DNA of 64,000 nucleotides from a virus. Each line of letters begins with the position of its first letter. Position 1 is the first letter of the stretch. Below are positions 1-64,000 of the stretch, one piece after another. The stretch covers positions 62,001 to 126,000 of the IMG/VR virus record IMGVR_UViG_3300031997_000001. One strand, 5' to 3'. The position numbers and the translations under genes were made by a program. The notes below the pieces were generated by a model that did not search any database, had not been told where the DNA came from, and saw nothing but the letters and a program-made list of their open reading frames with translations.

Positions 1-487
1 CGAACACGTGCAGGTGCTGCCTCCCGAAGACTATGATTCCTACGTTCCAATATCTGCCATCCCAGACCGGCATCCGGATTCCAGCCCTCTGGCAGAAATC
101 TTCCAGCTCCTTCTTCTTGTTCTTGACGCCCTGGACGTGGGCTTCGTTCAGCATTCCCAGACAGTCCTCCGGCACTACGTCGAATAGCGAGGGCGCCTGG
201 GGATGGATTATGACGTCAGAATCAATGAAGGCTATCCGTCCATACTCCCGGAGATATTCCCTCATCTGGAGCTTCTCCCAGAACATCTGAATGTTGCTGG
301 GGTACACCCGCTCGGTGATGACCTCGAATGAGGCGCCGCACCGGTGGGCATAATCCGCCATGAGCGGATGGGTGAGCGAGGAAATCTGCTGGTAGGCTGG
401 ACCGATGGACACAGTGACTATCGCCCGGCGGGACCGGCCGGATTCATCGAAGACATAGGCTTGACCGTAGGTCATCCGTTCAGGCAT
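1..487 (-). CDS. Glycosyltransferase, GT8-like (C-terminus cut by window edge)
   Basis: This reading frame is open from an ATG at 487 to the left edge, giving 162 residues. After a strand AIVTVSIGPAYQQ it contains FIDSDVIIHP, a DxD-type metal/nucleotide-sugar motif, and later YWNVGIIVFG, the 'N-x-G' element usual in GT8-like GT-A enzymes. It should transfer a sugar from a nucleotide donor to an unknown acceptor. It is the last visible gene of a run of glycosyltransferases and starts 3 bases after the stop of the gene at 491-1237. No Shine-Dalgarno is evident; the octamer GTAAATAG sits just ahead of the ATG. The family call is from motifs only, and the acceptor is unknown. Confidence 0.75.
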   Translation of the reverse strand, partial: MPERMTYGQAYVFDESGRSRRAIVTVSIGPAYQQISSLTHPLMADYAHRCGASFEVITERVYPSNIQMFWEKLQMREYLREYGRIAFIDSDVIIHPQAPSLFDVVPEDCLGMLNEAHVQGVKNKKKELEDFCQRAGIRMPVWDGRYWNVGIIVFGRQHLHVF

Positions 488-490
488 AAA

Positions 491-498
491 CTATTTAC
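491..498 (-). promoter_or_regulatory. GTAAATAG octamer 3 nt before a start codon
   Basis: On the minus strand the sequence reads GTAAATAG-TTT-ATG, leading into the gene that starts at 487. The same octamer recurs close to the starts at 43102, 45102 and 50673. Here it also contains the TAG stop of the upstream gene, so this copy could be coincidental. A phage promoter element (T4 late promoters use TATAAATA) is an inference. Confidence 0.35.
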
Positions 499-1237
499 TG
501 AGAATCCTATAGATTTCTGGAAGAGCCGACTTTCCTGAACCCCAAAGATGAATGCACCGTTCGCGTTTATACGCCTGTAGAATTTGGTCTATTTTGCCGT
601 GCTCACTCCAATTATAGGTTATTGGGATTTCAGTTGGGGCAATCTTAAGCCGTGCAATGGCACGCGCGAGGGCTGGTTCATCTTGATTTGGGTCTCTGTC
701 CCATTCCATTGCCCAAGTCCGATAAATCAATTCAGTACGTTCAGATTTTGAGAATAAAACAAGTCCGCTATTGAAATGTTTGGTATCCGCCCCGGCCGTG
801 GCCAATGTCAACGCTTTGGATTTGACCGATGCGTACCATGCATCTTTTAGCCATGGTCGTTCCCTATCCAGCGTGATGCAGAAATCGTTGTTCTTGATGA
901 AGTTCCAGATATCTTCAATATTGCGTGGGATCATATCAGCATCGTGGCAGAGAGTAAAATCCCAGGGGCTAAGTTTATACGCGCGGATTTTGACGCCGCG
1001 ATGCCACCAGTCGCCTGACCCAGATACATACTCCATAGAAGTACTGGGGATAACTGCCCCCCTTTTATTAGACACAATTCGAATCGGCCATATCCAACCG
1101 ATCGCGCGAAGATGCGCAACCTGCCATTTCGCGTATTGGAGATAGCGATCATTTATTGCAATTATGAGCATTCCGCGTGTCTTATTCTGGCATATGACGG
1201 GAGTGCTGCCGGGCAGGTGTGCTGGTTTGTAAATCAT
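491..1237 (-). CDS. Glycosyltransferase, GT8-like
   Basis: A 248-residue GT-A-type protein. Visible motifs are LCHDADMIP (DxD-like, about residue 97), HFNSGLVLF (acceptor-side 'NSG'), NQDEPALARAIA, and a late CIHLWG resembling the conserved HxxG near the end of GT8 enzymes. The same layout occurs in the gene at 2418-3152, so the two are likely paralogues. The N-terminus MIYKPAHLPG shares a Y-x-P-x-HL pattern with two neighbours. It overlaps the next upstream gene by 4 bases and lies in a stretch visibly richer in A+T than the genes beyond about 3300. Donor and acceptor cannot be told from sequence. Confidence 0.75.
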   Translation of the reverse strand: MIYKPAHLPGSTPVICQNKTRGMLIIAINDRYLQYAKWQVAHLRAIGWIWPIRIVSNKRGAVIPSTSMEYVSGSGDWWHRGVKIRAYKLSPWDFTLCHDADMIPRNIEDIWNFIKNNDFCITLDRERPWLKDAWYASVKSKALTLATAGADTKHFNSGLVLFSKSERTELIYRTWAMEWDRDPNQDEPALARAIARLKIAPTEIPITYNWSEHGKIDQILQAYKRERCIHLWGSGKSALPEIYRILSK

Positions 1238-1884
1238 TCTTCTCTTTTATTACCCATCCACCCCGTATCGCTGCCGAATTTTTTCCTGTTCTGGATGACG
1301 CAAGCGCTCATGCCCCAATAGGGCAGAAGATGCTGTAAATGGTGAGCAATATATTGATCGATGCAAGTCGAAGAATCCTTTGGACCGCTCAGCGACAAGG
1401 CATTATACCTTTCTCTCAAGGCTCCTGCGATATTCGACGCCCACTGCGGATTTATTAGGTAGGCGTGGACATCTACGATCCCGTAGATCCTCCTCAGACT
1501 CGACGCGCCGTAGAAGTATAAGCAGGCCCATTCCTCTCGCCTTATTCTGGCAATTGCCAGCGCCATCCGCTGACGATCTCTAATACTTACATCGTCTTCC
1601 AAGATAATATATTCTCGTGTCTCTCGCGCTATCCTTTCAATTAACTCCAAATGACTCAAAAACGCGCCGCGCGTAGCACGATTTAGGAATCCAATTGCGC
1701 GATCTGGTGTCGGCGCGTCTATGCGTTCAAATTGAAAGCCACTCTCTTTAAGCTGCTTTTCCATGGAGAATCGGCGATCGCTGCGTACGGCTCGGTTGAT
1801 ATACAAAACCTTCGGCATTTTGGAGATCTTTACCTGACTCTTTATGCCAAATAAATGAAGTGGATTATATGTATGTTTCCGCAT
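1234..1884 (-). CDS. Glycosyltransferase family 25 (LPS/collagen-type)
   Basis: A 216-residue protein with typical GT25 features: the strand KVLYINRAVRSDRR at about 25-38, GAFLSHLELIERI near 72, and the acidic motif IILEDDV near 93. GT25 members add galactose to LPS in bacteria, and eukaryotic relatives glycosylate collagen hydroxylysine. Two starts are possible: the ATG at 1884 used here, or the ATG opening MPKVLYINR about 22 codons later. I prefer the longer form because its leader YNPLHL matches the N-terminal pattern of the neighbouring transferases. It overlaps the next gene by 4 bases. The Gly-X-Gln repeats of the nearby fibres contain almost no Lys, so hydroxylysine glycosylation is not implied. 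Confidence 0.82.
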   Translation of the reverse strand: MRKHTYNPLHLFGIKSQVKISKMPKVLYINRAVRSDRRFSMEKQLKESGFQFERIDAPTPDRAIGFLNRATRGAFLSHLELIERIARETREYIILEDDVSIRDRQRMALAIARIRREEWACLYFYGASSLRRIYGIVDVHAYLINPQWASNIAGALRERYNALSLSGPKDSSTCIDQYIAHHLQHLLPYWGMSACVIQNRKKFGSDTGWMGNKREE

Positions 1885-1887
1885 AGC

Positions 1888-2421
1888 CTATAATACCCTA
1901 AGATCAAACATTTTTGACGCAACGGCGAATCCTCGAGTCAGGAAGATGACACGAGGATACTTCGTTAAGGCGATTTCGTATCGGTGCCTTTGAGCATCGT
2001 GCAGACAAATAACGGAGTCATCTTTCATGATATCCAGAACAGATTCTACGCATTTTTCACGAGCCTCTCCATCAATAAAATAAAGATCGGCTTTCCCCGG
2101 TCTGTAATACGATTGTTCCGATGACGGAATTAACATCGCACGGAGAAAAGGGTGATGTTTTAATACGTTAAAAAACTTTCTTTGCGTTTCAATTGAAATG
2201 ACATAAGCGCCGGAAGCGAGGGCAATCTCAGTACTGCGTCCGGGGCCCCACTCCCATACGACCTTTGGTTTTACTTTTTTAAGAACGTCTTGATAAGACC
2301 TAACAAAAGAATGAATAGATTCGCAATTGCAATGTGGTGTGATACAATTACACCATGTGAAGGGATGGTCAAAATAGCTTAAATCACAAGATGGTGGTGA
2401 ATGCTTCTTGTGGTATATCAT
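1888..2421 (-). CDS. Class I SAM-methyltransferase-like protein
   Basis: The start MIYHKKHSPP at 2421 forms an ATGA overlap with the stop of the upstream gene, so I prefer it to an ATG 33 bases upstream. The 177-residue protein has VVWEWGPGRSTEIAL, a motif I-like glycine loop, then YVISIETQ and DLYFIDGEAREKCVES followed by VICLHDAQR, matching the strand order of class I methyltransferases of the Methyltransf_24 kind. A Cys-rich N-terminal segment (CNC...HCNC) may bind metal. It lies between two glycosyltransferases and probably methylates a sugar or the glycosylated product; this role is inferred. Confidence 0.6.
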   Translation of the reverse strand: MIYHKKHSPPSCDLSYFDHPFTWCNCITPHCNCESIHSFVRSYQDVLKKVKPKVVWEWGPGRSTEIALASGAYVISIETQRKFFNVLKHHPFLRAMLIPSSEQSYYRPGKADLYFIDGEAREKCVESVLDIMKDDSVICLHDAQRHRYEIALTKYPRVIFLTRGFAVASKMFDLRVL

Positions 2422-3152
2422 AATGCTGACATTAAATGTTTTAAACCACACCAAAAGTGTACTATCTTATTTGTTTTCAGTGCGGCTCTTGCTTCTCGAA
2501 TGCCTGAGTTATGATTCAACATGAAATTATATGTTAGAGGCATTTCTATTATAGGAGTTTTTGTAATACAAAGAGATCTACATAAGGCTGGTTGATCTTG
2601 TTTTCCACGCCATTCTAAATGCCACGTTCTAAATAAATTCTCGACTTCTTTGCATTTTCTATATAGCATGACTCCGCTGTTGTAGTATGGGAAATCATGC
2701 GGACATATCTTTATCGTATCGTTCCTCTCTTTGTTGTCCATAGGTCCGTTAAAGAGTTTCGGCGTTATCCTCTCTTGGACTATGGATAAGCAATTACCAG
2801 AGAATCGCCATATGTCCGATATGTCAGATCCCATTAACAAATCTGCGTCCAAGAAAAGTGTGTCCAAAAATGGCGTCAAGAAATATGAATTTATTTTATA
2901 TAAGTGGCCATTGTGTGAATTCATATCATGTAGTACTGGAATTTGCATTATCGGGACTGGAAAGCTATTTTCCACGTAATCAGAGAAAGCTATGATCGGG
3001 TATTGCCAACCTGACTTAAGAAGGCGCACGATCATAATACGCGCTAAACGACGGAATTCAGAGCCAAGACAGACTACTATTGCGCCGCGTGGTGCCTGTG
3101 GTTTGCGAATTTCAGGTAATAGGTGGGCGGGATTATAACTAAAGCTTTGCAT
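2418..3152 (-). CDS. Glycosyltransferase, GT8-like (paralogue of 491-1237)
   Basis: A 244-residue GT-A protein with LFLDADLLM (DxD motif near 100), YYNSGVMLYRKC, the QDQPALCRSL segment and a late IVHFWCG in the same order as the protein at 491-1237. Its N-terminus, YNPAHLLPE, carries the shared Y-x-P-x-HL pattern. The coding sequence is clearly A+T-rich compared with the genes beyond about 3300, which fits later acquisition of this sub-cluster. It overlaps both neighbours slightly, so co-translation is likely. Substrate unknown. Confidence 0.72.
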   Translation of the reverse strand: MQSFSYNPAHLLPEIRKPQAPRGAIVVCLGSEFRRLARIMIVRLLKSGWQYPIIAFSDYVENSFPVPIMQIPVLHDMNSHNGHLYKINSYFLTPFLDTLFLDADLLMGSDISDIWRFSGNCLSIVQERITPKLFNGPMDNKERNDTIKICPHDFPYYNSGVMLYRKCKEVENLFRTWHLEWRGKQDQPALCRSLCITKTPIIEMPLTYNFMLNHNSGIREARAALKTNKIVHFWCGLKHLMSAL

Positions 3153-3885
3153 ATGGTATCTTGCTCAAGGCCGCAAATGGTTTTTTGAGCCTATTTAAGA
3201 GTTGTTGCCGTTGAAGCACAGTTTTTTGTTCGATAAAGAAATTGGCATGTGCTAATTTATCTAGTTTCCGCATTCTATCCGGACTTATCCAGTGGCCAAC
3301 GCAGGTCGTTCCATCGAATCCCCATGGATTTATTAGATTCGTACGACATATGTCCAAGGACATGTGACAGTTCTTTATCGCTTTACCGATCATGAGATCC
3401 TCGCCGCCGTCGTGCGTCTTATAGAAGGGGAATATTGCTTTCATGAAGTGCTGCGACATTGAATAACAGGCGCCGAATGGAAACTCTACGCTGTTTCTTC
3501 CCCATCGGGCGCAGATGTCGTGGGCTATGATGGGGATCCGGGTGATCCTATGCGGATGGATGTAAGTGTCGTCGTCGCATTTTATGATGAACTTGTAATC
3601 CATTTTCAGTGCATACTGCATGACTGCCTTCGTCTTCTGGGGCAGTCCACCATAGGTGTCGCTGCACCGCAGGGTCAGGATATTCCCGTCCAGCCTTGAT
3701 TCTACGGGGAGCTTCGGATCCCCGACGACGAACCGGGACTCGAAGAAGTCTGCTGGCAGCTTCGGCATCCAGGTCTCTGCGCAGGCCTGGCGCCTCCGCT
3801 TGGAATTCTCACTCTGACAGGAGAACACGAAGACCTGGATCTTGCCGGCTATCTTCGGGTCTTTGAAGTAGGGATGGATGTACAC
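3139..3885 (-). CDS. GT31-like (beta-1,3-galactosyltransferase/fringe-type) glycosyltransferase
   Basis: A 248-residue protein starting at a GTG. It has FVFSCQSENSKRRRQACAETW (R..A...TW motif), DTYGGLPQKTKAVMQYA (the D-x-Y-x-x-L-x-x-KT element) and FIIKCDDDTYIHP (the DDD metal motif), then HDGGEDLMIGKAI, matching the ED-G region of GT31 enzymes. The family is best known in animals and plants for beta-1,3-Gal/GlcNAc transfer and is uncommon in phages. Its start is 1 base from the previous stop. An Arg/Lys-rich tail of about 35 residues lies beyond the catalytic core. Confidence 0.7.
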   Translation of the reverse strand: MYIHPYFKDPKIAGKIQVFVFSCQSENSKRRRQACAETWMPKLPADFFESRFVVGDPKLPVESRLDGNILTLRCSDTYGGLPQKTKAVMQYALKMDYKFIIKCDDDTYIHPHRITRIPIIAHDICARWGRNSVEFPFGACYSMSQHFMKAIFPFYKTHDGGEDLMIGKAIKNCHMSLDICRTNLINPWGFDGTTCVGHWISPDRMRKLDKLAHANFFIEQKTVLQRQQLLNRLKKPFAALSKIPYAKL

Positions 3886-3886
3886 C

Positions 3887-4102
3887 TCATCTCCCTGATT
3901 TTACCATCTCCGTCTTGTCGATGGCCCAATCCAGCCTGTGGACTGCGTCCAAGGTCGTCTCCGAATCCTCGATGATCCTGTCGACGATCCCGCCGTCCAT
4001 GCGCTGGTTGCGCCCCTCGTTGAAGAACTTCTTGGTTCCCTTGTCAAAAGTCCAGCCGCAGGCCTCGAGATAATCCTTGACGTCCTTTATGCTGGCAGTC
4101 AT
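3887..4102 (-). CDS. Small hypothetical protein
   Basis: Encodes 71 residues with a likely helical, charged composition (IKDVKDYLEACGW; DSETTLDAVHRLDWAIDK). It starts inside an ATGA-type overlap with the gene at 4099-4359 and ends 1 base before the GTG of the GT31-like gene, so it is part of the same transcript. I recognise no family. Confidence 0.55.
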   Translation of the reverse strand: MTASIKDVKDYLEACGWTFDKGTKKFFNEGRNQRMDGGIVDRIIEDSETTLDAVHRLDWAIDKTEMVKSGR

Positions 4103-4359
4103 CCCGTCCTCCCGAGCTCTTCAAGTTGGAAGGCAATTTCGTATAATTCCTGGGCCACCTCCGCGTTGGACGGCAGGATCTTCGCCGCGGCCTCCTTGAG
4201 GCCACTGGTGCGGCCGTCGAGCTGTCCGTCTGCCAGGATCTTGGAAATGAGGGAGAGCATCCTCTCCTGGATAGTCTTCTCGAGCTCGTCTGGGCCGACA
4301 TCCACGATGTCTCCCATGGCCTGAAGCCACTTTTCGCGCCATTCTTCTGGCTGTCTCAT
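4099..4359 (-). CDS. Small hypothetical protein
   Basis: Encodes 86 residues, acidic and probably all-helical (DELEKTIQERMLSLISKILADG; SNAEVAQELYEIAFQLEELG). It overlaps the following gene by 4 bases. A 42-base gap separates it from the C-methyltransferase gene upstream. No family recognised; being small and helical between transferases, it could be an accessory subunit, which is only a guess. Confidence 0.55.
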   Translation of the reverse strand: MRQPEEWREKWLQAMGDIVDVGPDELEKTIQERMLSLISKILADGQLDGRTSGLKEAAAKILPSNAEVAQELYEIAFQLEELGRTG

Positions 4360-4401
4360 GACTATAGATTATCTTTGGATTGGACTATGGGCGGGATGCG
4401 G

Positions 4402-5616
4402 CTACGCGGGGAGGACTTCGAATTTCGGAAGGGGGACTACCAGCCGAGTGCCGGATTCGATAAGCGCCTTCTCCCTCTCCCTGAACTCCGGCAGGAAGTA
4501 CCAGGGGAAGATGACGAGGAAGTCGGGCTTGGCAGCCCTCATCTCGTCCTCCGAGCAGATGCGGACGTTGGTACCGGGGGTGAACAGGTTGTACTTATCC
4601 GGATTTCGTTCAGCGATGGCTACCATAAAGTCAGGAGTTATGTTGCAATACTGCATTATAATCTGGCCCTTGGTCGACGCGCCGTAGCCGTAGACCTTCT
4701 TACCAGCCAGCTTCTGCTCAATTAGGAACTTCTGCATCTGGGTCTTGGAAGTGAGTGCCCGGTCGGCAAAATCCGCATATCCCCAAGTGAATGGTGTGTA
4801 TCCAGCCTGCTCATTACCTCGCGTGTTTCGGACGGAGTCGTCGATCCCATGCGCCCCCTTGCGGGAGACGAAGATCCTGAACGAGCCGCCGTTGATCTTG
4901 TTGAATTCGACCTTGAAGACCTCGAGATCCAGGCCGTCTAACAGGGGCTCAAACGTGCCGAGCCTGTAATAGACAACGTGCTCATGACACTGCGTGTCAT
5001 AGCTGTTCGAATTGAGGATGTCCTGCAGGTAGGCAAGTTCCAGGACCCAGATACCGTCCTTGTCGAGGCAGGCATCGATCCCCTCCACGAACCTCCGGGG
5101 CTCGTTCAAGTCGTAGAACATGGCGATCGAGGTTATGACCTTAGCCTTGGGGATCGGGACCGCGGCTGCGGTCAGCGGCGAGAAGTACTCGTTTATGAAC
5201 AGGTTGCAATTGGCGGGTACGATGTTCGAGGGGTCCACGCCGACTCTATTGACCGCCGAGTCAAAGCACCCTAGAGTGAACCCATCATTACAACCAAGAT
5301 CCAGGACGGTATCCCCGGGATTCAACGGCTTCACCTTCAGGACCGATTCGACCAGGCCCTTCAGGTGGTCCCGCATAGTCTGGTTTATGCTGGACCGGTA
5401 CCAATAGCTCTTGTACATCAGGTCGTAGTCGATCTTGTGCGCCAGCTGGACCAGGTCGCAGTTATGACACCGGACGAGCTTCAGGGGAATTAGCGGGCTT
5501 GGCGGGCTATCCTTCTCGTGGAACGCGTTGGCTATGCACTGCTCGCCGAGGTCCAGGAGGGTCCCGAACTCAGCACCTTGACAGACCCTACACTTCTTGA
5601 TTTCTGTAAAATTCAT
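4402..5616 (-). CDS. Sugar C-methyltransferase (NovU/TylC3-type)
   Basis: A 404-residue protein with the full architecture of nucleotide-sugar C-methyltransferases. There is an N-terminal zinc domain with CRVC near residue 9 and CHNC near 50, a class I SAM domain with VLDLGCNDGFTLG near 105, and the C-terminal Rossmann-like domain with YGYGASTKGQIIMQY. Relatives add a C-methyl group to dTDP-hexoses made for antibiotics and O-antigens. No nucleotide-sugar synthesis enzyme accompanies it here, so the donor probably comes from the host or elsewhere in the genome. The leader reads GTACATAG-GCT-ATG, close to the recurring GTAAATAG element. Confidence 0.85.
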   Translation of the reverse strand: MNFTEIKKCRVCQGAEFGTLLDLGEQCIANAFHEKDSPPSPLIPLKLVRCHNCDLVQLAHKIDYDLMYKSYWYRSSINQTMRDHLKGLVESVLKVKPLNPGDTVLDLGCNDGFTLGCFDSAVNRVGVDPSNIVPANCNLFINEYFSPLTAAAVPIPKAKVITSIAMFYDLNEPRRFVEGIDACLDKDGIWVLELAYLQDILNSNSYDTQCHEHVVYYRLGTFEPLLDGLDLEVFKVEFNKINGGSFRIFVSRKGAHGIDDSVRNTRGNEQAGYTPFTWGYADFADRALTSKTQMQKFLIEQKLAGKKVYGYGASTKGQIIMQYCNITPDFMVAIAERNPDKYNLFTPGTNVRICSEDEMRAAKPDFLVIFPWYFLPEFREREKALIESGTRLVVPLPKFEVLPA

Positions 5617-5619
5617 AGC

Positions 5620-5627
5620 CTATGTAC
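5620..5627 (-). promoter_or_regulatory. Near-match to the GTAAATAG element
   Basis: The minus strand reads GTACATAG-GCT-ATG into the gene starting at 5616. It differs by one base from the exact octamer seen at 491, 43109, 45106 and 50682. The start at 1884 has a looser form, GTATTATAGGCT-ATG. No Shine-Dalgarno is visible between the element and the ATG. Confidence 0.3.
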
Positions 5628-7300
5628 TAAGCAATGGCATCCGCGAAGAGGGACAACTGCGGGAACATGTCCAGCGTCTCCTTGAGAATTTGCTGGGAAA
5701 TGCTTTTCCTGAATTCAGAATGTTCGACGTGGGAGAATCCAGCAGCGCTCAACATGTTTATGAGCGTCGTGCTGTCGTACATGGACGCGTGATTGGAGCA
5801 TGCCAGGGCGTGGAAGCGTTCCATCTGGGACTTCGCGTTCGCACACCCGTCATTGATCTCGTCGAAGGCGTCGAGGATGCCGTGCTTCAGGCCTTCCATG
5901 AGCTCGCCGGCGTTCGGCGTGATGATCCGGATGACGGCATCCTTCTTCATGACGCGCCTGCATTCCTTCAGGAACTTTTCCGCCTGCCGGTAGTCCAAAT
6001 GCTCTATGAGGTGGCTTGAATAAATCAAGTCCACGCAGCCGTCGTCGAATGGCATCCCCTTAGTCACGTCGTGCTGCCGGAACGTGAAGCCGTACTGCTG
6101 GGCCCACTGCTGGAGCGGCTGGATGTCCATGTTGACCCAGCCGAAGTGGGACATGACGGTGAAGCAGCCGACGTTCAGCTTGACCTTTCCGTCGCCCGGC
6201 GGCAGCTGCACGGGGCCTGACTCCAGGTCCTCCTTGCTGACGACTTCATGGCCCTTGGGAAGCCTCGCCTCCCACCAGGCCTTGTCGTGCATCGTACAGT
6301 GCGTCTTGTCGAAGCCGTCATCCTTATCCCCGAAGTCGACCCCATGAAGTCCCCGCTTGGAGACGCGCTCGAGCTCCTGGGCCAGCTCCGGAATCTTGTC
6401 CTCTGGAATGTGCTCCAGGGTAGCTATCGAGAAGCAGAGGTCGTACTCCTTGTCCTTGACCGGCCACGGAAACTTCGTCAGATCATGCTTGTGAACATGC
6501 TTAACGACCCTGGTGCCGTAACAATGCTTGGAGACTTCAAGTCCGCAGACGGGAATGCCTGCGTCCTCCAGGCGCTTGAGGATGTAGCCGCGGGCACAGC
6601 CAATCTCCAGGACGCTCTCTGGCTTGCGGTCCATGGCGTGCTTGAACGTCGTCCAGTGGACCGGGTAATCCCAATAGCCTTCCCTGGCATAGCCGCCGAC
6701 CCCACCACGGCCGCCATCGAAGTAAAGGCGATCGAAGGCCTTCTCACGCTGCTCCGGAGTCCAGGCCGCAGCGTTGATGGTCGGCTTGATTAACATAGGC
6801 TTCCTTGCCTCGATGACCATGTCCGTGTTGCAATTGGGATGCGGATTCACGACGACGTCCAAGAAGCCCGCCTCCTTGAACAGCCTGATAGCGAACTCGG
6901 GCGAGAACCCGCAGTGATGGGCGTTGGCCGTCCAGTCCTTGCCTACGTAGTTCTGGTCGCCGAACAGCATGCAGACGTACTTGTCCGTCCATTCCTGCAA
7001 GTTCACCAGCGTGCGACACTGCTCCAGCAGGTTGGCGGTTATGATGATCACGCCACCGCCCGGCTTGATTACCCGACATGTCTCGCTTATGAACTGGCGG
7101 ACCTTGCGCCAGGAGATATGCTCGATCAGGTACATCGAGAATACGCCGTCGTAGGTATTGTCTGGCTGCGGGAACGGTTCGTTGAGGTCGTGGACAATGT
7201 CGACGGCCGGTCCGGGCCGGATGTCCATATTGGGTCTGAACTGCGGCCGTTCACCCCCGCCGACCTCAAGGATGGCCTGTCCGGGCTGGAACTGGATCAC
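5627..7300 (-). CDS. Triple-domain SAM methyltransferase
   Basis: A 557-residue protein from a GTG start that overlaps the upstream stop as GTGA. Three class I methyltransferase domains follow one another. Domain 1 (about 1-170) has AILEVGGGERP, then FSMYLIEHISW and VIKPGGGVIII. Domain 2 (about 185-355) has VLEIGCARGYILKRL and SIATLEHIPE. Domain 3 (about 372-557) has KLNVGCFTVMSHFGWVN, IYSSHLIEHLDYRQA and RRVMKKDAVIRIITPN. Domain 3 has an altered glycine loop resembling predicted SAM methyltransferases that act on sugars. One chain could methylate several positions of a glycan. Substrate unknown. Confidence 0.8.
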   Translation of the reverse strand: MIQFQPGQAILEVGGGERPQFRPNMDIRPGPAVDIVHDLNEPFPQPDNTYDGVFSMYLIEHISWRKVRQFISETCRVIKPGGGVIIITANLLEQCRTLVNLQEWTDKYVCMLFGDQNYVGKDWTANAHHCGFSPEFAIRLFKEAGFLDVVVNPHPNCNTDMVIEARKPMLIKPTINAAAWTPEQREKAFDRLYFDGGRGGVGGYAREGYWDYPVHWTTFKHAMDRKPESVLEIGCARGYILKRLEDAGIPVCGLEVSKHCYGTRVVKHVHKHDLTKFPWPVKDKEYDLCFSIATLEHIPEDKIPELAQELERVSKRGLHGVDFGDKDDGFDKTHCTMHDKAWWEARLPKGHEVVSKEDLESGPVQLPPGDGKVKLNVGCFTVMSHFGWVNMDIQPLQQWAQQYGFTFRQHDVTKGMPFDDGCVDLIYSSHLIEHLDYRQAEKFLKECRRVMKKDAVIRIITPNAGELMEGLKHGILDAFDEINDGCANAKSQMERFHALACSNHASMYDSTTLINMLSAAGFSHVEHSEFRKSISQQILKETLDMFPQLSLFADAIA

Positions 7301-8343
7301 AAGCTCTTCCAGACTTCGTGGTATCTTGGCCGGATCTTGTCCCAGGTGAACCCTTCCGCCTTCTTCCTGGCCGCCTTACCCATCCGGAGCAGCTTCGCCC
7401 TGTCTTCTTTCAGGCAGGTAATCCTGTCGGCGATGGCGCCCACGTCGCGCTTAGGGACGACAAAACCATCGACCCCGTCAGAGACTACGTCCGCTGCGCC
7501 AGCCCCGTCCGAGACGATAACCGGCCTCCCACGCATCATAGCTTCAAGGACCTCTATCCCGAATCCCTCGGTCACGCTGGGCTGCACATAGACGCACACG
7601 TCCCCGAACAGCTGGTTGATATTCTGGACGTAGCCCTTTATGTCGACAAGACCGCCGCCCTCCATGCGGATGACGGGCCGCATAGCATCCACATTGGCGC
7701 CTGCCAGGCGCATGAACGCGTCCGGATAATTCAGCTTACCCCAGGCCCTGATCAAGTAGATCAGACCCTTATCCGGCCCGATCTGGCCTAGGTATCCTAT
7801 GGAGAATGCCTCTGGGATCGGTAGTTCGTCTGCCGGGTCTACGCCGTGGGATACGACGCGGACATTGTGGCAGCCGAAGCCAGTCATGACGTTCGCACTT
7901 GCCTTGGAGGGGCAAATGACGACGTCGGCTGATTTGTATCCCTCGACGTAGGCCGCCCAGAGGATGGGCTCCGTTATGTGCGGCAGATCGTACGGGATGC
8001 CGAGCGTCTTGAATTCTTCCTGGCTTAGTCCGAGGTCGTGCGCCGCGGCGGTATAGGTAACCTTCGTCCCGGCGTCCTTGAGCCTGCGCACGGTCTTCGA
8101 GAACATGCCGGCGTAGAAGTGAGCCAGGTCATACTTCGTACTCTTGCCGACTACGACGGCATCGGCTACGTAGTCGAATGCGTAGGGGCTGTCAGGTATC
8201 CTGTATTTGGCTGGATTGATGTCTTCCCTACCGAGCGGATCGACGTCCCCGAGCTCTCGCAGGGCACGCAGCTCCTCCCGGGTGACTGCGCCGCCGCCCG
8301 TCGGAGTGCCTATCTGGTCTGCCGTACAAAAGAGGCTTCTCAT
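7297..8343 (-). CDS. Glycosyltransferase family 4
   Basis: A 348-residue GT-B protein. The start ATG at 8343 forms an ATGA overlap with the preceding gene; an in-frame extension to 8823 is a shadow of the FkbM gene. Motifs: SADVVICPSKASANVM and VVSHGVDPADEL at the domain linker, FSIGYLGQIGPDKGLIYLIRAW opening the donor domain, and SVTEGFGIEVLEAMMRGRPVIV, the E-x7-E element binding the nucleotide sugar. It probably extends a glycan chain in the cytoplasm together with the GT4 at 9184-11580. Confidence 0.88.
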   Translation of the reverse strand: MRSLFCTADQIGTPTGGGAVTREELRALRELGDVDPLGREDINPAKYRIPDSPYAFDYVADAVVVGKSTKYDLAHFYAGMFSKTVRRLKDAGTKVTYTAAAHDLGLSQEEFKTLGIPYDLPHITEPILWAAYVEGYKSADVVICPSKASANVMTGFGCHNVRVVSHGVDPADELPIPEAFSIGYLGQIGPDKGLIYLIRAWGKLNYPDAFMRLAGANVDAMRPVIRMEGGGLVDIKGYVQNINQLFGDVCVYVQPSVTEGFGIEVLEAMMRGRPVIVSDGAGAADVVSDGVDGFVVPKRDVGAIADRITCLKEDRAKLLRMGKAARKKAEGFTWDKIRPRYHEVWKSL

Positions 8344-8966
8344 TTCTTGGGTCTTGCGATGAGGAAGTTGCCAGGCTCGAGCGTGAACTGGTAGGGGCGC
8401 AGGATAGACAGTTCCCTTCTGAGGTCCGCCTCCGACACGCCGGCATGGATCTCTATGACGATATGCGGGGCGAACTTCCTGATCGTCTCGCGCCCGCCGC
8501 GGATGACCTCCTGCTCTGCCGATTCGACGTCTATGTTGACGTAATCCAGGCGATCGATCTTGGCAGTGGATAGCGTCGACTCGCCGTTGCAAAAGGCGTC
8601 CAGCGTCGTGGCGTAGTAATTGCACTCCACCTGCTTCGGATCGCACTTGAAGGAGGAATTCCCAAATGGCAGGATCCAGATGCGGTCCATGAGCCCGGCC
8701 TGGTGGATGTGTCCGTTCGTGAAGCCGTTCAGCTTCGTGAACTCTTCTAGGAGCCCGACCGCGTAAGGCTTCGGATCGAACGAGTAGGTGATCCCGCCCT
8801 TGGCCAGGGCGTAAAGCGTCCACGATCCAGGGCCGAACCCGATGTCGAAGCAGACGTCGCCAGGCTTGACGGGCCAGTGCCTGTTGATGATGTCCTTGTC
8901 GTGGTAGAGAAGGCCCGCCTTATCGTACGGCGCCTTGAACAGGCCGTCTATCGTGATGGTACTCAC
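8340..8966 (-). CDS. FkbM-family methyltransferase
   Basis: A 208-residue protein with a GTG start overlapping the previous stop. It has VCFDIGFGPGSWTLYAL (motif I), YSFDPKPYAVGLLEEF, then DYVNIDVESAEQEVIRGG, the conserved IDVEGAE-type segment of FkbM, and IVIEIHAGV. The family mostly O-methylates sugars or sugar-like hydroxyls. It sits between a GT4 and a small unknown gene, with 4-base overlaps on both sides, so glycan methylation is the likely role. Confidence 0.82.
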   Translation of the reverse strand: MSTITIDGLFKAPYDKAGLLYHDKDIINRHWPVKPGDVCFDIGFGPGSWTLYALAKGGITYSFDPKPYAVGLLEEFTKLNGFTNGHIHQAGLMDRIWILPFGNSSFKCDPKQVECNYYATTLDAFCNGESTLSTAKIDRLDYVNIDVESAEQEVIRGGRETIRKFAPHIVIEIHAGVSEADLRRELSILRPYQFTLEPGNFLIARPKK

Positions 8967-9184
8967 CTTGCCCCCGCCGCGAAGTTCGATTCCTTGACCG
9001 ATTTTGCGCGTCTTTCTAGCAACTCACGAGTCTGTTGTCGGGTACGTTGCCCAGTCTCCTCAAGCCAGAGCAGGCCAGCCGCGTCGTCTGGCGTAATGAA
9101 CGCTACGTCTCGAACTCCCGCCATTCGTGCATACTTTCTCAGATCGTTAAGCATGAAGTTTGCTATCTGCTTCGGGGTTGCCAT
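8963..9184 (-). CDS. Small hypothetical protein
   Basis: Encodes 73 residues starting MATPKQIANFMLNDLRKYARMAG, with a charged Arg-rich helical end. The ATG at 9184 overlaps the TAA of the intein-bearing glycosyltransferase by one base, and the stop overlaps the FkbM start, which fixes this start over a longer out-of-frame-looking extension. No family recognised. Confidence 0.55.
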   Translation of the reverse strand: MATPKQIANFMLNDLRKYARMAGVRDVAFITPDDAAGLLWLEETGQRTRQQTRELLERRAKSVKESNFAAGAR

Positions 9185-11580
9185 TACCAGCCCCCGGTAT
9201 CCAGAGCCTCCTTGCAGAGCTCCTCGTACCTGATCACCATGTTCTGGACGGAGAATTGGTTGGCCCACTCCCGGCAGACTTCCGGCTTGGTGCTGGCGAC
9301 GGCGTCCGTCTTGATGAGCTGTTCGACCTCTTCGGGCGTCTTGACGAGGAACCCCGTCTCCCCGTGCTTGATAGTCTCCCGCATGGCCCCGTTGTCGAAG
9401 GCGATGACCGGGAGGCCGCACATCTGGGACTCTACTGGGGCCATCCCGAAAGGCTCACAGTTGTGGCTGGATGCAAGCTGGGCTACATATGATTGCGCAC
9501 CGTCCACTGACATGTTATAGACTTGGCCATTATATTGCTCACTCTCGATTTTCGTGATCTTGGAAAACACGAAACCCTTGTGGATGAATGTGATCCCCTT
9601 CCAATGGAATCTCTTCCTGTCGATTTTCCACCCAACGATCTCCGCCAGTTTCTGAGCATGGACGCCGCACACATTCAGATTGTAGACGATGTTACCGTGA
9701 GAATACGACTTCTTTGATTGTTTCTTCTCAACGAGATAACTAACAATACCGAACTTCGTCAATGCTAGCCAAATCTGTTGAGCGAGTGTCGGCGATGCTG
9801 TCGTTAATGTCATGATCTTGTGACCGCCACGCTTACAGACGCATCCGTCTCCTTTCCAGATAGATGCGATAACGTGCCGAAGCTTGTCTGGAGGAAGCTC
9901 AAACATCCATTGCGGCATTCTCTTTTCCCTGGCATTTCCACCAAACCATGATTTGAATACCTTACCGATCGGCGACAACTGCAAGATACAAAGCTGGCTA
10001 TTACACTCAGGCTTCTTAAATATGCTAACGGGACGGTTAAATATCCTTCTGCACAGCTGGTCTATCTCGTTTGCATATTTGTCTTCCTTGATTGATAGGG
10101 CGAACCTTATGCCGTCATGGTTTTCAAACCCTTCGGCGATATACCATCCGCAGAGGGATAGGAAATCGCTGTTGCATTCCACGCTTTGTGGGATACCCAT
10201 ACCCCGTTTGCCGGCATATTTGCTATTTTGTGTGGCCCTCAGCCTACCGTCATCGTGTTTAACGAGACTATCCTGCCAAAGCGGGATCACATTGGTGTCA
10301 ACGGAATGCGGAACCGGTGTGACTACCCAATCGCCGGTCTTTAAATCCTTAGCCTCCACCCAGGATGGCTCGAATTTATCGAAGATGGGCTTCTGAGCCT
10401 GAATCCGCATAGGGGATGTCATGCCACTAAGCCAGTAGTGAGCAGTCGTCTCTGGGATACCAAACCTTTTCGCGAGAGATACAATACTCCCAGTGCCTTT
10501 CGCGGCCATGATAGCTCTGTAGGTTGCCGCCTTGCCTTCTAGAATCTTACATCGCTCATAGCAATGAAAATTCGGACGACACATCGTCTTAATCTCGTTG
10601 CACGCTTTTGGTTTGATAACATAAAGTAAATGGTCCGGGGTCACACGCAACCTGCCGCTATTGCAGAAGGAGCTATGTCGTATGTTCAAGATGGGGCCTG
10701 AATAAGCGCGTTGCATCGTATGCTTCACTGTGTGGAATTTACCGTCATGAGATAGAACTCTCATCCCTTCTTTAATGTTCTCTATCTCGATGCTCCCAGA
10801 ATCCGTTATGATCTTCTGGCCGGGCGCATGGCAGTAGTGCTGATTCATGTGGAGCAGGGCCTTCGCGGACGAGAAGAACTCGACGCACTTCTCTCGTGGG
10901 ACGGGACCCCAATACTTGATGTTGTTCTGTGCCAGGGCCATGATCCGCTGGGCGTAGTCTGGCTCGTTCGTAATCTTGTCGTCGCCGACCAGGTCCAGAC
11001 CAAACCGGAGCTTCCTAGCAATGTCCACGGCGATGTGCGGACCCTTGATCTTGGAGAACCGGGCCAGGAACAGATAACGGCCTGACTTGGGGATCTTCGG
11101 GTCGGCCTTGTAGAATTCTGGATCCATCCCGTTGTAGGCGACTCGGGCCGGGACGCCCCAGAATTCACTAACGTGAAAAGCTTGGTCCCGCGAGATGGCC
11201 ACGATGCAAGGTAGCGGGACCGGCGGAGGGGTCGCATACATCGTGTTTGGCGGGGCATGGATGACACCAAGAATTGGTGCTTTGAGCTTACCCTCTGCCT
11301 TTAGGATATATGACCATTTGCTCCAGCTGTTGTCAATTACAACCGAAAATTCCGGCAGCTTCTGCCAATAACCGGAATAGGACTGTTGTTCGCTCTCGCC
11401 CAGCGTCGTCCCGTGGAGCTCAACTCCGTCGGGCGGCTGGGAGCCGACTGGCGCGACCAGCATGACCGAATGACCGCGCCTTGCGAGGCCAGCGGCCTGA
11501 TGAAACGCTATCATTTCCAACCCGGAATAACCGGCCGGCGGACAGGTCATTATGTTCGTTGAAATCACGCAGATCTTCAT
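9184..11580 (-). CDS. Glycosyltransferase family 4 interrupted by an intein
   Basis: The 798-residue precursor holds a GT4 enzyme split by an intein. The N-extein (1-249) begins MKICVISTNIMTCPPAGYSG and has the sugar-nucleotide domain start RYLFLARFSKIKGPHIAVDIA near 168. The C-extein (708-798) begins with Cys and supplies CEPFGMAPVESQMCGLPVIA, the E-x7-E donor-binding motif. Spliced, the enzyme would be 340 residues, a normal size. Insertion in the most conserved active-site motif is typical of inteins and means the precursor should be inactive before splicing. A Shine-Dalgarno-like AGGAAGAG precedes the ATG at 11580. Confidence 0.88.
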   Translation of the reverse strand: MKICVISTNIMTCPPAGYSGLEMIAFHQAAGLARRGHSVMLVAPVGSQPPDGVELHGTTLGESEQQSYSGYWQKLPEFSVVIDNSWSKWSYILKAEGKLKAPILGVIHAPPNTMYATPPPVPLPCIVAISRDQAFHVSEFWGVPARVAYNGMDPEFYKADPKIPKSGRYLFLARFSKIKGPHIAVDIARKLRFGLDLVGDDKITNEPDYAQRIMALAQNNIKYWGPVPREKCVEFFSSAKALLHMNQHYCHAPGQKIITDSGSIEIENIKEGMRVLSHDGKFHTVKHTMQRAYSGPILNIRHSSFCNSGRLRVTPDHLLYVIKPKACNEIKTMCRPNFHCYERCKILEGKAATYRAIMAAKGTGSIVSLAKRFGIPETTAHYWLSGMTSPMRIQAQKPIFDKFEPSWVEAKDLKTGDWVVTPVPHSVDTNVIPLWQDSLVKHDDGRLRATQNSKYAGKRGMGIPQSVECNSDFLSLCGWYIAEGFENHDGIRFALSIKEDKYANEIDQLCRRIFNRPVSIFKKPECNSQLCILQLSPIGKVFKSWFGGNAREKRMPQWMFELPPDKLRHVIASIWKGDGCVCKRGGHKIMTLTTASPTLAQQIWLALTKFGIVSYLVEKKQSKKSYSHGNIVYNLNVCGVHAQKLAEIVGWKIDRKRFHWKGITFIHKGFVFSKITKIESEQYNGQVYNMSVDGAQSYVAQLASSHNCEPFGMAPVESQMCGLPVIAFDNGAMRETIKHGETGFLVKTPEEVEQLIKTDAVASTKPEVCREWANQFSVQNMVIRYEELCKEALDTGGW
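9460..10833 (-). mobile_element. Intein with LAGLIDADG endonuclease (458 residues)
   Basis: Residues 250-707 of the precursor. The intein starts with Cys (CHAPGQKIITDSGSIEIENI, block A), and block B is present as LRVTPDHLLYVI. The two LAGLIDADG helices read LSLCGWYIAEG and VIASIWKGDG. It ends YVAQLASSHN followed by Cys+1, the canonical HN/C junction. Between splicing and endonuclease parts lies a helix-turn-helix-like stretch (SLAKRFGIPETTAHYWLSG) that could aid DNA recognition. All catalytic residues for self-splicing appear intact, and the coding sequence looks A+T-richer than the exteins. Confidence 0.9.
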
Positions 11581-11592
11581 AGTTCTCTCTTC

Positions 11593-12249
11593 CTATAAGT
11601 GCAAGGGTCCGAATCCGGCCATGCTGGCACTGGACAGCCCGGCATGGATGCACTGGACGGACGTATCGACTATGATTCGGAATCCCAGCTTCTTGGCCTT
11701 GCGCATGAACGTAAAGTCCTCGCTGGCCCGCTCAGATTCCGGGACGTTGATGTTGCTATGCACGCCATCATAGTCGATCGTCCATTCGAACTTGGGAGGC
11801 GGTACGCGCTCGATGACTCGCCTGTGGAGGAGCAGGCATCCGGCACCGACCAGGTCCGCCTCGATGAGGGTGCCTGGCTGGAAGCCGGTTATGAATGACG
11901 GCTTGGGCTTCGTGTCCTTCAGCATGACCGGCATGTTGATGGGTTCAGCACGCCGGAAATAGAGCCCGGAGATGATGTCCTGTCCGCGGGACATCAGCCT
12001 GGGAATCGTGTCCGGCGGGCAGATCACGTCGTCGTCCAGGAAGAACAGGTATGTGAAGTTGTGCTGCAACGCCGTCTGGCAAGCCGAGTTTCGAGCATGG
12101 CCGAAGGGCATGCCGGTCAGGAAGATGATCTGGGACTGTGGCGGCATTTGGAGTTCACGGAATCCTTGTGCCCACTTGGTCGTGACCGTCTCTCGAGTGA
12201 GTATGGCTACGAGGACTTGCGGCGGTCCGAATTCCCAGCTGCCGGGCAT
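11593..12249 (-). CDS. GT2-like glycosyltransferase (GT-A fold)
   Basis: A 218-residue protein beginning MPGSWEFGPPQVLVAILTRE at 12249, with AGGAG about 8 bases upstream; the longer frame to 12642 is a shadow of the next gene. It has FGHARNSACQTAL, then YLFFLDDDVICPPDTIPRLM, the metal-binding DDD with the following PxDTI typical of GT2-like phage enzymes, and ASEDFTFMRKAKKLGFRIIVD, where the ED pair should supply the catalytic base. Shorter than most GT2 enzymes and without membrane segments. Target unknown. Confidence 0.75.
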   Translation of the reverse strand: MPGSWEFGPPQVLVAILTRETVTTKWAQGFRELQMPPQSQIIFLTGMPFGHARNSACQTALQHNFTYLFFLDDDVICPPDTIPRLMSRGQDIISGLYFRRAEPINMPVMLKDTKPKPSFITGFQPGTLIEADLVGAGCLLLHRRVIERVPPPKFEWTIDYDGVHSNINVPESERASEDFTFMRKAKKLGFRIIVDTSVQCIHAGLSSASMAGFGPLHL

Positions 12250-12305
12250 ATGAATCTCCTGAGTTGATAACTTATATACTGTGCGTATGTTGTGCGTGGC
12301 GTGGT

Positions 12306-13109
12306 CTAGGCGTAGTGGATGGCGATAGTCGGGAAGTACCCGGAATAGTACATGATGTTTCCGGATGACGTGGGGAACGTGTCGGGGAGCGGAGTCCCGC
12401 TCCATGGCATGTTGACGCCGAATATTTGGGAATTCTCCTCGAATTTCTGGTTGACTCCGAACAAGTTCAGATAGCAGGCTGTCATGCCTTGTAGGCTGTA
12501 TGTTCCTGCCGTTGATGGCATGCGCAGGGCGAGCCAATAGATCCAGTTCGGATTCAGGGCTAAGCCGGGATTCATGTTGATAGGCCCGTTCGCGCCGCTC
12601 GCCGAGAGGCCAGAAGCCTGGGTAAGTAGGCTTCCGGGCCATATGTCAGCCATCGTGGCGTCGACATTGTCGTAAATTCCAAGGCAGAAAGACTCGCCGG
12701 ATGCGGTGAAATTCTTATAAAAGCGGAGGTCGTCGATGGTTCCGCCCATTTCGGAACAAATGGGTATTGCATAAATGCACTGACCGGGGAAGCTTGTGAG
12801 GGCTTGAGAGGGAGTACTGTTCATGGCAGTAAATCCGGCAGGATACCAGCGCTGTGCCATGCCACTGGCGCTAAAGGACATGCCGGAGCCGTACCCCTTC
12901 ATCCTGAACCGGTCGTAATCCGAGCTTCCTATGAGATCCAAGCCAGTCGAGTCTACGTTTCCTGAGCATACGGCCGCCAGGCCAATGCTCCCAGATGTTA
13001 TGGCGCCAGAGGCTATAACGCCGATGGTCACACAACCAGACCCGAAGTCTCCAGAGGCCAGTTGCCTCGAGACCATCGCGCCGCTTGTCAGGGATATTGG
13101 TTTTCCCAT
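12306..13109 (-). CDS. Ser-Gly-rich structural protein, paralogue 1 of 3
   Basis: A 267-residue protein whose first 60 residues are Ser-Gly spaced repeats (SGAMVSRQLASGDFGSG; ASGAITSGSIG), followed by a Tyr/Trp/Gly-rich globular part with SFCLGIYDNVDATMADIWPGSLL and a C-terminal PLPDTFPTSSGNI. The same order (xSGxIxSG leader, 'LGIYD' block, 'PDPFPTxSG' block) is found in the next two genes and, for the leader, in the giant fibre. Likely a virion fibre or tip protein; the exact place is unknown. Confidence 0.6.
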   Translation of the reverse strand: MGKPISLTSGAMVSRQLASGDFGSGCVTIGVIASGAITSGSIGLAAVCSGNVDSTGLDLIGSSDYDRFRMKGYGSGMSFSASGMAQRWYPAGFTAMNSTPSQALTSFPGQCIYAIPICSEMGGTIDDLRFYKNFTASGESFCLGIYDNVDATMADIWPGSLLTQASGLSASGANGPINMNPGLALNPNWIYWLALRMPSTAGTYSLQGMTACYLNLFGVNQKFEENSQIFGVNMPWSGTPLPDTFPTSSGNIMYYSGYFPTIAIHYA

Positions 13110-13931
13110 TTAGAAATAGAATTGTACGTCTGGCACGCTGGCTGCGGTTCCTTCCAGCGTACCAGACGTCGTGGGAAACGGATCGGGCAACGGCCAGGTC
13201 CCGCTCACTCCCCGGTACGATATCATGGCGATGTTTGTTGGGATCATGTTTGCGTCGACTCCCCAGAACTGCAATGGGGCAAACACTCCCTTTAAGCCTA
13301 TGACTGCTCCGGAACCCTGCAGCCACGCAGCCCAGTAGAGCTTATTTGGCGCAAAGGACCAGGTTAGGCCGCTCTCTTCGGTTCTGCCGTAGATTGGGTC
13401 TGGGTATGTTGATTGTCCGCTCATCCGCAACTGCGACGTGCTGTAGAGCAGCGTCGTGGGCCAGAGATCTGAGCCCGCATCATATATGCCCATCTGACAA
13501 AGCCTGCCGTCGTTTCCGTTCTGAGTCTGCCAGACGGCGACTTTCCAGGCAGATAGCGCCCTGCTCGTAGCGAAAGGCATACAGAAGACGCGCATCGTCT
13601 GCGAGGGGCTGAACGTCGTTCCGATTCCAAGGGCGCAGTTATTCTGTCCAGCGGGATACCCCCGCGTCACGTCAAAGCCTGAATGCGCCCATCCCCCGAA
13701 GCTTCCAAACGCGCCTAGCGTGCCTATCTGCCTATAATATCGTTCGAGCTTTGAGCCGCCTGCCCCAGATGCGATATGACCAGACATGACGATAGGCAGG
13801 GCGTTTTGGGTAATAATTCCGCTCGTGATGGCCCCAGATCCCACATGTCCAACATATATCTCACCAGAGATGAGGTCTCCCGAGGAGACGGCTCTGGACT
13901 GCAACGCGCCGCTGTTCAGGAAGAGGGGCAT
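13110..13931 (-). CDS. Ser-Gly-rich structural protein, paralogue 2 of 3
   Basis: A 273-residue paralogue that abuts the previous gene and overlaps the next by one base. The leader reads SGAITSGIITQNALPIVMSG; the middle block is CQMGIYDAGSDLWPTTLLYS and the end block PLPDPFPTTSGTL. The globular parts differ strongly from the other two copies while the blocks stay recognisable, as expected for receptor-facing proteins that diversify. No enzymatic motif is seen. Confidence 0.6.
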   Translation of the reverse strand: MPLFLNSGALQSRAVSSGDLISGEIYVGHVGSGAITSGIITQNALPIVMSGHIASGAGGSKLERYYRQIGTLGAFGSFGGWAHSGFDVTRGYPAGQNNCALGIGTTFSPSQTMRVFCMPFATSRALSAWKVAVWQTQNGNDGRLCQMGIYDAGSDLWPTTLLYSTSQLRMSGQSTYPDPIYGRTEESGLTWSFAPNKLYWAAWLQGSGAVIGLKGVFAPLQFWGVDANMIPTNIAMISYRGVSGTWPLPDPFPTTSGTLEGTAASVPDVQFYF

Positions 13932-14800
13932 CAGTATCTGATTCCGATTCCCGGAATAGTCACGTTAGAAAATTGTACGAGTCCAGAGACAGTCGGGAAG
14001 GTAGTCTTCATGGGCCAATTGCCGCTCCAATAGCTATTGTCATTCACGTAGATGCCTTTTATGGCCACGGTGTTGTCAACGTTGAAGCAGTCATTGATGC
14101 CCCACGGACTATATGTAGCTTGTCCGACTTGCTTGATCCACGGACCTCTTGCGAGCGGGTGTCCTGCAATGGAAAGCCAGTAAAGGCTACCTGGAGACAA
14201 GACTGTCGTGGGAGACCATGTGTATAATGAGCCACTCGAAAGGGTGCCATCGAAGACGGCGCAGAATACCCCGCTGCCGTTATTGACTTCAAGCAGCGTG
14301 TTGGGATAGATGGTATTGCCGCTGCTCGCGGAGTCATAGATCCCGAGCTGGAACTTTCCTCCGGAGCTTGTCGACAGTCGCGTGATGTAGATTCCCATGC
14401 CGCCGCTGGCAATCGCGCCGCCCCTTGCTGCCAGGAACGGTACGGCATATTGGTAGAACTGGACCTCAAAGTCGGAGCTGATTCCGGCCTCGTTGGTTCC
14501 TCCGTGCCGGTTCAGCATGCCGCCGAGGTACCACCGATGGCCGACCCCTGACGAATAGCCCGCGCTGTCCCGCAGATGCGTATTGACTCCGATCTGCTTC
14601 CAGTATTCGTTCCCCTTGGTCCCCAGGATCGCGGGATCGATGTGCCTCTCGAATATGAATCCGGACATAGGCATTGAACCGCTGACGACCGCCCCCGATG
14701 CGATCGTCCCATAGGTGATCCCGCCAGAGGAGATGCTCCCAGAGATTATCTGGGCAGTCTGCCACATCTGGCCGCTTTGGTTGTTCACCCAGGTAGACAT
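13931..14800 (-). CDS. Ser-Gly-rich structural protein, paralogue 3 of 3
   Basis: A 289-residue member of the same family. After MSTWVNNQSGQMWQTAQ come SGSISSGGITYGTIASGAVVSG repeats, then FQLGIYDSASSGNTIYPNTLL and MKTTFPTVSGLVQF. It starts 10 bases after the giant fibre gene ends, so the three copies and the fibre form one transcript. A role as fibre cap, chaperone or alternative tip are all possible. Confidence 0.6.
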   Translation of the reverse strand: MSTWVNNQSGQMWQTAQIISGSISSGGITYGTIASGAVVSGSMPMSGFIFERHIDPAILGTKGNEYWKQIGVNTHLRDSAGYSSGVGHRWYLGGMLNRHGGTNEAGISSDFEVQFYQYAVPFLAARGGAIASGGMGIYITRLSTSSGGKFQLGIYDSASSGNTIYPNTLLEVNNGSGVFCAVFDGTLSSGSLYTWSPTTVLSPGSLYWLSIAGHPLARGPWIKQVGQATYSPWGINDCFNVDNTVAIKGIYVNDNSYWSGNWPMKTTFPTVSGLVQFSNVTIPGIGIRY

Positions 14801-14809
14801 ATGTTATCT

Positions 14810-26026
<11,217 letters not shown>

Positions 26027-26054
26027 TTTCTTCTCACGTGTGGTTAGGGTACAT

Positions 26055-26064
26055 CATATATTTT
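26055..26064 (-). promoter_or_regulatory. AAATATAT element ahead of the giant fibre gene
   Basis: The minus strand reads AAAATATATG, ending 28 bases before the ATG at 26026. Similar decamers occur at 27985 (minus), 28032 (plus) and 60804 (plus), each upstream of a gene start. A phage promoter -10 or late-promoter box is inferred. Confidence 0.35.
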
Positions 26065-26098
26065 CTCCATTGATATGTTATGTGGAAGAGAAGAAGTG

Positions 26099-26569
26099 CT
26101 AGAACTTGATGATCGTCCCGCCGAGACCCCACGCCCACTTGTGTTCTTCGAAGTCGTAACCGCCCCAACCGCCTACGGTCAGCTCTAGGATGCTGATGAT
26201 TCTCTTGCCAAAATAGAGCTCACCAAGCTGATAACCCATCCCGGCTTGTGCACTGAACCATCTCGCGTATGGCACCTTCACGTCGAATAGGTCTACGTTG
26301 ACGACGGGCGTGATTCGGGCGTGGGGCTGCATTTCGACCATCAGGCCAGCTGAAACGTCCGGGAAGCTTAAAGCGGCTTCGACCTCAGGCACTTCCGGCT
26401 TGTAGACGCCGCACTCGTCGGTGTGCCCAGGCTTTGCCGTCGATACGTCGACGCCCTTCTCCCATCCGAATCTGAACTCGAACGGCTTGTCGTCGCTCCC
26501 GCCGAAGTCCAATACTCGGAGGACCTGGCAGCCACAGAGAAGTGGAAGAAGGGCGATCAGGATTTTCAT
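26099..26569 (-). CDS. Putative lipoprotein, beta-rich
   Basis: A 156-residue protein with a short signal peptide MKILIALLPLLCGCQ whose LCGC is compatible with a lipobox. The second half alternates aromatic and Gly residues (YARWFSAQAGMGYQLGELYFG; LTVGGWGGYDFEEHKWAWGLGG) and ends in Phe, a pattern like outer-membrane or beta-sandwich proteins. Its ATG overlaps the stop of the metalloprotease gene as ATGA. Possible roles are superinfection exclusion at the outer membrane or an o-spanin-like lysis factor; neither is shown. Confidence 0.6.
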   Translation of the reverse strand: MKILIALLPLLCGCQVLRVLDFGGSDDKPFEFRFGWEKGVDVSTAKPGHTDECGVYKPEVPEVEAALSFPDVSAGLMVEMQPHARITPVVNVDLFDVKVPYARWFSAQAGMGYQLGELYFGKRIISILELTVGGWGGYDFEEHKWAWGLGGTIIKF

Positions 26570-27153
26570 TTCTTAACGGGCGGTTCATCTCGCCAATCTT
26601 CTGGATCGTAAAGCTCAGTTGGCCAGCCGCCGGACGTCACGTTCGCTGTTATGATGCCGTGTACTCTGTTCCGCTCTGCCTGTTCCCATCTTTCCAGGTA
26701 AGCCATCATGCGCGTTGCGTCCAATTTGTCGCCGGATTTCTTGCCATCAGGGATGGCCCATTCCGGAATGTCGATGGCCTGGGCGACCCTCTCGCGTTCC
26801 TGTCGGAACCGCCAGCTATGCGGGTGCGACTCGCTCGCCTCCTGATGCGTCTGATCGAGGTAGGCATGAATGAGCTCGTGCGCGATGACGCCCTGGAAGT
26901 ACCAGTACGGCTCCCAGTACCACTCGGGGGCGATGTGAATCAATTTGGAAGCCGGAGAATAAAGGCCATGATGCCTCCAGCACTTGACGTCCTTGTTGCG
27001 GTCGCAATAACACAACTTATACTGCAGCTTGCCTTCGAAGGCTGTCTTGTTGATTTCATCTGCCGCCGAAACCATGTAGTCCGTCGCCACCTGCTCAGTC
27101 CAGGCGCATCCGAAACAGGAGACGGCCAGCAAAGCTGCTAAAAGCTTCTTCAT
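26566..27153 (-). CDS. Lipoprotein with HExxH zinc metalloprotease motif
   Basis: A 195-residue protein with signal peptide MKKLLAALLAVSCFGCAW (lipobox-like CFGC, predicted Cys16 anchor). The catalytic segment is GVIAHELIHAYLDQTH with a further His ten residues later (SHPHSWRF), resembling SprT-like proteases in spacing. A CYC...KCWRHH stretch ahead may bind metal. Lipid-anchored export puts it on an envelope membrane facing the periplasm, where it could cut envelope proteins or peptidoglycan cross-links at lysis. It is translationally coupled (ATGA) on both sides. The SprT relation is by motif only. Confidence 0.68.
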   Translation of the reverse strand: MKKLLAALLAVSCFGCAWTEQVATDYMVSAADEINKTAFEGKLQYKLCYCDRNKDVKCWRHHGLYSPASKLIHIAPEWYWEPYWYFQGVIAHELIHAYLDQTHQEASESHPHSWRFRQERERVAQAIDIPEWAIPDGKKSGDKLDATRMMAYLERWEQAERNRVHGIITANVTSGGWPTELYDPEDWRDEPPVKK

Positions 27154-27485
27154 AGTGAGACTCCTACTTCTTTTGCAGCACCCACGAGCTTATCCAACCA
27201 TTGGGTAATTGTATATTGCTGCTTTCTGAGCCTGTAATTTTGGAAAATGATATATACTCTTCTGAGGGCTGAGCCTAATTCTTCCAGCTCCTGCTCCGAC
27301 AGGTGAGCATCCGATATGCGGAGCAGGAGCATGTTCCAGGTCTTGACCAGCAGCTCGCGGAAGAACAGATCGTCGGACCCCGGCGCTAGGGGTCCGACGA
27401 AAGTCTCTGTCACCACGTCCTTGAACAGGTACGTGAGCGCCGTGACGTCCTTGGCCTTCGCGCGGCCTTGGATGAATGCAACTAT
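27150..27485 (-). CDS. Hypothetical helical protein, start uncertain
   Basis: The frame is open from 27617, but the part upstream of 27485 overlaps the holin-like gene and has the Arg-rich look of a shadow. Convincing protein starts at about IVAFIQGRAKAKDVTALTY. No ATG, GTG or TTG is in frame at that point; an ATA overlapping the upstream TAG (ATAG) is in frame, and two GTGs lie further in at 27416 and 27413, just after AAGGA. The C-terminal half is helical (SEQELEELGSALRRVYIIF). Contains a perfect hairpin at 27371-27399. Function unknown. Confidence 0.5.
   Translation of the reverse strand: MVAFIQGRAKAKDVTALTYLFKDVVTETFVGPLAPGSDDLFFRELLVKTWNMLLLRISDAHLSEQELEELGSALRRVYIIFQNYRLRKQQYTITQWLDKLVGAAKEVGVSL
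27371..27399 (-). other. Perfect 11-bp stem hairpin inside a coding region
   Basis: CGTCGGACCCC at 27371-27381 is exactly mirrored by GGGGTCCGACG at 27389-27399 with a 7-base loop. In the minus-strand mRNA this makes a very stable stem-loop coding VGPLAPGSDD. It is not followed by a U-run, so it is not a standard terminator; RNA processing or translational control is possible. Confidence 0.75.
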
Positions 27486-27952
27486 GGCTTCTGCACTGGC
27501 ACCGTAGGGTTTACGCCGGTCTTCTTGAAGACGGCAATGATGTCGTTGATCCGAGGCGCACCCTGCCGGAAGATGGCCTTCAGGACCATCTCGCCGAACG
27601 CCACGATAGCCGCCCACATCGTGGACGCCTCGAGCCAGGTCAGCGTATCAAGTGCGCTGCCCTTGCCGAGCCAGGCACCCACCGCGCCGAGGATCGCCCC
27701 GACCGCGGCAGTGATGACCATGTACTTGACGTCGAACGGCTGCTGGACGTCCGTGGCGATGTCGCGGTTCTTGAGCCAGCCGACGATCGCCGCGATGGCG
27801 CCGCCGAGGGCTCCCATCCCGATCTTGGACCAGATGCTGACGACCGCAGTGGCCGCAGCTCCGGGCGTCCCGGTCACGGCATCCGCGGCGAAGGCGACGA
27901 CCGACACCATCAAGAAAGCCAGAGCCAGCACCGGCAGCTTCACGTACCGCAT
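27482..27952 (-). CDS. Holin-like membrane protein
   Basis: A 156-residue protein with an N-terminal signal-like segment (LPVLALAFLMVSVVAFAADA) and hydrophobic segments IGMGALGGAIAAIVGWL, VITAAVGAILGAVGAWLG and MWAAIVAFGEMVLKAIF, with polar loops. Size, segment count and position at the head of an operon with an exported metalloprotease fit a holin, but holins share little sequence, so this is inference. It is the first gene of the minus-strand run, directly after a divergent promoter region. Confidence 0.55.
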   Translation of the reverse strand: MRYVKLPVLALAFLMVSVVAFAADAVTGTPGAAATAVVSIWSKIGMGALGGAIAAIVGWLKNRDIATDVQQPFDVKYMVITAAVGAILGAVGAWLGKGSALDTLTWLEASTMWAAIVAFGEMVLKAIFRQGAPRINDIIAVFKKTGVNPTVPVQKP

Positions 27953-28063
27953 GTCTCCCTCCCTGAAAAGAGAAAACCGAACAAGATATATTTTCTTACG
28001 GATCTGATCTGGGCTTGTTCCCTTCTCGCTTCAAATATATCAGAGAGTTTGCAAAGGGCACAG
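27953..28063. promoter_or_regulatory. Divergent intergenic region with two facing AAATATATC boxes
   Basis: These 111 bases separate the holin-like operon (minus) from the second giant fibre gene (plus). The minus strand has AAAATATATC at 27985-27994, 32 bases before its ATG; the plus strand has CAAATATATC at 28032-28041, 22 bases before its ATG. An AAAGGG Shine-Dalgarno-like stretch precedes the plus start. Likely a bidirectional promoter region. Confidence 0.5.
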
Positions 28064-31000
28064 ATGATACATTTCTCTTCTGGTACATCAACATCCACGG
28101 AGTCTCTTAATTTCTTACCGAATCCGGCGCTCTGTATCGTCATTGCGAATGACGGCTCTTATCCCATCCAGATAAGACTCAGGTCGAAGAACGGATTTGC
28201 CCTTCAGATCGTGCCGGTCAACTATATTCACAGGATTTCTACCCACGATCATTCTATCGGCATTCAGTCCATCACGGTCGTATCGTCGCATCCGACACCG
28301 TTCAGATTCTGGTGGTCTTCTGATCAGATAATAGAGCCTGCTCCCGAGACGACGAAAACGATAGGAAAATATGTCTTCGTGTTATTTCCCCCCAGCATCA
28401 TCGACGAGGCCAAGGCCAGTCCGTTAATGCCGATCCCCCAACAGCCGATCGGTCGCCAGGGACAACAAGGTTATCAGGGCCAGGGCTACGTCGGCAGAGA
28501 CGGCTGGCAGGGCAGGCAGGGCTGGCAGGGCCCAGTGACTGAGGGCATCCAAGGCCTACAGGGTTATCAGAGCTCTCCGGGCCAGCAGGGTCAGCAGGGC
28601 TGGCAGGGTTGGCAGGGTGTCGGAAACATCGGCGTCGATGGCATGCAGGGAATCCAGGGGCCTATTGGAGCCGGCTATCAGGGCCCCCAGGGCGGAGAAG
28701 GGCTTCAGGGTGGGCAGGGTTCACAAGGCTGGCAAGGGACAGGAGATCCGGGCCTACAAGGCCTCCAGGGTGATGCGGGCCAGCAGGGCTGGCAGGGTCA
28801 GCAAGGCCAGCAGGGTCAACAGGGCTGGCAGGGTTTTGGCGAACCCGGCCTTCAGGGCGTTCAGGGTCAGCAAGGCTGGCAGGGTCAGCAAGGCCAGCAG
28901 GGCGGTCAGGGCTGGCAGGGTGATGCCGGTACGCAGGGCCAGCAGGGTCAACAGGGTAGACAAGGACAGCAGGGCCAGCAAGGCCAGCAGGGCGGTCAGG
29001 GCTGGCAGGGTGATGCCGGTACGCAGGGCCAGCAAGGCAGGCAGGGCCAGCAAGGACAGCAGGGCCAGCAAGGCCAGCAGGGCGGTCAGGGCTGGCAGGG
29101 TGATGCCGGTACGCAGGGCCAGCAAGGCAGGCAGGGCCAGCAAGGCCAGCAGGGTCAACAGGGCTGGCAGGGTTGGCAGGGACTTCAGGGTCTGCAGGGC
29201 CGTCAGGGCCAGCAGGGCCAACAGGGCCAGCAGGGCGGTCAAGGTTGGCAGGGCCAGCAGGGTAGCCAGGGCTGGCAGGGCCTGCAAGGCCTGCAGGGTC
29301 TGCAAGGTCAACAGGGCCAGCAGGGCCAACAAGGTCAACAAGGTCAACAGGGTCAACAAGGTAGGCAGGGCCAGCAGGGCCAGCAGGGCTGGCAGGGCTT
29401 GGAGGGCTCGCAGGGTCTCCAGGGTTATCAAGGCCAACAAGGTCAACAGGGCCAACAGGGTCAACAGGGCTGGCAAGGCGGCGGCGGTCAGGGCTACCAG
29501 GGTCAGCAAGGCTGGCAAGGCTGGCAGGGCCCCATAGCGCCAAGCGGTGAGCAAGGTTACCAAGGCCTGCAGGGTCTCCAGGGTCAGCAAGGCTGGCAGG
29601 GTCCGTCGACTGAAGGCATACAAGGCCTCCAGGGTTATCAGGGCTGGCAGGGCCTACAAGGCTGGCAAGGCCCGTCGACGGAAGGCATACAAGGCCTCCA
29701 GGGCTATCAAGGTCAGCAAGGCCAGCAAGGCCAACAGGGCTACCAAGGCCAGCAGGGTCAACAGGGCCAGCAAGGTGGTCAGGGTTGGCAGGGTCCGGGA
29801 AGCGAAGGAACTCAAGGCCTTCAGGGTTTACAGGGCCTGCAAGGTCAGCAGGGCCAGCAGGGTCAGCAGGGTTGGCAAGGGCTCCAGGGCCTTCAGGGCA
29901 ATCAAGGACTCCAGGGCCAGCAAGGCCAGCAGGGTCAGCAAGGTCAGCAGGGCAGGCAGGGCCAGCAGGGCTGGCAGGGCCTCCAGGGTTTACAAGGTGG
30001 CCAGGGCCAGCAGGGCCAGCAGGGTCAGCAGGGTCAACAGGGCTGGCAGGGCTGGCAGGGACTTCAGGGCTTACAAGGCGTTCAAGGCCAGCAGGGCCAG
30101 CAGGGCTGGCAGGGTCTTGAGGGCTGGCAGGGTCTTCAGGGTCAACAGGGCCAGCAGGGCCAGCAAGGTGGTCAGGGTTACCAGGGTTATCAGGGTCAGC
30201 AGGGTCTTCAGGGTCAGCAAGGTCAACAGGGCTGGCAAGGTAGCGGCGGTCAGGGTTACCAGGGCCAGCAGGGCTGGCAGGGCTGGCAGGGTGCCATAGC
30301 GCCTAGTGGTGAGCAAGGCTATCAAGGCCTGCAGGGCCAGCAGGGCCAGCAGGGTTGGCAGGGTCCGTCAACAGAGGGCATCCAGGGCCTTCAGGGATAT
30401 CAGGGCCAGCAGGGTCAGCAGGGCTGGCAGGGTCCGTCAACAGAGGGAATTCAAGGCCTTCAAGGATATCAGGGCTGGCAGGGCTATCAGGGCCAGCAGG
30501 GCCAGCAGGGCCAGCAAGGTCAACAGGGCGTTCAGGGCCAGCAGGGTCAGCAAGGCCAGCAGGGCCAGCAAGGGTACCAGGGTCTTGGGGGCCTGCAGGG
30601 TCTACAGGGCGTTCAGGGCCAGCAAGGTTGGCAGGGTTGGCAGGGTTATCAAGGCCAGCAGGGTCAGCAAGGCCAGCAGGGCCAACAAGGTTTGCAGGGT
30701 TGGCAAGGACTACAGGGCATTCAGGGCGATGCTGGCACAAGCGCCGGCATGATCCTCTATTTCGACACCGGCGCCAGCGACATAATCACTCCAAAGACTG
30801 GTCCTTCAACGCAGATCTCATTCGCCAATACGAATCCTGACACGATCGTCCGCGGCGATGGCGGCAGCTTCCTTACTGATCTCTGGGTTGCCCGCCAAAA
30901 GGTGAAGGTCACTAATTCGGCCTCTAACAACAGTACATTCCCGATTGCATCCGTGGCAGCCGGTGCTCTAACCCTGTCTGACGCATCGGCGCTCAACATA

Positions 31001-34000
31001 GAAGGAGAAGGGGCAAACGTCACCCTCACCGTCGATAACGAGAAGCTATCTCGTCTGCCGCCGGCGGCTGGTGAGATTGATGAGTCTCAGAGCGTGACCA
31101 GCGCGGACGTGAATGGCGTCCCGATTGACAACTACATCACCGTAGCGACAGTCCCGGGTCAGCTGACAATCCCGGCTGGGGTCTGGGAATTCCACTGCTA
31201 CCATTACGTCGCGGTCGGGTCAGACACGTACTTCAAGTACGAGATCTGCAAGAGGGACACGATCACTGGCATTACGACTGTCATCGATACGACTGGCCCG
31301 ACCGACAACGTGGCGAATGCCGTTACTAGATATGACGTTCAGTGGGTAGTGGCGGCGCCGGTTACGCTCTTGACTACCGACCGGATTGTCGTACGTGTTC
31401 TTGCCTTCACTTCGAGCGCTGCGGCTAGGGCAGCCCACTTCGTCTACCAGGGCAGTTCTCATGCGTCCTGGATCCTGACATCCTTCGGAATTATTCCACC
31501 TCAGGGAGCCCAGGGCTGGCAGGGGCAACAGGGCCAGCAAGGTCAGCAAGGTCAGCAGGGTTGGCAAGGTCTTCAGGGTCTACAAGGCGTACAGGGCCAG
31601 CAAGGTCTTCAAGGTCAGCAGGGCTGGCAGGGCCAACAAGGTCAGCAGGGCTGGCAGGGCCAGCAAGGCTGGCAAGGCTGGCAAGGGCTCCAAGGACTTC
31701 AGGGCCAGCAGGGTCAGCAAGGTCAGCAGGGCCAGCAGGGCTGGCAAGGCCTTCAGGGTCTGCAGGGTGTCCAAGGTCAGCAGGGTCAGCAAGGTCAGCA
31801 GGGCCAGCAAGGCTGGCAAGGCTGGCAAGGGCTCCAAGGACTTCAGGGCCAGCAGGGTCAGCAAGGTCAGCAGGGCCAGCAAGGCTGGCAAGGCTGGCAA
31901 GGGCTCCAAGGACTTCAGGGCCAGCAAGGTCAGCAGGGCCTGCAAGGCGTGCAAGGACTCCAGGGCCAGCAAGGCGTCCAAGGGCAGCAAGGTCAGCAGG
32001 GCCAGCAGGGCTGGCAAGGCCTTCAGGGTCTGCAGGGTGTCCAAGGGCAGCAAGGTCAACAGGGGCAGCAGGGTTGGCAAGGCCTGCAGGGACTCCAGGG
32101 TTATCAAGGATTCCAGGGTCAGCAGGGCCAGCAGGGTGTACAGGGTCAGCAGGGCGGCCAGGGCTGGCAGGGCTGGCAGGGACTACAAGGTAGTCAGGGC
32201 GGGCAGGGTAATCAGGGTTGGCAAGGCCAGCAGGGCTGGCAAGGCGTACAAGGCCAACAGGGCCAGCAAGGGTTCCAGGGCGGTCAAGGCTGGCAAGGTT
32301 GGCAGGGTAATCAGGGTTGGCAAGGTCTTGAGGGCCTTCAGGGACTTCAAGGCCAGCAGGGCCAGCAAGGGTTCCAGGGGCAGCAGGGTTGGCAAGGCCT
32401 GCAGGGACTCCAGGGTTATCAAGGATTCCAGGGTCAGCAGGGCCAGCAGGGTCAGCAAGGCTGGCAAGGCCTCCAGGGTTTACAGGGTCAGCAGGGTCAG
32501 CAGGGCTGGCAAGGAGCATCGGCAGAGGGCATACAGGGTCTGCAGGGTTTCCAGGGTCAGCAGGGTCTGCAGGGCGGCCAGGGTTGGCAGGGTCCCGGAA
32601 GCGAAGGGACTCAGGGCTATCAAGGTCAGCAGGGCCAGCAGGGCCAGCAGGGTCAGCAGGGTTGGCAAGGACTCCAGGGTCTGCAGGGTCTGCAGGGCTA
32701 TCAGGGTCAACAAGGCCAACAAGGCACTCAGGGCCAGCAGGGTGTTCAGGGCCAGCAGGGCTGGCAGGGCTCTGTTGGTGATGGTATTCAGGGCCAGCAA
32801 GGCCAACAAGGTCAGCAGGGTCAGCAGGGTTGGCAAGGACTCCAGGGTCTGCAGGGTTATCAGGGCCAGCAGGGTCAACAAGGCCAACAGGGCCAACAGG
32901 GCGTCCAAGGTCAGCAGGGCCAGCAAGGTGGTCAGGGTTGGCAGGGTTGGCAGGGCTGGCAAGGGCTCCAGGGCCTTCAGGGTGTTCAAGGTCAGCAGGG
33001 TCAACAGGGCCAGCAGGGTCAACAGGGTCAACAGGGTCAGCAAGGCCAGCAGGGCTGGCAAGGCGCTGTTGGCGAAGGCGTACAGGGATTCCAAGGTCTT
33101 CAAGGCGTTCAGGGCCAGCAGGGACAGCAAGGCCAGCAGGGTCAGCAAGGCCAGCAGGGCTGGCAGGGTTCTGGTGGCGATGGCCAGCAGGGCATGCAGG
33201 GTCAACAGGGCATGCAGGGCCAGCAGGGCTGGCAGGGTTCTGGTGGCGATGGCCAGCAGGGCCTTCAGGGTCAACAGGGCATGCAGGGCCAGCAGGGCTG
33301 GCAGGGTTCTGGTGGCGATGGCCAGCAGGGCCTTCAGGGTCAACAGGGCATGCAGGGCCAGCAGGGCTGGCAGGGTTCTGGTGGCGATGGCCAGCAGGGC
33401 CTTCAGGGCCAGCAAGGTCAGCAGGGTGGCCAAGGCTGGCAAGGACTCCAAGGACTGCAAGGTGCACAGGGTTGGCAGGGTCCTACTGCCGAAGGCGTGC
33501 AAGGCCTACAGGGTAGCCAAGGCCAGCAGGGCTGGCAGGGTTCTGGTGGCGATGGCCAGCAGGGCCTGCAGGGTGTACAGGGCCAGCAGGGCCAGCAGGG
33601 CCAGCAGGGTGTGCAGGGCCAGCAAGGTCAGCAAGGATGGCAAGGACTTCAGGGCCAGCAGGGCCAGCAAGGCCAGCAGGGTGTGCAGGGCCAGCAAGGT
33701 CAGCAAGGATGGCAAGGACTTCAGGGCCTGCAGGGTGTGCAAGGCCAGCAGGGTGTGCAGGGTCAGCAGGGCCAGCAGGGCCAGCAGGGTTGGCAGGGCT
33801 GGCAAGGACTTCAGGGCCTGCAGGGTGTGCAGGGCCAGCAGGGCCGGCAGGGACAACAAGGCCAACAAGGCGTTCAGGGCCAGCAGGGCTGGCAAGGACT
33901 CCAAGGCCAGCAAGGTGCGCAGGGCTGGCAGGGTCCAACTGCCGAAGGCGTGCAAGGCCTACAGGGCGTGCAAGGCCAGCAAGGTGCGCAGGGCTGGCAG

Positions 34001-34663
34001 GGTCCAACTGCCGAAGGCGTGCAAGGCCTACAGGGTAGCCAAGGCCAGCAGGGTCAGCAGGGCTGGCAGGGCCGGCAAGGCCAGCAGGGTTATCAAGGCT
34101 TCCAAGGCTACCAGGGCGCTCAGGGCGTCCAGGGCCGGCAGGGCTTCCAAGGTCTCACACAAGGATCGTCATTTATTCTGGGAGCGGCTGGCGGATGGGC
34201 ATCGACAACGAATGGATGCACCGGACCGAATCGTACCGAATTGACTACGAGTAAGTTGAACTATCAGTGTTTGGAATTCGTGCAGGCTGCACAGAAGTAT
34301 GCTGAGTGGACCTGTTATTTGCCAGCGAACTATACTGCGGCGGCAACTATTACCGCGAAATTTATATGGGCCTGTGCAAATGCATCAACCAACAGTGTGG
34401 TGTGGGGTTGCTCGGCGAACTCTTACACAGATGGCGACCCGTTTGATATGACTTTCTCGGCGGGAGTTGAAGTGACGGATGCAAACAACGCGGATAAAGA
34501 CATAAATATCTCTGCCGCTACGGCGGCAATCACGATCAAGCAAGCAGCAAGTTCCCCTGCTGCTGGGCAATTGCTGCACATCAGGGTTTATCGGCTGGGC
34601 AGTGGAGCGGATAACTTAGCTGCATCGGCTTGTCTGCTTCAGGTCATCATTACCTACACATAG
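28064..34663 (+). CDS. Second giant collagen-like fibre (2199 residues)
   Basis: The frame extends back to 27476, but that part is antisense to the holin-like gene; the ATG at 28064 with AAAGGG upstream gives a sensible N-terminus ([17 protein letters not shown]). Layout: an N-terminal domain of about 125 residues; Gly-X-Gln array 1 (to near DNA 30735); a globular insert with [15 protein letters not shown] and [20 protein letters not shown] (30740-31495); array 2 (to about 34160); and a C-terminal beta-rich domain with [19 protein letters not shown], as often seen at phage fibre tips. It shares inserts such as [12 protein letters not shown] with the 3738-residue fibre, so the two are related. 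Probably a homotrimeric fibre. Confidence 0.82.
28450..30735 (+). repeat. 9-bp-unit collagen-like repeat array (plus strand, first block)
   Basis: Tandem GGN-NNN-CAR codons for Gly-X-Gln, with inserts [18 protein letters not shown] and GDAGTQG. It is inverted relative to the array at 19830-25960, the two facing each other across about 2.5 kb. Confidence 0.93.
28901..29160 (+). repeat. 90-bp higher-order tandem repeat
   Basis: The string GGCGGTCAGGGCTGGCAGGG recurs at 28901, 28991 and 29081, an exact spacing of 90 bases, with near-identical intervening sequence coding [16 protein letters not shown]. The 30-residue period keeps the frame and suggests recent local duplication. Confidence 0.85.
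31500..34160 (+). repeat. 9-bp-unit collagen-like repeat array (plus strand, second block)
   Basis: A second Gly-X-Gln array in the same gene, separated from the first by a globular insert. Inserts here are [18 protein letters not shown] and GASAEGIQG. Confidence 0.93.
33167..33415 (+). repeat. 69-bp tandem repeat
   Basis: GGTTCTGGTGGCGATGGCCA begins at 33167, 33236, 33305 and 33374, exactly 69 bases apart. Each unit codes a 23-residue block GSGGDGQQG plus Gly-X-Gln triplets; the fourth unit diverges after its first third. An in-frame length polymorphism is expected here. Confidence 0.85.
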
Positions 34664-34671
34664 GCTGAGTT

Positions 34672-35793
34672 ATGGCAGATCTTGGTGCGTCTCCAGTCAC
34701 GATCAGCGCCACTGCGGCGTACACCATCCCGCTTGGGGTGTACTCACTTCAGGTCGAATGCCAAGGTGGTGCGGCGGCGGGCTCGAATGGTCCGGGAGTA
34801 GCCAAGAGGTCCGGTGGAGGTGGAGGGGGAGGAGCCTATTCGAAGAGGGCGGCAATCAGGGTCATTCCGGGAAAATCATATACATTCACAGTCGGGGTTG
34901 CTGTTGCTGCGGCGTCCCAAAGCAACGGAAACCCGACTACGTTTACTGGAGAGGACGCCGTCGCCTGCACAGCGGCTGGAGGAACTTGTCCTGCGAATCT
35001 TACCACGGGAGGCGCGGGTGGCGCTGTTGTGGCATCTGTTGGGGATGCCGGTGCGATTTTCGCTGGTGGTGCTGGAGGAAATGGATCAACCACCAGCGAT
35101 CAGGGCGGCGGGGGTGGAGGAGAAGGCGCGTATCAAGCGACAGGAAATATTGGACAAAATAACGTAGGAGCAACCGGAGGGGCTGGCGGAACCGGATTGG
35201 CGGGTGGTGGTGACGGCGGAAAGGGAGGGAACAACACGGCTGGCGGTAGTGACGGTGTTGCCCCCGGTGGTGGAGGTGGAGGTGCCGGTGGAAGCAACGA
35301 CTCGGGTGGTGCCGGGGCGACGGGACAGATCATTGTTACTTACACGACCAACGTGACCAGGTCCTTCGGCGGTGGGTATGCTTCTCCGGGCTCGATGGGA
35401 TTCTCACTTCTTCTGGGCCTTCTGGGTCGGTTCTTCTGCAGCCTTTGCTCCGCCAGCAAAGAAATCCCGGATTTCCTGAGCCTGCTCGACGCCTGCGCTA
35501 AAGAGTTCGGGCACGTCAACGTGGGACCCGACGGCGACTACTCCCAGGCCAGCGCAATGATGGAATTCGAACGTCGGGTGCATGACCTTCGCCTCTTCAA
35601 AGAAGCGAGAAACCCCGAATTCTGGATGGACGACTCTCGTGTCGTGAAGCAGTACGATTCCCTGATTGGACATCTTCCCGACCCACTCCCGAAAGTCGTG
35701 CTTCACCGCATCATAGGTATGAAGCCCGTCGATGTGAAGGATGTCGATGTCAGACGGCACCTGGTACGCCGCGGCATCAAAAGTGCAGCGTAA
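34672..35793 (+). CDS. Glycine-rich phage tip/adhesin-like protein with odd C-terminus
   Basis: A 373-residue frame 8 bases after the giant fibre gene. Residues 1-225 match the glycine-rich domain of phage fibre tips: VTISATAAYTIPLGVYSLQVECQ, then GGGGGGAYSK, GGAGGNGSTTSDQGGGGGGEG and a closing strand TGQIIVTYTT. Such proteins normally end soon after this strand. Here the frame runs another 130 residues, almost all antisense to the methyltransferase gene at 35404-36114, and that tail (FCSLCSASKEIPDFLSLL) looks like a shadow. Either the normal end was lost when the convergent gene was placed here, or the extension is real. The N-terminal call is firm, the C-terminus is not. Confidence 0.65.
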   Translation: MADLGASPVTISATAAYTIPLGVYSLQVECQGGAAAGSNGPGVAKRSGGGGGGGAYSKRAAIRVIPGKSYTFTVGVAVAAASQSNGNPTTFTGEDAVACTAAGGTCPANLTTGGAGGAVVASVGDAGAIFAGGAGGNGSTTSDQGGGGGGEGAYQATGNIGQNNVGATGGAGGTGLAGGGDGGKGGNNTAGGSDGVAPGGGGGGAGGSNDSGGAGATGQIIVTYTTNVTRSFGGGYASPGSMGFSLLLGLLGRFFCSLCSASKEIPDFLSLLDACAKEFGHVNVGPDGDYSQASAMMEFERRVHDLRLFKEARNPEFWMDDSRVVKQYDSLIGHLPDPLPKVVLHRIIGMKPVDVKDVDVRRHLVRRGIKSAA

Positions 35794-36114
35794 GAGCTGG
35801 GAGAAGTCGGCGTATTGCTGGTGTGTCGAAAGTAATACGGGGAAGATTCCGTCATAAGGTCCGGTAAAGGCGTCTCCCTTCCAGGTATCCACTCCCCAGC
35901 AACGCGCGGCAAGCCTCAAATATTTTACGGCCTGGCAGAACGCCAGATAGGACCCGCCCTGGAACACGCCCAGCTCGACTATCTTCCCGGGTCTCGTGCG
36001 CTCTACCAGCCACCTCGCGAACGGGATGTGCCCGTACCAGGAGCTCGCATCGATGTTATGCTGGAGTGGGAGGTGGACGGCGTAGGCGGGATGGCCGACG
36101 TAGGGGAGGTTCAC
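35404..36114 (-). CDS. Class I SAM methyltransferase (Methyltransf_24/CmcI-like)
   Basis: A 236-residue protein with KIVELGVFQGGSYLAFCQAV (motif I), CWGVDTWKGD, then DILHIDGLHTYDAVKHDFREW and GIVLLHDTRV, the standard set for this family, found with sugar and antibiotic O-methyltransferases. A Lys/Ala-rich tail (AGGAKAAEEPTQKAQKK) ends the chain. It overlaps the plus-strand glycine-rich frame by 390 bases and the next minus gene by 4. Probably part of the second glycan-modification cluster (35404-41765). Confidence 0.78.
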   Translation of the reverse strand: MNLPYVGHPAYAVHLPLQHNIDASSWYGHIPFARWLVERTRPGKIVELGVFQGGSYLAFCQAVKYLRLAARCWGVDTWKGDAFTGPYDGIFPVLLSTHQQYADFSQLLRCTFDAAAYQVPSDIDILHIDGLHTYDAVKHDFREWVGKMSNQGIVLLHDTRVVHPEFGVSRFFEEAKVMHPTFEFHHCAGLGVVAVGSHVDVPELFSAGVEQAQEIRDFFAGGAKAAEEPTQKAQKK

Positions 36115-36815
36115 AGGGGCAGGTGGCCTCTTCCTATGGTTCTTTCGAATTCTGCCTTGTATTCCGCCTCGTCCAGCCTTGTCTTATAGGGATCTACTGC
36201 CGTCCTATAGAGGCAGACGGCCTCATTTTTCTGAATGTGTCTGCCAATATAACCCTCGGCACCCAGATTTGTCTGTTCAACATCGCGCCAGTTGCGCTGC
36301 CAGAACAAGGCAAAGTTATTCACCCACCAGAAGTTGCCCGCAAAATGCCAGTTCGATCCGCCAAGATTGGGCCAGTCAGTTTGGAAGCAACCAACGGCTG
36401 AATGCGTAGTCAGTATGCTGTCTATGACACTCTGGTTTCCGAGGTTGAACAGGTACATGGCGCCTGTCCAGGCCTTGACGTTCTCCCAATAGAATGGCTC
36501 GCGGGACGACCCCTTGGTGTGCCCGTAGAACGTGATTTCGTCATTCCGGATCGACTGGACCATCGCCAACTTCTCGATGAGCGTCTCAGTCTCCCAGGTC
36601 GGCTTATTCGCCCGGATTAGGAATTCGGCGCTCTTGACGTTGAGATGCTTCCTGACTTCCTCTTCTGTCTCCGTCTTCTCGTCCAGGGCGATCGAGAAGA
36701 CTATTCTATCGAACTGGCTATAGGACTTCCGGAGCTGGTCGACGTTCCATCTCCACATGTCGCCGCCCCAGGGATGGCATGTCGGATAGATGTGGTAGAT
36801 CAGGTTACGACGCAT
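36111..36815 (-). CDS. Probable glycosyltransferase-like protein with HTKG motif
   Basis: A 234-residue protein opening NLIYHIYPTCHPWGGDMWRWN, then ITFYGHTKGSSRE followed by W-x3-W and conserved aromatic residues (SNWHFAGNFWWVN), ending with GAEGYIGRHIQ. The HTKG with nearby W residues recalls RgpF-type rhamnan synthesis proteins and related GT-A-like phage proteins. No clear DxD is seen. The family call is tentative; the position between two sugar-modifying genes supports it. Confidence 0.45.
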   Translation of the reverse strand: MRRNLIYHIYPTCHPWGGDMWRWNVDQLRKSYSQFDRIVFSIALDEKTETEEEVRKHLNVKSAEFLIRANKPTWETETLIEKLAMVQSIRNDEITFYGHTKGSSREPFYWENVKAWTGAMYLFNLGNQSVIDSILTTHSAVGCFQTDWPNLGGSNWHFAGNFWWVNNFALFWQRNWRDVEQTNLGAEGYIGRHIQKNEAVCLYRTAVDPYKTRLDEAEYKAEFERTIGRGHLPL

Positions 36816-37140
36816 TGAGTCTCTTATTCATGAAACCCAACAATTTCGTCGGCATCGTGTGAAATCCACAGTTGTGTTGGCACGTTTCGAGGACACTCGG
36901 ACTGATGTTGCCCTGCGCGTCGATGTCGTGTCCCCGATCGATCCGCCACAATGTCCCGAAGCAACCGCAGTCTGGACACCGGATGATAAGGTCCCATCCG
37001 TTGCCTCCTACCGAACGCAGGTCGATCCACGCCCATTCGCCCGGCTCGACTAATTCGTGAAGGTGGAGGCCGTTGCCGGGAACCTCCCCGTTCACCGCTT
37101 TAGCCGCGAGTCGGAATTCATATGCGCCGGTTCGTGCCAT
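36805..37140 (-). CDS. Small zinc-ribbon-like hypothetical protein
   Basis: Encodes 111 residues. RCPDCGCFGTLWRID and ETCQHNCGFHTMP supply two Cys pairs, as in a zinc ribbon. A segment HLHELVEPGEWAWIDLRSVGG precedes them. It overlaps the next gene by 11 bases. DNA or protein binding is possible; function unknown. Confidence 0.55.
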   Translation of the reverse strand: MARTGAYEFRLAAKAVNGEVPGNGLHLHELVEPGEWAWIDLRSVGGNGWDLIIRCPDCGCFGTLWRIDRGHDIDAQGNISPSVLETCQHNCGFHTMPTKLLGFMNKRLNAS

Positions 37141-37150
37141 AATTCTGAAT

Positions 37151-38080
37151 CTAGGCCAGGTTATGACAACATGTGCCTCGTATGTGCTTGCTAAAATTGC
37201 AGTTGAAGCACATGACCTGATAACCTGGAGGATAATGGCGCTTTATTAGTAAACGATAAAAGTGACTACCGCCGCCTCCGCATTTCTTTCTGTCTGCGGC
37301 GCCATTACCATGAATATGATCAACAGACAAAACATCCATGTCGTCAGCTCCACAACAAACGCACTTGCCATCACCATAGTGATACATAACATTCGCCTTC
37401 ATAAGTGCATGATATTCCGATCTACGGTGTGCGGAGAAGTGCATTTTTATATTGCAATTGTGGCACAATAAGCGTAGATCTTTCGGAAAGCTGTTTTTTA
37501 CGATCCAGCGATACAACCTCAAACCGCGCATGTTGTGTTTTCGCCTTTGCTCGCCACCATTGCTAGTGGTATGATCAATGGCCAGGAAGTCCGGATGTTT
37601 TTCACCACAAACAACGCATTTATCTCCGTAATATTGAAGTATGGTGCCGCGTAGCCTATTCTTATCCGCGACATATTGCACGTGCTTGATATGTGCACGA
37701 GTGTGAACGTACTTTAGGGAGCACTTGATGCAAGTAGGGGCGCGGCCATCATTGCTGGCGTCTTTCTTGTGAAACTGAGTCAGTCGTAATGATCGGCCAC
37801 ATTTGTTGCATTTCTTGGTAGCCTTGTGGTTCTTCCTTTGACATGCTTTACAAGTGATCGATTTTATTCCGCTACGCGTCCGGATGACCAACGAATGGAA
37901 TCGGGTGTTTCCACATCTACACTTGCCGCCAAGCGAACGGATGAGTGCAGCTTTTCTCTCGAAAAACGCCCTGCTGCTTCTCTTTGTCGCAATACCATGG
38001 CATTTCTTACAGCACGCGTACCCTTCATAAAACTTGCCAATGTCAAGCTTCAGCAAGCATTTTGTGCATTTCTTAAGCAT
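37151..38080 (-). CDS. Tandem HNH homing endonuclease
   Basis: A 309-residue, Cys- and Lys-rich protein. The N-terminal half has zinc-knuckle pairs (KKCTKCLLKL; KKCNKCGRSL; TCIKCSL). Two HNH units follow: CVVCGEKHPDFLAIDHTTSNGG...LLCHNCN near residues 156-212, and CVCCGADDMDVLSVDHIHGNG...VMCFNCN near 243-300, each with the H-N(GG) core between Cys pairs. Two complete HNH motifs in one chain are unusual. It sits between cluster genes and overlaps the start of the five-domain glycosyltransferase gene's end by 8 bases. Probably a free-standing mobile endonuclease. Confidence 0.85.
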   Translation of the reverse strand: MLKKCTKCLLKLDIGKFYEGYACCKKCHGIATKRSSRAFFERKAALIRSLGGKCRCGNTRFHSLVIRTRSGIKSITCKACQRKNHKATKKCNKCGRSLRLTQFHKKDASNDGRAPTCIKCSLKYVHTRAHIKHVQYVADKNRLRGTILQYYGDKCVVCGEKHPDFLAIDHTTSNGGEQRRKHNMRGLRLYRWIVKNSFPKDLRLLCHNCNIKMHFSAHRRSEYHALMKANVMYHYGDGKCVCCGADDMDVLSVDHIHGNGAADRKKCGGGGSHFYRLLIKRHYPPGYQVMCFNCNFSKHIRGTCCHNLA

Positions 38081-41000
38081 TCTTGATGAAATCCAGGTCT
38101 TGATGGGCTGTATTGGTATAGATCATTGTGATTTTGTCAGATATGACGCATGGTTCATCTTTCCACCTTGAAACGAACTCGAAGTCATGGCTATAAGAAG
38201 CTTCGGTCCTGTCTTTCCAGAATCCAAATTTTCTCACAAGCCATTTCTTGTGCATCACGGCTGATGTATCCACCCTATATAGTCTTGGCTTGTCGCAGAT
38301 TATATCTACGGATTTAGATCCGTCTGGTTCAACCATCCTAAAGGACCCAAGCGCATAGCTGAAATTCCCACTACTTATTTTTGCATAAAGAGACGACAAA
38401 TGATCTGGTGTATAGATACAATCGTCGTCAAGATAAGCAATGATCTGTCCGGCCGCGTGCATTATTCCGTAATTACGTGGTATAGCCCCGCCGGCCCCAT
38501 GGTTGGTCGGCAGGTTATAGGCGCGGACCTGCGTGCTCAAGACGCCCATCCAGTCTTCCACTTTCAACGATGGGCACTTGTCCCCGACGATAATGACTTC
38601 GAGGTTCGTGTAGTCCTGGGCGAGGATCGAATAGACCGCCTTCTTGAGCAGCTCAGGCCGGTCGTATGTCGGGACGACGACGCTGACCAGCGGCCCGCAG
38701 AAGACCTTCTTGATCCGGTCGTCGTCCAGCCTATCGTAGTCCAGGATAGGCCACTCGGCCCGCACTTTCGCCTTGTAGTCCGCGTCCGTGAAGTAGGGCT
38801 CTGCGGCCATCAGCTTCGAGTAGAAGTCCTCGATGCCGGTCCGCCTCTTCTGATCGTGGAGAACGATCATGTGGCTATTCATCGCGTTCTTGACGAGGAC
38901 TTGGTTGGGCGAACCGATGAGCTTTTCGTGAACCTTGAACGCCCACCTAATGCTCTTCTTGCACCGATAGGCGATAGGCTTCGGGACGAATGTGCGGATC
39001 GATCCGTCCGGATAGACGGCCTGGAGCGGCGAGAGCACGATATCTGCGGCGGTGGACGCCAGGAACTCCCGCAGGTTCTCGATCGTGTGCTGGTCTAGAC
39101 GTTCGTCCGGATCGATCATGACGACCCAGTCGCCCTCGCTGGCGAACTTGTCGGTCGCCATGTTCCTGGCCGTGGCGAAGTCGAAGTTGCGTCCGATGCC
39201 CGTCTCATCGAAGCGGCTACAGTGGACGCCGATGTTCCTGGCCTTCTCTACCGTCTTGTCGCCGGAGCCGGTGTCCAGCATGTGCCAGTCCAGGCTCACG
39301 GATCCGAACTGCTGGAAGTAGCCCTCGATCGAGGCTTCCTCGTCCTTGGCGATGCAGACGATCTTGATCCTCGGGTGCAGCTTCTCATATTTCTGTCGGT
39401 TCGTGTCCATGACTTCATAGACGTTCTTGCCAAGGGCCTGGAACGTCGCATGGCGTTCGTGATTGATCCAGGTACTGGCTACGACCTTGCACTTGATCTT
39501 CTGGGTGCGGGCGCGAGCACAGAAGTCGTCGTCCTCATAAGTCAGCAGGCGCGTGTCGAATCCGCCGATCTTCCAGAAATTGGCCGTCGTCATCATCATG
39601 CAGATGCCGACAACGGCTTCCGGCTCTATATCCGTCGATGGCGTAGCTTCCCTCGGGAGGTCGCCCTGAGGCGGCTTGGCTCGGTTGCAGAAGGGGGCAG
39701 CGATGAAGCCCTCGGAGGCGGCCTTGGCCAGGCGCTGGACGGAGTCGTCGACGAATTCGGCGTCGTCGTTCATGAAGCAGATCATCGGGCGGCTGGCAAA
39801 TCCGGCGCCGTGGTTGCACCCCGCAGCATAACCGATGTTCGTCTCGAGCTTGACGATTTTATCCGCGAGCTTCTGTTCCGCCTCAGTGACCTCGCACCCG
39901 TTGGCGACGAGGATCGTCTCCGAATTCGCGGCGTTAATCTTGATCGACCGCAGGCAGCGCTCGACCAGGAAGTTGTGGCTCGGATTGTGTACGGCCTTGA
40001 GCACGACATAGCTTACATCCCTGGCAGTCATGGCGCTGGAGCCAGTCTGGGTCGTATTCTCGATGTTAAAGTTGTAGTGGTAGAGCGCCCGTTCGATCCG
40101 GACCTGCTTGTCGACGTGTTCCCTCATCCGGATGGACCAGTCGACGTCCTCGGCGACCTGCATTTCCTTGAACTCGCAGCGCCGGGCCAGCTCGGTCCTG
40201 TGGACCATGAGATGGTTCGGCATGCGCTGGAAGATCTCTGGGTCCTTGTTGGAATTGGGGTATTCCTTGCCGTACTTGCAGATCTTATCCTTGCCGCCGG
40301 CGTATCCGTGGACCACCGTGTCAAAAACGACGACGTCCACGCCAGGGTTCTTGCTTATGGCGTCCAGGATGGCATCGACATAATCCGGTTCCACCCTGTC
40401 GTCGTCGTCCACGAAGCAGATGTACTTGCCCTTGGCCTGCTTGACGATCAGGTTTCTCTTCTCGCCGACCTTGCTGACCTTGTTGTCCAGGATGCTCAGG
40501 ACCTCGACGGACTTGCCTTCCGCCTGCTTGACCAGGTCCTCGATGACGTCAGAGTATGACGTCCGGACGCGCGGGGGGATGCCGCAGACGCCGATGGTCA
40601 GCGTGATCTCCTTCTTGACGACAGGATTCAGGCGGTTGTGGTTGACGACGGCGAATTCCTGCAGGTAGAACTGCTGACCATACGCGAGGTGCTGCTGAAT
40701 GGACAGATTCTTGGTGAACGTCGTATTCGTCCAGTTGTCCCGGAACCGGTAGTAGTAAAGCGGCTTGTCGATGTGCAGGCACTTCGACCGCAGGAAGAAC
40801 TTGGCGTAGACGTCCCAGTCGTCTGCGACGGGGATGTTCTGGTTATACCCGCCCAGCTCCCTGAACGTGCGAGCCCTGTAGGCCCTGACGTGGTTGGGGC
40901 CGACCGTCAGGAACCAGCCAAACTGCTGGGTGAAGTGAGGGCCAAACCTATCATAGATGTCTGGGTTGATGCATTCCAGCATCTTCTTGCCGCGATATTC

Positions 41001-41765
41001 GACCCACCTATACTTGGACTTCCAGAAGTCGTCCATGAACTGGTGCGGCTGCCCGTTCTCGAAGTAATTGAACGAGTTCGAGTAGACCATGCCGACTTCC
41101 GGGTCGGATTCGAAGCCCTTCTTCACCTCGTCAAGGCAAGTTTCCATCAGCATGTCGTCGTGGTCCAGCTCGACCAGATATTCGCCGTTGCACAGCCTCG
41201 TGGCCATGCACTTCATCCCGCCGATCTTGCCACAGGGCTTTCCATTTCTATAGGGCCGGACGCGGATGTCTTCCTTTGCGAATTCCTGCAGCTTCTCCCA
41301 GGTGCCATCCGATGAACAGTCGTCGACGACGACCCATTCCCAGTTGTTGTAAGTCTGATCCTTCAGGGACTGATAAGTCTCCCGCAAGTAATCCCCTGTG
41401 TTGTAGGTCGGCGTATAGACGGAGATAAGCGGGTTGTATTTCTGGTTGACGTGCGAACCCCAGACACTGCCGGCGTAGCACTCTTCGATGACCCTTACGA
41501 CGTCATCTATCTTGGCATTCACGTCGACGTTGATCCACTTCTTCCGGATCTCGAAAGCGGACAGATTGAGCGCGCCGGGGATGAAAGTAGAGGTGAGGAT
41601 GACATCCGGCTGGAACTGGGCTATCGTCGATAGGACGTTCGTGGCGTCATCGATATGCTTGACGTTGTAGAGCTTACAGCCCTTATGGGGTACATCCTTC
41701 GTCTCTATGACCGGCAAGTCCCATGGCTTGCCGACCGTCAGGATCTTGACGCCCTGGGTTGCCAT
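38073..41765 (-). CDS. Five-domain GT2 poly-glycosyltransferase (1230 residues)
   Basis: After about 110 residues of a Rossmann-like start (VKILTVGKPW; DVILTSTFIPG) come five GT2-type domains. D1 (112-370): ISVYTPTYNTGDYLRE, VVVDDCSSDGTWE, VELDHDDM. D2 (387-575): YICFVDDDDRVEPDYVDA, VAEDVDWSIRM. D3 (584-796): MICFMNDDAEFVDDSV, LLTYEDDDFCARA. D4 (799-1000): KIVCIAKDEEASIEGYFQ, WVVMIDPDERLDQHT. D5 (1025-1230): VSVVVPTYDRPELLKKA, IIAYLDDDCIYTPDHL. All five keep an acidic metal motif, so all may be active. No transmembrane segment is visible. It could assemble an oligosaccharide or linear polymer on one scaffold, as HAS- or chondroitin-synthase-like enzymes do with two domains. Confidence 0.88.
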   Translation of the reverse strand: MATQGVKILTVGKPWDLPVIETKDVPHKGCKLYNVKHIDDATNVLSTIAQFQPDVILTSTFIPGALNLSAFEIRKKWINVDVNAKIDDVVRVIEECYAGSVWGSHVNQKYNPLISVYTPTYNTGDYLRETYQSLKDQTYNNWEWVVVDDCSSDGTWEKLQEFAKEDIRVRPYRNGKPCGKIGGMKCMATRLCNGEYLVELDHDDMLMETCLDEVKKGFESDPEVGMVYSNSFNYFENGQPHQFMDDFWKSKYRWVEYRGKKMLECINPDIYDRFGPHFTQQFGWFLTVGPNHVRAYRARTFRELGGYNQNIPVADDWDVYAKFFLRSKCLHIDKPLYYYRFRDNWTNTTFTKNLSIQQHLAYGQQFYLQEFAVVNHNRLNPVVKKEITLTIGVCGIPPRVRTSYSDVIEDLVKQAEGKSVEVLSILDNKVSKVGEKRNLIVKQAKGKYICFVDDDDRVEPDYVDAILDAISKNPGVDVVVFDTVVHGYAGGKDKICKYGKEYPNSNKDPEIFQRMPNHLMVHRTELARRCEFKEMQVAEDVDWSIRMREHVDKQVRIERALYHYNFNIENTTQTGSSAMTARDVSYVVLKAVHNPSHNFLVERCLRSIKINAANSETILVANGCEVTEAEQKLADKIVKLETNIGYAAGCNHGAGFASRPMICFMNDDAEFVDDSVQRLAKAASEGFIAAPFCNRAKPPQGDLPREATPSTDIEPEAVVGICMMMTTANFWKIGGFDTRLLTYEDDDFCARARTQKIKCKVVASTWINHERHATFQALGKNVYEVMDTNRQKYEKLHPRIKIVCIAKDEEASIEGYFQQFGSVSLDWHMLDTGSGDKTVEKARNIGVHCSRFDETGIGRNFDFATARNMATDKFASEGDWVVMIDPDERLDQHTIENLREFLASTAADIVLSPLQAVYPDGSIRTFVPKPIAYRCKKSIRWAFKVHEKLIGSPNQVLVKNAMNSHMIVLHDQKRRTGIEDFYSKLMAAEPYFTDADYKAKVRAEWPILDYDRLDDDRIKKVFCGPLVSVVVPTYDRPELLKKAVYSILAQDYTNLEVIIVGDKCPSLKVEDWMGVLSTQVRAYNLPTNHGAGGAIPRNYGIMHAAGQIIAYLDDDCIYTPDHLSSLYAKISSGNFSYALGSFRMVEPDGSKSVDIICDKPRLYRVDTSAVMHKKWLVRKFGFWKDRTEASYSHDFEFVSRWKDEPCVISDKITMIYTNTAHQDLDFIKNA

Positions 41766-42061
41766 CAGTTCTTCCTGTGAATGATGCCATCCGCTTCCTT
41801 GATCTCGTCCTTCATCTTTCTAAATTCCTTGACGGCGAGCAGATGCGTATCCTCGTAGCAGTTGGTGATAGGGAATATCTTGGGTATGATGGCGAATCCG
41901 CGCTGTTCCGAGATGATCCGCTTCACTATGTTTTCTGCCTGCCTCTGGGTCTGCGTAATCCCGCCGATGAACGGCCCCTTGAAGTCCACGCCGCTCTTGC
42001 GGCGTATGTTGGACAGCTTGAGGTACATCACTAGGTACTTATCTTGATCGGTTATTTTCAT
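41765..42061 (-). CDS. Small hypothetical protein
   Basis: Encodes 98 residues, basic, with VDFKGPFIGGITQTQRQAEN, IISEQRGFAIIPKIFPI and a charged helical tail. The start overlaps the dUTPase stop by 4 bases and its stop touches the start of the five-domain transferase. No family recognised. Confidence 0.55.
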   Translation of the reverse strand: MKITDQDKYLVMYLKLSNIRRKSGVDFKGPFIGGITQTQRQAENIVKRIISEQRGFAIIPKIFPITNCYEDTHLLAVKEFRKMKDEIKEADGIIHRKN

Positions 42062-42639
42062 CGTCCACTACTCCCAAAACCGTCCGTGCCGCGTTCGGTC
42101 TTTGGAAGCTCATCGACGCCGACGATCTCGATGGGATGGCCAGTGAGGGGTGTCCTCTTTACGAGAGACGCCTCGTCGCCGTCCGTGTAATTGGGAATGT
42201 TTTCCTGCGCTTCCCAGACCATGAATTTCGGGATGATAATGAGCTGCGCCAGCTTCTCGAATTCCTTGACGCGCACCGTCTCAGCGTTCGGGTTCTTGAC
42301 CAGGACGTAGAGCGGGCCGGTGAAGCCTGTGTCGATGACGCCTTCGTAGACCACGAGGTGGCGCTTCCAGCCAGTGCTGGACCGCGGCTTAATGTTGCCC
42401 CAGGAGTGCTCTGGGACCTTGACGGCCATTCCGCATGGGACTTCTGCGATGCCCATGGGCGGAATGTCGAACCATCGTTCCTTCCAGTCGATGTAATAGT
42501 CCTTATGTGGCGCGATTTTCAGCTTGTCTGTCATGACCACTGGCAGATCAAGCCCGACGTCGTTCGCCTTGGCGTACTTCAGGACGAACCCGGCCTTTTT
42601 CAGTTCCTCGTCGTACTTGACCTGGAGCCTGTTGTGCAT
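42058..42639 (-). CDS. dut: dUTP diphosphatase (trimeric dUTPase)
   Basis: A 193-residue protein with all five dUTPase motifs in order: DVGLDLP (27-33), PRSSTGW (85-91), GVIDTGFTGPL (100-110), KLAQLIIIP (129-137) and the Gly-rich C-terminal arm RGTDGFGSSGR (183-193). It converts dUTP to dUMP and pyrophosphate, keeping uracil out of phage DNA and feeding dTMP synthesis. Two motif changes stand out: the usual Tyr of motif 3 (xxYxG) is Phe, and motif 2 has Ser-Ser-Thr-Gly-Trp instead of Ser-Gly-Leu/Met-Ala. A GGAGATGATCT leader precedes the ATG at 42639. Somewhat longer than the typical 150 residues because of a loop at 40-75 and an insert before the arm. Confidence 0.93.
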   Translation of the reverse strand: MHNRLQVKYDEELKKAGFVLKYAKANDVGLDLPVVMTDKLKIAPHKDYYIDWKERWFDIPPMGIAEVPCGMAVKVPEHSWGNIKPRSSTGWKRHLVVYEGVIDTGFTGPLYVLVKNPNAETVRVKEFEKLAQLIIIPKFMVWEAQENIPNYTDGDEASLVKRTPLTGHPIEIVGVDELPKTERGTDGFGSSGR

Positions 42640-42700
42640 AGATCATCTCCGCAGTCTTGTTATTGATGCGAGGCTGATCATCATGCCACTAAAATACGGC

Positions 42701-43102
42701 TCAGGCGTGGAAGTGCGTTTTCTGTTTTGCGATGAGGCGCTGGTTGGGGCGTGGATCCTTAGTCTTCACGATGGACATCTGCCTGCCATCTGCGAACCGG
42801 TCTCCCGTTATCTGAAATTCCAGGTACTTATGCTTCGCACGCGTCTTCGTCAGGACGTTGACGAACTTCCGGGCCGCGGCGGCCGCCTGCCATAAGTCCT
42901 GCTCGAGCTTCTTGGCCTTTATGACGGCTTCGCCGCTCGTGCTGAAATAACTGACCGGATTGACGTGCGGGACGAAGTCTAGGACGCTGAATTGCCAGGC
43001 ATCTTTGGGTTGGTGGGGCTGGGGCGGGTGCCCGAGCCTGGCGTACGTCTCAGGCTCTACGTATTTGGCCTGAACCTGCGTAGGCAGAATTTTTGGGCTC
43101 AT
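42701..43102 (-). CDS. Hypothetical protein
   Basis: A 133-residue basic protein with a Pro/His-rich start (GHPPQPHQPKDAWQ) and a helix KAKKLEQDLWQAAAAARKFVNVL. The leader is GTAAATAG-GCTTGC-ATG with no Shine-Dalgarno. A 61-base gap without recognisable features separates it from dut. Function unknown; the genes from here to 45355 are similar small unknowns on one strand. Confidence 0.55.
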   Translation of the reverse strand: MSPKILPTQVQAKYVEPETYARLGHPPQPHQPKDAWQFSVLDFVPHVNPVSYFSTSGEAVIKAKKLEQDLWQAAAAARKFVNVLTKTRAKHKYLEFQITGDRFADGRQMSIVKTKDPRPNQRLIAKQKTHFHA

Positions 43103-43108
43103 GCAAGC

Positions 43109-43116
43109 CTATTTAC
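43109..43116 (-). promoter_or_regulatory. GTAAATAG element 6 nt before a start codon
   Basis: The minus strand reads GTAAATAG-GCTTGC-ATG into the gene starting at 43102. Exact match to the recurring octamer, and outside any coding region. Confidence 0.45.
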
Positions 43117-43135
43117 TCGCGAATTCTATTCTACT

Positions 43136-43360
43136 TTATTGGTCCGTGCAGACTTTCGCGCGACGCCATAGGTAGGGCTTATTTCGCGGCTTGTCCTGGT
43201 AAGGTGGCTGGGGGCCGCCGGATTGGAACTGCTGCTTGACCTGCGTCAGGAACTTGTGCTTCTTGGGGCGCGGCCGCTTCTCGCCGAAGAATGGCGTGCG
43301 CGACCAGCCTGCGATGGCCCCGGTGGAGACGCTTTCCGTGTAGAGGCTGCTCAGGCGCAT
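43136..43360 (-). CDS. Small basic hypothetical protein
   Basis: A 74-residue, strongly basic protein (GEKRPRPKKHKFLTQVKQQF; KPRNKPYLWRRAK). Its ATG overlaps the TAA of the upstream gene by one base. The basic, low-hydrophobic composition could suit nucleic acid binding or a disordered virion linker; no family recognised. Confidence 0.5.
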   Translation of the reverse strand: MRLSSLYTESVSTGAIAGWSRTPFFGEKRPRPKKHKFLTQVKQQFQSGGPQPPYQDKPRNKPYLWRRAKVCTDQ

Positions 43361-43635
43361 TAGTCGATCTTGCCAATGGACCGGAGGGAATCCATCCGGG
43401 TCCTGTTCAGGCGGACGACGTCTGGGCGTGCGGACGATCCGATGGCGAAGTTGCTGATGACGAGCTTGTCGAAGGCCATGGGTACGTCGCCCTTGTTCAT
43501 GCCGGGGACTTCCATGGCCTTGCTGAACTCAAACTCCTCGTTGCGGACGTAGCGGTCCAGCAGGAACTTTAGGAGCTCTTTGGCTTCCGTCTGAAGCTTG
43601 GCAACCTCTTCCTTGACGTCCACCGTCGTTTCCAT
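43360..43635 (-). CDS. Small hypothetical protein
   Basis: A 91-residue protein with an N-terminal charged helix (VDVKEEVAKLQTEAKELLKF) followed by FSKAMEVPGMNKGDVPMAFD. It shares one base with the neighbours at both ends, so it is co-transcribed. Function unknown. Confidence 0.55.
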   Translation of the reverse strand: METTVDVKEEVAKLQTEAKELLKFLLDRYVRNEEFEFSKAMEVPGMNKGDVPMAFDKLVISNFAIGSSARPDVVRLNRTRMDSLRSIGKID

Positions 43636-44447
43636 TACGGACCTTCTTTCGGGACCTCGGAAAGGCCGAGGGAGCCAAGCGCCTGCTCGAGCGAGGGGAA
43701 CTCAAACTCCTGTTGTCTGTGGTAGATTAACTTTGCGTAAGCCCTGAGCCAATAAGGCGCTTGCTTCCAGGACGCTTCATCGATGAGCCCGCTGAAGACG
43801 CCGGCGGAGTTGTCAAACTTATCCAGGTCTTCCTTGGAGAAGATCGCGGACCTGACGACGGCCAGGGCGTCGGCGTCGTCCACGGAGATCTCGGCAACGT
43901 TGATGGAGGGGCCATCGCTCTTCGTGAGGATGATCGAATCCTCGAGAGCCCCCTTCCCTTCATCGCCCGAATTGACGCGCCGCCAGCCAGACGCGCTCTC
44001 TTCCGGGTCCTCGCTCACCGGCGGACCAAACGGAGGCGTGAAGATGACGGGCCGGCCATCCGCATGGCGCTGGGCATGCCGATCGCGCGGATCCATCGGC
44101 ATCTCATAAGGGTCGTTGTGGGACTCGTCCCTGACCCCGCCTCCGCCGGTGAAGTCAGCCATTCCGCCGGTCGATACGCATTCGGCCAGCGGATTGGGAT
44201 CCGCATCGTCAAGGATGACGCTGTGCTTCGCGGCCCGCTGCGCCAGGATCGCATCGTTCCCGTCCAGGATCGTCCTGACCGGCATGCCTCCCCGGGCGCG
44301 TCCGCGTGCGTGAGCTCCTTCGACTATGACGGCGCCGTACCAGCGTCCATTCGGGGATAGTCCGTAGCTAGATTCAAACGTTCCCTGAATAGCGAAGTAC
44401 TCGCTATTGGGTGAATAACGCGTCAATTGGTCCAGAACAGATTCCAT
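43635..44447 (-). CDS. Hypothetical protein, partly disordered
   Basis: A 270-residue protein. The first part looks folded (YFAIQGTFESSYGLSPNGRW), the middle is Asp/Gly/Pro-rich and probably disordered (FTGGGGVRDESHNDPYEMPM; PPFGPPVSEDPEES), and the end is helical. The 61 bases upstream are A+T-rich and hold a GTAAATAG copy at 44482, so this may head a transcript. No family recognised. Confidence 0.5.
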   Translation of the reverse strand: MESVLDQLTRYSPNSEYFAIQGTFESSYGLSPNGRWYGAVIVEGAHARGRARGGMPVRTILDGNDAILAQRAAKHSVILDDADPNPLAECVSTGGMADFTGGGGVRDESHNDPYEMPMDPRDRHAQRHADGRPVIFTPPFGPPVSEDPEESASGWRRVNSGDEGKGALEDSIILTKSDGPSINVAEISVDDADALAVVRSAIFSKEDLDKFDNSAGVFSGLIDEASWKQAPYWLRAYAKLIYHRQQEFEFPSLEQALGSLGLSEVPKEGP

Positions 44448-44481
44448 ATTTTATATTTGTGTAGATATTTTAATTCTATTA

Positions 44482-44489
44482 CTATTTAC
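44482..44489 (-). promoter_or_regulatory. GTAAATAG element 34 nt before a start codon
   Basis: Exact octamer on the minus strand in an A+T-rich gap (44448-44508) ahead of the gene starting at 44447. The larger distance allows a normal 5' leader here, unlike the copies 3-8 nt from an ATG. Confidence 0.4.
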
Positions 44490-44508
44490 TAGTTCCTGGA
44501 CACAGGCT

Positions 44509-45102
44509 TTAGTGAGATGCCGGCTTCTGAAACATCTTCGTCTCGTACATCTTCTCGGGGAGCTTCGAGGCTACGTCTGCGAACTTGGGCAGGAGGTACT
44601 CGATGTAGGCCGTATCGTCTATGTATACGACGCTGACGCCAGCCATCCTCTTTGTGAAGTCGGCGACCTGCTTCTGTAATTCAACCCTATTTTGATGTTG
44701 GATGATAAGCTTATGTGGGAAACTCAAAAGGTCGGGCCTATAGACCTTGAATACGCTGTGCTTATTAAGTTTTGGATTCCGGGAAGCTAATGGGATCGGG
44801 AGGACGGGGAGCGTGTCCTGTTTCGGTTGGCGCCGGGTACATGCGGGCGCCTGCTGGTCCGTGCGTGCTACAAGGAGCGGATACCTATGGACGACGAACT
44901 GCTCGAACTTGTCGCCGAGGCCCTTACTGTAGATGACCTCCCGGATGGCCAGCATCTTCTCCTTGTTGGCGCGGCATCCCTTCCCGGACTTGAGAAAGGT
45001 ACGCAAGTCCTCCAGCAGGTCCGGTACGTGTTCCCCGAGCCAGGCCTGCCAGTCCGGCGCACGAACTAGACCGCAGAATTGAGCCTCTCTGAGAGGAAGC
45101 AT
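44509..45102 (-). CDS. Hypothetical protein
   Basis: A 197-residue protein with helical N-terminus (WLGEHVPDLLEDLRTFLKSG), a Lys/Arg-rich centre, and a C-terminal segment VSVVYIDDTAYIEYLLPKF. It starts at 45102 with the leader GTAAATAG-CCT-ATG. Function unknown. Confidence 0.55.
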   Translation of the reverse strand: MLPLREAQFCGLVRAPDWQAWLGEHVPDLLEDLRTFLKSGKGCRANKEKMLAIREVIYSKGLGDKFEQFVVHRYPLLVARTDQQAPACTRRQPKQDTLPVLPIPLASRNPKLNKHSVFKVYRPDLLSFPHKLIIQHQNRVELQKQVADFTKRMAGVSVVYIDDTAYIEYLLPKFADVASKLPEKMYETKMFQKPASH

Positions 45103-45105
45103 AGG

Positions 45106-45113
45106 CTATTTAC
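45106..45113 (-). promoter_or_regulatory. GTAAATAG element 3 nt before a start codon
   Basis: The minus strand reads GTAAATAG-CCT-ATG in a 25-base intergenic gap, with no Shine-Dalgarno between. It lies outside any coding region. Confidence 0.45.
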
Positions 45114-45127
45114 GTCATCCGGCTGTT

Positions 45128-45355
45128 TTACAGATCCTCGGGAAGCATCCCCAGATACTCTTCTACGATTCTCTTCGGGGCCTCGATCAGCTTATATCCT
45201 CCTCGCTTCCCGACAAGGCCGAAGTCTGAATCCTCATCTAGTTCGATCTGGAGGGCGACGAAATCGGCAGTTGTTGGTTGCTTTACGTAGCCCGCGAAAT
45301 GGACGACCTCGCCTGACGGGCTCACGGCAATGATTCCGTGGGTGAATGGCATCAT
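45128..45355 (-). CDS. Small hypothetical protein
   Basis: A 75-residue acidic protein, MMPFTHGIIAVSPSGEVVHF, with alternating beta-like segments and a C-terminal helix IVEEYLGMLPEDL. The first ATG overlaps the stop of the large structural gene by one base. The 'SPSGEVVHFAGY' part looks like a short beta-domain. Function unknown. Confidence 0.55.
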   Translation of the reverse strand: MMPFTHGIIAVSPSGEVVHFAGYVKQPTTADFVALQIELDEDSDFGLVGKRGGYKLIEAPKRIVEEYLGMLPEDL

Positions 45356-47991
45356 CAGAAGATGCGAGGGAAGAGGATGACCTGATGTTCTGCGAGGTCC
45401 CCGTGGTAGAAGGTGACCTGTCCGGCCTGGAGCATGGCCAGGAACTGGCTTTCCAGGACGGCATCCTCGACGAATTCGACGTATCCGGAGGTCGGGACGC
45501 CGATCCCTTCCCGGGAGGGCATGAGGACTGGCCAGGCGAGACTGGGGTGGCCGCGCTCATTGAGGAACTTCGCGATGCATTCCGTCGTGGCGCTCTCACC
45601 GCCGCCGCACGATCCGTCAGGCCCGATCGACCGCTTGATGATGGCCCAGGGAGCGCCCATGAATTCGACCACCGCGGAGCAGCAGGCATTGATCCGGAGG
45701 CCGCGGATGTACCAGTCCACCTGGCTGGCGGGCATGAAGCATCCGGGGCCGCTCTTCCGGAAGATGAAGGTGTTGTTCTTGAGGGAGTCGCCGATCCCAG
45801 CTGTGCCCGGCGGGAGGGCGTCCATGTCGCCTTCGTAGACGTCCGTCTGGGCCAGGGTGACGACGGATCCGTCGCTCGAGGCATACCGCAGGCGCTGCAT
45901 GTAGCCGAGGTCCAGGAACTTGATCTTGATCTCCCAGGCCGGATTGACCTGCTGGAGGAATCCCAAGGCGCCGCCCCTGCCGTGGACCGTTATGAGGGTA
46001 TCGCTGTAGACCCACTCCCCGGTAAACTTGTTGCTGAGCTTCGTAAGCTCCCCTGCGTCGTTGAGCGCCAGGATGTTGACCGGCTGGTCGTTGCCGTCGA
46101 TTGAGATCTGGAGGCTGATGGACTTCTGCTGGTCCACGTTCTTCTTGTTCATTACGATGAACATGGACAGCCCGTCAGACCCGTCGTAGAAGAACACGAA
46201 CATCTCGTTCCGGTTCATGATCGGGCCGTAGGTGAGATTCGGGCCCGATTCGTCGCAGTTCGGATCAGCCGGGACGCAGGGTGCTCCGCCGCCCTTTTCC
46301 TTCCCTAGGGAGTAGTTCGTCGCGGCATCCAGCGATCCGAGATAGGGCAGGCCAGCTCCCAGCTGGTTTTCCGGCGCGGTGCCGTCCATATAGACGTCGA
46401 TAATGTCTTCGACGGTATGGCCAGACGTCAGGATGAGTTCCGTGGGCTGCTCGAAGCAACGGGACTGCTTGGCGCAGATGATGACCTCGCCAGAGTTGTC
46501 GTTGCCGAAGGCATCATCCACCCACATCTTGACGGGTCCACCAGGATGATTGAAGGTCAGCGTAAGGCCGACATAGGCCGACGCGGCATCGGCGTTGTTG
46601 TTGAAGTCCCCGAAGTCCGGGAAGTATTCCGTAGTCTTGCCGTACTGGATGGCGGCTCGGCCAGTGTAGCGGCCCGTGTTAAGCGTCTTATTCACGCAGC
46701 AGTTAGTGATCTGGATGGTATAACATCCAGCCGGAAGCGTACCCACTACGGCTGTCTCGGGCGTCAGGTTCTTCTTGCCGTTTATGATGAACTCGACCGC
46801 GCATTCCCTGCATTCCGCAGGGTCGTGCATCGTGGCGGTGCCGGGGACGAGGCAGTTCTTGTCCAGAGCGTCGTAGTTGACCTGCTTGGCGTCGTCCAGG
46901 CCACCCAGGACGACCCTGAGATTGTTCCCGGCTGCGCCGACGGCTATACCTTCGACCCTCTCGCGGGCCCTGGCGTTTCTGGCACGGGTCGTGTAGTTCT
47001 CCAGCGCGCAGCAGATGGCCGCCTTCTGCTGGTTGAAGAGCGTGATCATCCTGTTGAGCCAGGCCTTGACGATCTCTTCCTTCTGGCGCTTGAGCTCGTA
47101 GACGAGCTCCTGGAAGCGCTGGTCGATGGATTGGAGGATGGCGTCGATGTAAAGGAACTTGAGCTTGACGCAGACGCGGCAGCTATACTTGCAGTCAGGG
47201 CTCTTTTCCCGCAGGAAGGTGATGTCCGTAGGCGAGCCGTCCAGGACGACGACCCACGGACTCTTCTTGTCGATAGGGACCACTTCGCTTGGGCAGGCTG
47301 TCGGATTTCCCACGTTGGCCCGCGTCAGGACGAGCTTCCCTTCCTTGTCGCCTTCCAGGGCGGTCACGTCCACGATGGCGAGATTCTTGTCTCCGGAGCG
47401 CTCCGTAGGGACCGGGTCTTCCGTCACGGCCCCGGTAAAAGGCGCATTCTTTCCGCTGGCTCCTATTTCCCCGATGGGCCCTGTGTCAAGCTGGTCGATT
47501 CCGTCGTACCCTGTCTCTCCCTTCTTTCCGGCATCTCCCGTCTTCTGTCTGACCGTCAGGTTTCCGCGCTTTTCTACTTCCTTGAGGAGCTCCTCTATGT
47601 CCAGGCTGAAATCGATGCCATAGACATCCTTGACGACGTTCCATTCGACTGCCGTCTTAACGCCATCAGGGCCTACCAGGTCAAGACTGGTCTCGATCTG
47701 CAGGAAGTTGTCCAGCGACTTCAGGTCGATGATCCCCGAATCGAGCTCCACCGAGCACCCATCGGGCTTGAGCTTGATGACGGGAGGCGGGACGATAAGG
47801 CCCTTCAGCTTCTTGAAGTCCACCCTGTCCATGAGCCCGTCATCAGCCGGCGTGGCAAGGCCGATGGCCGTATAGCCGTCCAGCCTGATCCAGGCGTTGG
47901 CGCTCTTATTGAACTGATAATAGACATCTTTCAAAATTTCATAAATCATTTTGTCGGGCGCGTCAGATGGGAATTTTATGCTGAAGGACAT
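45355..47991 (-). CDS. Probable virion protein with short collagen-like segment (878 residues)
   Basis: I choose the ATG at 47991 (MSFSIKFPSDAPDKMIYEIL, AAGGAAG about 15 bases upstream); the longer frame to 48069 runs through the endonuclease gene. Residues about 151-182 are classical Gly-X-Y triplets (GDAGKKGETGYDG). Then comes LAIVDVTALEGDKEGKLVLT, a long amphipathic stretch near 285-340 that may be coiled coil (FQELVYELKRQKEEIVKAWL), and several Cys-rich beta domains (DPAECRECAVEF). The order triplets, 'IVDV...GKL.VT', coiled coil is the same in the gene at 49003-50673, so they are paralogues. Likely fibre, whisker or baseplate component. Confidence 0.6.
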   Translation of the reverse strand: MSFSIKFPSDAPDKMIYEILKDVYYQFNKSANAWIRLDGYTAIGLATPADDGLMDRVDFKKLKGLIVPPPVIKLKPDGCSVELDSGIIDLKSLDNFLQIETSLDLVGPDGVKTAVEWNVVKDVYGIDFSLDIEELLKEVEKRGNLTVRQKTGDAGKKGETGYDGIDQLDTGPIGEIGASGKNAPFTGAVTEDPVPTERSGDKNLAIVDVTALEGDKEGKLVLTRANVGNPTACPSEVVPIDKKSPWVVVLDGSPTDITFLREKSPDCKYSCRVCVKLKFLYIDAILQSIDQRFQELVYELKRQKEEIVKAWLNRMITLFNQQKAAICCALENYTTRARNARARERVEGIAVGAAGNNLRVVLGGLDDAKQVNYDALDKNCLVPGTATMHDPAECRECAVEFIINGKKNLTPETAVVGTLPAGCYTIQITNCCVNKTLNTGRYTGRAAIQYGKTTEYFPDFGDFNNNADAASAYVGLTLTFNHPGGPVKMWVDDAFGNDNSGEVIICAKQSRCFEQPTELILTSGHTVEDIIDVYMDGTAPENQLGAGLPYLGSLDAATNYSLGKEKGGGAPCVPADPNCDESGPNLTYGPIMNRNEMFVFFYDGSDGLSMFIVMNKKNVDQQKSISLQISIDGNDQPVNILALNDAGELTKLSNKFTGEWVYSDTLITVHGRGGALGFLQQVNPAWEIKIKFLDLGYMQRLRYASSDGSVVTLAQTDVYEGDMDALPPGTAGIGDSLKNNTFIFRKSGPGCFMPASQVDWYIRGLRINACCSAVVEFMGAPWAIIKRSIGPDGSCGGGESATTECIAKFLNERGHPSLAWPVLMPSREGIGVPTSGYVEFVEDAVLESQFLAMLQAGQVTFYHGDLAEHQVILFPRIF

Positions 47992-48941
47992 AACCAGGGG
48001 CGCTTCCTTTTGAGGCCGAACGATTCGTGCTCGCAGAGCCAACTCATTATTTTTGTAGCATTCGCGCATCCACTTATGTTCAAGTAATATATACTTTGTT
48101 TTACCAAGGATTTCTTGGTTATCTTAAAACCCGCCTGGCGTAGGATGTACAAGAATTTTACCAAAATAGCCTTATATCGGCAGCACCACATCATCTTATA
48201 CGCAACTTTTGTTTTTTTTCTGTGCGCCCGATAACAGGAACCATCTCCGTCCAAATAACCGCGCAAGAAATCGTTCTTGAACGGAATCTTTCCGATGGGA
48301 ATAGCATTGCCGGCTTTTATCTGCAAGAAACCATGCTTTATGAGATCGGTACAGATTTGTATGGATCCCATGCGCAACATCGCAGTCTTTGTATTCTTTT
48401 TGAAAGGGGTATCATATTCATAAAATCCTATTTTATTCGACGATTTGAGATCATATTGGAGAGCCTCAAGAATGCATTTGTCTTTTAATGCCAAGTGGAT
48501 AGACAGATGCCTGCGCTTGCTCACTCCTGCCGGAATGCTCCCATCTGCACAAAGAAATCCAAACCAATAGCATTTCCTGGGAGTATCCAAATCTTTAAAG
48601 AAAGTAACATTGGCAGTTTTCCTTGCTGGCGGATTTCGCAATTTTATTCCGATTTTGCACAATCTTTCTCTCAACGTTGTGTCATCAACGCCAAAAGAGC
48701 TGGAGATTCTACCAAGGCTTTCACCTCGTTTATAGCGTCGCGCCGCTTCCAGCACGTCTTTTGGTTTTAATTTGCTGATCTGCAGATAGATGTCTCGTCT
48801 TGGGATTCTTTCTCTCTGCAGGAGCCTGTAGACTCCAGCTATTGAACAGTGCATCGCTTTTGCGGTTCTTGGTCCGGTTAAACCTCCTACATAGAGACTT
48901 ATTATCTTCTGTTTTTCTTCTGGCGAAAAGGGTGCTACCAT
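47976..48941 (-). CDS. Free-standing LAGLIDADG homing endonuclease
   Basis: A 321-residue protein. The N-terminus carries helix-turn-helix-like repeats (PEEKQKIISLYVGGLTGPRT; RYKRGESLGRISSSFGVDDT). The LAGLIDADG helices are YWFGFLCADGSI near residue 121 and FLRGYLDGDGSC near 226, followed by a saddle-like basic region. The coding DNA is visibly A+T-richer than both flanking genes, showing recent arrival. It lies between two paralogous virion genes and overlaps the start of one by 16 bases. An AAGGGATGA precedes its ATG. Confidence 0.88.
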   Translation of the reverse strand: MVAPFSPEEKQKIISLYVGGLTGPRTAKAMHCSIAGVYRLLQRERIPRRDIYLQISKLKPKDVLEAARRYKRGESLGRISSSFGVDDTTLRERLCKIGIKLRNPPARKTANVTFFKDLDTPRKCYWFGFLCADGSIPAGVSKRRHLSIHLALKDKCILEALQYDLKSSNKIGFYEYDTPFKKNTKTAMLRMGSIQICTDLIKHGFLQIKAGNAIPIGKIPFKNDFLRGYLDGDGSCYRAHRKKTKVAYKMMWCCRYKAILVKFLYILRQAGFKITKKSLVKQSIYYLNISGCANATKIMSWLCEHESFGLKRKRPWLCPSA

Positions 48942-49002
48942 AAATCATCCCTTGTATTTTTGATCAATAATACATAGACATAAGCACACTGTACGATTTT
49001 GT

Positions 49003-50673
49003 TTAGGTGCTCCCCGGTGGCGGCGTCGTCGGACAAGGCAGGACGCGGAACACGCGGACGACGACTGAGTCGATTGGCGTGCCATTGATGACTGGCACGT
49101 TCGCGCGGAGCATGATCTGGCCGGCAGCCGTCAGAGTCAGGGACACGGCCTTTCCGTTGAACGGTGCCCTGTCGTAGGCCGCTTCGACCTCCGGGTTGGA
49201 CTTGCAGGCGACCGAGGCGGCCGGGAATTTCGTCGTCACGCCGCCAGCCACGATTTCCAGTGCAGGCCCGACGAACCGGCCGGACCCAGAAATGACGTTG
49301 AAGTACCCTATGATGTTGCCGTTTATGTCCCTCTGGGCGACTGTTATGACCGTATTGCCAGTCGGATCGTAGTAGGAGCCATCTACGTAAGAGATGATAT
49401 AGCCGCCGGGCGCCATCGTCGAAGATCCGACCGGCTGGTCAGTCACATAGATGGCTGGACTGCTATATCCGGCGCCGGCGGGCACCGTGAACCTGCCAAC
49501 CTCAAACCCGACAGAGTCTTCACAGAAGTCGCCACCGAAGATCTCACCTGCCAGAGGCATCGGGTTCCCCTGCTGGTCCCCCGTCTCGAGGCAGTCAGCT
49601 GGCGTCCAGCCGAGGCACGTCTCGACGGGCAGGTTCCATTCCGCTTCGGATAGCTTGCAGGCGAGCTCGTTGAGGGCGTCGCGGGCCATGGCGTCCTTCG
49701 CCAGGATGAATTCCTTGACCTTCTGAGAATAGTCCAGATCGATCTGGGTCAGCCGTGCGCGATAGTCCGCGACGACGAGGTCAAGAAACTTGCTAAGCTT
49801 GACGGCGTTGATTTGCGTCGACACGGTCCCGTCAGGCTTGAACCCTTGCGGGTAAGCCACCATGGTCAGGTCCGTTTCGGACGTATCCGTTGGCGGCTTC
49901 TGGATCGAGTATTCGAAGCCGCGGGTGAAGGCGATGGCCCTGTCCACCTGCGTGGTGATTAGTTGCGTCGCGGGCGTGTTAGAATCCGGGGCCCGCACAC
50001 GCGCCTTGGTAACGGCAAGCTTCCCAGCGTTCTGGTCCACTTCCACGGCAGTGACCGCGGAATCGTAGACGTCGTCTACGTCGACGATCTCGATGCCCGC
50101 AAACTTGACGGCTCCAGCAGCGTCCTTCCCCGGGTCGCCTGTGTCGCCCTGCGGACCGTCGCCGGTCCCATCCTTGCCGGAATCGCCTCTGTCGCCAGTC
50201 TCGCCCTTCGGGCCCTTAGCCGTCGTGGTCTGGATGCAGAGGGTCTTTAGGAATTCCTCGCTCAGCTCCATCGTAATGGCGGGATACGTAGCCGACGGGT
50301 TCGTGCAGGGGACGCACTTGCCCGTGATCGGATTCCCCGCCTGATCCTGGCACCCGATGTCCAGGGAGTCGCTTGTCAGATTGACCTTGTCGCGGAGGAG
50401 GCCGTCCGGATTCGTCGACGACAGCATCGATAGGAACGGCTTAACGACGATGTTGAAGGCACCGCCGTGCTCCGGGATCTTGTCCAGCATCTGCTTGAAG
50501 GCGGCGGTGAGCAGGCCGGTGGTCACGTCGTCGGCCATAGGCAGGTTGTCGACCGGTCCGATCTTGACCCAGCACAGGAGCTCTGCATCGTATTCCCAGA
50601 GCGTCCTCGACGAGTCCACGAGATTCTGGCCGTCGAAGGGCGTGTAGATGTCTACGATATTTGGGTCTTGCAT
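49003..50673 (-). CDS. Probable virion protein with short collagen-like segment (556 residues)
   Basis: Paralogue of 45355-47991. Residues about 153-187 are classical collagen triplets (GPKGETGDRGDSGKDG) with Lys/Asp pairs that favour triple helices. Then IEIVDVDDVYDSAVTAVEVD and GKLAVTKARV, a long helical segment (VADYRARLTQIDLDYSQKVK), and a C-terminal beta-rich domain (AGAGYSSPAIYVTDQPVG). It is separated from the divergent zinc-ribbon gene by 60 bases that include GTAAATAG. Probable trimeric fibre or spike. Confidence 0.6.
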   Translation of the reverse strand: MQDPNIVDIYTPFDGQNLVDSSRTLWEYDAELLCWVKIGPVDNLPMADDVTTGLLTAAFKQMLDKIPEHGGAFNIVVKPFLSMLSSTNPDGLLRDKVNLTSDSLDIGCQDQAGNPITGKCVPCTNPSATYPAITMELSEEFLKTLCIQTTTAKGPKGETGDRGDSGKDGTGDGPQGDTGDPGKDAAGAVKFAGIEIVDVDDVYDSAVTAVEVDQNAGKLAVTKARVRAPDSNTPATQLITTQVDRAIAFTRGFEYSIQKPPTDTSETDLTMVAYPQGFKPDGTVSTQINAVKLSKFLDLVVADYRARLTQIDLDYSQKVKEFILAKDAMARDALNELACKLSEAEWNLPVETCLGWTPADCLETGDQQGNPMPLAGEIFGGDFCEDSVGFEVGRFTVPAGAGYSSPAIYVTDQPVGSSTMAPGGYIISYVDGSYYDPTGNTVITVAQRDINGNIIGYFNVISGSGRFVGPALEIVAGGVTTKFPAASVACKSNPEVEAAYDRAPFNGKAVSLTLTAAGQIMLRANVPVINGTPIDSVVVRVFRVLPCPTTPPPGST

Positions 50674-50681
50674 AGGATATC

Positions 50682-50689
50682 CTATTTAC
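50682..50689 (-). promoter_or_regulatory. GTAAATAG element 8 nt before a start codon
   Basis: The minus strand reads GTAAATAG-GATATCCT-ATG into the gene starting at 50673, within a 60-base divergent gap that is not coding, so it is the copy best placed to be a promoter. Confidence 0.5.
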
Positions 50690-50733
50690 GCGTCCTCTTT
50701 CTATATTTCACTGACGACGATAAAAGATACGAC

Positions 50734-50967
50734 ATGGCGCACGTCGCACCAAAAGGAGATTACCGAAAGAGGGGTGCCTGGTGTTGCGTCCTGGACGAGG
50801 AGACCGGCGGGAAGATAGTCCGACTTCGATGTCCTGTTTGCTGTACAGTCATATCACTGAACTGCTACGTCATCCACCCGAGCGGCCTTGTAATGGCACC
50901 AGTGGAATGCACGTTCGAAGGGTGCCACTTCTTTGAGAACGTAATCCTGGAGGACTGGGAGGACTAG
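50734..50967 (+). CDS. Small zinc-ribbon-like protein
   Basis: A lone plus-strand gene of 77 residues, MAHVAPKGDYRKRGAWCC. The Cys pattern WCC...RLRCPVCCTV...VECTFEGCHFF suggests a zinc ribbon of about 50 residues with an acidic end (ILEDWED). The frame runs upstream to 50467 but that part is antisense to the divergent gene. Its stop overlaps the end of the convergent gene at 50964. Function unknown; small zinc proteins in phages often regulate transcription. Confidence 0.6.
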   Translation: MAHVAPKGDYRKRGAWCCVLDEETGGKIVRLRCPVCCTVISLNCYVIHPSGLVMAPVECTFEGCHFFENVILEDWED

Positions 50968-51209
50968 AGCTTCTTGACCTTGGGTTCCTGACCCTTGCGG
51001 TGGATCCTGCTGGGGACGAGAGAATCCGTGGCGAAGGCAGGCGACGCGCCTTCGACGAATTGGCTGATGTCGCCCTTGGGCGGCGGCTTGATGCCGGATC
51101 CGACTCCCGGCTTATCGTGCTTCTGGAGGACGAGCTTCTCAGTGGCTGAGTACTCCTTCGATCCGCCAAGGACCAGGTCCTTGTCTTCCAGCAGGCGGGA
51201 AAGCTTCAT
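50964..51209 (-). CDS. Small hypothetical protein
   Basis: An 81-residue, Lys/Ser/Gly-rich, likely disordered protein (GVGSGIKPPPKGDISQFVEG; RIHRKGQEPKVKKL). It overlaps its upstream neighbour as ATGA and the convergent gene by 4 bases. Function unknown. Confidence 0.5.
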   Translation of the reverse strand: MKLSRLLEDKDLVLGGSKEYSATEKLVLQKHDKPGVGSGIKPPPKGDISQFVEGASPAFATDSLVPSRIHRKGQEPKVKKL

Positions 51210-51586
51210 GTTCTTGCCTTCTTCATAAGGAGTGGAATGATTTCTTTTATTAGGGCTTGTTCCAGCGCGTTAAGGTCGTATTTCCCGCCAAGGTTCATGT
51301 CTGTAGAGCGAAGTTCGAAAGTGTCGTTCGGATTTTGCAAGATGCTTACGGTCTTATAGTTTCCAGACCTCTGACCATTGACCAAGGGGAAGATTGCCAC
51401 CTCACTCCCTTTTAGGCGCACCTCAAAGTCTTTTTGACTTCCAAATGCCCGCTTTATGCTTGTAGACAATTTTTCGATTACGGGTCCAGGAAGATCTCTT
51501 GACGGGCCGATTTGCCTGGCGGGAGGCAAGGCAACCTGCTGGCCAGGCTGAAATGCTTCGTCAAGCTTTTGCTCAAAATCAGACAT
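51206..51586 (-). CDS. Hypothetical protein
   Basis: A 126-residue protein from MSDFEQKLDEAFQPGQQVAL. An ATG 30 bases upstream is also in frame but would run into the preceding stop at 51591. The centre (DFEVRLKGSEVAIFPLVNG) and the C-terminal helix (LNALEQALIKEIIPLLMKK) look folded. Function unknown. Confidence 0.55.
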   Translation of the reverse strand: MSDFEQKLDEAFQPGQQVALPPARQIGPSRDLPGPVIEKLSTSIKRAFGSQKDFEVRLKGSEVAIFPLVNGQRSGNYKTVSILQNPNDTFELRSTDMNLGGKYDLNALEQALIKEIIPLLMKKART

Positions 51587-51590
51587 ATTA

Positions 51591-53354
51591 TTATCCGATC
51601 CAAACACCAGGATCACTCCCTACAATAACAAAGACTTTTATTCTAGTGCCATCGAACCAAGTGTCGCCAAACTGGGGTGGCCGGCCCAGCAGGGCTGTCA
51701 GCCTCGGAAGGATATCCGTGTCGTAAGTGTGGACGGTCCCGGCCGAGTTGATGATGAGCGTAATGAGCGGTCTGACCAGCCCTCCCTTAAATCCGTACCG
51801 GTTGATGTCCGGATTATCCCGGATGGCCGGAGGAAGCGGGCTAGTTGCAGCGGAGAAGTCGACCTGGTCGCCGAGTCCGGAATCCTTCTCGGTTACGAAC
51901 CGGTTGGTGTCGGATGGGACGATGGGCGTCTCTCGCCTGGCCGAAGTGCTCTTGAGGGCCGCGTATTGCCCGTCATCCGGGATGTTCCGAGGGCTGCGGC
52001 TGACGGCCAGGGCGCTGATATGCGTGGATTCGTCGGTGTAGATCGCCGCAGGCGGCACGTCCACGATCGGGATGAAGGCGTCGAAGAAGTCCTCGATCTC
52101 GGAGGTGGAGCCGCCCCACTTGTCAGAGAGGACGGCGTGCCCGCGACCGAATCCCTGCATAGCCAGGTTCGCCGAGCCGCCTGAGATCATCAACAGGTTT
52201 TCGATCGCCGCGATCTCGACGACCATTCCCGGCGTTCCGCTCCGAGAAAGCGTCATCTCGGCGAACTCGATGGGGACGGTAGACATCTGATCCAGGGTGA
52301 TGTTGAACGTGGCGAAAATGAACTTGATGGTATTCGCCGCTCCGTCCACCCGCTCGATGCGGTTGACCCAGATGGGGCAGTAGGCGCCTGTCGTGTCGCC
52401 TGTCGGCTGGTCGCTGACCGGCACGCAGATATCGAACTCGGAGAAGATGGCCTTCGGAATCGTGATGGGCGAGGACGCCGGAGTCGTGCTCTGCCGGGAA
52501 GCTCCGAGCCTGAACGGATAGTTGAACGATTCCAGCCAGATGTTCGGGTCGGAGTCCAGGACCGGGATCAGGTTGTAGGCGCTTGCGGTCAGGAGCCCGG
52601 TCCCGTGCGCGAAGTTCGACGCGCTGTAGGATTGCTCGTCCGTGCTCCCGCCTGGCGCGCCGCCGTCCACGAGGGAAAGGACCATCTCCCCGCTGCTGCC
52701 GGAGCCACCACCAAAGGGGAGGGCATCATACATCCCGCGGACTGTCGGGTCCGTGTCGTCCAGCGACCGGAATTCGATGAACCCGTCGATGGTGGAAGTC
52801 TCGGATGCAGCCACGGTGATGGGCTCTTCGCCCGTCGCCGGAACGATGATCCGAGAGATCTGGTAGTCCAGGGTGGAGTCGATCGTGAAGTCCGCGCGGA
52901 AGACGGCCACTTCCGTGATCGAGCCCTTGATCTGGGCGGTGAAGATCAAGCGGAGGACGCCCGAATATCCGCCAGTACTCCCGCCATTAGCGCCGCTAAG
53001 CCTCTTGATTCTGGCAAGCCGGACATATTCCCACTTCTGTGGCAGGGATGCATGCAGGTCCCAGATCCAGGCGGCTGGCAATTCGAGGTGACCAAGGGAC
53101 CCGGCATCCAGCTTCGGCACGATCAGGAAGGGGAATAGGTAGTTGTGGCTCATTCGGAGGCCGACGTTATCGACGGCCTTGGCTACGATCAGAAGCTGGA
53201 CGTCCAGATCCGCTGTCGGGCGGTTCTGGACCTCGAAATAAACCGGGTCCGCATTCGTGATCCAACGGATGTTGAAGGTGCTGTCCGTCGTCAGCCTGTT
53301 GAAGAGGCTGCCGGCCGGAATGAACGGGATGACACTAGGCGAAATGTTGGGCAT
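51591..53354 (-). CDS. Probable virion structural protein (587 residues)
   Basis: A long beta-rich protein without enzymatic motifs. The first 200 residues are strands with polar loops (DSTFNIRWITNADPVYFEVQ; YSGVLRLIFTAQIKGSITEV); a Ser/Gly linker (FGGGSGSSGEM) follows; the end has FGDTWFDGTRIKVFVIVGSD. AGAGAGG lies a few bases ahead of its ATG. Size, composition and position near tail genes fit a neck, tail or baseplate protein; I cannot name a family. Confidence 0.5.
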   Translation of the reverse strand: MPNISPSVIPFIPAGSLFNRLTTDSTFNIRWITNADPVYFEVQNRPTADLDVQLLIVAKAVDNVGLRMSHNYLFPFLIVPKLDAGSLGHLELPAAWIWDLHASLPQKWEYVRLARIKRLSGANGGSTGGYSGVLRLIFTAQIKGSITEVAVFRADFTIDSTLDYQISRIIVPATGEEPITVAASETSTIDGFIEFRSLDDTDPTVRGMYDALPFGGGSGSSGEMVLSLVDGGAPGGSTDEQSYSASNFAHGTGLLTASAYNLIPVLDSDPNIWLESFNYPFRLGASRQSTTPASSPITIPKAIFSEFDICVPVSDQPTGDTTGAYCPIWVNRIERVDGAANTIKFIFATFNITLDQMSTVPIEFAEMTLSRSGTPGMVVEIAAIENLLMISGGSANLAMQGFGRGHAVLSDKWGGSTSEIEDFFDAFIPIVDVPPAAIYTDESTHISALAVSRSPRNIPDDGQYAALKSTSARRETPIVPSDTNRFVTEKDSGLGDQVDFSAATSPLPPAIRDNPDINRYGFKGGLVRPLITLIINSAGTVHTYDTDILPRLTALLGRPPQFGDTWFDGTRIKVFVIVGSDPGVWIG

Positions 53355-53423
53355 CGGGTTGCCTCTCTAAGCAGTGCCTGTCTCTTCTATTATTTTCGCG
53401 TAGGCGTCGTCCGTCGCACGCCC

Positions 53424-54254
53424 CTATATACACCTCTTGTACTTCGCCATGATCGCTTCCAGCACGTCATCTGGGGAATATCCGCTGGACTTGGCAAAGT
53501 CCTTGAGCCGGTCCAGGACGTCATCGTTCCCTTCTGCGAGGCTCCGGTTTATGAAGTCGATGGCCTCAGTCCGCGACATCTTCTGAGGCTCCTGGTTTTC
53601 AAAGGATTCCGGATCTGACTGGAAGGACTCCATAAAGAGCTTGTATTGCTCTTCTGCGACATAGGCGACGAAGTCGTCGACCACGGACCTGGGAACCTGC
53701 TTGGTGGCAGGTTTCGCGGCAGCCTTGGCGAGCGCATCCTTGATCTCTTCCTCGCCTATTCCGCAGATCTTGGACAACATTTGGGAGTGGTCGGAATCCG
53801 AAGCGGAGACCAGAATCTTATAAGTGGCATCTTCCTCGTCGAGCTCATCAAACGCTACGGATTTGATCTTTATGTTGTCCGTGCTTCCAAGGACTGACTT
53901 TGCTGCCTCCAGGAATGCCGCCTTTGCGCTCTGCGTAGCGTTCCTGGCTTCGACGATGGCTGCCTCTTCCGGGTCGTCGTCTTCCTCGCTGAAAGAGAAC
54001 TGCAGATTTTCCAGGACGTAGCTGTAAGGGATTGCGATGCGCTTGTCGCTGAGGGCCGTCGAGAGCCTGTCAAAGAACCTGACCTTGGTCTGCGGGTTCC
54101 GTCGGGACTTCCCCGTGTCATCTATTTCCATTTCTGGAAATTCCCTTTTGACCCTCTCGATGAGCTGCTTCCTGTCTCTCATATAGAGACTCAATTCTGC
54201 CTTTGTCAGGCCTATGCACCTATCCGGATGCTTCAGGACCTTGATAAGCTTCAC
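53424..54254 (-). CDS. Hypothetical protein, start uncertain
   Basis: A 276-residue, acidic, mostly helical protein if started at the GTG at 54254 (VKLIKVLKHPDRCIGLTKAE); an ATG at 54182 (MRDRKQLIERVKREFP) is an alternative, and the frame upstream to 54440 is antisense to the next gene. The middle is Glu/Asp-rich (FSFSEEDDDPEEAAIVEARN), and the end is DRLKDFAKSSGYSPDDVLEA. The divergent gap to the plus-strand gene is about 40 bases. Could be a scaffold- or chaperone-like protein; no family recognised. Confidence 0.5.
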   Translation of the reverse strand: MKLIKVLKHPDRCIGLTKAELSLYMRDRKQLIERVKREFPEMEIDDTGKSRRNPQTKVRFFDRLSTALSDKRIAIPYSYVLENLQFSFSEEDDDPEEAAIVEARNATQSAKAAFLEAAKSVLGSTDNIKIKSVAFDELDEEDATYKILVSASDSDHSQMLSKICGIGEEEIKDALAKAAAKPATKQVPRSVVDDFVAYVAEEQYKLFMESFQSDPESFENQEPQKMSRTEAIDFINRSLAEGNDDVLDRLKDFAKSSGYSPDDVLEAIMAKYKRCI

Positions 54255-54294
54255 ATTGGTAATTTTGCAGCCGTATCGCGCCCAAAAATATTCA

Positions 54295-55803
54295 ATGATG
54301 GATGACAAACAAAAAGACATCCCGGTCGGCTTGCCCAGCAAGGAACCCGGAATAGATCCCCGGCTCCTCAACGTGTTCCACAAGCTTCGCGAGATCTGCA
54401 GGAAGCTCGGCATCGTAAACGACGAAGGGCGTCCCGACATCGACTTCGGTTCCGATGAAAAGGATGTCCAGATCTATATTCTGGGCCACGAACACGACGA
54501 AAAGATAGATAAGGTAAAGCAGGAACTGGAGCCCGTCGTCAGGGACAACAGGCTCCATCTGGACGTCGACAGCAACCAGCGGAAGGGTACTCTCTACAAA
54601 TTTACCCTGGCGTCCCTGGAGGCTAGGCCTCCCACCAAGGCAGAGAAGGAGTTGGCGGAGAACGACATGACACAGATCCAGGAAAGTCAGTATCAGTGGC
54701 CGGGCCGCGTGCACCTCGTCCCGACAACCGTCCTCCGGAAAGGAGTCCGGAATCCCATCCGGGTGACTGAGGACGTCGGCCGCCTGTCCGACATTGACGA
54801 CCTGTTTGACGAGCTCATCAAGGCAGCAAGACAGCAGGACGTAGAGCAGATCAACAGAGTCGGGTCGATGATGAAGCGCCTGGCTGAAGGAAGCGAGGCG
54901 CTGTCCAAGGTCATCATCGATGCCGTGAACTGTGCCGCCTATTTCGACGTCAACGACGTCGGCTACGCCTACGACAGGTTCCGGAAGGTCTTCTTCACGA
55001 AGCCCCTCGAGTCTCCGCTCTCCCGATTTACTGCAGGGAAGGATCAGGCGGTCGTCGTATCAGAACAGCTGGAAATCGAGAGCGAGCGGGGGACTTACGT
55101 CGTGCCGGCAGGGACCGTCGGCAGCGTCCAAAAGCCCGGCCGGCTCATGACGATCGCCTTCGAAGTGGACGGCAGCAAGCTCTTCGCGGACTTTTCGCCC
55201 GCTCTTGCTGGTAAATATCTGCGGCCCGTCTCGAGCAGGTTGGTTCACAGGCTGGATAGGCTACTCCTGTCAGAAGGGACTTCGGATCAGAAATATCCAG
55301 CGCATCAGCTCATCGGGTGGGCGGAGTTTGATAAGGCTGAAGAAATCGGACTTGATCCTGGCGAGCTGGAGCAAGTCCAATCCAAGATTCCGGCGCCGCG
55401 CGGGTTAGATGACCTGATCCTCCCGAAGGATCTGTTAGAGAAAATGGAGAAGATGCGGACAGAGGACCCCACAAGGTTTCAGTTGTGCAGGGTCCTCCTA
55501 ATCCTGTACGCGCTCAGCATGAAGTATTCCTCGGATGGCGAGCCCAATATCTGGGGCGCTATCATGGCCGCTGAGGACATCCTTCCCAAGACTAAGACCA
55601 GTGGGGGTCGCGGAGGAAGCTCCAACGAAGCCTATGTGGAAGCGCGAAACATGCTCGTGAGCATCTTCGAGAAGGCAATCGGACAACGCCTTTCTAGGGA
55701 TTCAGAAGAGAGAAAGGCTTTCCTGGAGAGCTGGCCTGGGACAGGCGGCAAGGAAGTAAAGACTCCGCTCAAGGGCCATCTCTTTCTGCCGTCTACTGAC
55801 TGA
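54295..55803 (+). CDS. Hypothetical protein, probable virion component
   Basis: A 502-residue protein starting MMDDKQKDIPVGLPSKEPG; a weak leader AAAATATTCA precedes it. It contains a helical core (DIDDLFDELIKAARQQDVEQ), a beta-barrel-like segment resembling an SH3 fold (GTYVVPAGTVGSVQKPGRLM), and a C-terminal helical part with a loop TKTSGGRGGSSNEAYVEARN. It heads the plus-strand tail cluster. No family recognised with confidence. Confidence 0.5.
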   Translation: MMDDKQKDIPVGLPSKEPGIDPRLLNVFHKLREICRKLGIVNDEGRPDIDFGSDEKDVQIYILGHEHDEKIDKVKQELEPVVRDNRLHLDVDSNQRKGTLYKFTLASLEARPPTKAEKELAENDMTQIQESQYQWPGRVHLVPTTVLRKGVRNPIRVTEDVGRLSDIDDLFDELIKAARQQDVEQINRVGSMMKRLAEGSEALSKVIIDAVNCAAYFDVNDVGYAYDRFRKVFFTKPLESPLSRFTAGKDQAVVVSEQLEIESERGTYVVPAGTVGSVQKPGRLMTIAFEVDGSKLFADFSPALAGKYLRPVSSRLVHRLDRLLLSEGTSDQKYPAHQLIGWAEFDKAEEIGLDPGELEQVQSKIPAPRGLDDLILPKDLLEKMEKMRTEDPTRFQLCRVLLILYALSMKYSSDGEPNIWGAIMAAEDILPKTKTSGGRGGSSNEAYVEARNMLVSIFEKAIGQRLSRDSEERKAFLESWPGTGGKEVKTPLKGHLFLPSTD

Positions 55804-55811
55804 GGAAAACC

Positions 55812-56279
55812 ATGCAATCTCACCAGATGACCAGCGTGCAGCGAAGGGCCGTTGCGAAGTCCCTTATGGAGCAGACCATCACGTCTGACGTCCTGAGGGA
55901 CTGGATCGAGAAGCTGCGGGAAGCCTTCGACAGGACGATGCTTTATAAGAACTTCGTCGAGGGCCTCGCGGTGGAAGCCCTTGAAGAGTACATCATAGAG
56001 CACCCGGAAGACAGGGATCGGGCCACGGCTATCCGCGAGCCTATCAAGGAGCTCGTTGCTCAGGCACAGATCGTCAACAAGCTCCTGATCGACATCGACC
56101 AGAAGATCGGAAGGCCCTCGTCCGCGGAGAAGGCGTCCACCGAGGCTGGTGGAGGTCAGGTTCCTGTGGATTCAGAGGTGCCTGAGATCCCAGCAGCTGG
56201 AGCTGAGGAAGGCGAGGCCGTAGCGGAGCCAGAGGCTGAGGAACCCGAAGCCGAGGAAGAAGCTGAAGAGGAAACTTAG
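55812..56279 (+). CDS. Hypothetical protein with acidic tail
   Basis: A 155-residue protein with an N-terminal helical part (MTSVQRRAVAKSLMEQTITS) and a Glu/Ala/Pro-rich tail of about 40 residues that is surely disordered. GAGGAAAAC precedes its ATG. Acidic tails are found in phage chaperones and scaffolds; function unknown. Confidence 0.55.
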   Translation: MQSHQMTSVQRRAVAKSLMEQTITSDVLRDWIEKLREAFDRTMLYKNFVEGLAVEALEEYIIEHPEDRDRATAIREPIKELVAQAQIVNKLLIDIDQKIGRPSSAEKASTEAGGGQVPVDSEVPEIPAAGAEEGEAVAEPEAEEPEAEEEAEEET

Positions 56280-56291
56280 TATCTCACCTTC

Positions 56292-57857
56292 ATGCTAAGT
56301 GCAAAACAGAATACAAGACTTCAACCTTATTTATGTCAAATCTCAGACGATTTAGTCGATGCTAAAAAGTCTGATTCCGTTCATATCTGTTGTAAGAGTT
56401 GCGGATCAGCAAATCTTGTTAAAATAGATAGTATTCTAGTTAGGTCGCGACAGAATGGTGGATTATTTGAATGCAAGAAATGCCGATGTAATAATCCGGT
56501 TTTTAAAAACAAATTGTCAAGTCTGATAAAAGATCGATGGCGATCAGGCACTTACAAATCTGACGTTGCCCTAAGAAGATCAGCTTGCCTCAAGCCTGTG
56601 CTCTCTGAGCGTTCAAGATTGCTTTGGCGTAGGCCAGGATTCAGAGACAAGGTTGTATCGTCCATTGATCGTACCAAAATCGCAAATGGCACTAAACTTG
56701 CCATGGTCTCAAAAAAGGCGGGTATATCCCTCCACAGTAGGGAGATGTGGGGTAAGCCTGGGCACCGACAAAAGATGGCAAATCTTGCTGTAGAGCGATG
56801 GCAGAATGAGTCATATAGGAACAAGACGCTTGTTGCGATGAGAGATCCATCCAGCAGAGCTAAGATAAGCGAATCTGCAAAGAGAAGCTGGCAAAATATC
56901 AACTATAGACAACAACGGGCAGAATTCAATTCCAGGATTCCAAGGACTTCGTCAATTCAGGAAACGCTTTATTCTACATTGGACGATCTTAAAATCCAGC
57001 ATTTTAGAGAATACAAAGACAAACCTTCTGATCCACAATGCGTCATAGGGCCTTATACGTTCGATTGTGTGATCCCGAGAAGCGGACGACCAACACTTCT
57101 AATAGAATGTCAAGGGGAATATTGGCATAGGCTTGAGAACAATAGGGAACGAGACGAGAGGAAAGCAGCCTATATAAACAACAACTTCTCGGGGCTCTAC
57201 GAGATTAAGTATCTGTGGGAGCATGAGTTTCAAAACGTCGGCAAAATCACAGAAGCGCTAAAATATTGGTTGAATCTTCATAAAATCGAATTAATAGGGT
57301 TTAATTTTTCTGAAGTAAGCGTCAGAAAATGCCAGGCCCATGAATGCGACATGCTGCTTGCAAAATATCACTATCTAGCAGGACCCGGTCGCTACGGCAT
57401 TATGTTTGGGGCGTTTTTAAAAGACGAACTTATTGGTTGTTGCATCTTCTCACCCACACTCCGACAGAATATCGACACGCTGGGCTTTAATGCCGAAGAA
57501 GTCCGAGAATTATCCAGGCTTTGTATTCATCCACGGTATCAGAAATATAATTTCGCATCCTGGCTTATAAGTCAATCGCTTAAGCAACTGGATAAGAAAT
57601 ACAAACTTATCATAGCATATTCTGACACGACGTTTAATCATTTAGGTTCGGTCTACAAAGCCAGCAACTTCACCAAAGACAAAACCATAAGGCCTGACTA
57701 TTGGTATGTAGATGCAAACGGTTGGGTTATGCACAAGAAAACTCTGTATAATTCAGCGAAAAAGATACGGATGGCAGAATCAGAATACGCCCGACTCCAC
57801 GGATATTCCAAGGTATTTGGGAAAGAGAAATTTAGGTACGTCTTCAAAAGGGCCTAG
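56292..57857 (+). CDS. Homing endonuclease (Vsr/EDxHD-like) fused to a Mom-like GNAT domain
   Basis: A 521-residue protein in A+T-rich DNA between tail genes. Parts: a zinc ribbon (CCKSCGSAN near 33 and CKKCRCN near 61); four DNA-binding-type repeats (LWRRPGFRDK, MWGKPGHRQK, RWQNESYRNK, SWQNINYRQQ, about 110-208); a nuclease fold of the Vsr/EDxHD kind with YTFDCVIPRSGRPTLLIECQ and GEYWHRLENNRERDERKAAY (about 250-320); then about 345-500 a GNAT-like domain with ELSRLCIHPRYQKYNFASWL and IIAYSDTTFNHLGSVYKASN, which resemble Mom-type DNA-modification acyltransferases. The nuclease suggests mobility; the second domain could modify DNA or be a leftover. Family calls rest on motif recall. Confidence 0.72.
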   Translation: MLSAKQNTRLQPYLCQISDDLVDAKKSDSVHICCKSCGSANLVKIDSILVRSRQNGGLFECKKCRCNNPVFKNKLSSLIKDRWRSGTYKSDVALRRSACLKPVLSERSRLLWRRPGFRDKVVSSIDRTKIANGTKLAMVSKKAGISLHSREMWGKPGHRQKMANLAVERWQNESYRNKTLVAMRDPSSRAKISESAKRSWQNINYRQQRAEFNSRIPRTSSIQETLYSTLDDLKIQHFREYKDKPSDPQCVIGPYTFDCVIPRSGRPTLLIECQGEYWHRLENNRERDERKAAYINNNFSGLYEIKYLWEHEFQNVGKITEALKYWLNLHKIELIGFNFSEVSVRKCQAHECDMLLAKYHYLAGPGRYGIMFGAFLKDELIGCCIFSPTLRQNIDTLGFNAEEVRELSRLCIHPRYQKYNFASWLISQSLKQLDKKYKLIIAYSDTTFNHLGSVYKASNFTKDKTIRPDYWYVDANGWVMHKKTLYNSAKKIRMAESEYARLHGYSKVFGKEKFRYVFKRA

Positions 57858-57860
57858 AAC

Positions 57861-58937
57861 ATGCGAATCATCGCTGGCGAAGAAGTCCAAAAGACTTACA
57901 AGGGCGTGATCGAGTTCGAGCTCCGTGATCGCGCTGGCCGCTTGATCAGGCGGTGGTGCGAGCCGAACATCGTCAAAATCTTCGCCAAGGAGATCCTGTC
58001 TCACCGGATGTTCCATAGCAAGGTGTGGGACCCGAACGGCGGGACCGGCAGCGGTGCCTGGGTAGCCTCTGACGTCGATCCGACAGGCGAATTCGCGGCC
58101 AAATACATCCTGCTGGGTGCCAGCTTCGACGCGGATGGCGTGCCTCTGGACACGAACGATCCGCGGTTCTACACGATGGACCCGATTACCAACAAGCCAG
58201 TGCCTGTTCGGCTGGATGTCGGGGCTGACAATGACGGCGGACTTATCAACCCAATTCCCCTGTCGGATCCTTTCAGGCCTCTGAAGAAGATCGAGAACAT
58301 CGGATTCGAGGCGTCCTACCAGCCGTCCAGCGTGCCGCTGCTCCAGGACGACGTCCGCGCGATGAACAACATCGTGCTTCTGGAGACGACGGTCCGGACG
58401 GATGAGTACAATGGCTTCGTCAGCGGGAGTTCTGGCAGCGCCACCAGCAGTCCCGGAAGCGACTACTTCACGATTACGGAAGTCGCCCTGGCGGCCGGCA
58501 TCGAGATCGACTTCCTGCCGAGGTGTGAGATTACGCCAGAGGAGCTGTTCCTCCAGGGCGTGGGCGGAGTTCTTGCGGGGAACGCCATTCCTGCTACGGC
58601 CACCGGCACGGATACGATCACGCTGGATTCCGACCCGTCGGTCATCAAGGAAGGCGACCAGATCAAGATCGTGGAAGCAGGCGGCAGCGCCGGCGAGGGC
58701 TCTTCTGGCGAGCTCGGCCAGGTCAGCCCCTTCTATCTCGTCATCGCCAAGCAGCCGTCTGGAAGCGACGTTCAGCTGGACCGCGTACCGGTGAACAGCA
58801 GCAACGTGCCCCTGACGGGATCGGTTGGCGTGTTCAGGTCGACGCTCCGTTTGTTCAGCCACAGAATACTTAGTACCCCAGTGCGTAAATCAAATGACGT
58901 TGAACTTCTGATCAGATGGCGCGTGATCTATGCATAA
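57861..58937 (+). CDS. Probable tail/virion structural protein
   Basis: A 358-residue beta-rich protein (YKGVIEFELRDRAGRLIRRW; DYFTITEVALAAGIEID; TLRLFSHRILSTPVRKSNDV) ending VELLIRWRVIYA. A Ser-Gly linker (GSSGSATSSPGS) separates two parts. It starts 3 bases after the endonuclease stop and belongs to the tail cluster. No catalytic motif; a baseplate or tail-tip role is inferred from composition and position. Confidence 0.5.
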   Translation: MRIIAGEEVQKTYKGVIEFELRDRAGRLIRRWCEPNIVKIFAKEILSHRMFHSKVWDPNGGTGSGAWVASDVDPTGEFAAKYILLGASFDADGVPLDTNDPRFYTMDPITNKPVPVRLDVGADNDGGLINPIPLSDPFRPLKKIENIGFEASYQPSSVPLLQDDVRAMNNIVLLETTVRTDEYNGFVSGSSGSATSSPGSDYFTITEVALAAGIEIDFLPRCEITPEELFLQGVGGVLAGNAIPATATGTDTITLDSDPSVIKEGDQIKIVEAGGSAGEGSSGELGQVSPFYLVIAKQPSGSDVQLDRVPVNSSNVPLTGSVGVFRSTLRLFSHRILSTPVRKSNDVELLIRWRVIYA

Positions 58938-59011
58938 TGTTTGGCGACTTCCTGCCTGACAGAATCCCCAGGCGTATCTCAATAGGAGAACAACCCCTAA
59001 GGAGATACGCC

Positions 59012-59431
59012 ATGCAGCTTGGGTCAAAGTCCGCACAGGCCGCACAGACCGTCCCCAAGTGGTCCTGCAAATCCCACCAGCTCACGCAGAAGGAAATCGA
59101 GAAGCGGGAGAAGAACCAGCCACCTTACGTCTTCACTTGGTGGCAGGAAGACACCCTCCAATGCCCCAAGTGCAAGCGCAAAGTCGTCGCAATGCACAAG
59201 CCGGACCAGCCGATCCAGTGTCGGGTCTGCTGGGTGAAGATTCTAAAGAGCGTACCCATCATGGTCCCGGTCAAGAAGAAGGATGGCTCACCCATCCCTA
59301 CATCCTTTGCGCTCAACGTCGAAGTCACCAAACAGGAATTCGACAAGATTGCTGGTGGTACGGAAGCCAAGTCCGCTACGACCTCAATCGTCTGGACTGA
59401 CAAGAAGTCGAAGAAGGGAAAGAAGAAATGA
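59012..59431 (+). CDS. Small zinc-ribbon protein, Lys-rich tail
   Basis: A 139-residue protein with AAGGAG at 58999-59004, seven bases before the ATG, which decides this start over one at 58916. It has a zinc ribbon LQCPKCKRK...IQCRVCWVK near 65-90 and a Lys-rich tail (DKKSKKGKKK). The 74-base gap before it holds no other feature. Function unknown. Confidence 0.6.
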   Translation: MQLGSKSAQAAQTVPKWSCKSHQLTQKEIEKREKNQPPYVFTWWQEDTLQCPKCKRKVVAMHKPDQPIQCRVCWVKILKSVPIMVPVKKKDGSPIPTSFALNVEVTKQEFDKIAGGTEAKSATTSIVWTDKKSKKGKKK

Positions 59432-59658
59432 CTGTCTATTCGATCCGGTGCTTCAAGGATGGGAAACGGAAGCTGACGCACAAGCTGACCCGGCGGGAAG
59501 CGCGGATATTCCGCGAGGCCGCGCGGACTTTGCAACTCTATCTGACAAAGACGTATCATCGCCGGGAATGCGCTCATCGCAGACAAGTTCGCATTCATCG
59601 ATGCGTCCAGTGCGGTGGTACTGGTTATTGCCTTCCTGTGGACTACGTGGAGGGTTGA
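59428..59658 (+). CDS. Small basic protein with CxxCGGTGxC motif
   Basis: A 76-residue protein overlapping the previous gene as ATGA. RRECAHRRQVRIHRCVQCGG then TGYC resembles a half zinc finger of the DnaJ type (CxxCxGxG). Arg-rich. Function unknown. Confidence 0.55.
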   Translation: MTVYSIRCFKDGKRKLTHKLTRREARIFREAARTLQLYLTKTYHRRECAHRRQVRIHRCVQCGGTGYCLPVDYVEG

Positions 59659-59661
59659 GCC

Positions 59662-59811
59662 ATGTTGGGTCCAGAATGGGATGACTTCGCGGACTTGCTA
59701 CCCACCGTGTACGGCTGGTACCAGTGGCGCGTGCCGTGGGGGTACAAGAAGGTGTTCGCAGTGGCAAAGCCATACGTACATCCGGCGATAGCCTTTGGAC
59801 CAAAGGATTAA
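59662..59811 (+). CDS. Very small protein (49 residues)
   Basis: A short frame between two genes, starting MLGPEWDDFADLLPTVYGWY 3 bases after the previous stop and ending in TAA 1 base before the next ATG. Trp/Tyr-rich, with a Pro/Gly end. The exact fit between its neighbours supports it as a real gene. Function unknown. Confidence 0.5.
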   Translation: MLGPEWDDFADLLPTVYGWYQWRVPWGYKKVFAVAKPYVHPAIAFGPKD

Positions 59812-59812
59812 C

Positions 59813-60139
59813 ATGACCCTGAAGGAAGAACTCCAGCACCTGCTCAACAAATGCTGCGCCGAGAACGCCTCGAACACGCCGGACTTCATCCTGGCGGAGT
59901 ACCTCTACGACTGCCTCAAGGCGTTCGAGAAGGCCTCCAACGCCAGGGAGAAGTGGTACGACGTCAAGCTCGAGCCAGGCCAGGATATGCGTAACCTGGA
60001 AGATGCCTTACGTCGAGGACTCCCCGTCTGCTACGAGAGCAATTGTCAGTGCAAGGCTTTACATTTCAGTCGGCCAAGGGAATCACCGCTGATGTTATCA
60101 GATGACGACGGGCACCTTAATCCCCCGCAAATGCCATGA
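59813..60139 (+). CDS. Hypothetical protein
   Basis: A 108-residue protein starting MTLKEELQHLLNKCC at 59813; an ATG at 59795 lies inside the preceding tiny gene and is less likely. The first half is helical (ILAEYLYDCLKAFEKASNAR), and the end is polar and Pro-rich. Some residues (Cys/His near 80) might bind metal. Coupled to the next gene by ATGA. Function unknown. Confidence 0.55.
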   Translation: MTLKEELQHLLNKCCAENASNTPDFILAEYLYDCLKAFEKASNAREKWYDVKLEPGQDMRNLEDALRRGLPVCYESNCQCKALHFSRPRESPLMLSDDDGHLNPPQMP

Positions 60140-60363
60140 TCCGGTTCATTATCCAGCTTGTTTCCAACATCTACGGCGTGTACAGGAATCTCTTTATCCG
60201 GGCATTCCAGTGCGCCCTTCTGGGGGTGGTGGCCTACTTCTCCTTCAACTGGTGCGTCGCTCCCATGCTCCACCTGGATAGGGTGGAATTCTTCCAAGTC
60301 GTCGGCACGCTCCTGCTGATCGTCATCCTGAAGCTAACCTGGCTGCTCGAGAAGGGCAAATGA
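60136..60363 (+). CDS. Small membrane protein
   Basis: A 75-residue protein with two hydrophobic segments, FQCALLGVVAYFSFNWCVAP and VVGTLLLIVILKLTWLL, the rest short polar loops with a Lys-rich end. Size and topology resemble small holins or envelope-associated phage proteins. Linked by ATGA overlaps to genes on both sides. Function unknown. Confidence 0.6.
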   Translation: MIRFIIQLVSNIYGVYRNLFIRAFQCALLGVVAYFSFNWCVAPMLHLDRVEFFQVVGTLLLIVILKLTWLLEKGK

Positions 60364-60764
60364 CCTGGGCGCCAGAGTTGTCCAATCCTAGCCTCGACAC
60401 CGGCGTGATCGACAAGATCAAGCCCGGTAAAATCGTTGTCCCCGAGTTCAAGAACTTCGTCATGCCGCTCATAAGGAAAGTAGCTCCCCAGCTCATTGCG
60501 GCAGATCTCGTGTCGGTCCAGCCCATGACGGCCCCGGCCGGAATGATTTTCTTCCAGCGGTATAGGTACGGTGCCGCGCCGATCATCATTGTCAAGCGGA
60601 CCATCCCGAACGTCTTTGGGCAGATCGGCGGCCGGATCCTCGAGGAACCCGACGAGCGCCAGGAGCCAGAAATCTGGGTACCGGAGCCGGAACCGCCGCG
60701 CAAGACAATCATCTTCGTGCCTAGCAATTTCGGCACCTTCCCGGTCAGGCACCTAGAAGCCTAG
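60360..60764 (+). CDS. Short protein resembling a segment of T4-type major capsid protein gp23
   Basis: A 134-residue protein. Residues about 34-70 (MPLIRKVAPQLIAADLVSVQ then PMTAPAGMIFFQRYRYG) line up with a conserved stretch I recall from T4-like gp23, with matching R..P.LIA.D...VQPM..P.G..F..R..YG. gp23 is about 520 residues, so this is only a piece. The remainder is Pro/Glu-rich (ILEEPDERQEPEIWVPEPEP). It could be a decayed capsid copy, a small protein mimicking the capsid contact, or chance. It is not the major capsid gene. Confidence 0.5.
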   Translation: MTWAPELSNPSLDTGVIDKIKPGKIVVPEFKNFVMPLIRKVAPQLIAADLVSVQPMTAPAGMIFFQRYRYGAAPIIIVKRTIPNVFGQIGGRILEEPDERQEPEIWVPEPEPPRKTIIFVPSNFGTFPVRHLEA

Positions 60765-60803
60765 TACCTCTGCCATCACGTGCGTCTGACGACCTCCAGA
60801 TAG

Positions 60804-60813
60804 CAAATATATC
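60804..60813 (+). promoter_or_regulatory. AAATATATC element just ahead of the baseplate gene
   Basis: CAAATATATC on the plus strand, 3 bases before the ATG at 60817, identical to the decamer at 28032-28041. It lies in a 52-base gap with no Shine-Dalgarno evident. Confidence 0.35.
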
Positions 60814-60816
60814 GTG

Positions 60817-63800
60817 ATGGCAAATAACTATACCAGCCTCACTCTAGAAAGCCGATATGACCCGAGCTTCTACCTATTCCCTATTAACAATGCGCGGACC
60901 GGCTACCAGCCGGTCTGGATTCCTACCCTTCTAGTCGAGCCCGCCAAGCGGGACCCGAATACGGGTCTGACCATCTCCGGGTCTGGTGTCCTGTCCCTGG
61001 AATTTTATGTGGAAGACGCCCCGAACCTCCGCGCCCCCGTTGCCGGGTACGACCACCGCGGCATCTTCAACCCGGAATTCGTCCTCTTCAAGATCACCGT
61101 CAGTGAGGAACAGAAGCTCCAGAACCTGATCAACCTGGACGGGCTTGCCTTCCACCAGGGATCGCCAACCGGACCTATCGTATCGTTCGAAGACGCGAAG
61201 GACGGCGACTACTTCGAATTCTCCATCAAGAAGAACCAGGCGGCCGCGCTGGTACCGTACTTCACGGATGCCGACTACTATGACCTTTCCGCCTTCGAGA
61301 TCACGACGAGGGAGCTGCCGCCTAACCATTACAACTTCATCTGGCAGGCAAGCTATTACCACCGCGTGCTCTCTGCGGATAATGAATTCAAGTGCGTCGA
61401 CCAGACGTCGGTCAGGCTCACGAACCTCCGCGTGAACTTCGCCCATCCCGGCGAGGTCCACAAGGAGATGGTGGATAAGACGCCGCCCCTCTACTTTTCA
61501 GAAGAGGCGCTGGCTGACGATCCGCTGGTGAGGTTCTACAGGCCGTTCGCGGACGTTCTCCAGGACATCTTCGACGAGCACTCGCTGCTGAGGGGCATCA
61601 ACTGGATTTCCAAGATTCCGGCCCAGATGATTCCCTATCTGGCCTACCTCATCGGCTGGGACTTGCCGACGTTCCCGAACCAGGACCTCCAGTCGGCCGA
61701 CAAGATCCGCCGTGCGATCCTCCGGAACGCGACAAAGCTCCAGAAGCTCAAGAGCTCGCGCCGGGCGATCTATGAGCTGTTTGAGATCTTCGGATACACG
61801 GTCGACCTGGTGAACACCTACTTCCTCGTCAACGGCGACGGAAGGCTCGACGTCGTCGCCCCGGATGAAACGGCCCCCAAGAAGTTCGCCGGCCAAAGCG
61901 TGATTACCTCTGAAGTCTGCCAGCTGGAGCCGCTGATTGCCTCATTCTCTGACACGGGTAGGCCGTTTGGCGGGCTCTCCGTCCCGCTTATGTATCCGCC
62001 CAAGAGCGACATCATCACGATCAACGCCTACCTCGTGGCAGACGGCTCTCCTGCGGATGCGACGCTCTCCGCGGCGATTAACGGCCTGGAAGGGAGTCCT
62101 GACGCGCTCAACGAGCCCGTTTGCATGCGCGTGGGCGGAAGCATCGTCCCGCACAGCCTGCAGGTCCAGCTGGCCGGGGAGACGCTTCTGGGACACGCGT
62201 CGGTGACGATCGACGCAAAGACGGGCCAGCCCCTTTCCGAGAATAAGGACAAGGGACTTCCTACGATCGGCAAGCGGAGCATCGGATACGATCCGCGGAC
62301 GAACGTCATGATCGTCGGCTTTGACGGGTCGGTCGACTTCTCCGGCGGCGAGAAGATGTACGTCTTCGCCTCGTACGAGAGAGTCGCCCTTACGTTCAAT
62401 CCGCCGTCTCTTCAGTGGCGCCAGTCCAACAGGTTCGATGTGGACTTCACGTCCAAGGTCGACCAGAACGTCGATCCCAAGGTCCTGGACTATCTGATTA
62501 ACTTCCTGTTCAAGCTCAAGGCCTTCCACTCGCTCCTTAGGAAGATCATTTTCCCTGTCAACCTGACGGAAGTCTACGACGTTACCGACTTCACGGCCGG
62601 CGGGGCTAACAGGCAGAAACCGGGGACTGACGCCGGCGACCTCCAGGTCCCGCCACCCATCATCCCAACGGGGACGTATGGAAGCAACATCCCGTGCGCC
62701 GACACCAACCTCAACTACAAGCAGAGCGACCTCGATCTCAGGAAGGCGATTCTCGACGGGCTCGAGGAAGAACATGCGGCGTGGAAGGCTTTCGATTCGC
62801 GTTCGATTCCTCCCAGCCTGAAGCCGATCATCGACAGCCTGACCCGGGTGCCTTATTATGAGCCGACCCGGGCTGAATGCAAGTATAACCCCTACGGTCA
62901 GGACAGGGTAGTCACTGATAAGACAGTGGACCTGGATCATCAGCCTGACAACCGGGCGAGCGTGTGCGACCTGGCCCAGAAACCGGTACCGGACTATTCT
63001 TACGTCGGTCGCGTCAAGGCGTTCGTCGACGCCGAAGACGTCCTGGACCTTACGGAGCTCGTGAGGTGCCGGCCCTGCAGGCTCATGGGCGGCAAGGGCA
63101 TCTACATCATCACGCCCAATCCCTGGCAGGTGGACTGGGGAAACACCCTCAGGCAGCGCGGCCAGCAAGGTAGCCGATACTTGGGCAATCTCTATAGGGC
63201 GTACAACGCGCCGAGTGAGCTAATCCACTACACTCACAGCCCGTTCAACCATCTGGACGACTTCAAGAAGCTGTCCTATCTCGCCATCCAGCGGCCGTCG
63301 CTGGACATCGACAAGGACAACTGGTTCATGCCGGGGCACAGGCACCCGTACGCCTACGCCCTCGAGCACGACTTCACGCACCCCGACTATACGGCCAGGC
63401 CGTGGGACGATGCTTATTCGCTGATCACCTGCCAGGAAAACAAGTTAGACCAGAATTTGCTCAATGCCAGGATCGAGATCATCCACGGCGAAGAATTCCT
63501 CGTCTTCGATTCCGTTCAACTGGGATACCAGGGGAACGGTTTGGTCCCGGACATTTCATCCTACGGTGACCAGGAGGCAAGACCCTTCAAGATCACGCAC
63601 TCAATCTATGTCGAACAGGAAACCAGGCCCTGGGTCTCGTTCACTGGGGTGACTGAGACGACCGTCGCCTGCATCAAGCCGACGGATTCCATGTGGGTGG
63701 CCGGCCTCTTCAAGTCGGCCACGGGCGTAGGCGACTACATCGGTGGCTATCCGGCGGACCAGTCCGTCATGAGCATCGAGACGTCAGCCGGATCAGGCCC

Positions 63801-64000
63801 GTTCACGATCCGGTTCACGTACGGATCGGGCATCCTGCTGGATCCGTCCGATCCGGAGTATCGATACCAGGAAGGATTCCGGTACGACTGCGACTGCAAT
63901 CAGTTTGACGAGTCTTGCGGGTCTGGATCCAGCGGATCTGGATCCGGCTCGGCCATAAACGCAAGGCTCGGCTGCCTGCTAGAGAAATACAGGCTGCCGA
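60817..64000 (+). CDS. gpI-like tail/baseplate protein (C-terminus cut by window edge)
   Basis: The frame is open from 60817 to the right edge, at least 1061 residues. It begins MANNYTSLTLESRYDPSFYL. The region near 265-335 has IPAQMIPYLAYLIGWDLPTF and RRAILRNATKLQKLKSSRRA followed by IYELFEIFGY, the signature of the P2 gpI-type tail protein family, which builds the baseplate wedge in P2-like phages. gpI proteins are usually 180-250 residues, so this is a much enlarged version with beta-rich N- and C-terminal parts and a Ser-Gly linker (CGSGSSGSGSGSA) near the edge. Its size suggests extra fibre-holding domains. Confidence 0.78.
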   Translation, partial: MANNYTSLTLESRYDPSFYLFPINNARTGYQPVWIPTLLVEPAKRDPNTGLTISGSGVLSLEFYVEDAPNLRAPVAGYDHRGIFNPEFVLFKITVSEEQKLQNLINLDGLAFHQGSPTGPIVSFEDAKDGDYFEFSIKKNQAAALVPYFTDADYYDLSAFEITTRELPPNHYNFIWQASYYHRVLSADNEFKCVDQTSVRLTNLRVNFAHPGEVHKEMVDKTPPLYFSEEALADDPLVRFYRPFADVLQDIFDEHSLLRGINWISKIPAQMIPYLAYLIGWDLPTFPNQDLQSADKIRRAILRNATKLQKLKSSRRAIYELFEIFGYTVDLVNTYFLVNGDGRLDVVAPDETAPKKFAGQSVITSEVCQLEPLIASFSDTGRPFGGLSVPLMYPPKSDIITINAYLVADGSPADATLSAAINGLEGSPDALNEPVCMRVGGSIVPHSLQVQLAGETLLGHASVTIDAKTGQPLSENKDKGLPTIGKRSIGYDPRTNVMIVGFDGSVDFSGGEKMYVFASYERVALTFNPPSLQWRQSNRFDVDFTSKVDQNVDPKVLDYLINFLFKLKAFHSLLRKIIFPVNLTEVYDVTDFTAGGANRQKPGTDAGDLQVPPPIIPTGTYGSNIPCADTNLNYKQSDLDLRKAILDGLEEEHAAWKAFDSRSIPPSLKPIIDSLTRVPYYEPTRAECKYNPYGQDRVVTDKTVDLDHQPDNRASVCDLAQKPVPDYSYVGRVKAFVDAEDVLDLTELVRCRPCRLMGGKGIYIITPNPWQVDWGNTLRQRGQQGSRYLGNLYRAYNAPSELIHYTHSPFNHLDDFKKLSYLAIQRPSLDIDKDNWFMPGHRHPYAYALEHDFTHPDYTARPWDDAYSLITCQENKLDQNLLNARIEIIHGEEFLVFDSVQLGYQGNGLVPDISSYGDQEARPFKITHSIYVEQETRPWVSFTGVTETTVACIKPTDSMWVAGLFKSATGVGDYIGGYPADQSVMSIETSAGSGPFTIRFTYGSGILLDPSDPEYRYQEGFRYDCDCNQFDESCGSGSSGSGSGSAINARLGCLLEKYRLP

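Follow-up and report, generated by a model that had tools for sequence, protein, structure and literature searches.

Can one phage protein carry out five successive sugar transfers? The question is raised by a reading frame of 1230 codons (ATG to stop) at positions 38073-41765, on the reverse strand, of the 64,000-nucleotide stretch of viral DNA analysed here (the window). The window spans positions 62,001 to 126,000 of a 235,458-base IMG/VR virus record (IMGVR_UViG_3300031997_000001). An initial annotation had claimed that the 1230-aa product holds five GT2 glycosyltransferase domains in a row, each with an acidic metal motif. Based on the open reading frame list, Pfam matches and hydropathy, that description stands. 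When the five segments were scanned separately against Pfam PF00535 (curated cut-off, 23.3 bits), each passed alone, at 95.1 bits for D1, 36.4 for D2, 33.1 for D3, 28.7 for D4 and 81.3 for D5; all five are above the cut-off, and therefore none is a chance match. A DxD-type metal motif was found in all five domains.

Domain architecture and predicted folds

All segments of the protein are given by their window positions on the reverse strand. Residues 1-110 (41436-41765) have no Pfam match and weakly resemble the stretch that precedes the D1-like domain in phage glycosyltransferases of about 620 aa; they make up an additional segment without a glycosyltransferase match, which amends the five-domain description. 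D1 (40626-41435) is, by Pfam and its relatives, a TuaG/chondroitin-synthase-like GT2 domain with DHDD at residues 201-204 and ADDWD at 314-318. D2 (40032-40610), recognized by profile and homologues as a GT2 domain of the PHROG 14775 type, carries GEKRN, DDDD (453-456) and AED (538-540). D3 and D4 were assigned from Pfam, homologues and a structural model: D3 (39381-40019) is GT2/GT7C-like and has NDD (666-668), YEDDD (743-747) and a histidine at 769, and D4 (38730-39380) is a SunS/ThuS/GmaR-like GT2 domain with DTGS, DPDER (885-889) and VHE (945-947). D5 (38076-38696), defined by Pfam and composition, is a GT2 domain with DDD (1113-1115) and SHD (1192-1194), and its C-terminal two thirds are foreign in composition.

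The motifs of D2, D3 and D4 are invariant or nearly so among independent homologues of 22-30% identity. Those of D2 (GEKRN, DDDD, ED) and D3 (N-D, D, H) are kept in Gordonia phage and bacterial homologues at about 28% identity, and those of D4 (DTGSxD, DxDE and W...HE) vary little or not at all across 16 phage sequences. In D1 and D5, conservation of the key aspartates of the DxD is 90-100% among relatives. The expectation that every domain pairs its DxD with a catalytic Asp/Glu holds in full for D2 and D3, in which the acidic base is conserved, while D4 has VHE, the motif typical of its subfamily. The ADDWD of D1 is present at the catalytic-base position and the SHD of D5 falls opposite the ED of L092, a compact phage glycosyltransferase, in both cases in an alignment column that relatives cover thinly. 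All five GT2 domains apparently look intact.

Since a composite alignment of the whole protein stacked rows of several domains on D2, the structures of D2-D3 and D4 were predicted separately. The AlphaFold models had a mean pLDDT of 74 for D2-D3 and 67 for D4, with a confident GT-A core in both and a weak C-terminal half in D4. Among solved structures, D2-D3 came closest to the bifunctional chondroitin polymerase K4CP and to heparosan synthase, and D4 to SunS and ThuS. Structure prediction thus bears out a GT-A fold for D2-D3 and D4, and sequence relationships predict the same fold for D1 and D5. Hydropathy along the 1230-aa protein reaches a maximum of 1.38, with no window above 1.6 and none over the usual membrane threshold, and the best explanation is a soluble, presumably cytoplasmic glycosyltransferase without a transmembrane segment.

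Domain lineages and the origin of the fusion

Internal duplication was considered as the origin of the array and rejected, since the domains align with one another only in part, at low identity (about 20-40%), and the nearest relatives differ domain by domain. D1 to D5 are, as judged from these comparisons, five distinct lineages and not copies. Five separate lineages favour different successive transfers over one duplicated activity.

D1, together with part of the N-terminal segment, resembles the C-terminal half of the phage proteins of about 620 aa, and its best sequence match is among K4CP and heparosan synthase. D2 occurs as free-standing genes of about 190 aa in many phages and in Bacillales. 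A Paenibacillus frame of 649 aa (L221:6621-8567) has a D2-type domain at its C-terminus, and its first 450 or so residues have no Pfam match. In Neobacillus, a D3-like gene adjoins a D2-like gene, and in Gordonia phages the two are fused: Forza gp93 and Phendrix gp79 match D2+D3 at about 28% identity with the catalytic motifs conserved, but they consist of two domains (about 440 aa) and lack D1, D4 and D5. In both phages, this gene is flanked by the head-to-tail adaptor gene on one side and tail genes on the other. D5 resembles PglI/TarP-type enzymes.

Relatives of D4 are found in the jumbo phages Lu11, Y3, HRDY3 and NCTB. Its best match by sequence is GmaR, and SunS/ThuS and GmaR are its nearest solved relatives, although each of these couples one catalytic domain to other accessory parts and the identity to D4 is only about 20-25%. 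The substrates of the S-glycosyltransferases SunS/ThuS and of GmaR are peptides or proteins. D4 might be a peptide glycosyltransferase of this kind, a suggestion made by resemblance only.

Six adjacent small genes in two phage contigs (L214:7835-12059 and L215:3592-7815) are D3-, D3-, D3-, D2-, D2- and D5-like, with glycosyltransferase Pfam matches in four of the six. This GT2-like array is an unfused counterpart of the five-domain protein, and derivation of the fusion from single-domain glycosyltransferase genes is probably the best explanation. Running from unfused arrays through two-domain fusions to the five-domain protein, the series illustrates how assembly lines of this kind arise. No full-length homologue of the 1230-aa protein was found in INPHARED, PLSDB or IMG/VR.

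A chimeric fifth domain beside an HNH gene

The start codon of the five-domain gene is also the end point of a small open reading frame, and its stop codon overlaps by 8 bases the start of a free-standing, homing-type, low-GC HNH endonuclease gene (37151-38080, reverse strand). Over the first 1090 or so codons, GC3 is about 0.8 and matches the neighbouring genes. At about codon 1093 (near window position 38486), inside D5, it drops from 0.83 to 0.44, and the likelihood gain observed for this switch was reached in none of 5000 block permutations. The low-GC3 tract comprises codons 1094-1230 of D5 (38076-38486, reverse strand; composition and codon usage), runs on through the HNH gene and stops there. 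Its codons fit the two other low-GC endonuclease-type genes of the window (+0.61 bit per codon), and the first part of D5 fits phage core genes (-0.71 bit per codon). Those two genes, a LAGLIDADG-like gene (47976-48941, reverse strand) and an HNH/Mom-like gene (56292-57857, forward strand), are each flanked by high-GC genes. D5 is a compositional chimera, a feature that the initial annotation missed, as it did the phage origin of the protein.

Since the low GC3 of D5 extends through the adjoining HNH gene, homing with co-conversion is suggested as the process that made D5 chimeric. An endonuclease gene here adjoins a glycosyltransferase gene whose flank has the same foreign composition, as co-conversion would leave it. 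The simplest reading, in which we infer the event from these traces, is that the end of the D5 coding region and the HNH gene were acquired together. Reading frame and domain spacing are both intact across the junction, which makes a misassembly unlikely. Cultured phages encode HNH endonucleases homologous to the product of 37151-38080, which has no relatives in IMG/VR, and in the Gordonia phage JonJames an HNH gene stands directly before the D2+D3 gene, after another glycosyltransferase. No close relative with an alternative D5 allele was found in IMG/VR, and the related record G022 (below) does not span the locus. The chimera points to a route whereby mobile endonuclease genes could diversify sugar specificity.

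Genomic setting and candidate acceptors

The source record encodes a RecA, identified by sequence and viral relatives, as well as a DnaB-like helicase, tail-fibre-like proteins and very long collagen-like proteins. The terminase family PF03237 has no match in the 235-kb record. We call the virus a phage on the basis of the IMG/VR classification, the RecA, the DnaB-like helicase, the tail-fibre matches and the phage kinship of single proteins; the large-terminase and capsid genes were not located. The 107-kb record G022, mostly 90-99% identical to the source record where aligned, overlaps only 174.8-235.4 kb of it, a span outside which the five-domain gene lies. As G022 runs beyond the end of the source record, the genome is larger than the record.

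The initial annotation had pictured an assembly line without other scaffolds, which is not borne out: the phage has many free-standing glycosyltransferases, methyltransferases and one sugar-nucleotide enzyme. PF00535 matches 13 sites of the record. In the window, positions 491-12642 (reverse strand) form a glycan island with GT25, GT8, GT31-like, sugar C-methyltransferase, triple methyltransferase, GT4, intein-bearing GT4 and weak GT2-like genes. The protein at 5627-7300 (reverse strand) has three tandem SAM-methyltransferase stretches, and the GT4 gene at 9184-11580 (reverse strand) is split by an intein with Hint, LAGLIDADG and splicing domains. Inteins are uncommon except in nucleic-acid enzymes. 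Another island, at about 137-145 kb in record coordinates, combines two radical SAM genes with methyltransferases and a hexapeptide transferase. The sole PF01370 match in the record is a GDP-mannose 4,6-dehydratase, which also passes TIGR01472. Downstream of the five-domain gene, on the same strand, lies a gene for a 234-aa protein (36111-36815) that is glycosyltransferase-like by eye only, with no significant family and no relatives in IMG/VR. It is followed by a Methyltransf_24/TylF-like methyltransferase gene (35404-36114, reverse strand; Pfam) with a possible role in sugar O-methylation.

Two collagen-like fibre genes lie further along the window. One encodes a protein of 3738 aa with 19 Pfam Collagen stretches (14810-26026, reverse strand), and the other, a GQQGWQG-type fibre reading frame whose true start may be internal (27476-34663, forward strand), is a candidate virion acceptor. 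GQQGWQG triplets are abundant in the collagen-like stalks, together with many WxxW motifs. The Gly-X-Y stalks hold 11 Ser+Thr and 1 Lys in 1998 residues, and 31 Ser+Thr and no Lys in 1536. A stalk nearly devoid of Ser, Thr and Lys makes ordinary O-linkage there unlikely, and the collagen stalk was for this reason set aside as an O-glycan acceptor; the acceptor would instead be the non-collagenous domains or other virion proteins.

Of 21 distinct viral clusters with a D1 relative, 9 had a collagen-like reading frame no more than 8 kb from it, compared with none of 20 D2 loci with an equal 8-kb flank (Fisher p of about 0.001 against D1). Among RecA control loci, whose flanks were shorter than those of D1, none of 49 had such a frame, and at D4 loci with 4-kb flanks the count was 3 of 15. 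In one D1-bearing contig, the collagen frames are about 50 kb distant. Since tail regions gather many variable genes, the association between D1 and collagen-like genes is suggestive only.

Proposed function and alternatives

The preferred reading, which we hold tentatively, is that the fused five-GT2 protein builds an oligosaccharide stepwise on phage virion or fibre proteins. Each module would transfer one sugar from a nucleotide sugar with the use of a divalent metal, and the five in turn would lengthen an oligosaccharide, in an order that we can only infer. The SunS/ThuS/GmaR-like D4 is the foremost candidate for attaching the first sugar to the protein; the other modules may then extend the D4-primed sugar, and phage methyltransferases could cap the finished oligosaccharide. 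The acceptor would be a phage virion protein, of the capsid or the tail, or else a collagen-like fibre modified in its non-collagenous domains. Support comes from the motif-bearing domains, the occurrence of the modules as separate genes elsewhere, and the many glycosyltransferases, the methyltransferases and the GDP-mannose 4,6-dehydratase of the record. A virion target is suggested by the D2+D3 fusion inside Gordonia structural blocks and by the collagen-like frames near D1 relatives. Glycans on the capsid and tail tube of mycobacteriophages have been reported (Freeman 2023, as cited in PMC12619734). The five-sugar assembly line of the initial annotation is thus kept as a stepwise builder, the best reading, with the activities, sugars, order and acceptor remaining predictions.

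Partial exchange of D5 with the HNH gene could alter the last sugar or its linkage. A more far-reaching picture is very doubtful as a whole: within one chain, D4 would prime a virion protein and the remaining domains would complete a defined pentasaccharide, while the acceptor half of D5 would be exchanged through the adjacent homing endonuclease, making the terminal sugar switchable by gene conversion. If active, the protein would be a compact, soluble, multi-step phage glycan synthase with up to five successive transfers per protein, useful in glycoengineering and for understanding how phage particles are coated.

The main rival, which we consider possible but unlikely, is that the enzyme alters the host surface (O-antigen, capsule or teichoic acid) during infection, for example to block competing phages. 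Glycosyltransferase clusters of jumbo phages are customarily interpreted in this way (PMC7824862); D1 and D5 resemble TuaG, WcaA and TarP-type transferases of surface polymers, and LPS-type GT25 and GT8 genes lie nearby. However, the five-domain protein has no membrane segment, D4 resembles transferases acting on proteins or peptides, and the Gordonia D2+D3 fusion is located among virion genes. In addition, a non-exhaustive scan of the proteins turned up no flippase, polymerase or lipid-carrier initiating transferase.

That only part of the domains is active, the rest serving as acceptor-binding or scaffold modules or D5 having been damaged by the exchange, is in our view rather improbable. 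Inactive GT-A domains do occur, the Pfam scores of D2, D3 and D4 are modest, and two compositions meet within D5. Yet the DxD and catalytic motifs are retained, with those of D2-D4 invariant or nearly so in distant homologues, and D5 retains its DDD as well as an Asp that pairs with the ED of L092 in the alignment.

Glycosylation of hypermodified phage DNA is highly improbable. Phage glycosyltransferases that act on DNA exist (Pyle 2024, as cited in PMC12619734), a dUTPase gene stands two genes upstream of the five-domain gene, and the Mom-like/HNH gene is within the window; however, the domains match glycan and protein glycosyltransferases rather than DNA glycosyltransferases, and the thymidylate synthase/dCMP hydroxymethylase family is absent from the record, which is incomplete.

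Comparison with other multidomain glycosyltransferases

Virus-encoded glycan enzymes with several glycosyltransferase domains are already known, and the statement that multidomain synthases usually have two proved too narrow. The protein described here combines five GT2 domains of distinct origins in a phage. No viral protein with more than five such domains was found in the collections and literature searched, and the next is Tupanvirus R496, with four predicted domains, followed by Megavirus mg539 with three (PMC9614988). Both are multi-glycosyltransferase proteins of viral glycan clusters, but they belong to giant viruses of amoebae and are likened to the phage protein by domain number, not domain type. 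In PBCV-1, A111/114R (three glycosyltransferase domains) and A064R (two plus a methyltransferase) build capsid glycans and, as proposed for the phage protein, extend a virion glycan sugar by sugar, independently of host organelles (PMC7826918). They differ in coming from a eukaryotic virus, with three domains and other glycosyltransferase families, whereas the phage has five GT2 domains and a separate downstream methyltransferase gene.

K4CP and PmHS2 likewise have tandem GT2 modules in one chain, and they are nearest to D2-D3 in fold and to D1 in sequence, but they have two domains and make a repeating polymer; the two alternating GT2 domains of K4CP/PmHS-type synthases are replaced here by five domains of different lineages. 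Despite K4CP and heparosan synthase being the best neighbours of these domains, a repeating polysaccharide made by several alternating domains in chondroitin/heparosan-synthase style has very little probability, as synthases of the K4CP type alternate two activities, a defined oligosaccharide fits five lineages better and no export partner was seen. Streptococcal dGT1 of the Fap1 pathway also combines two domains for consecutive steps on a protein-bound glycan, but there are only these two and one is a DUF1792 domain (PMC5207161). A single frame of a Bacteroidetes MAG (L255:5630-15736) encodes a 3369-aa protein with four GT2 and two GT4 domains, although this protein is bacterial, contains many TPR stretches and has another domain order.
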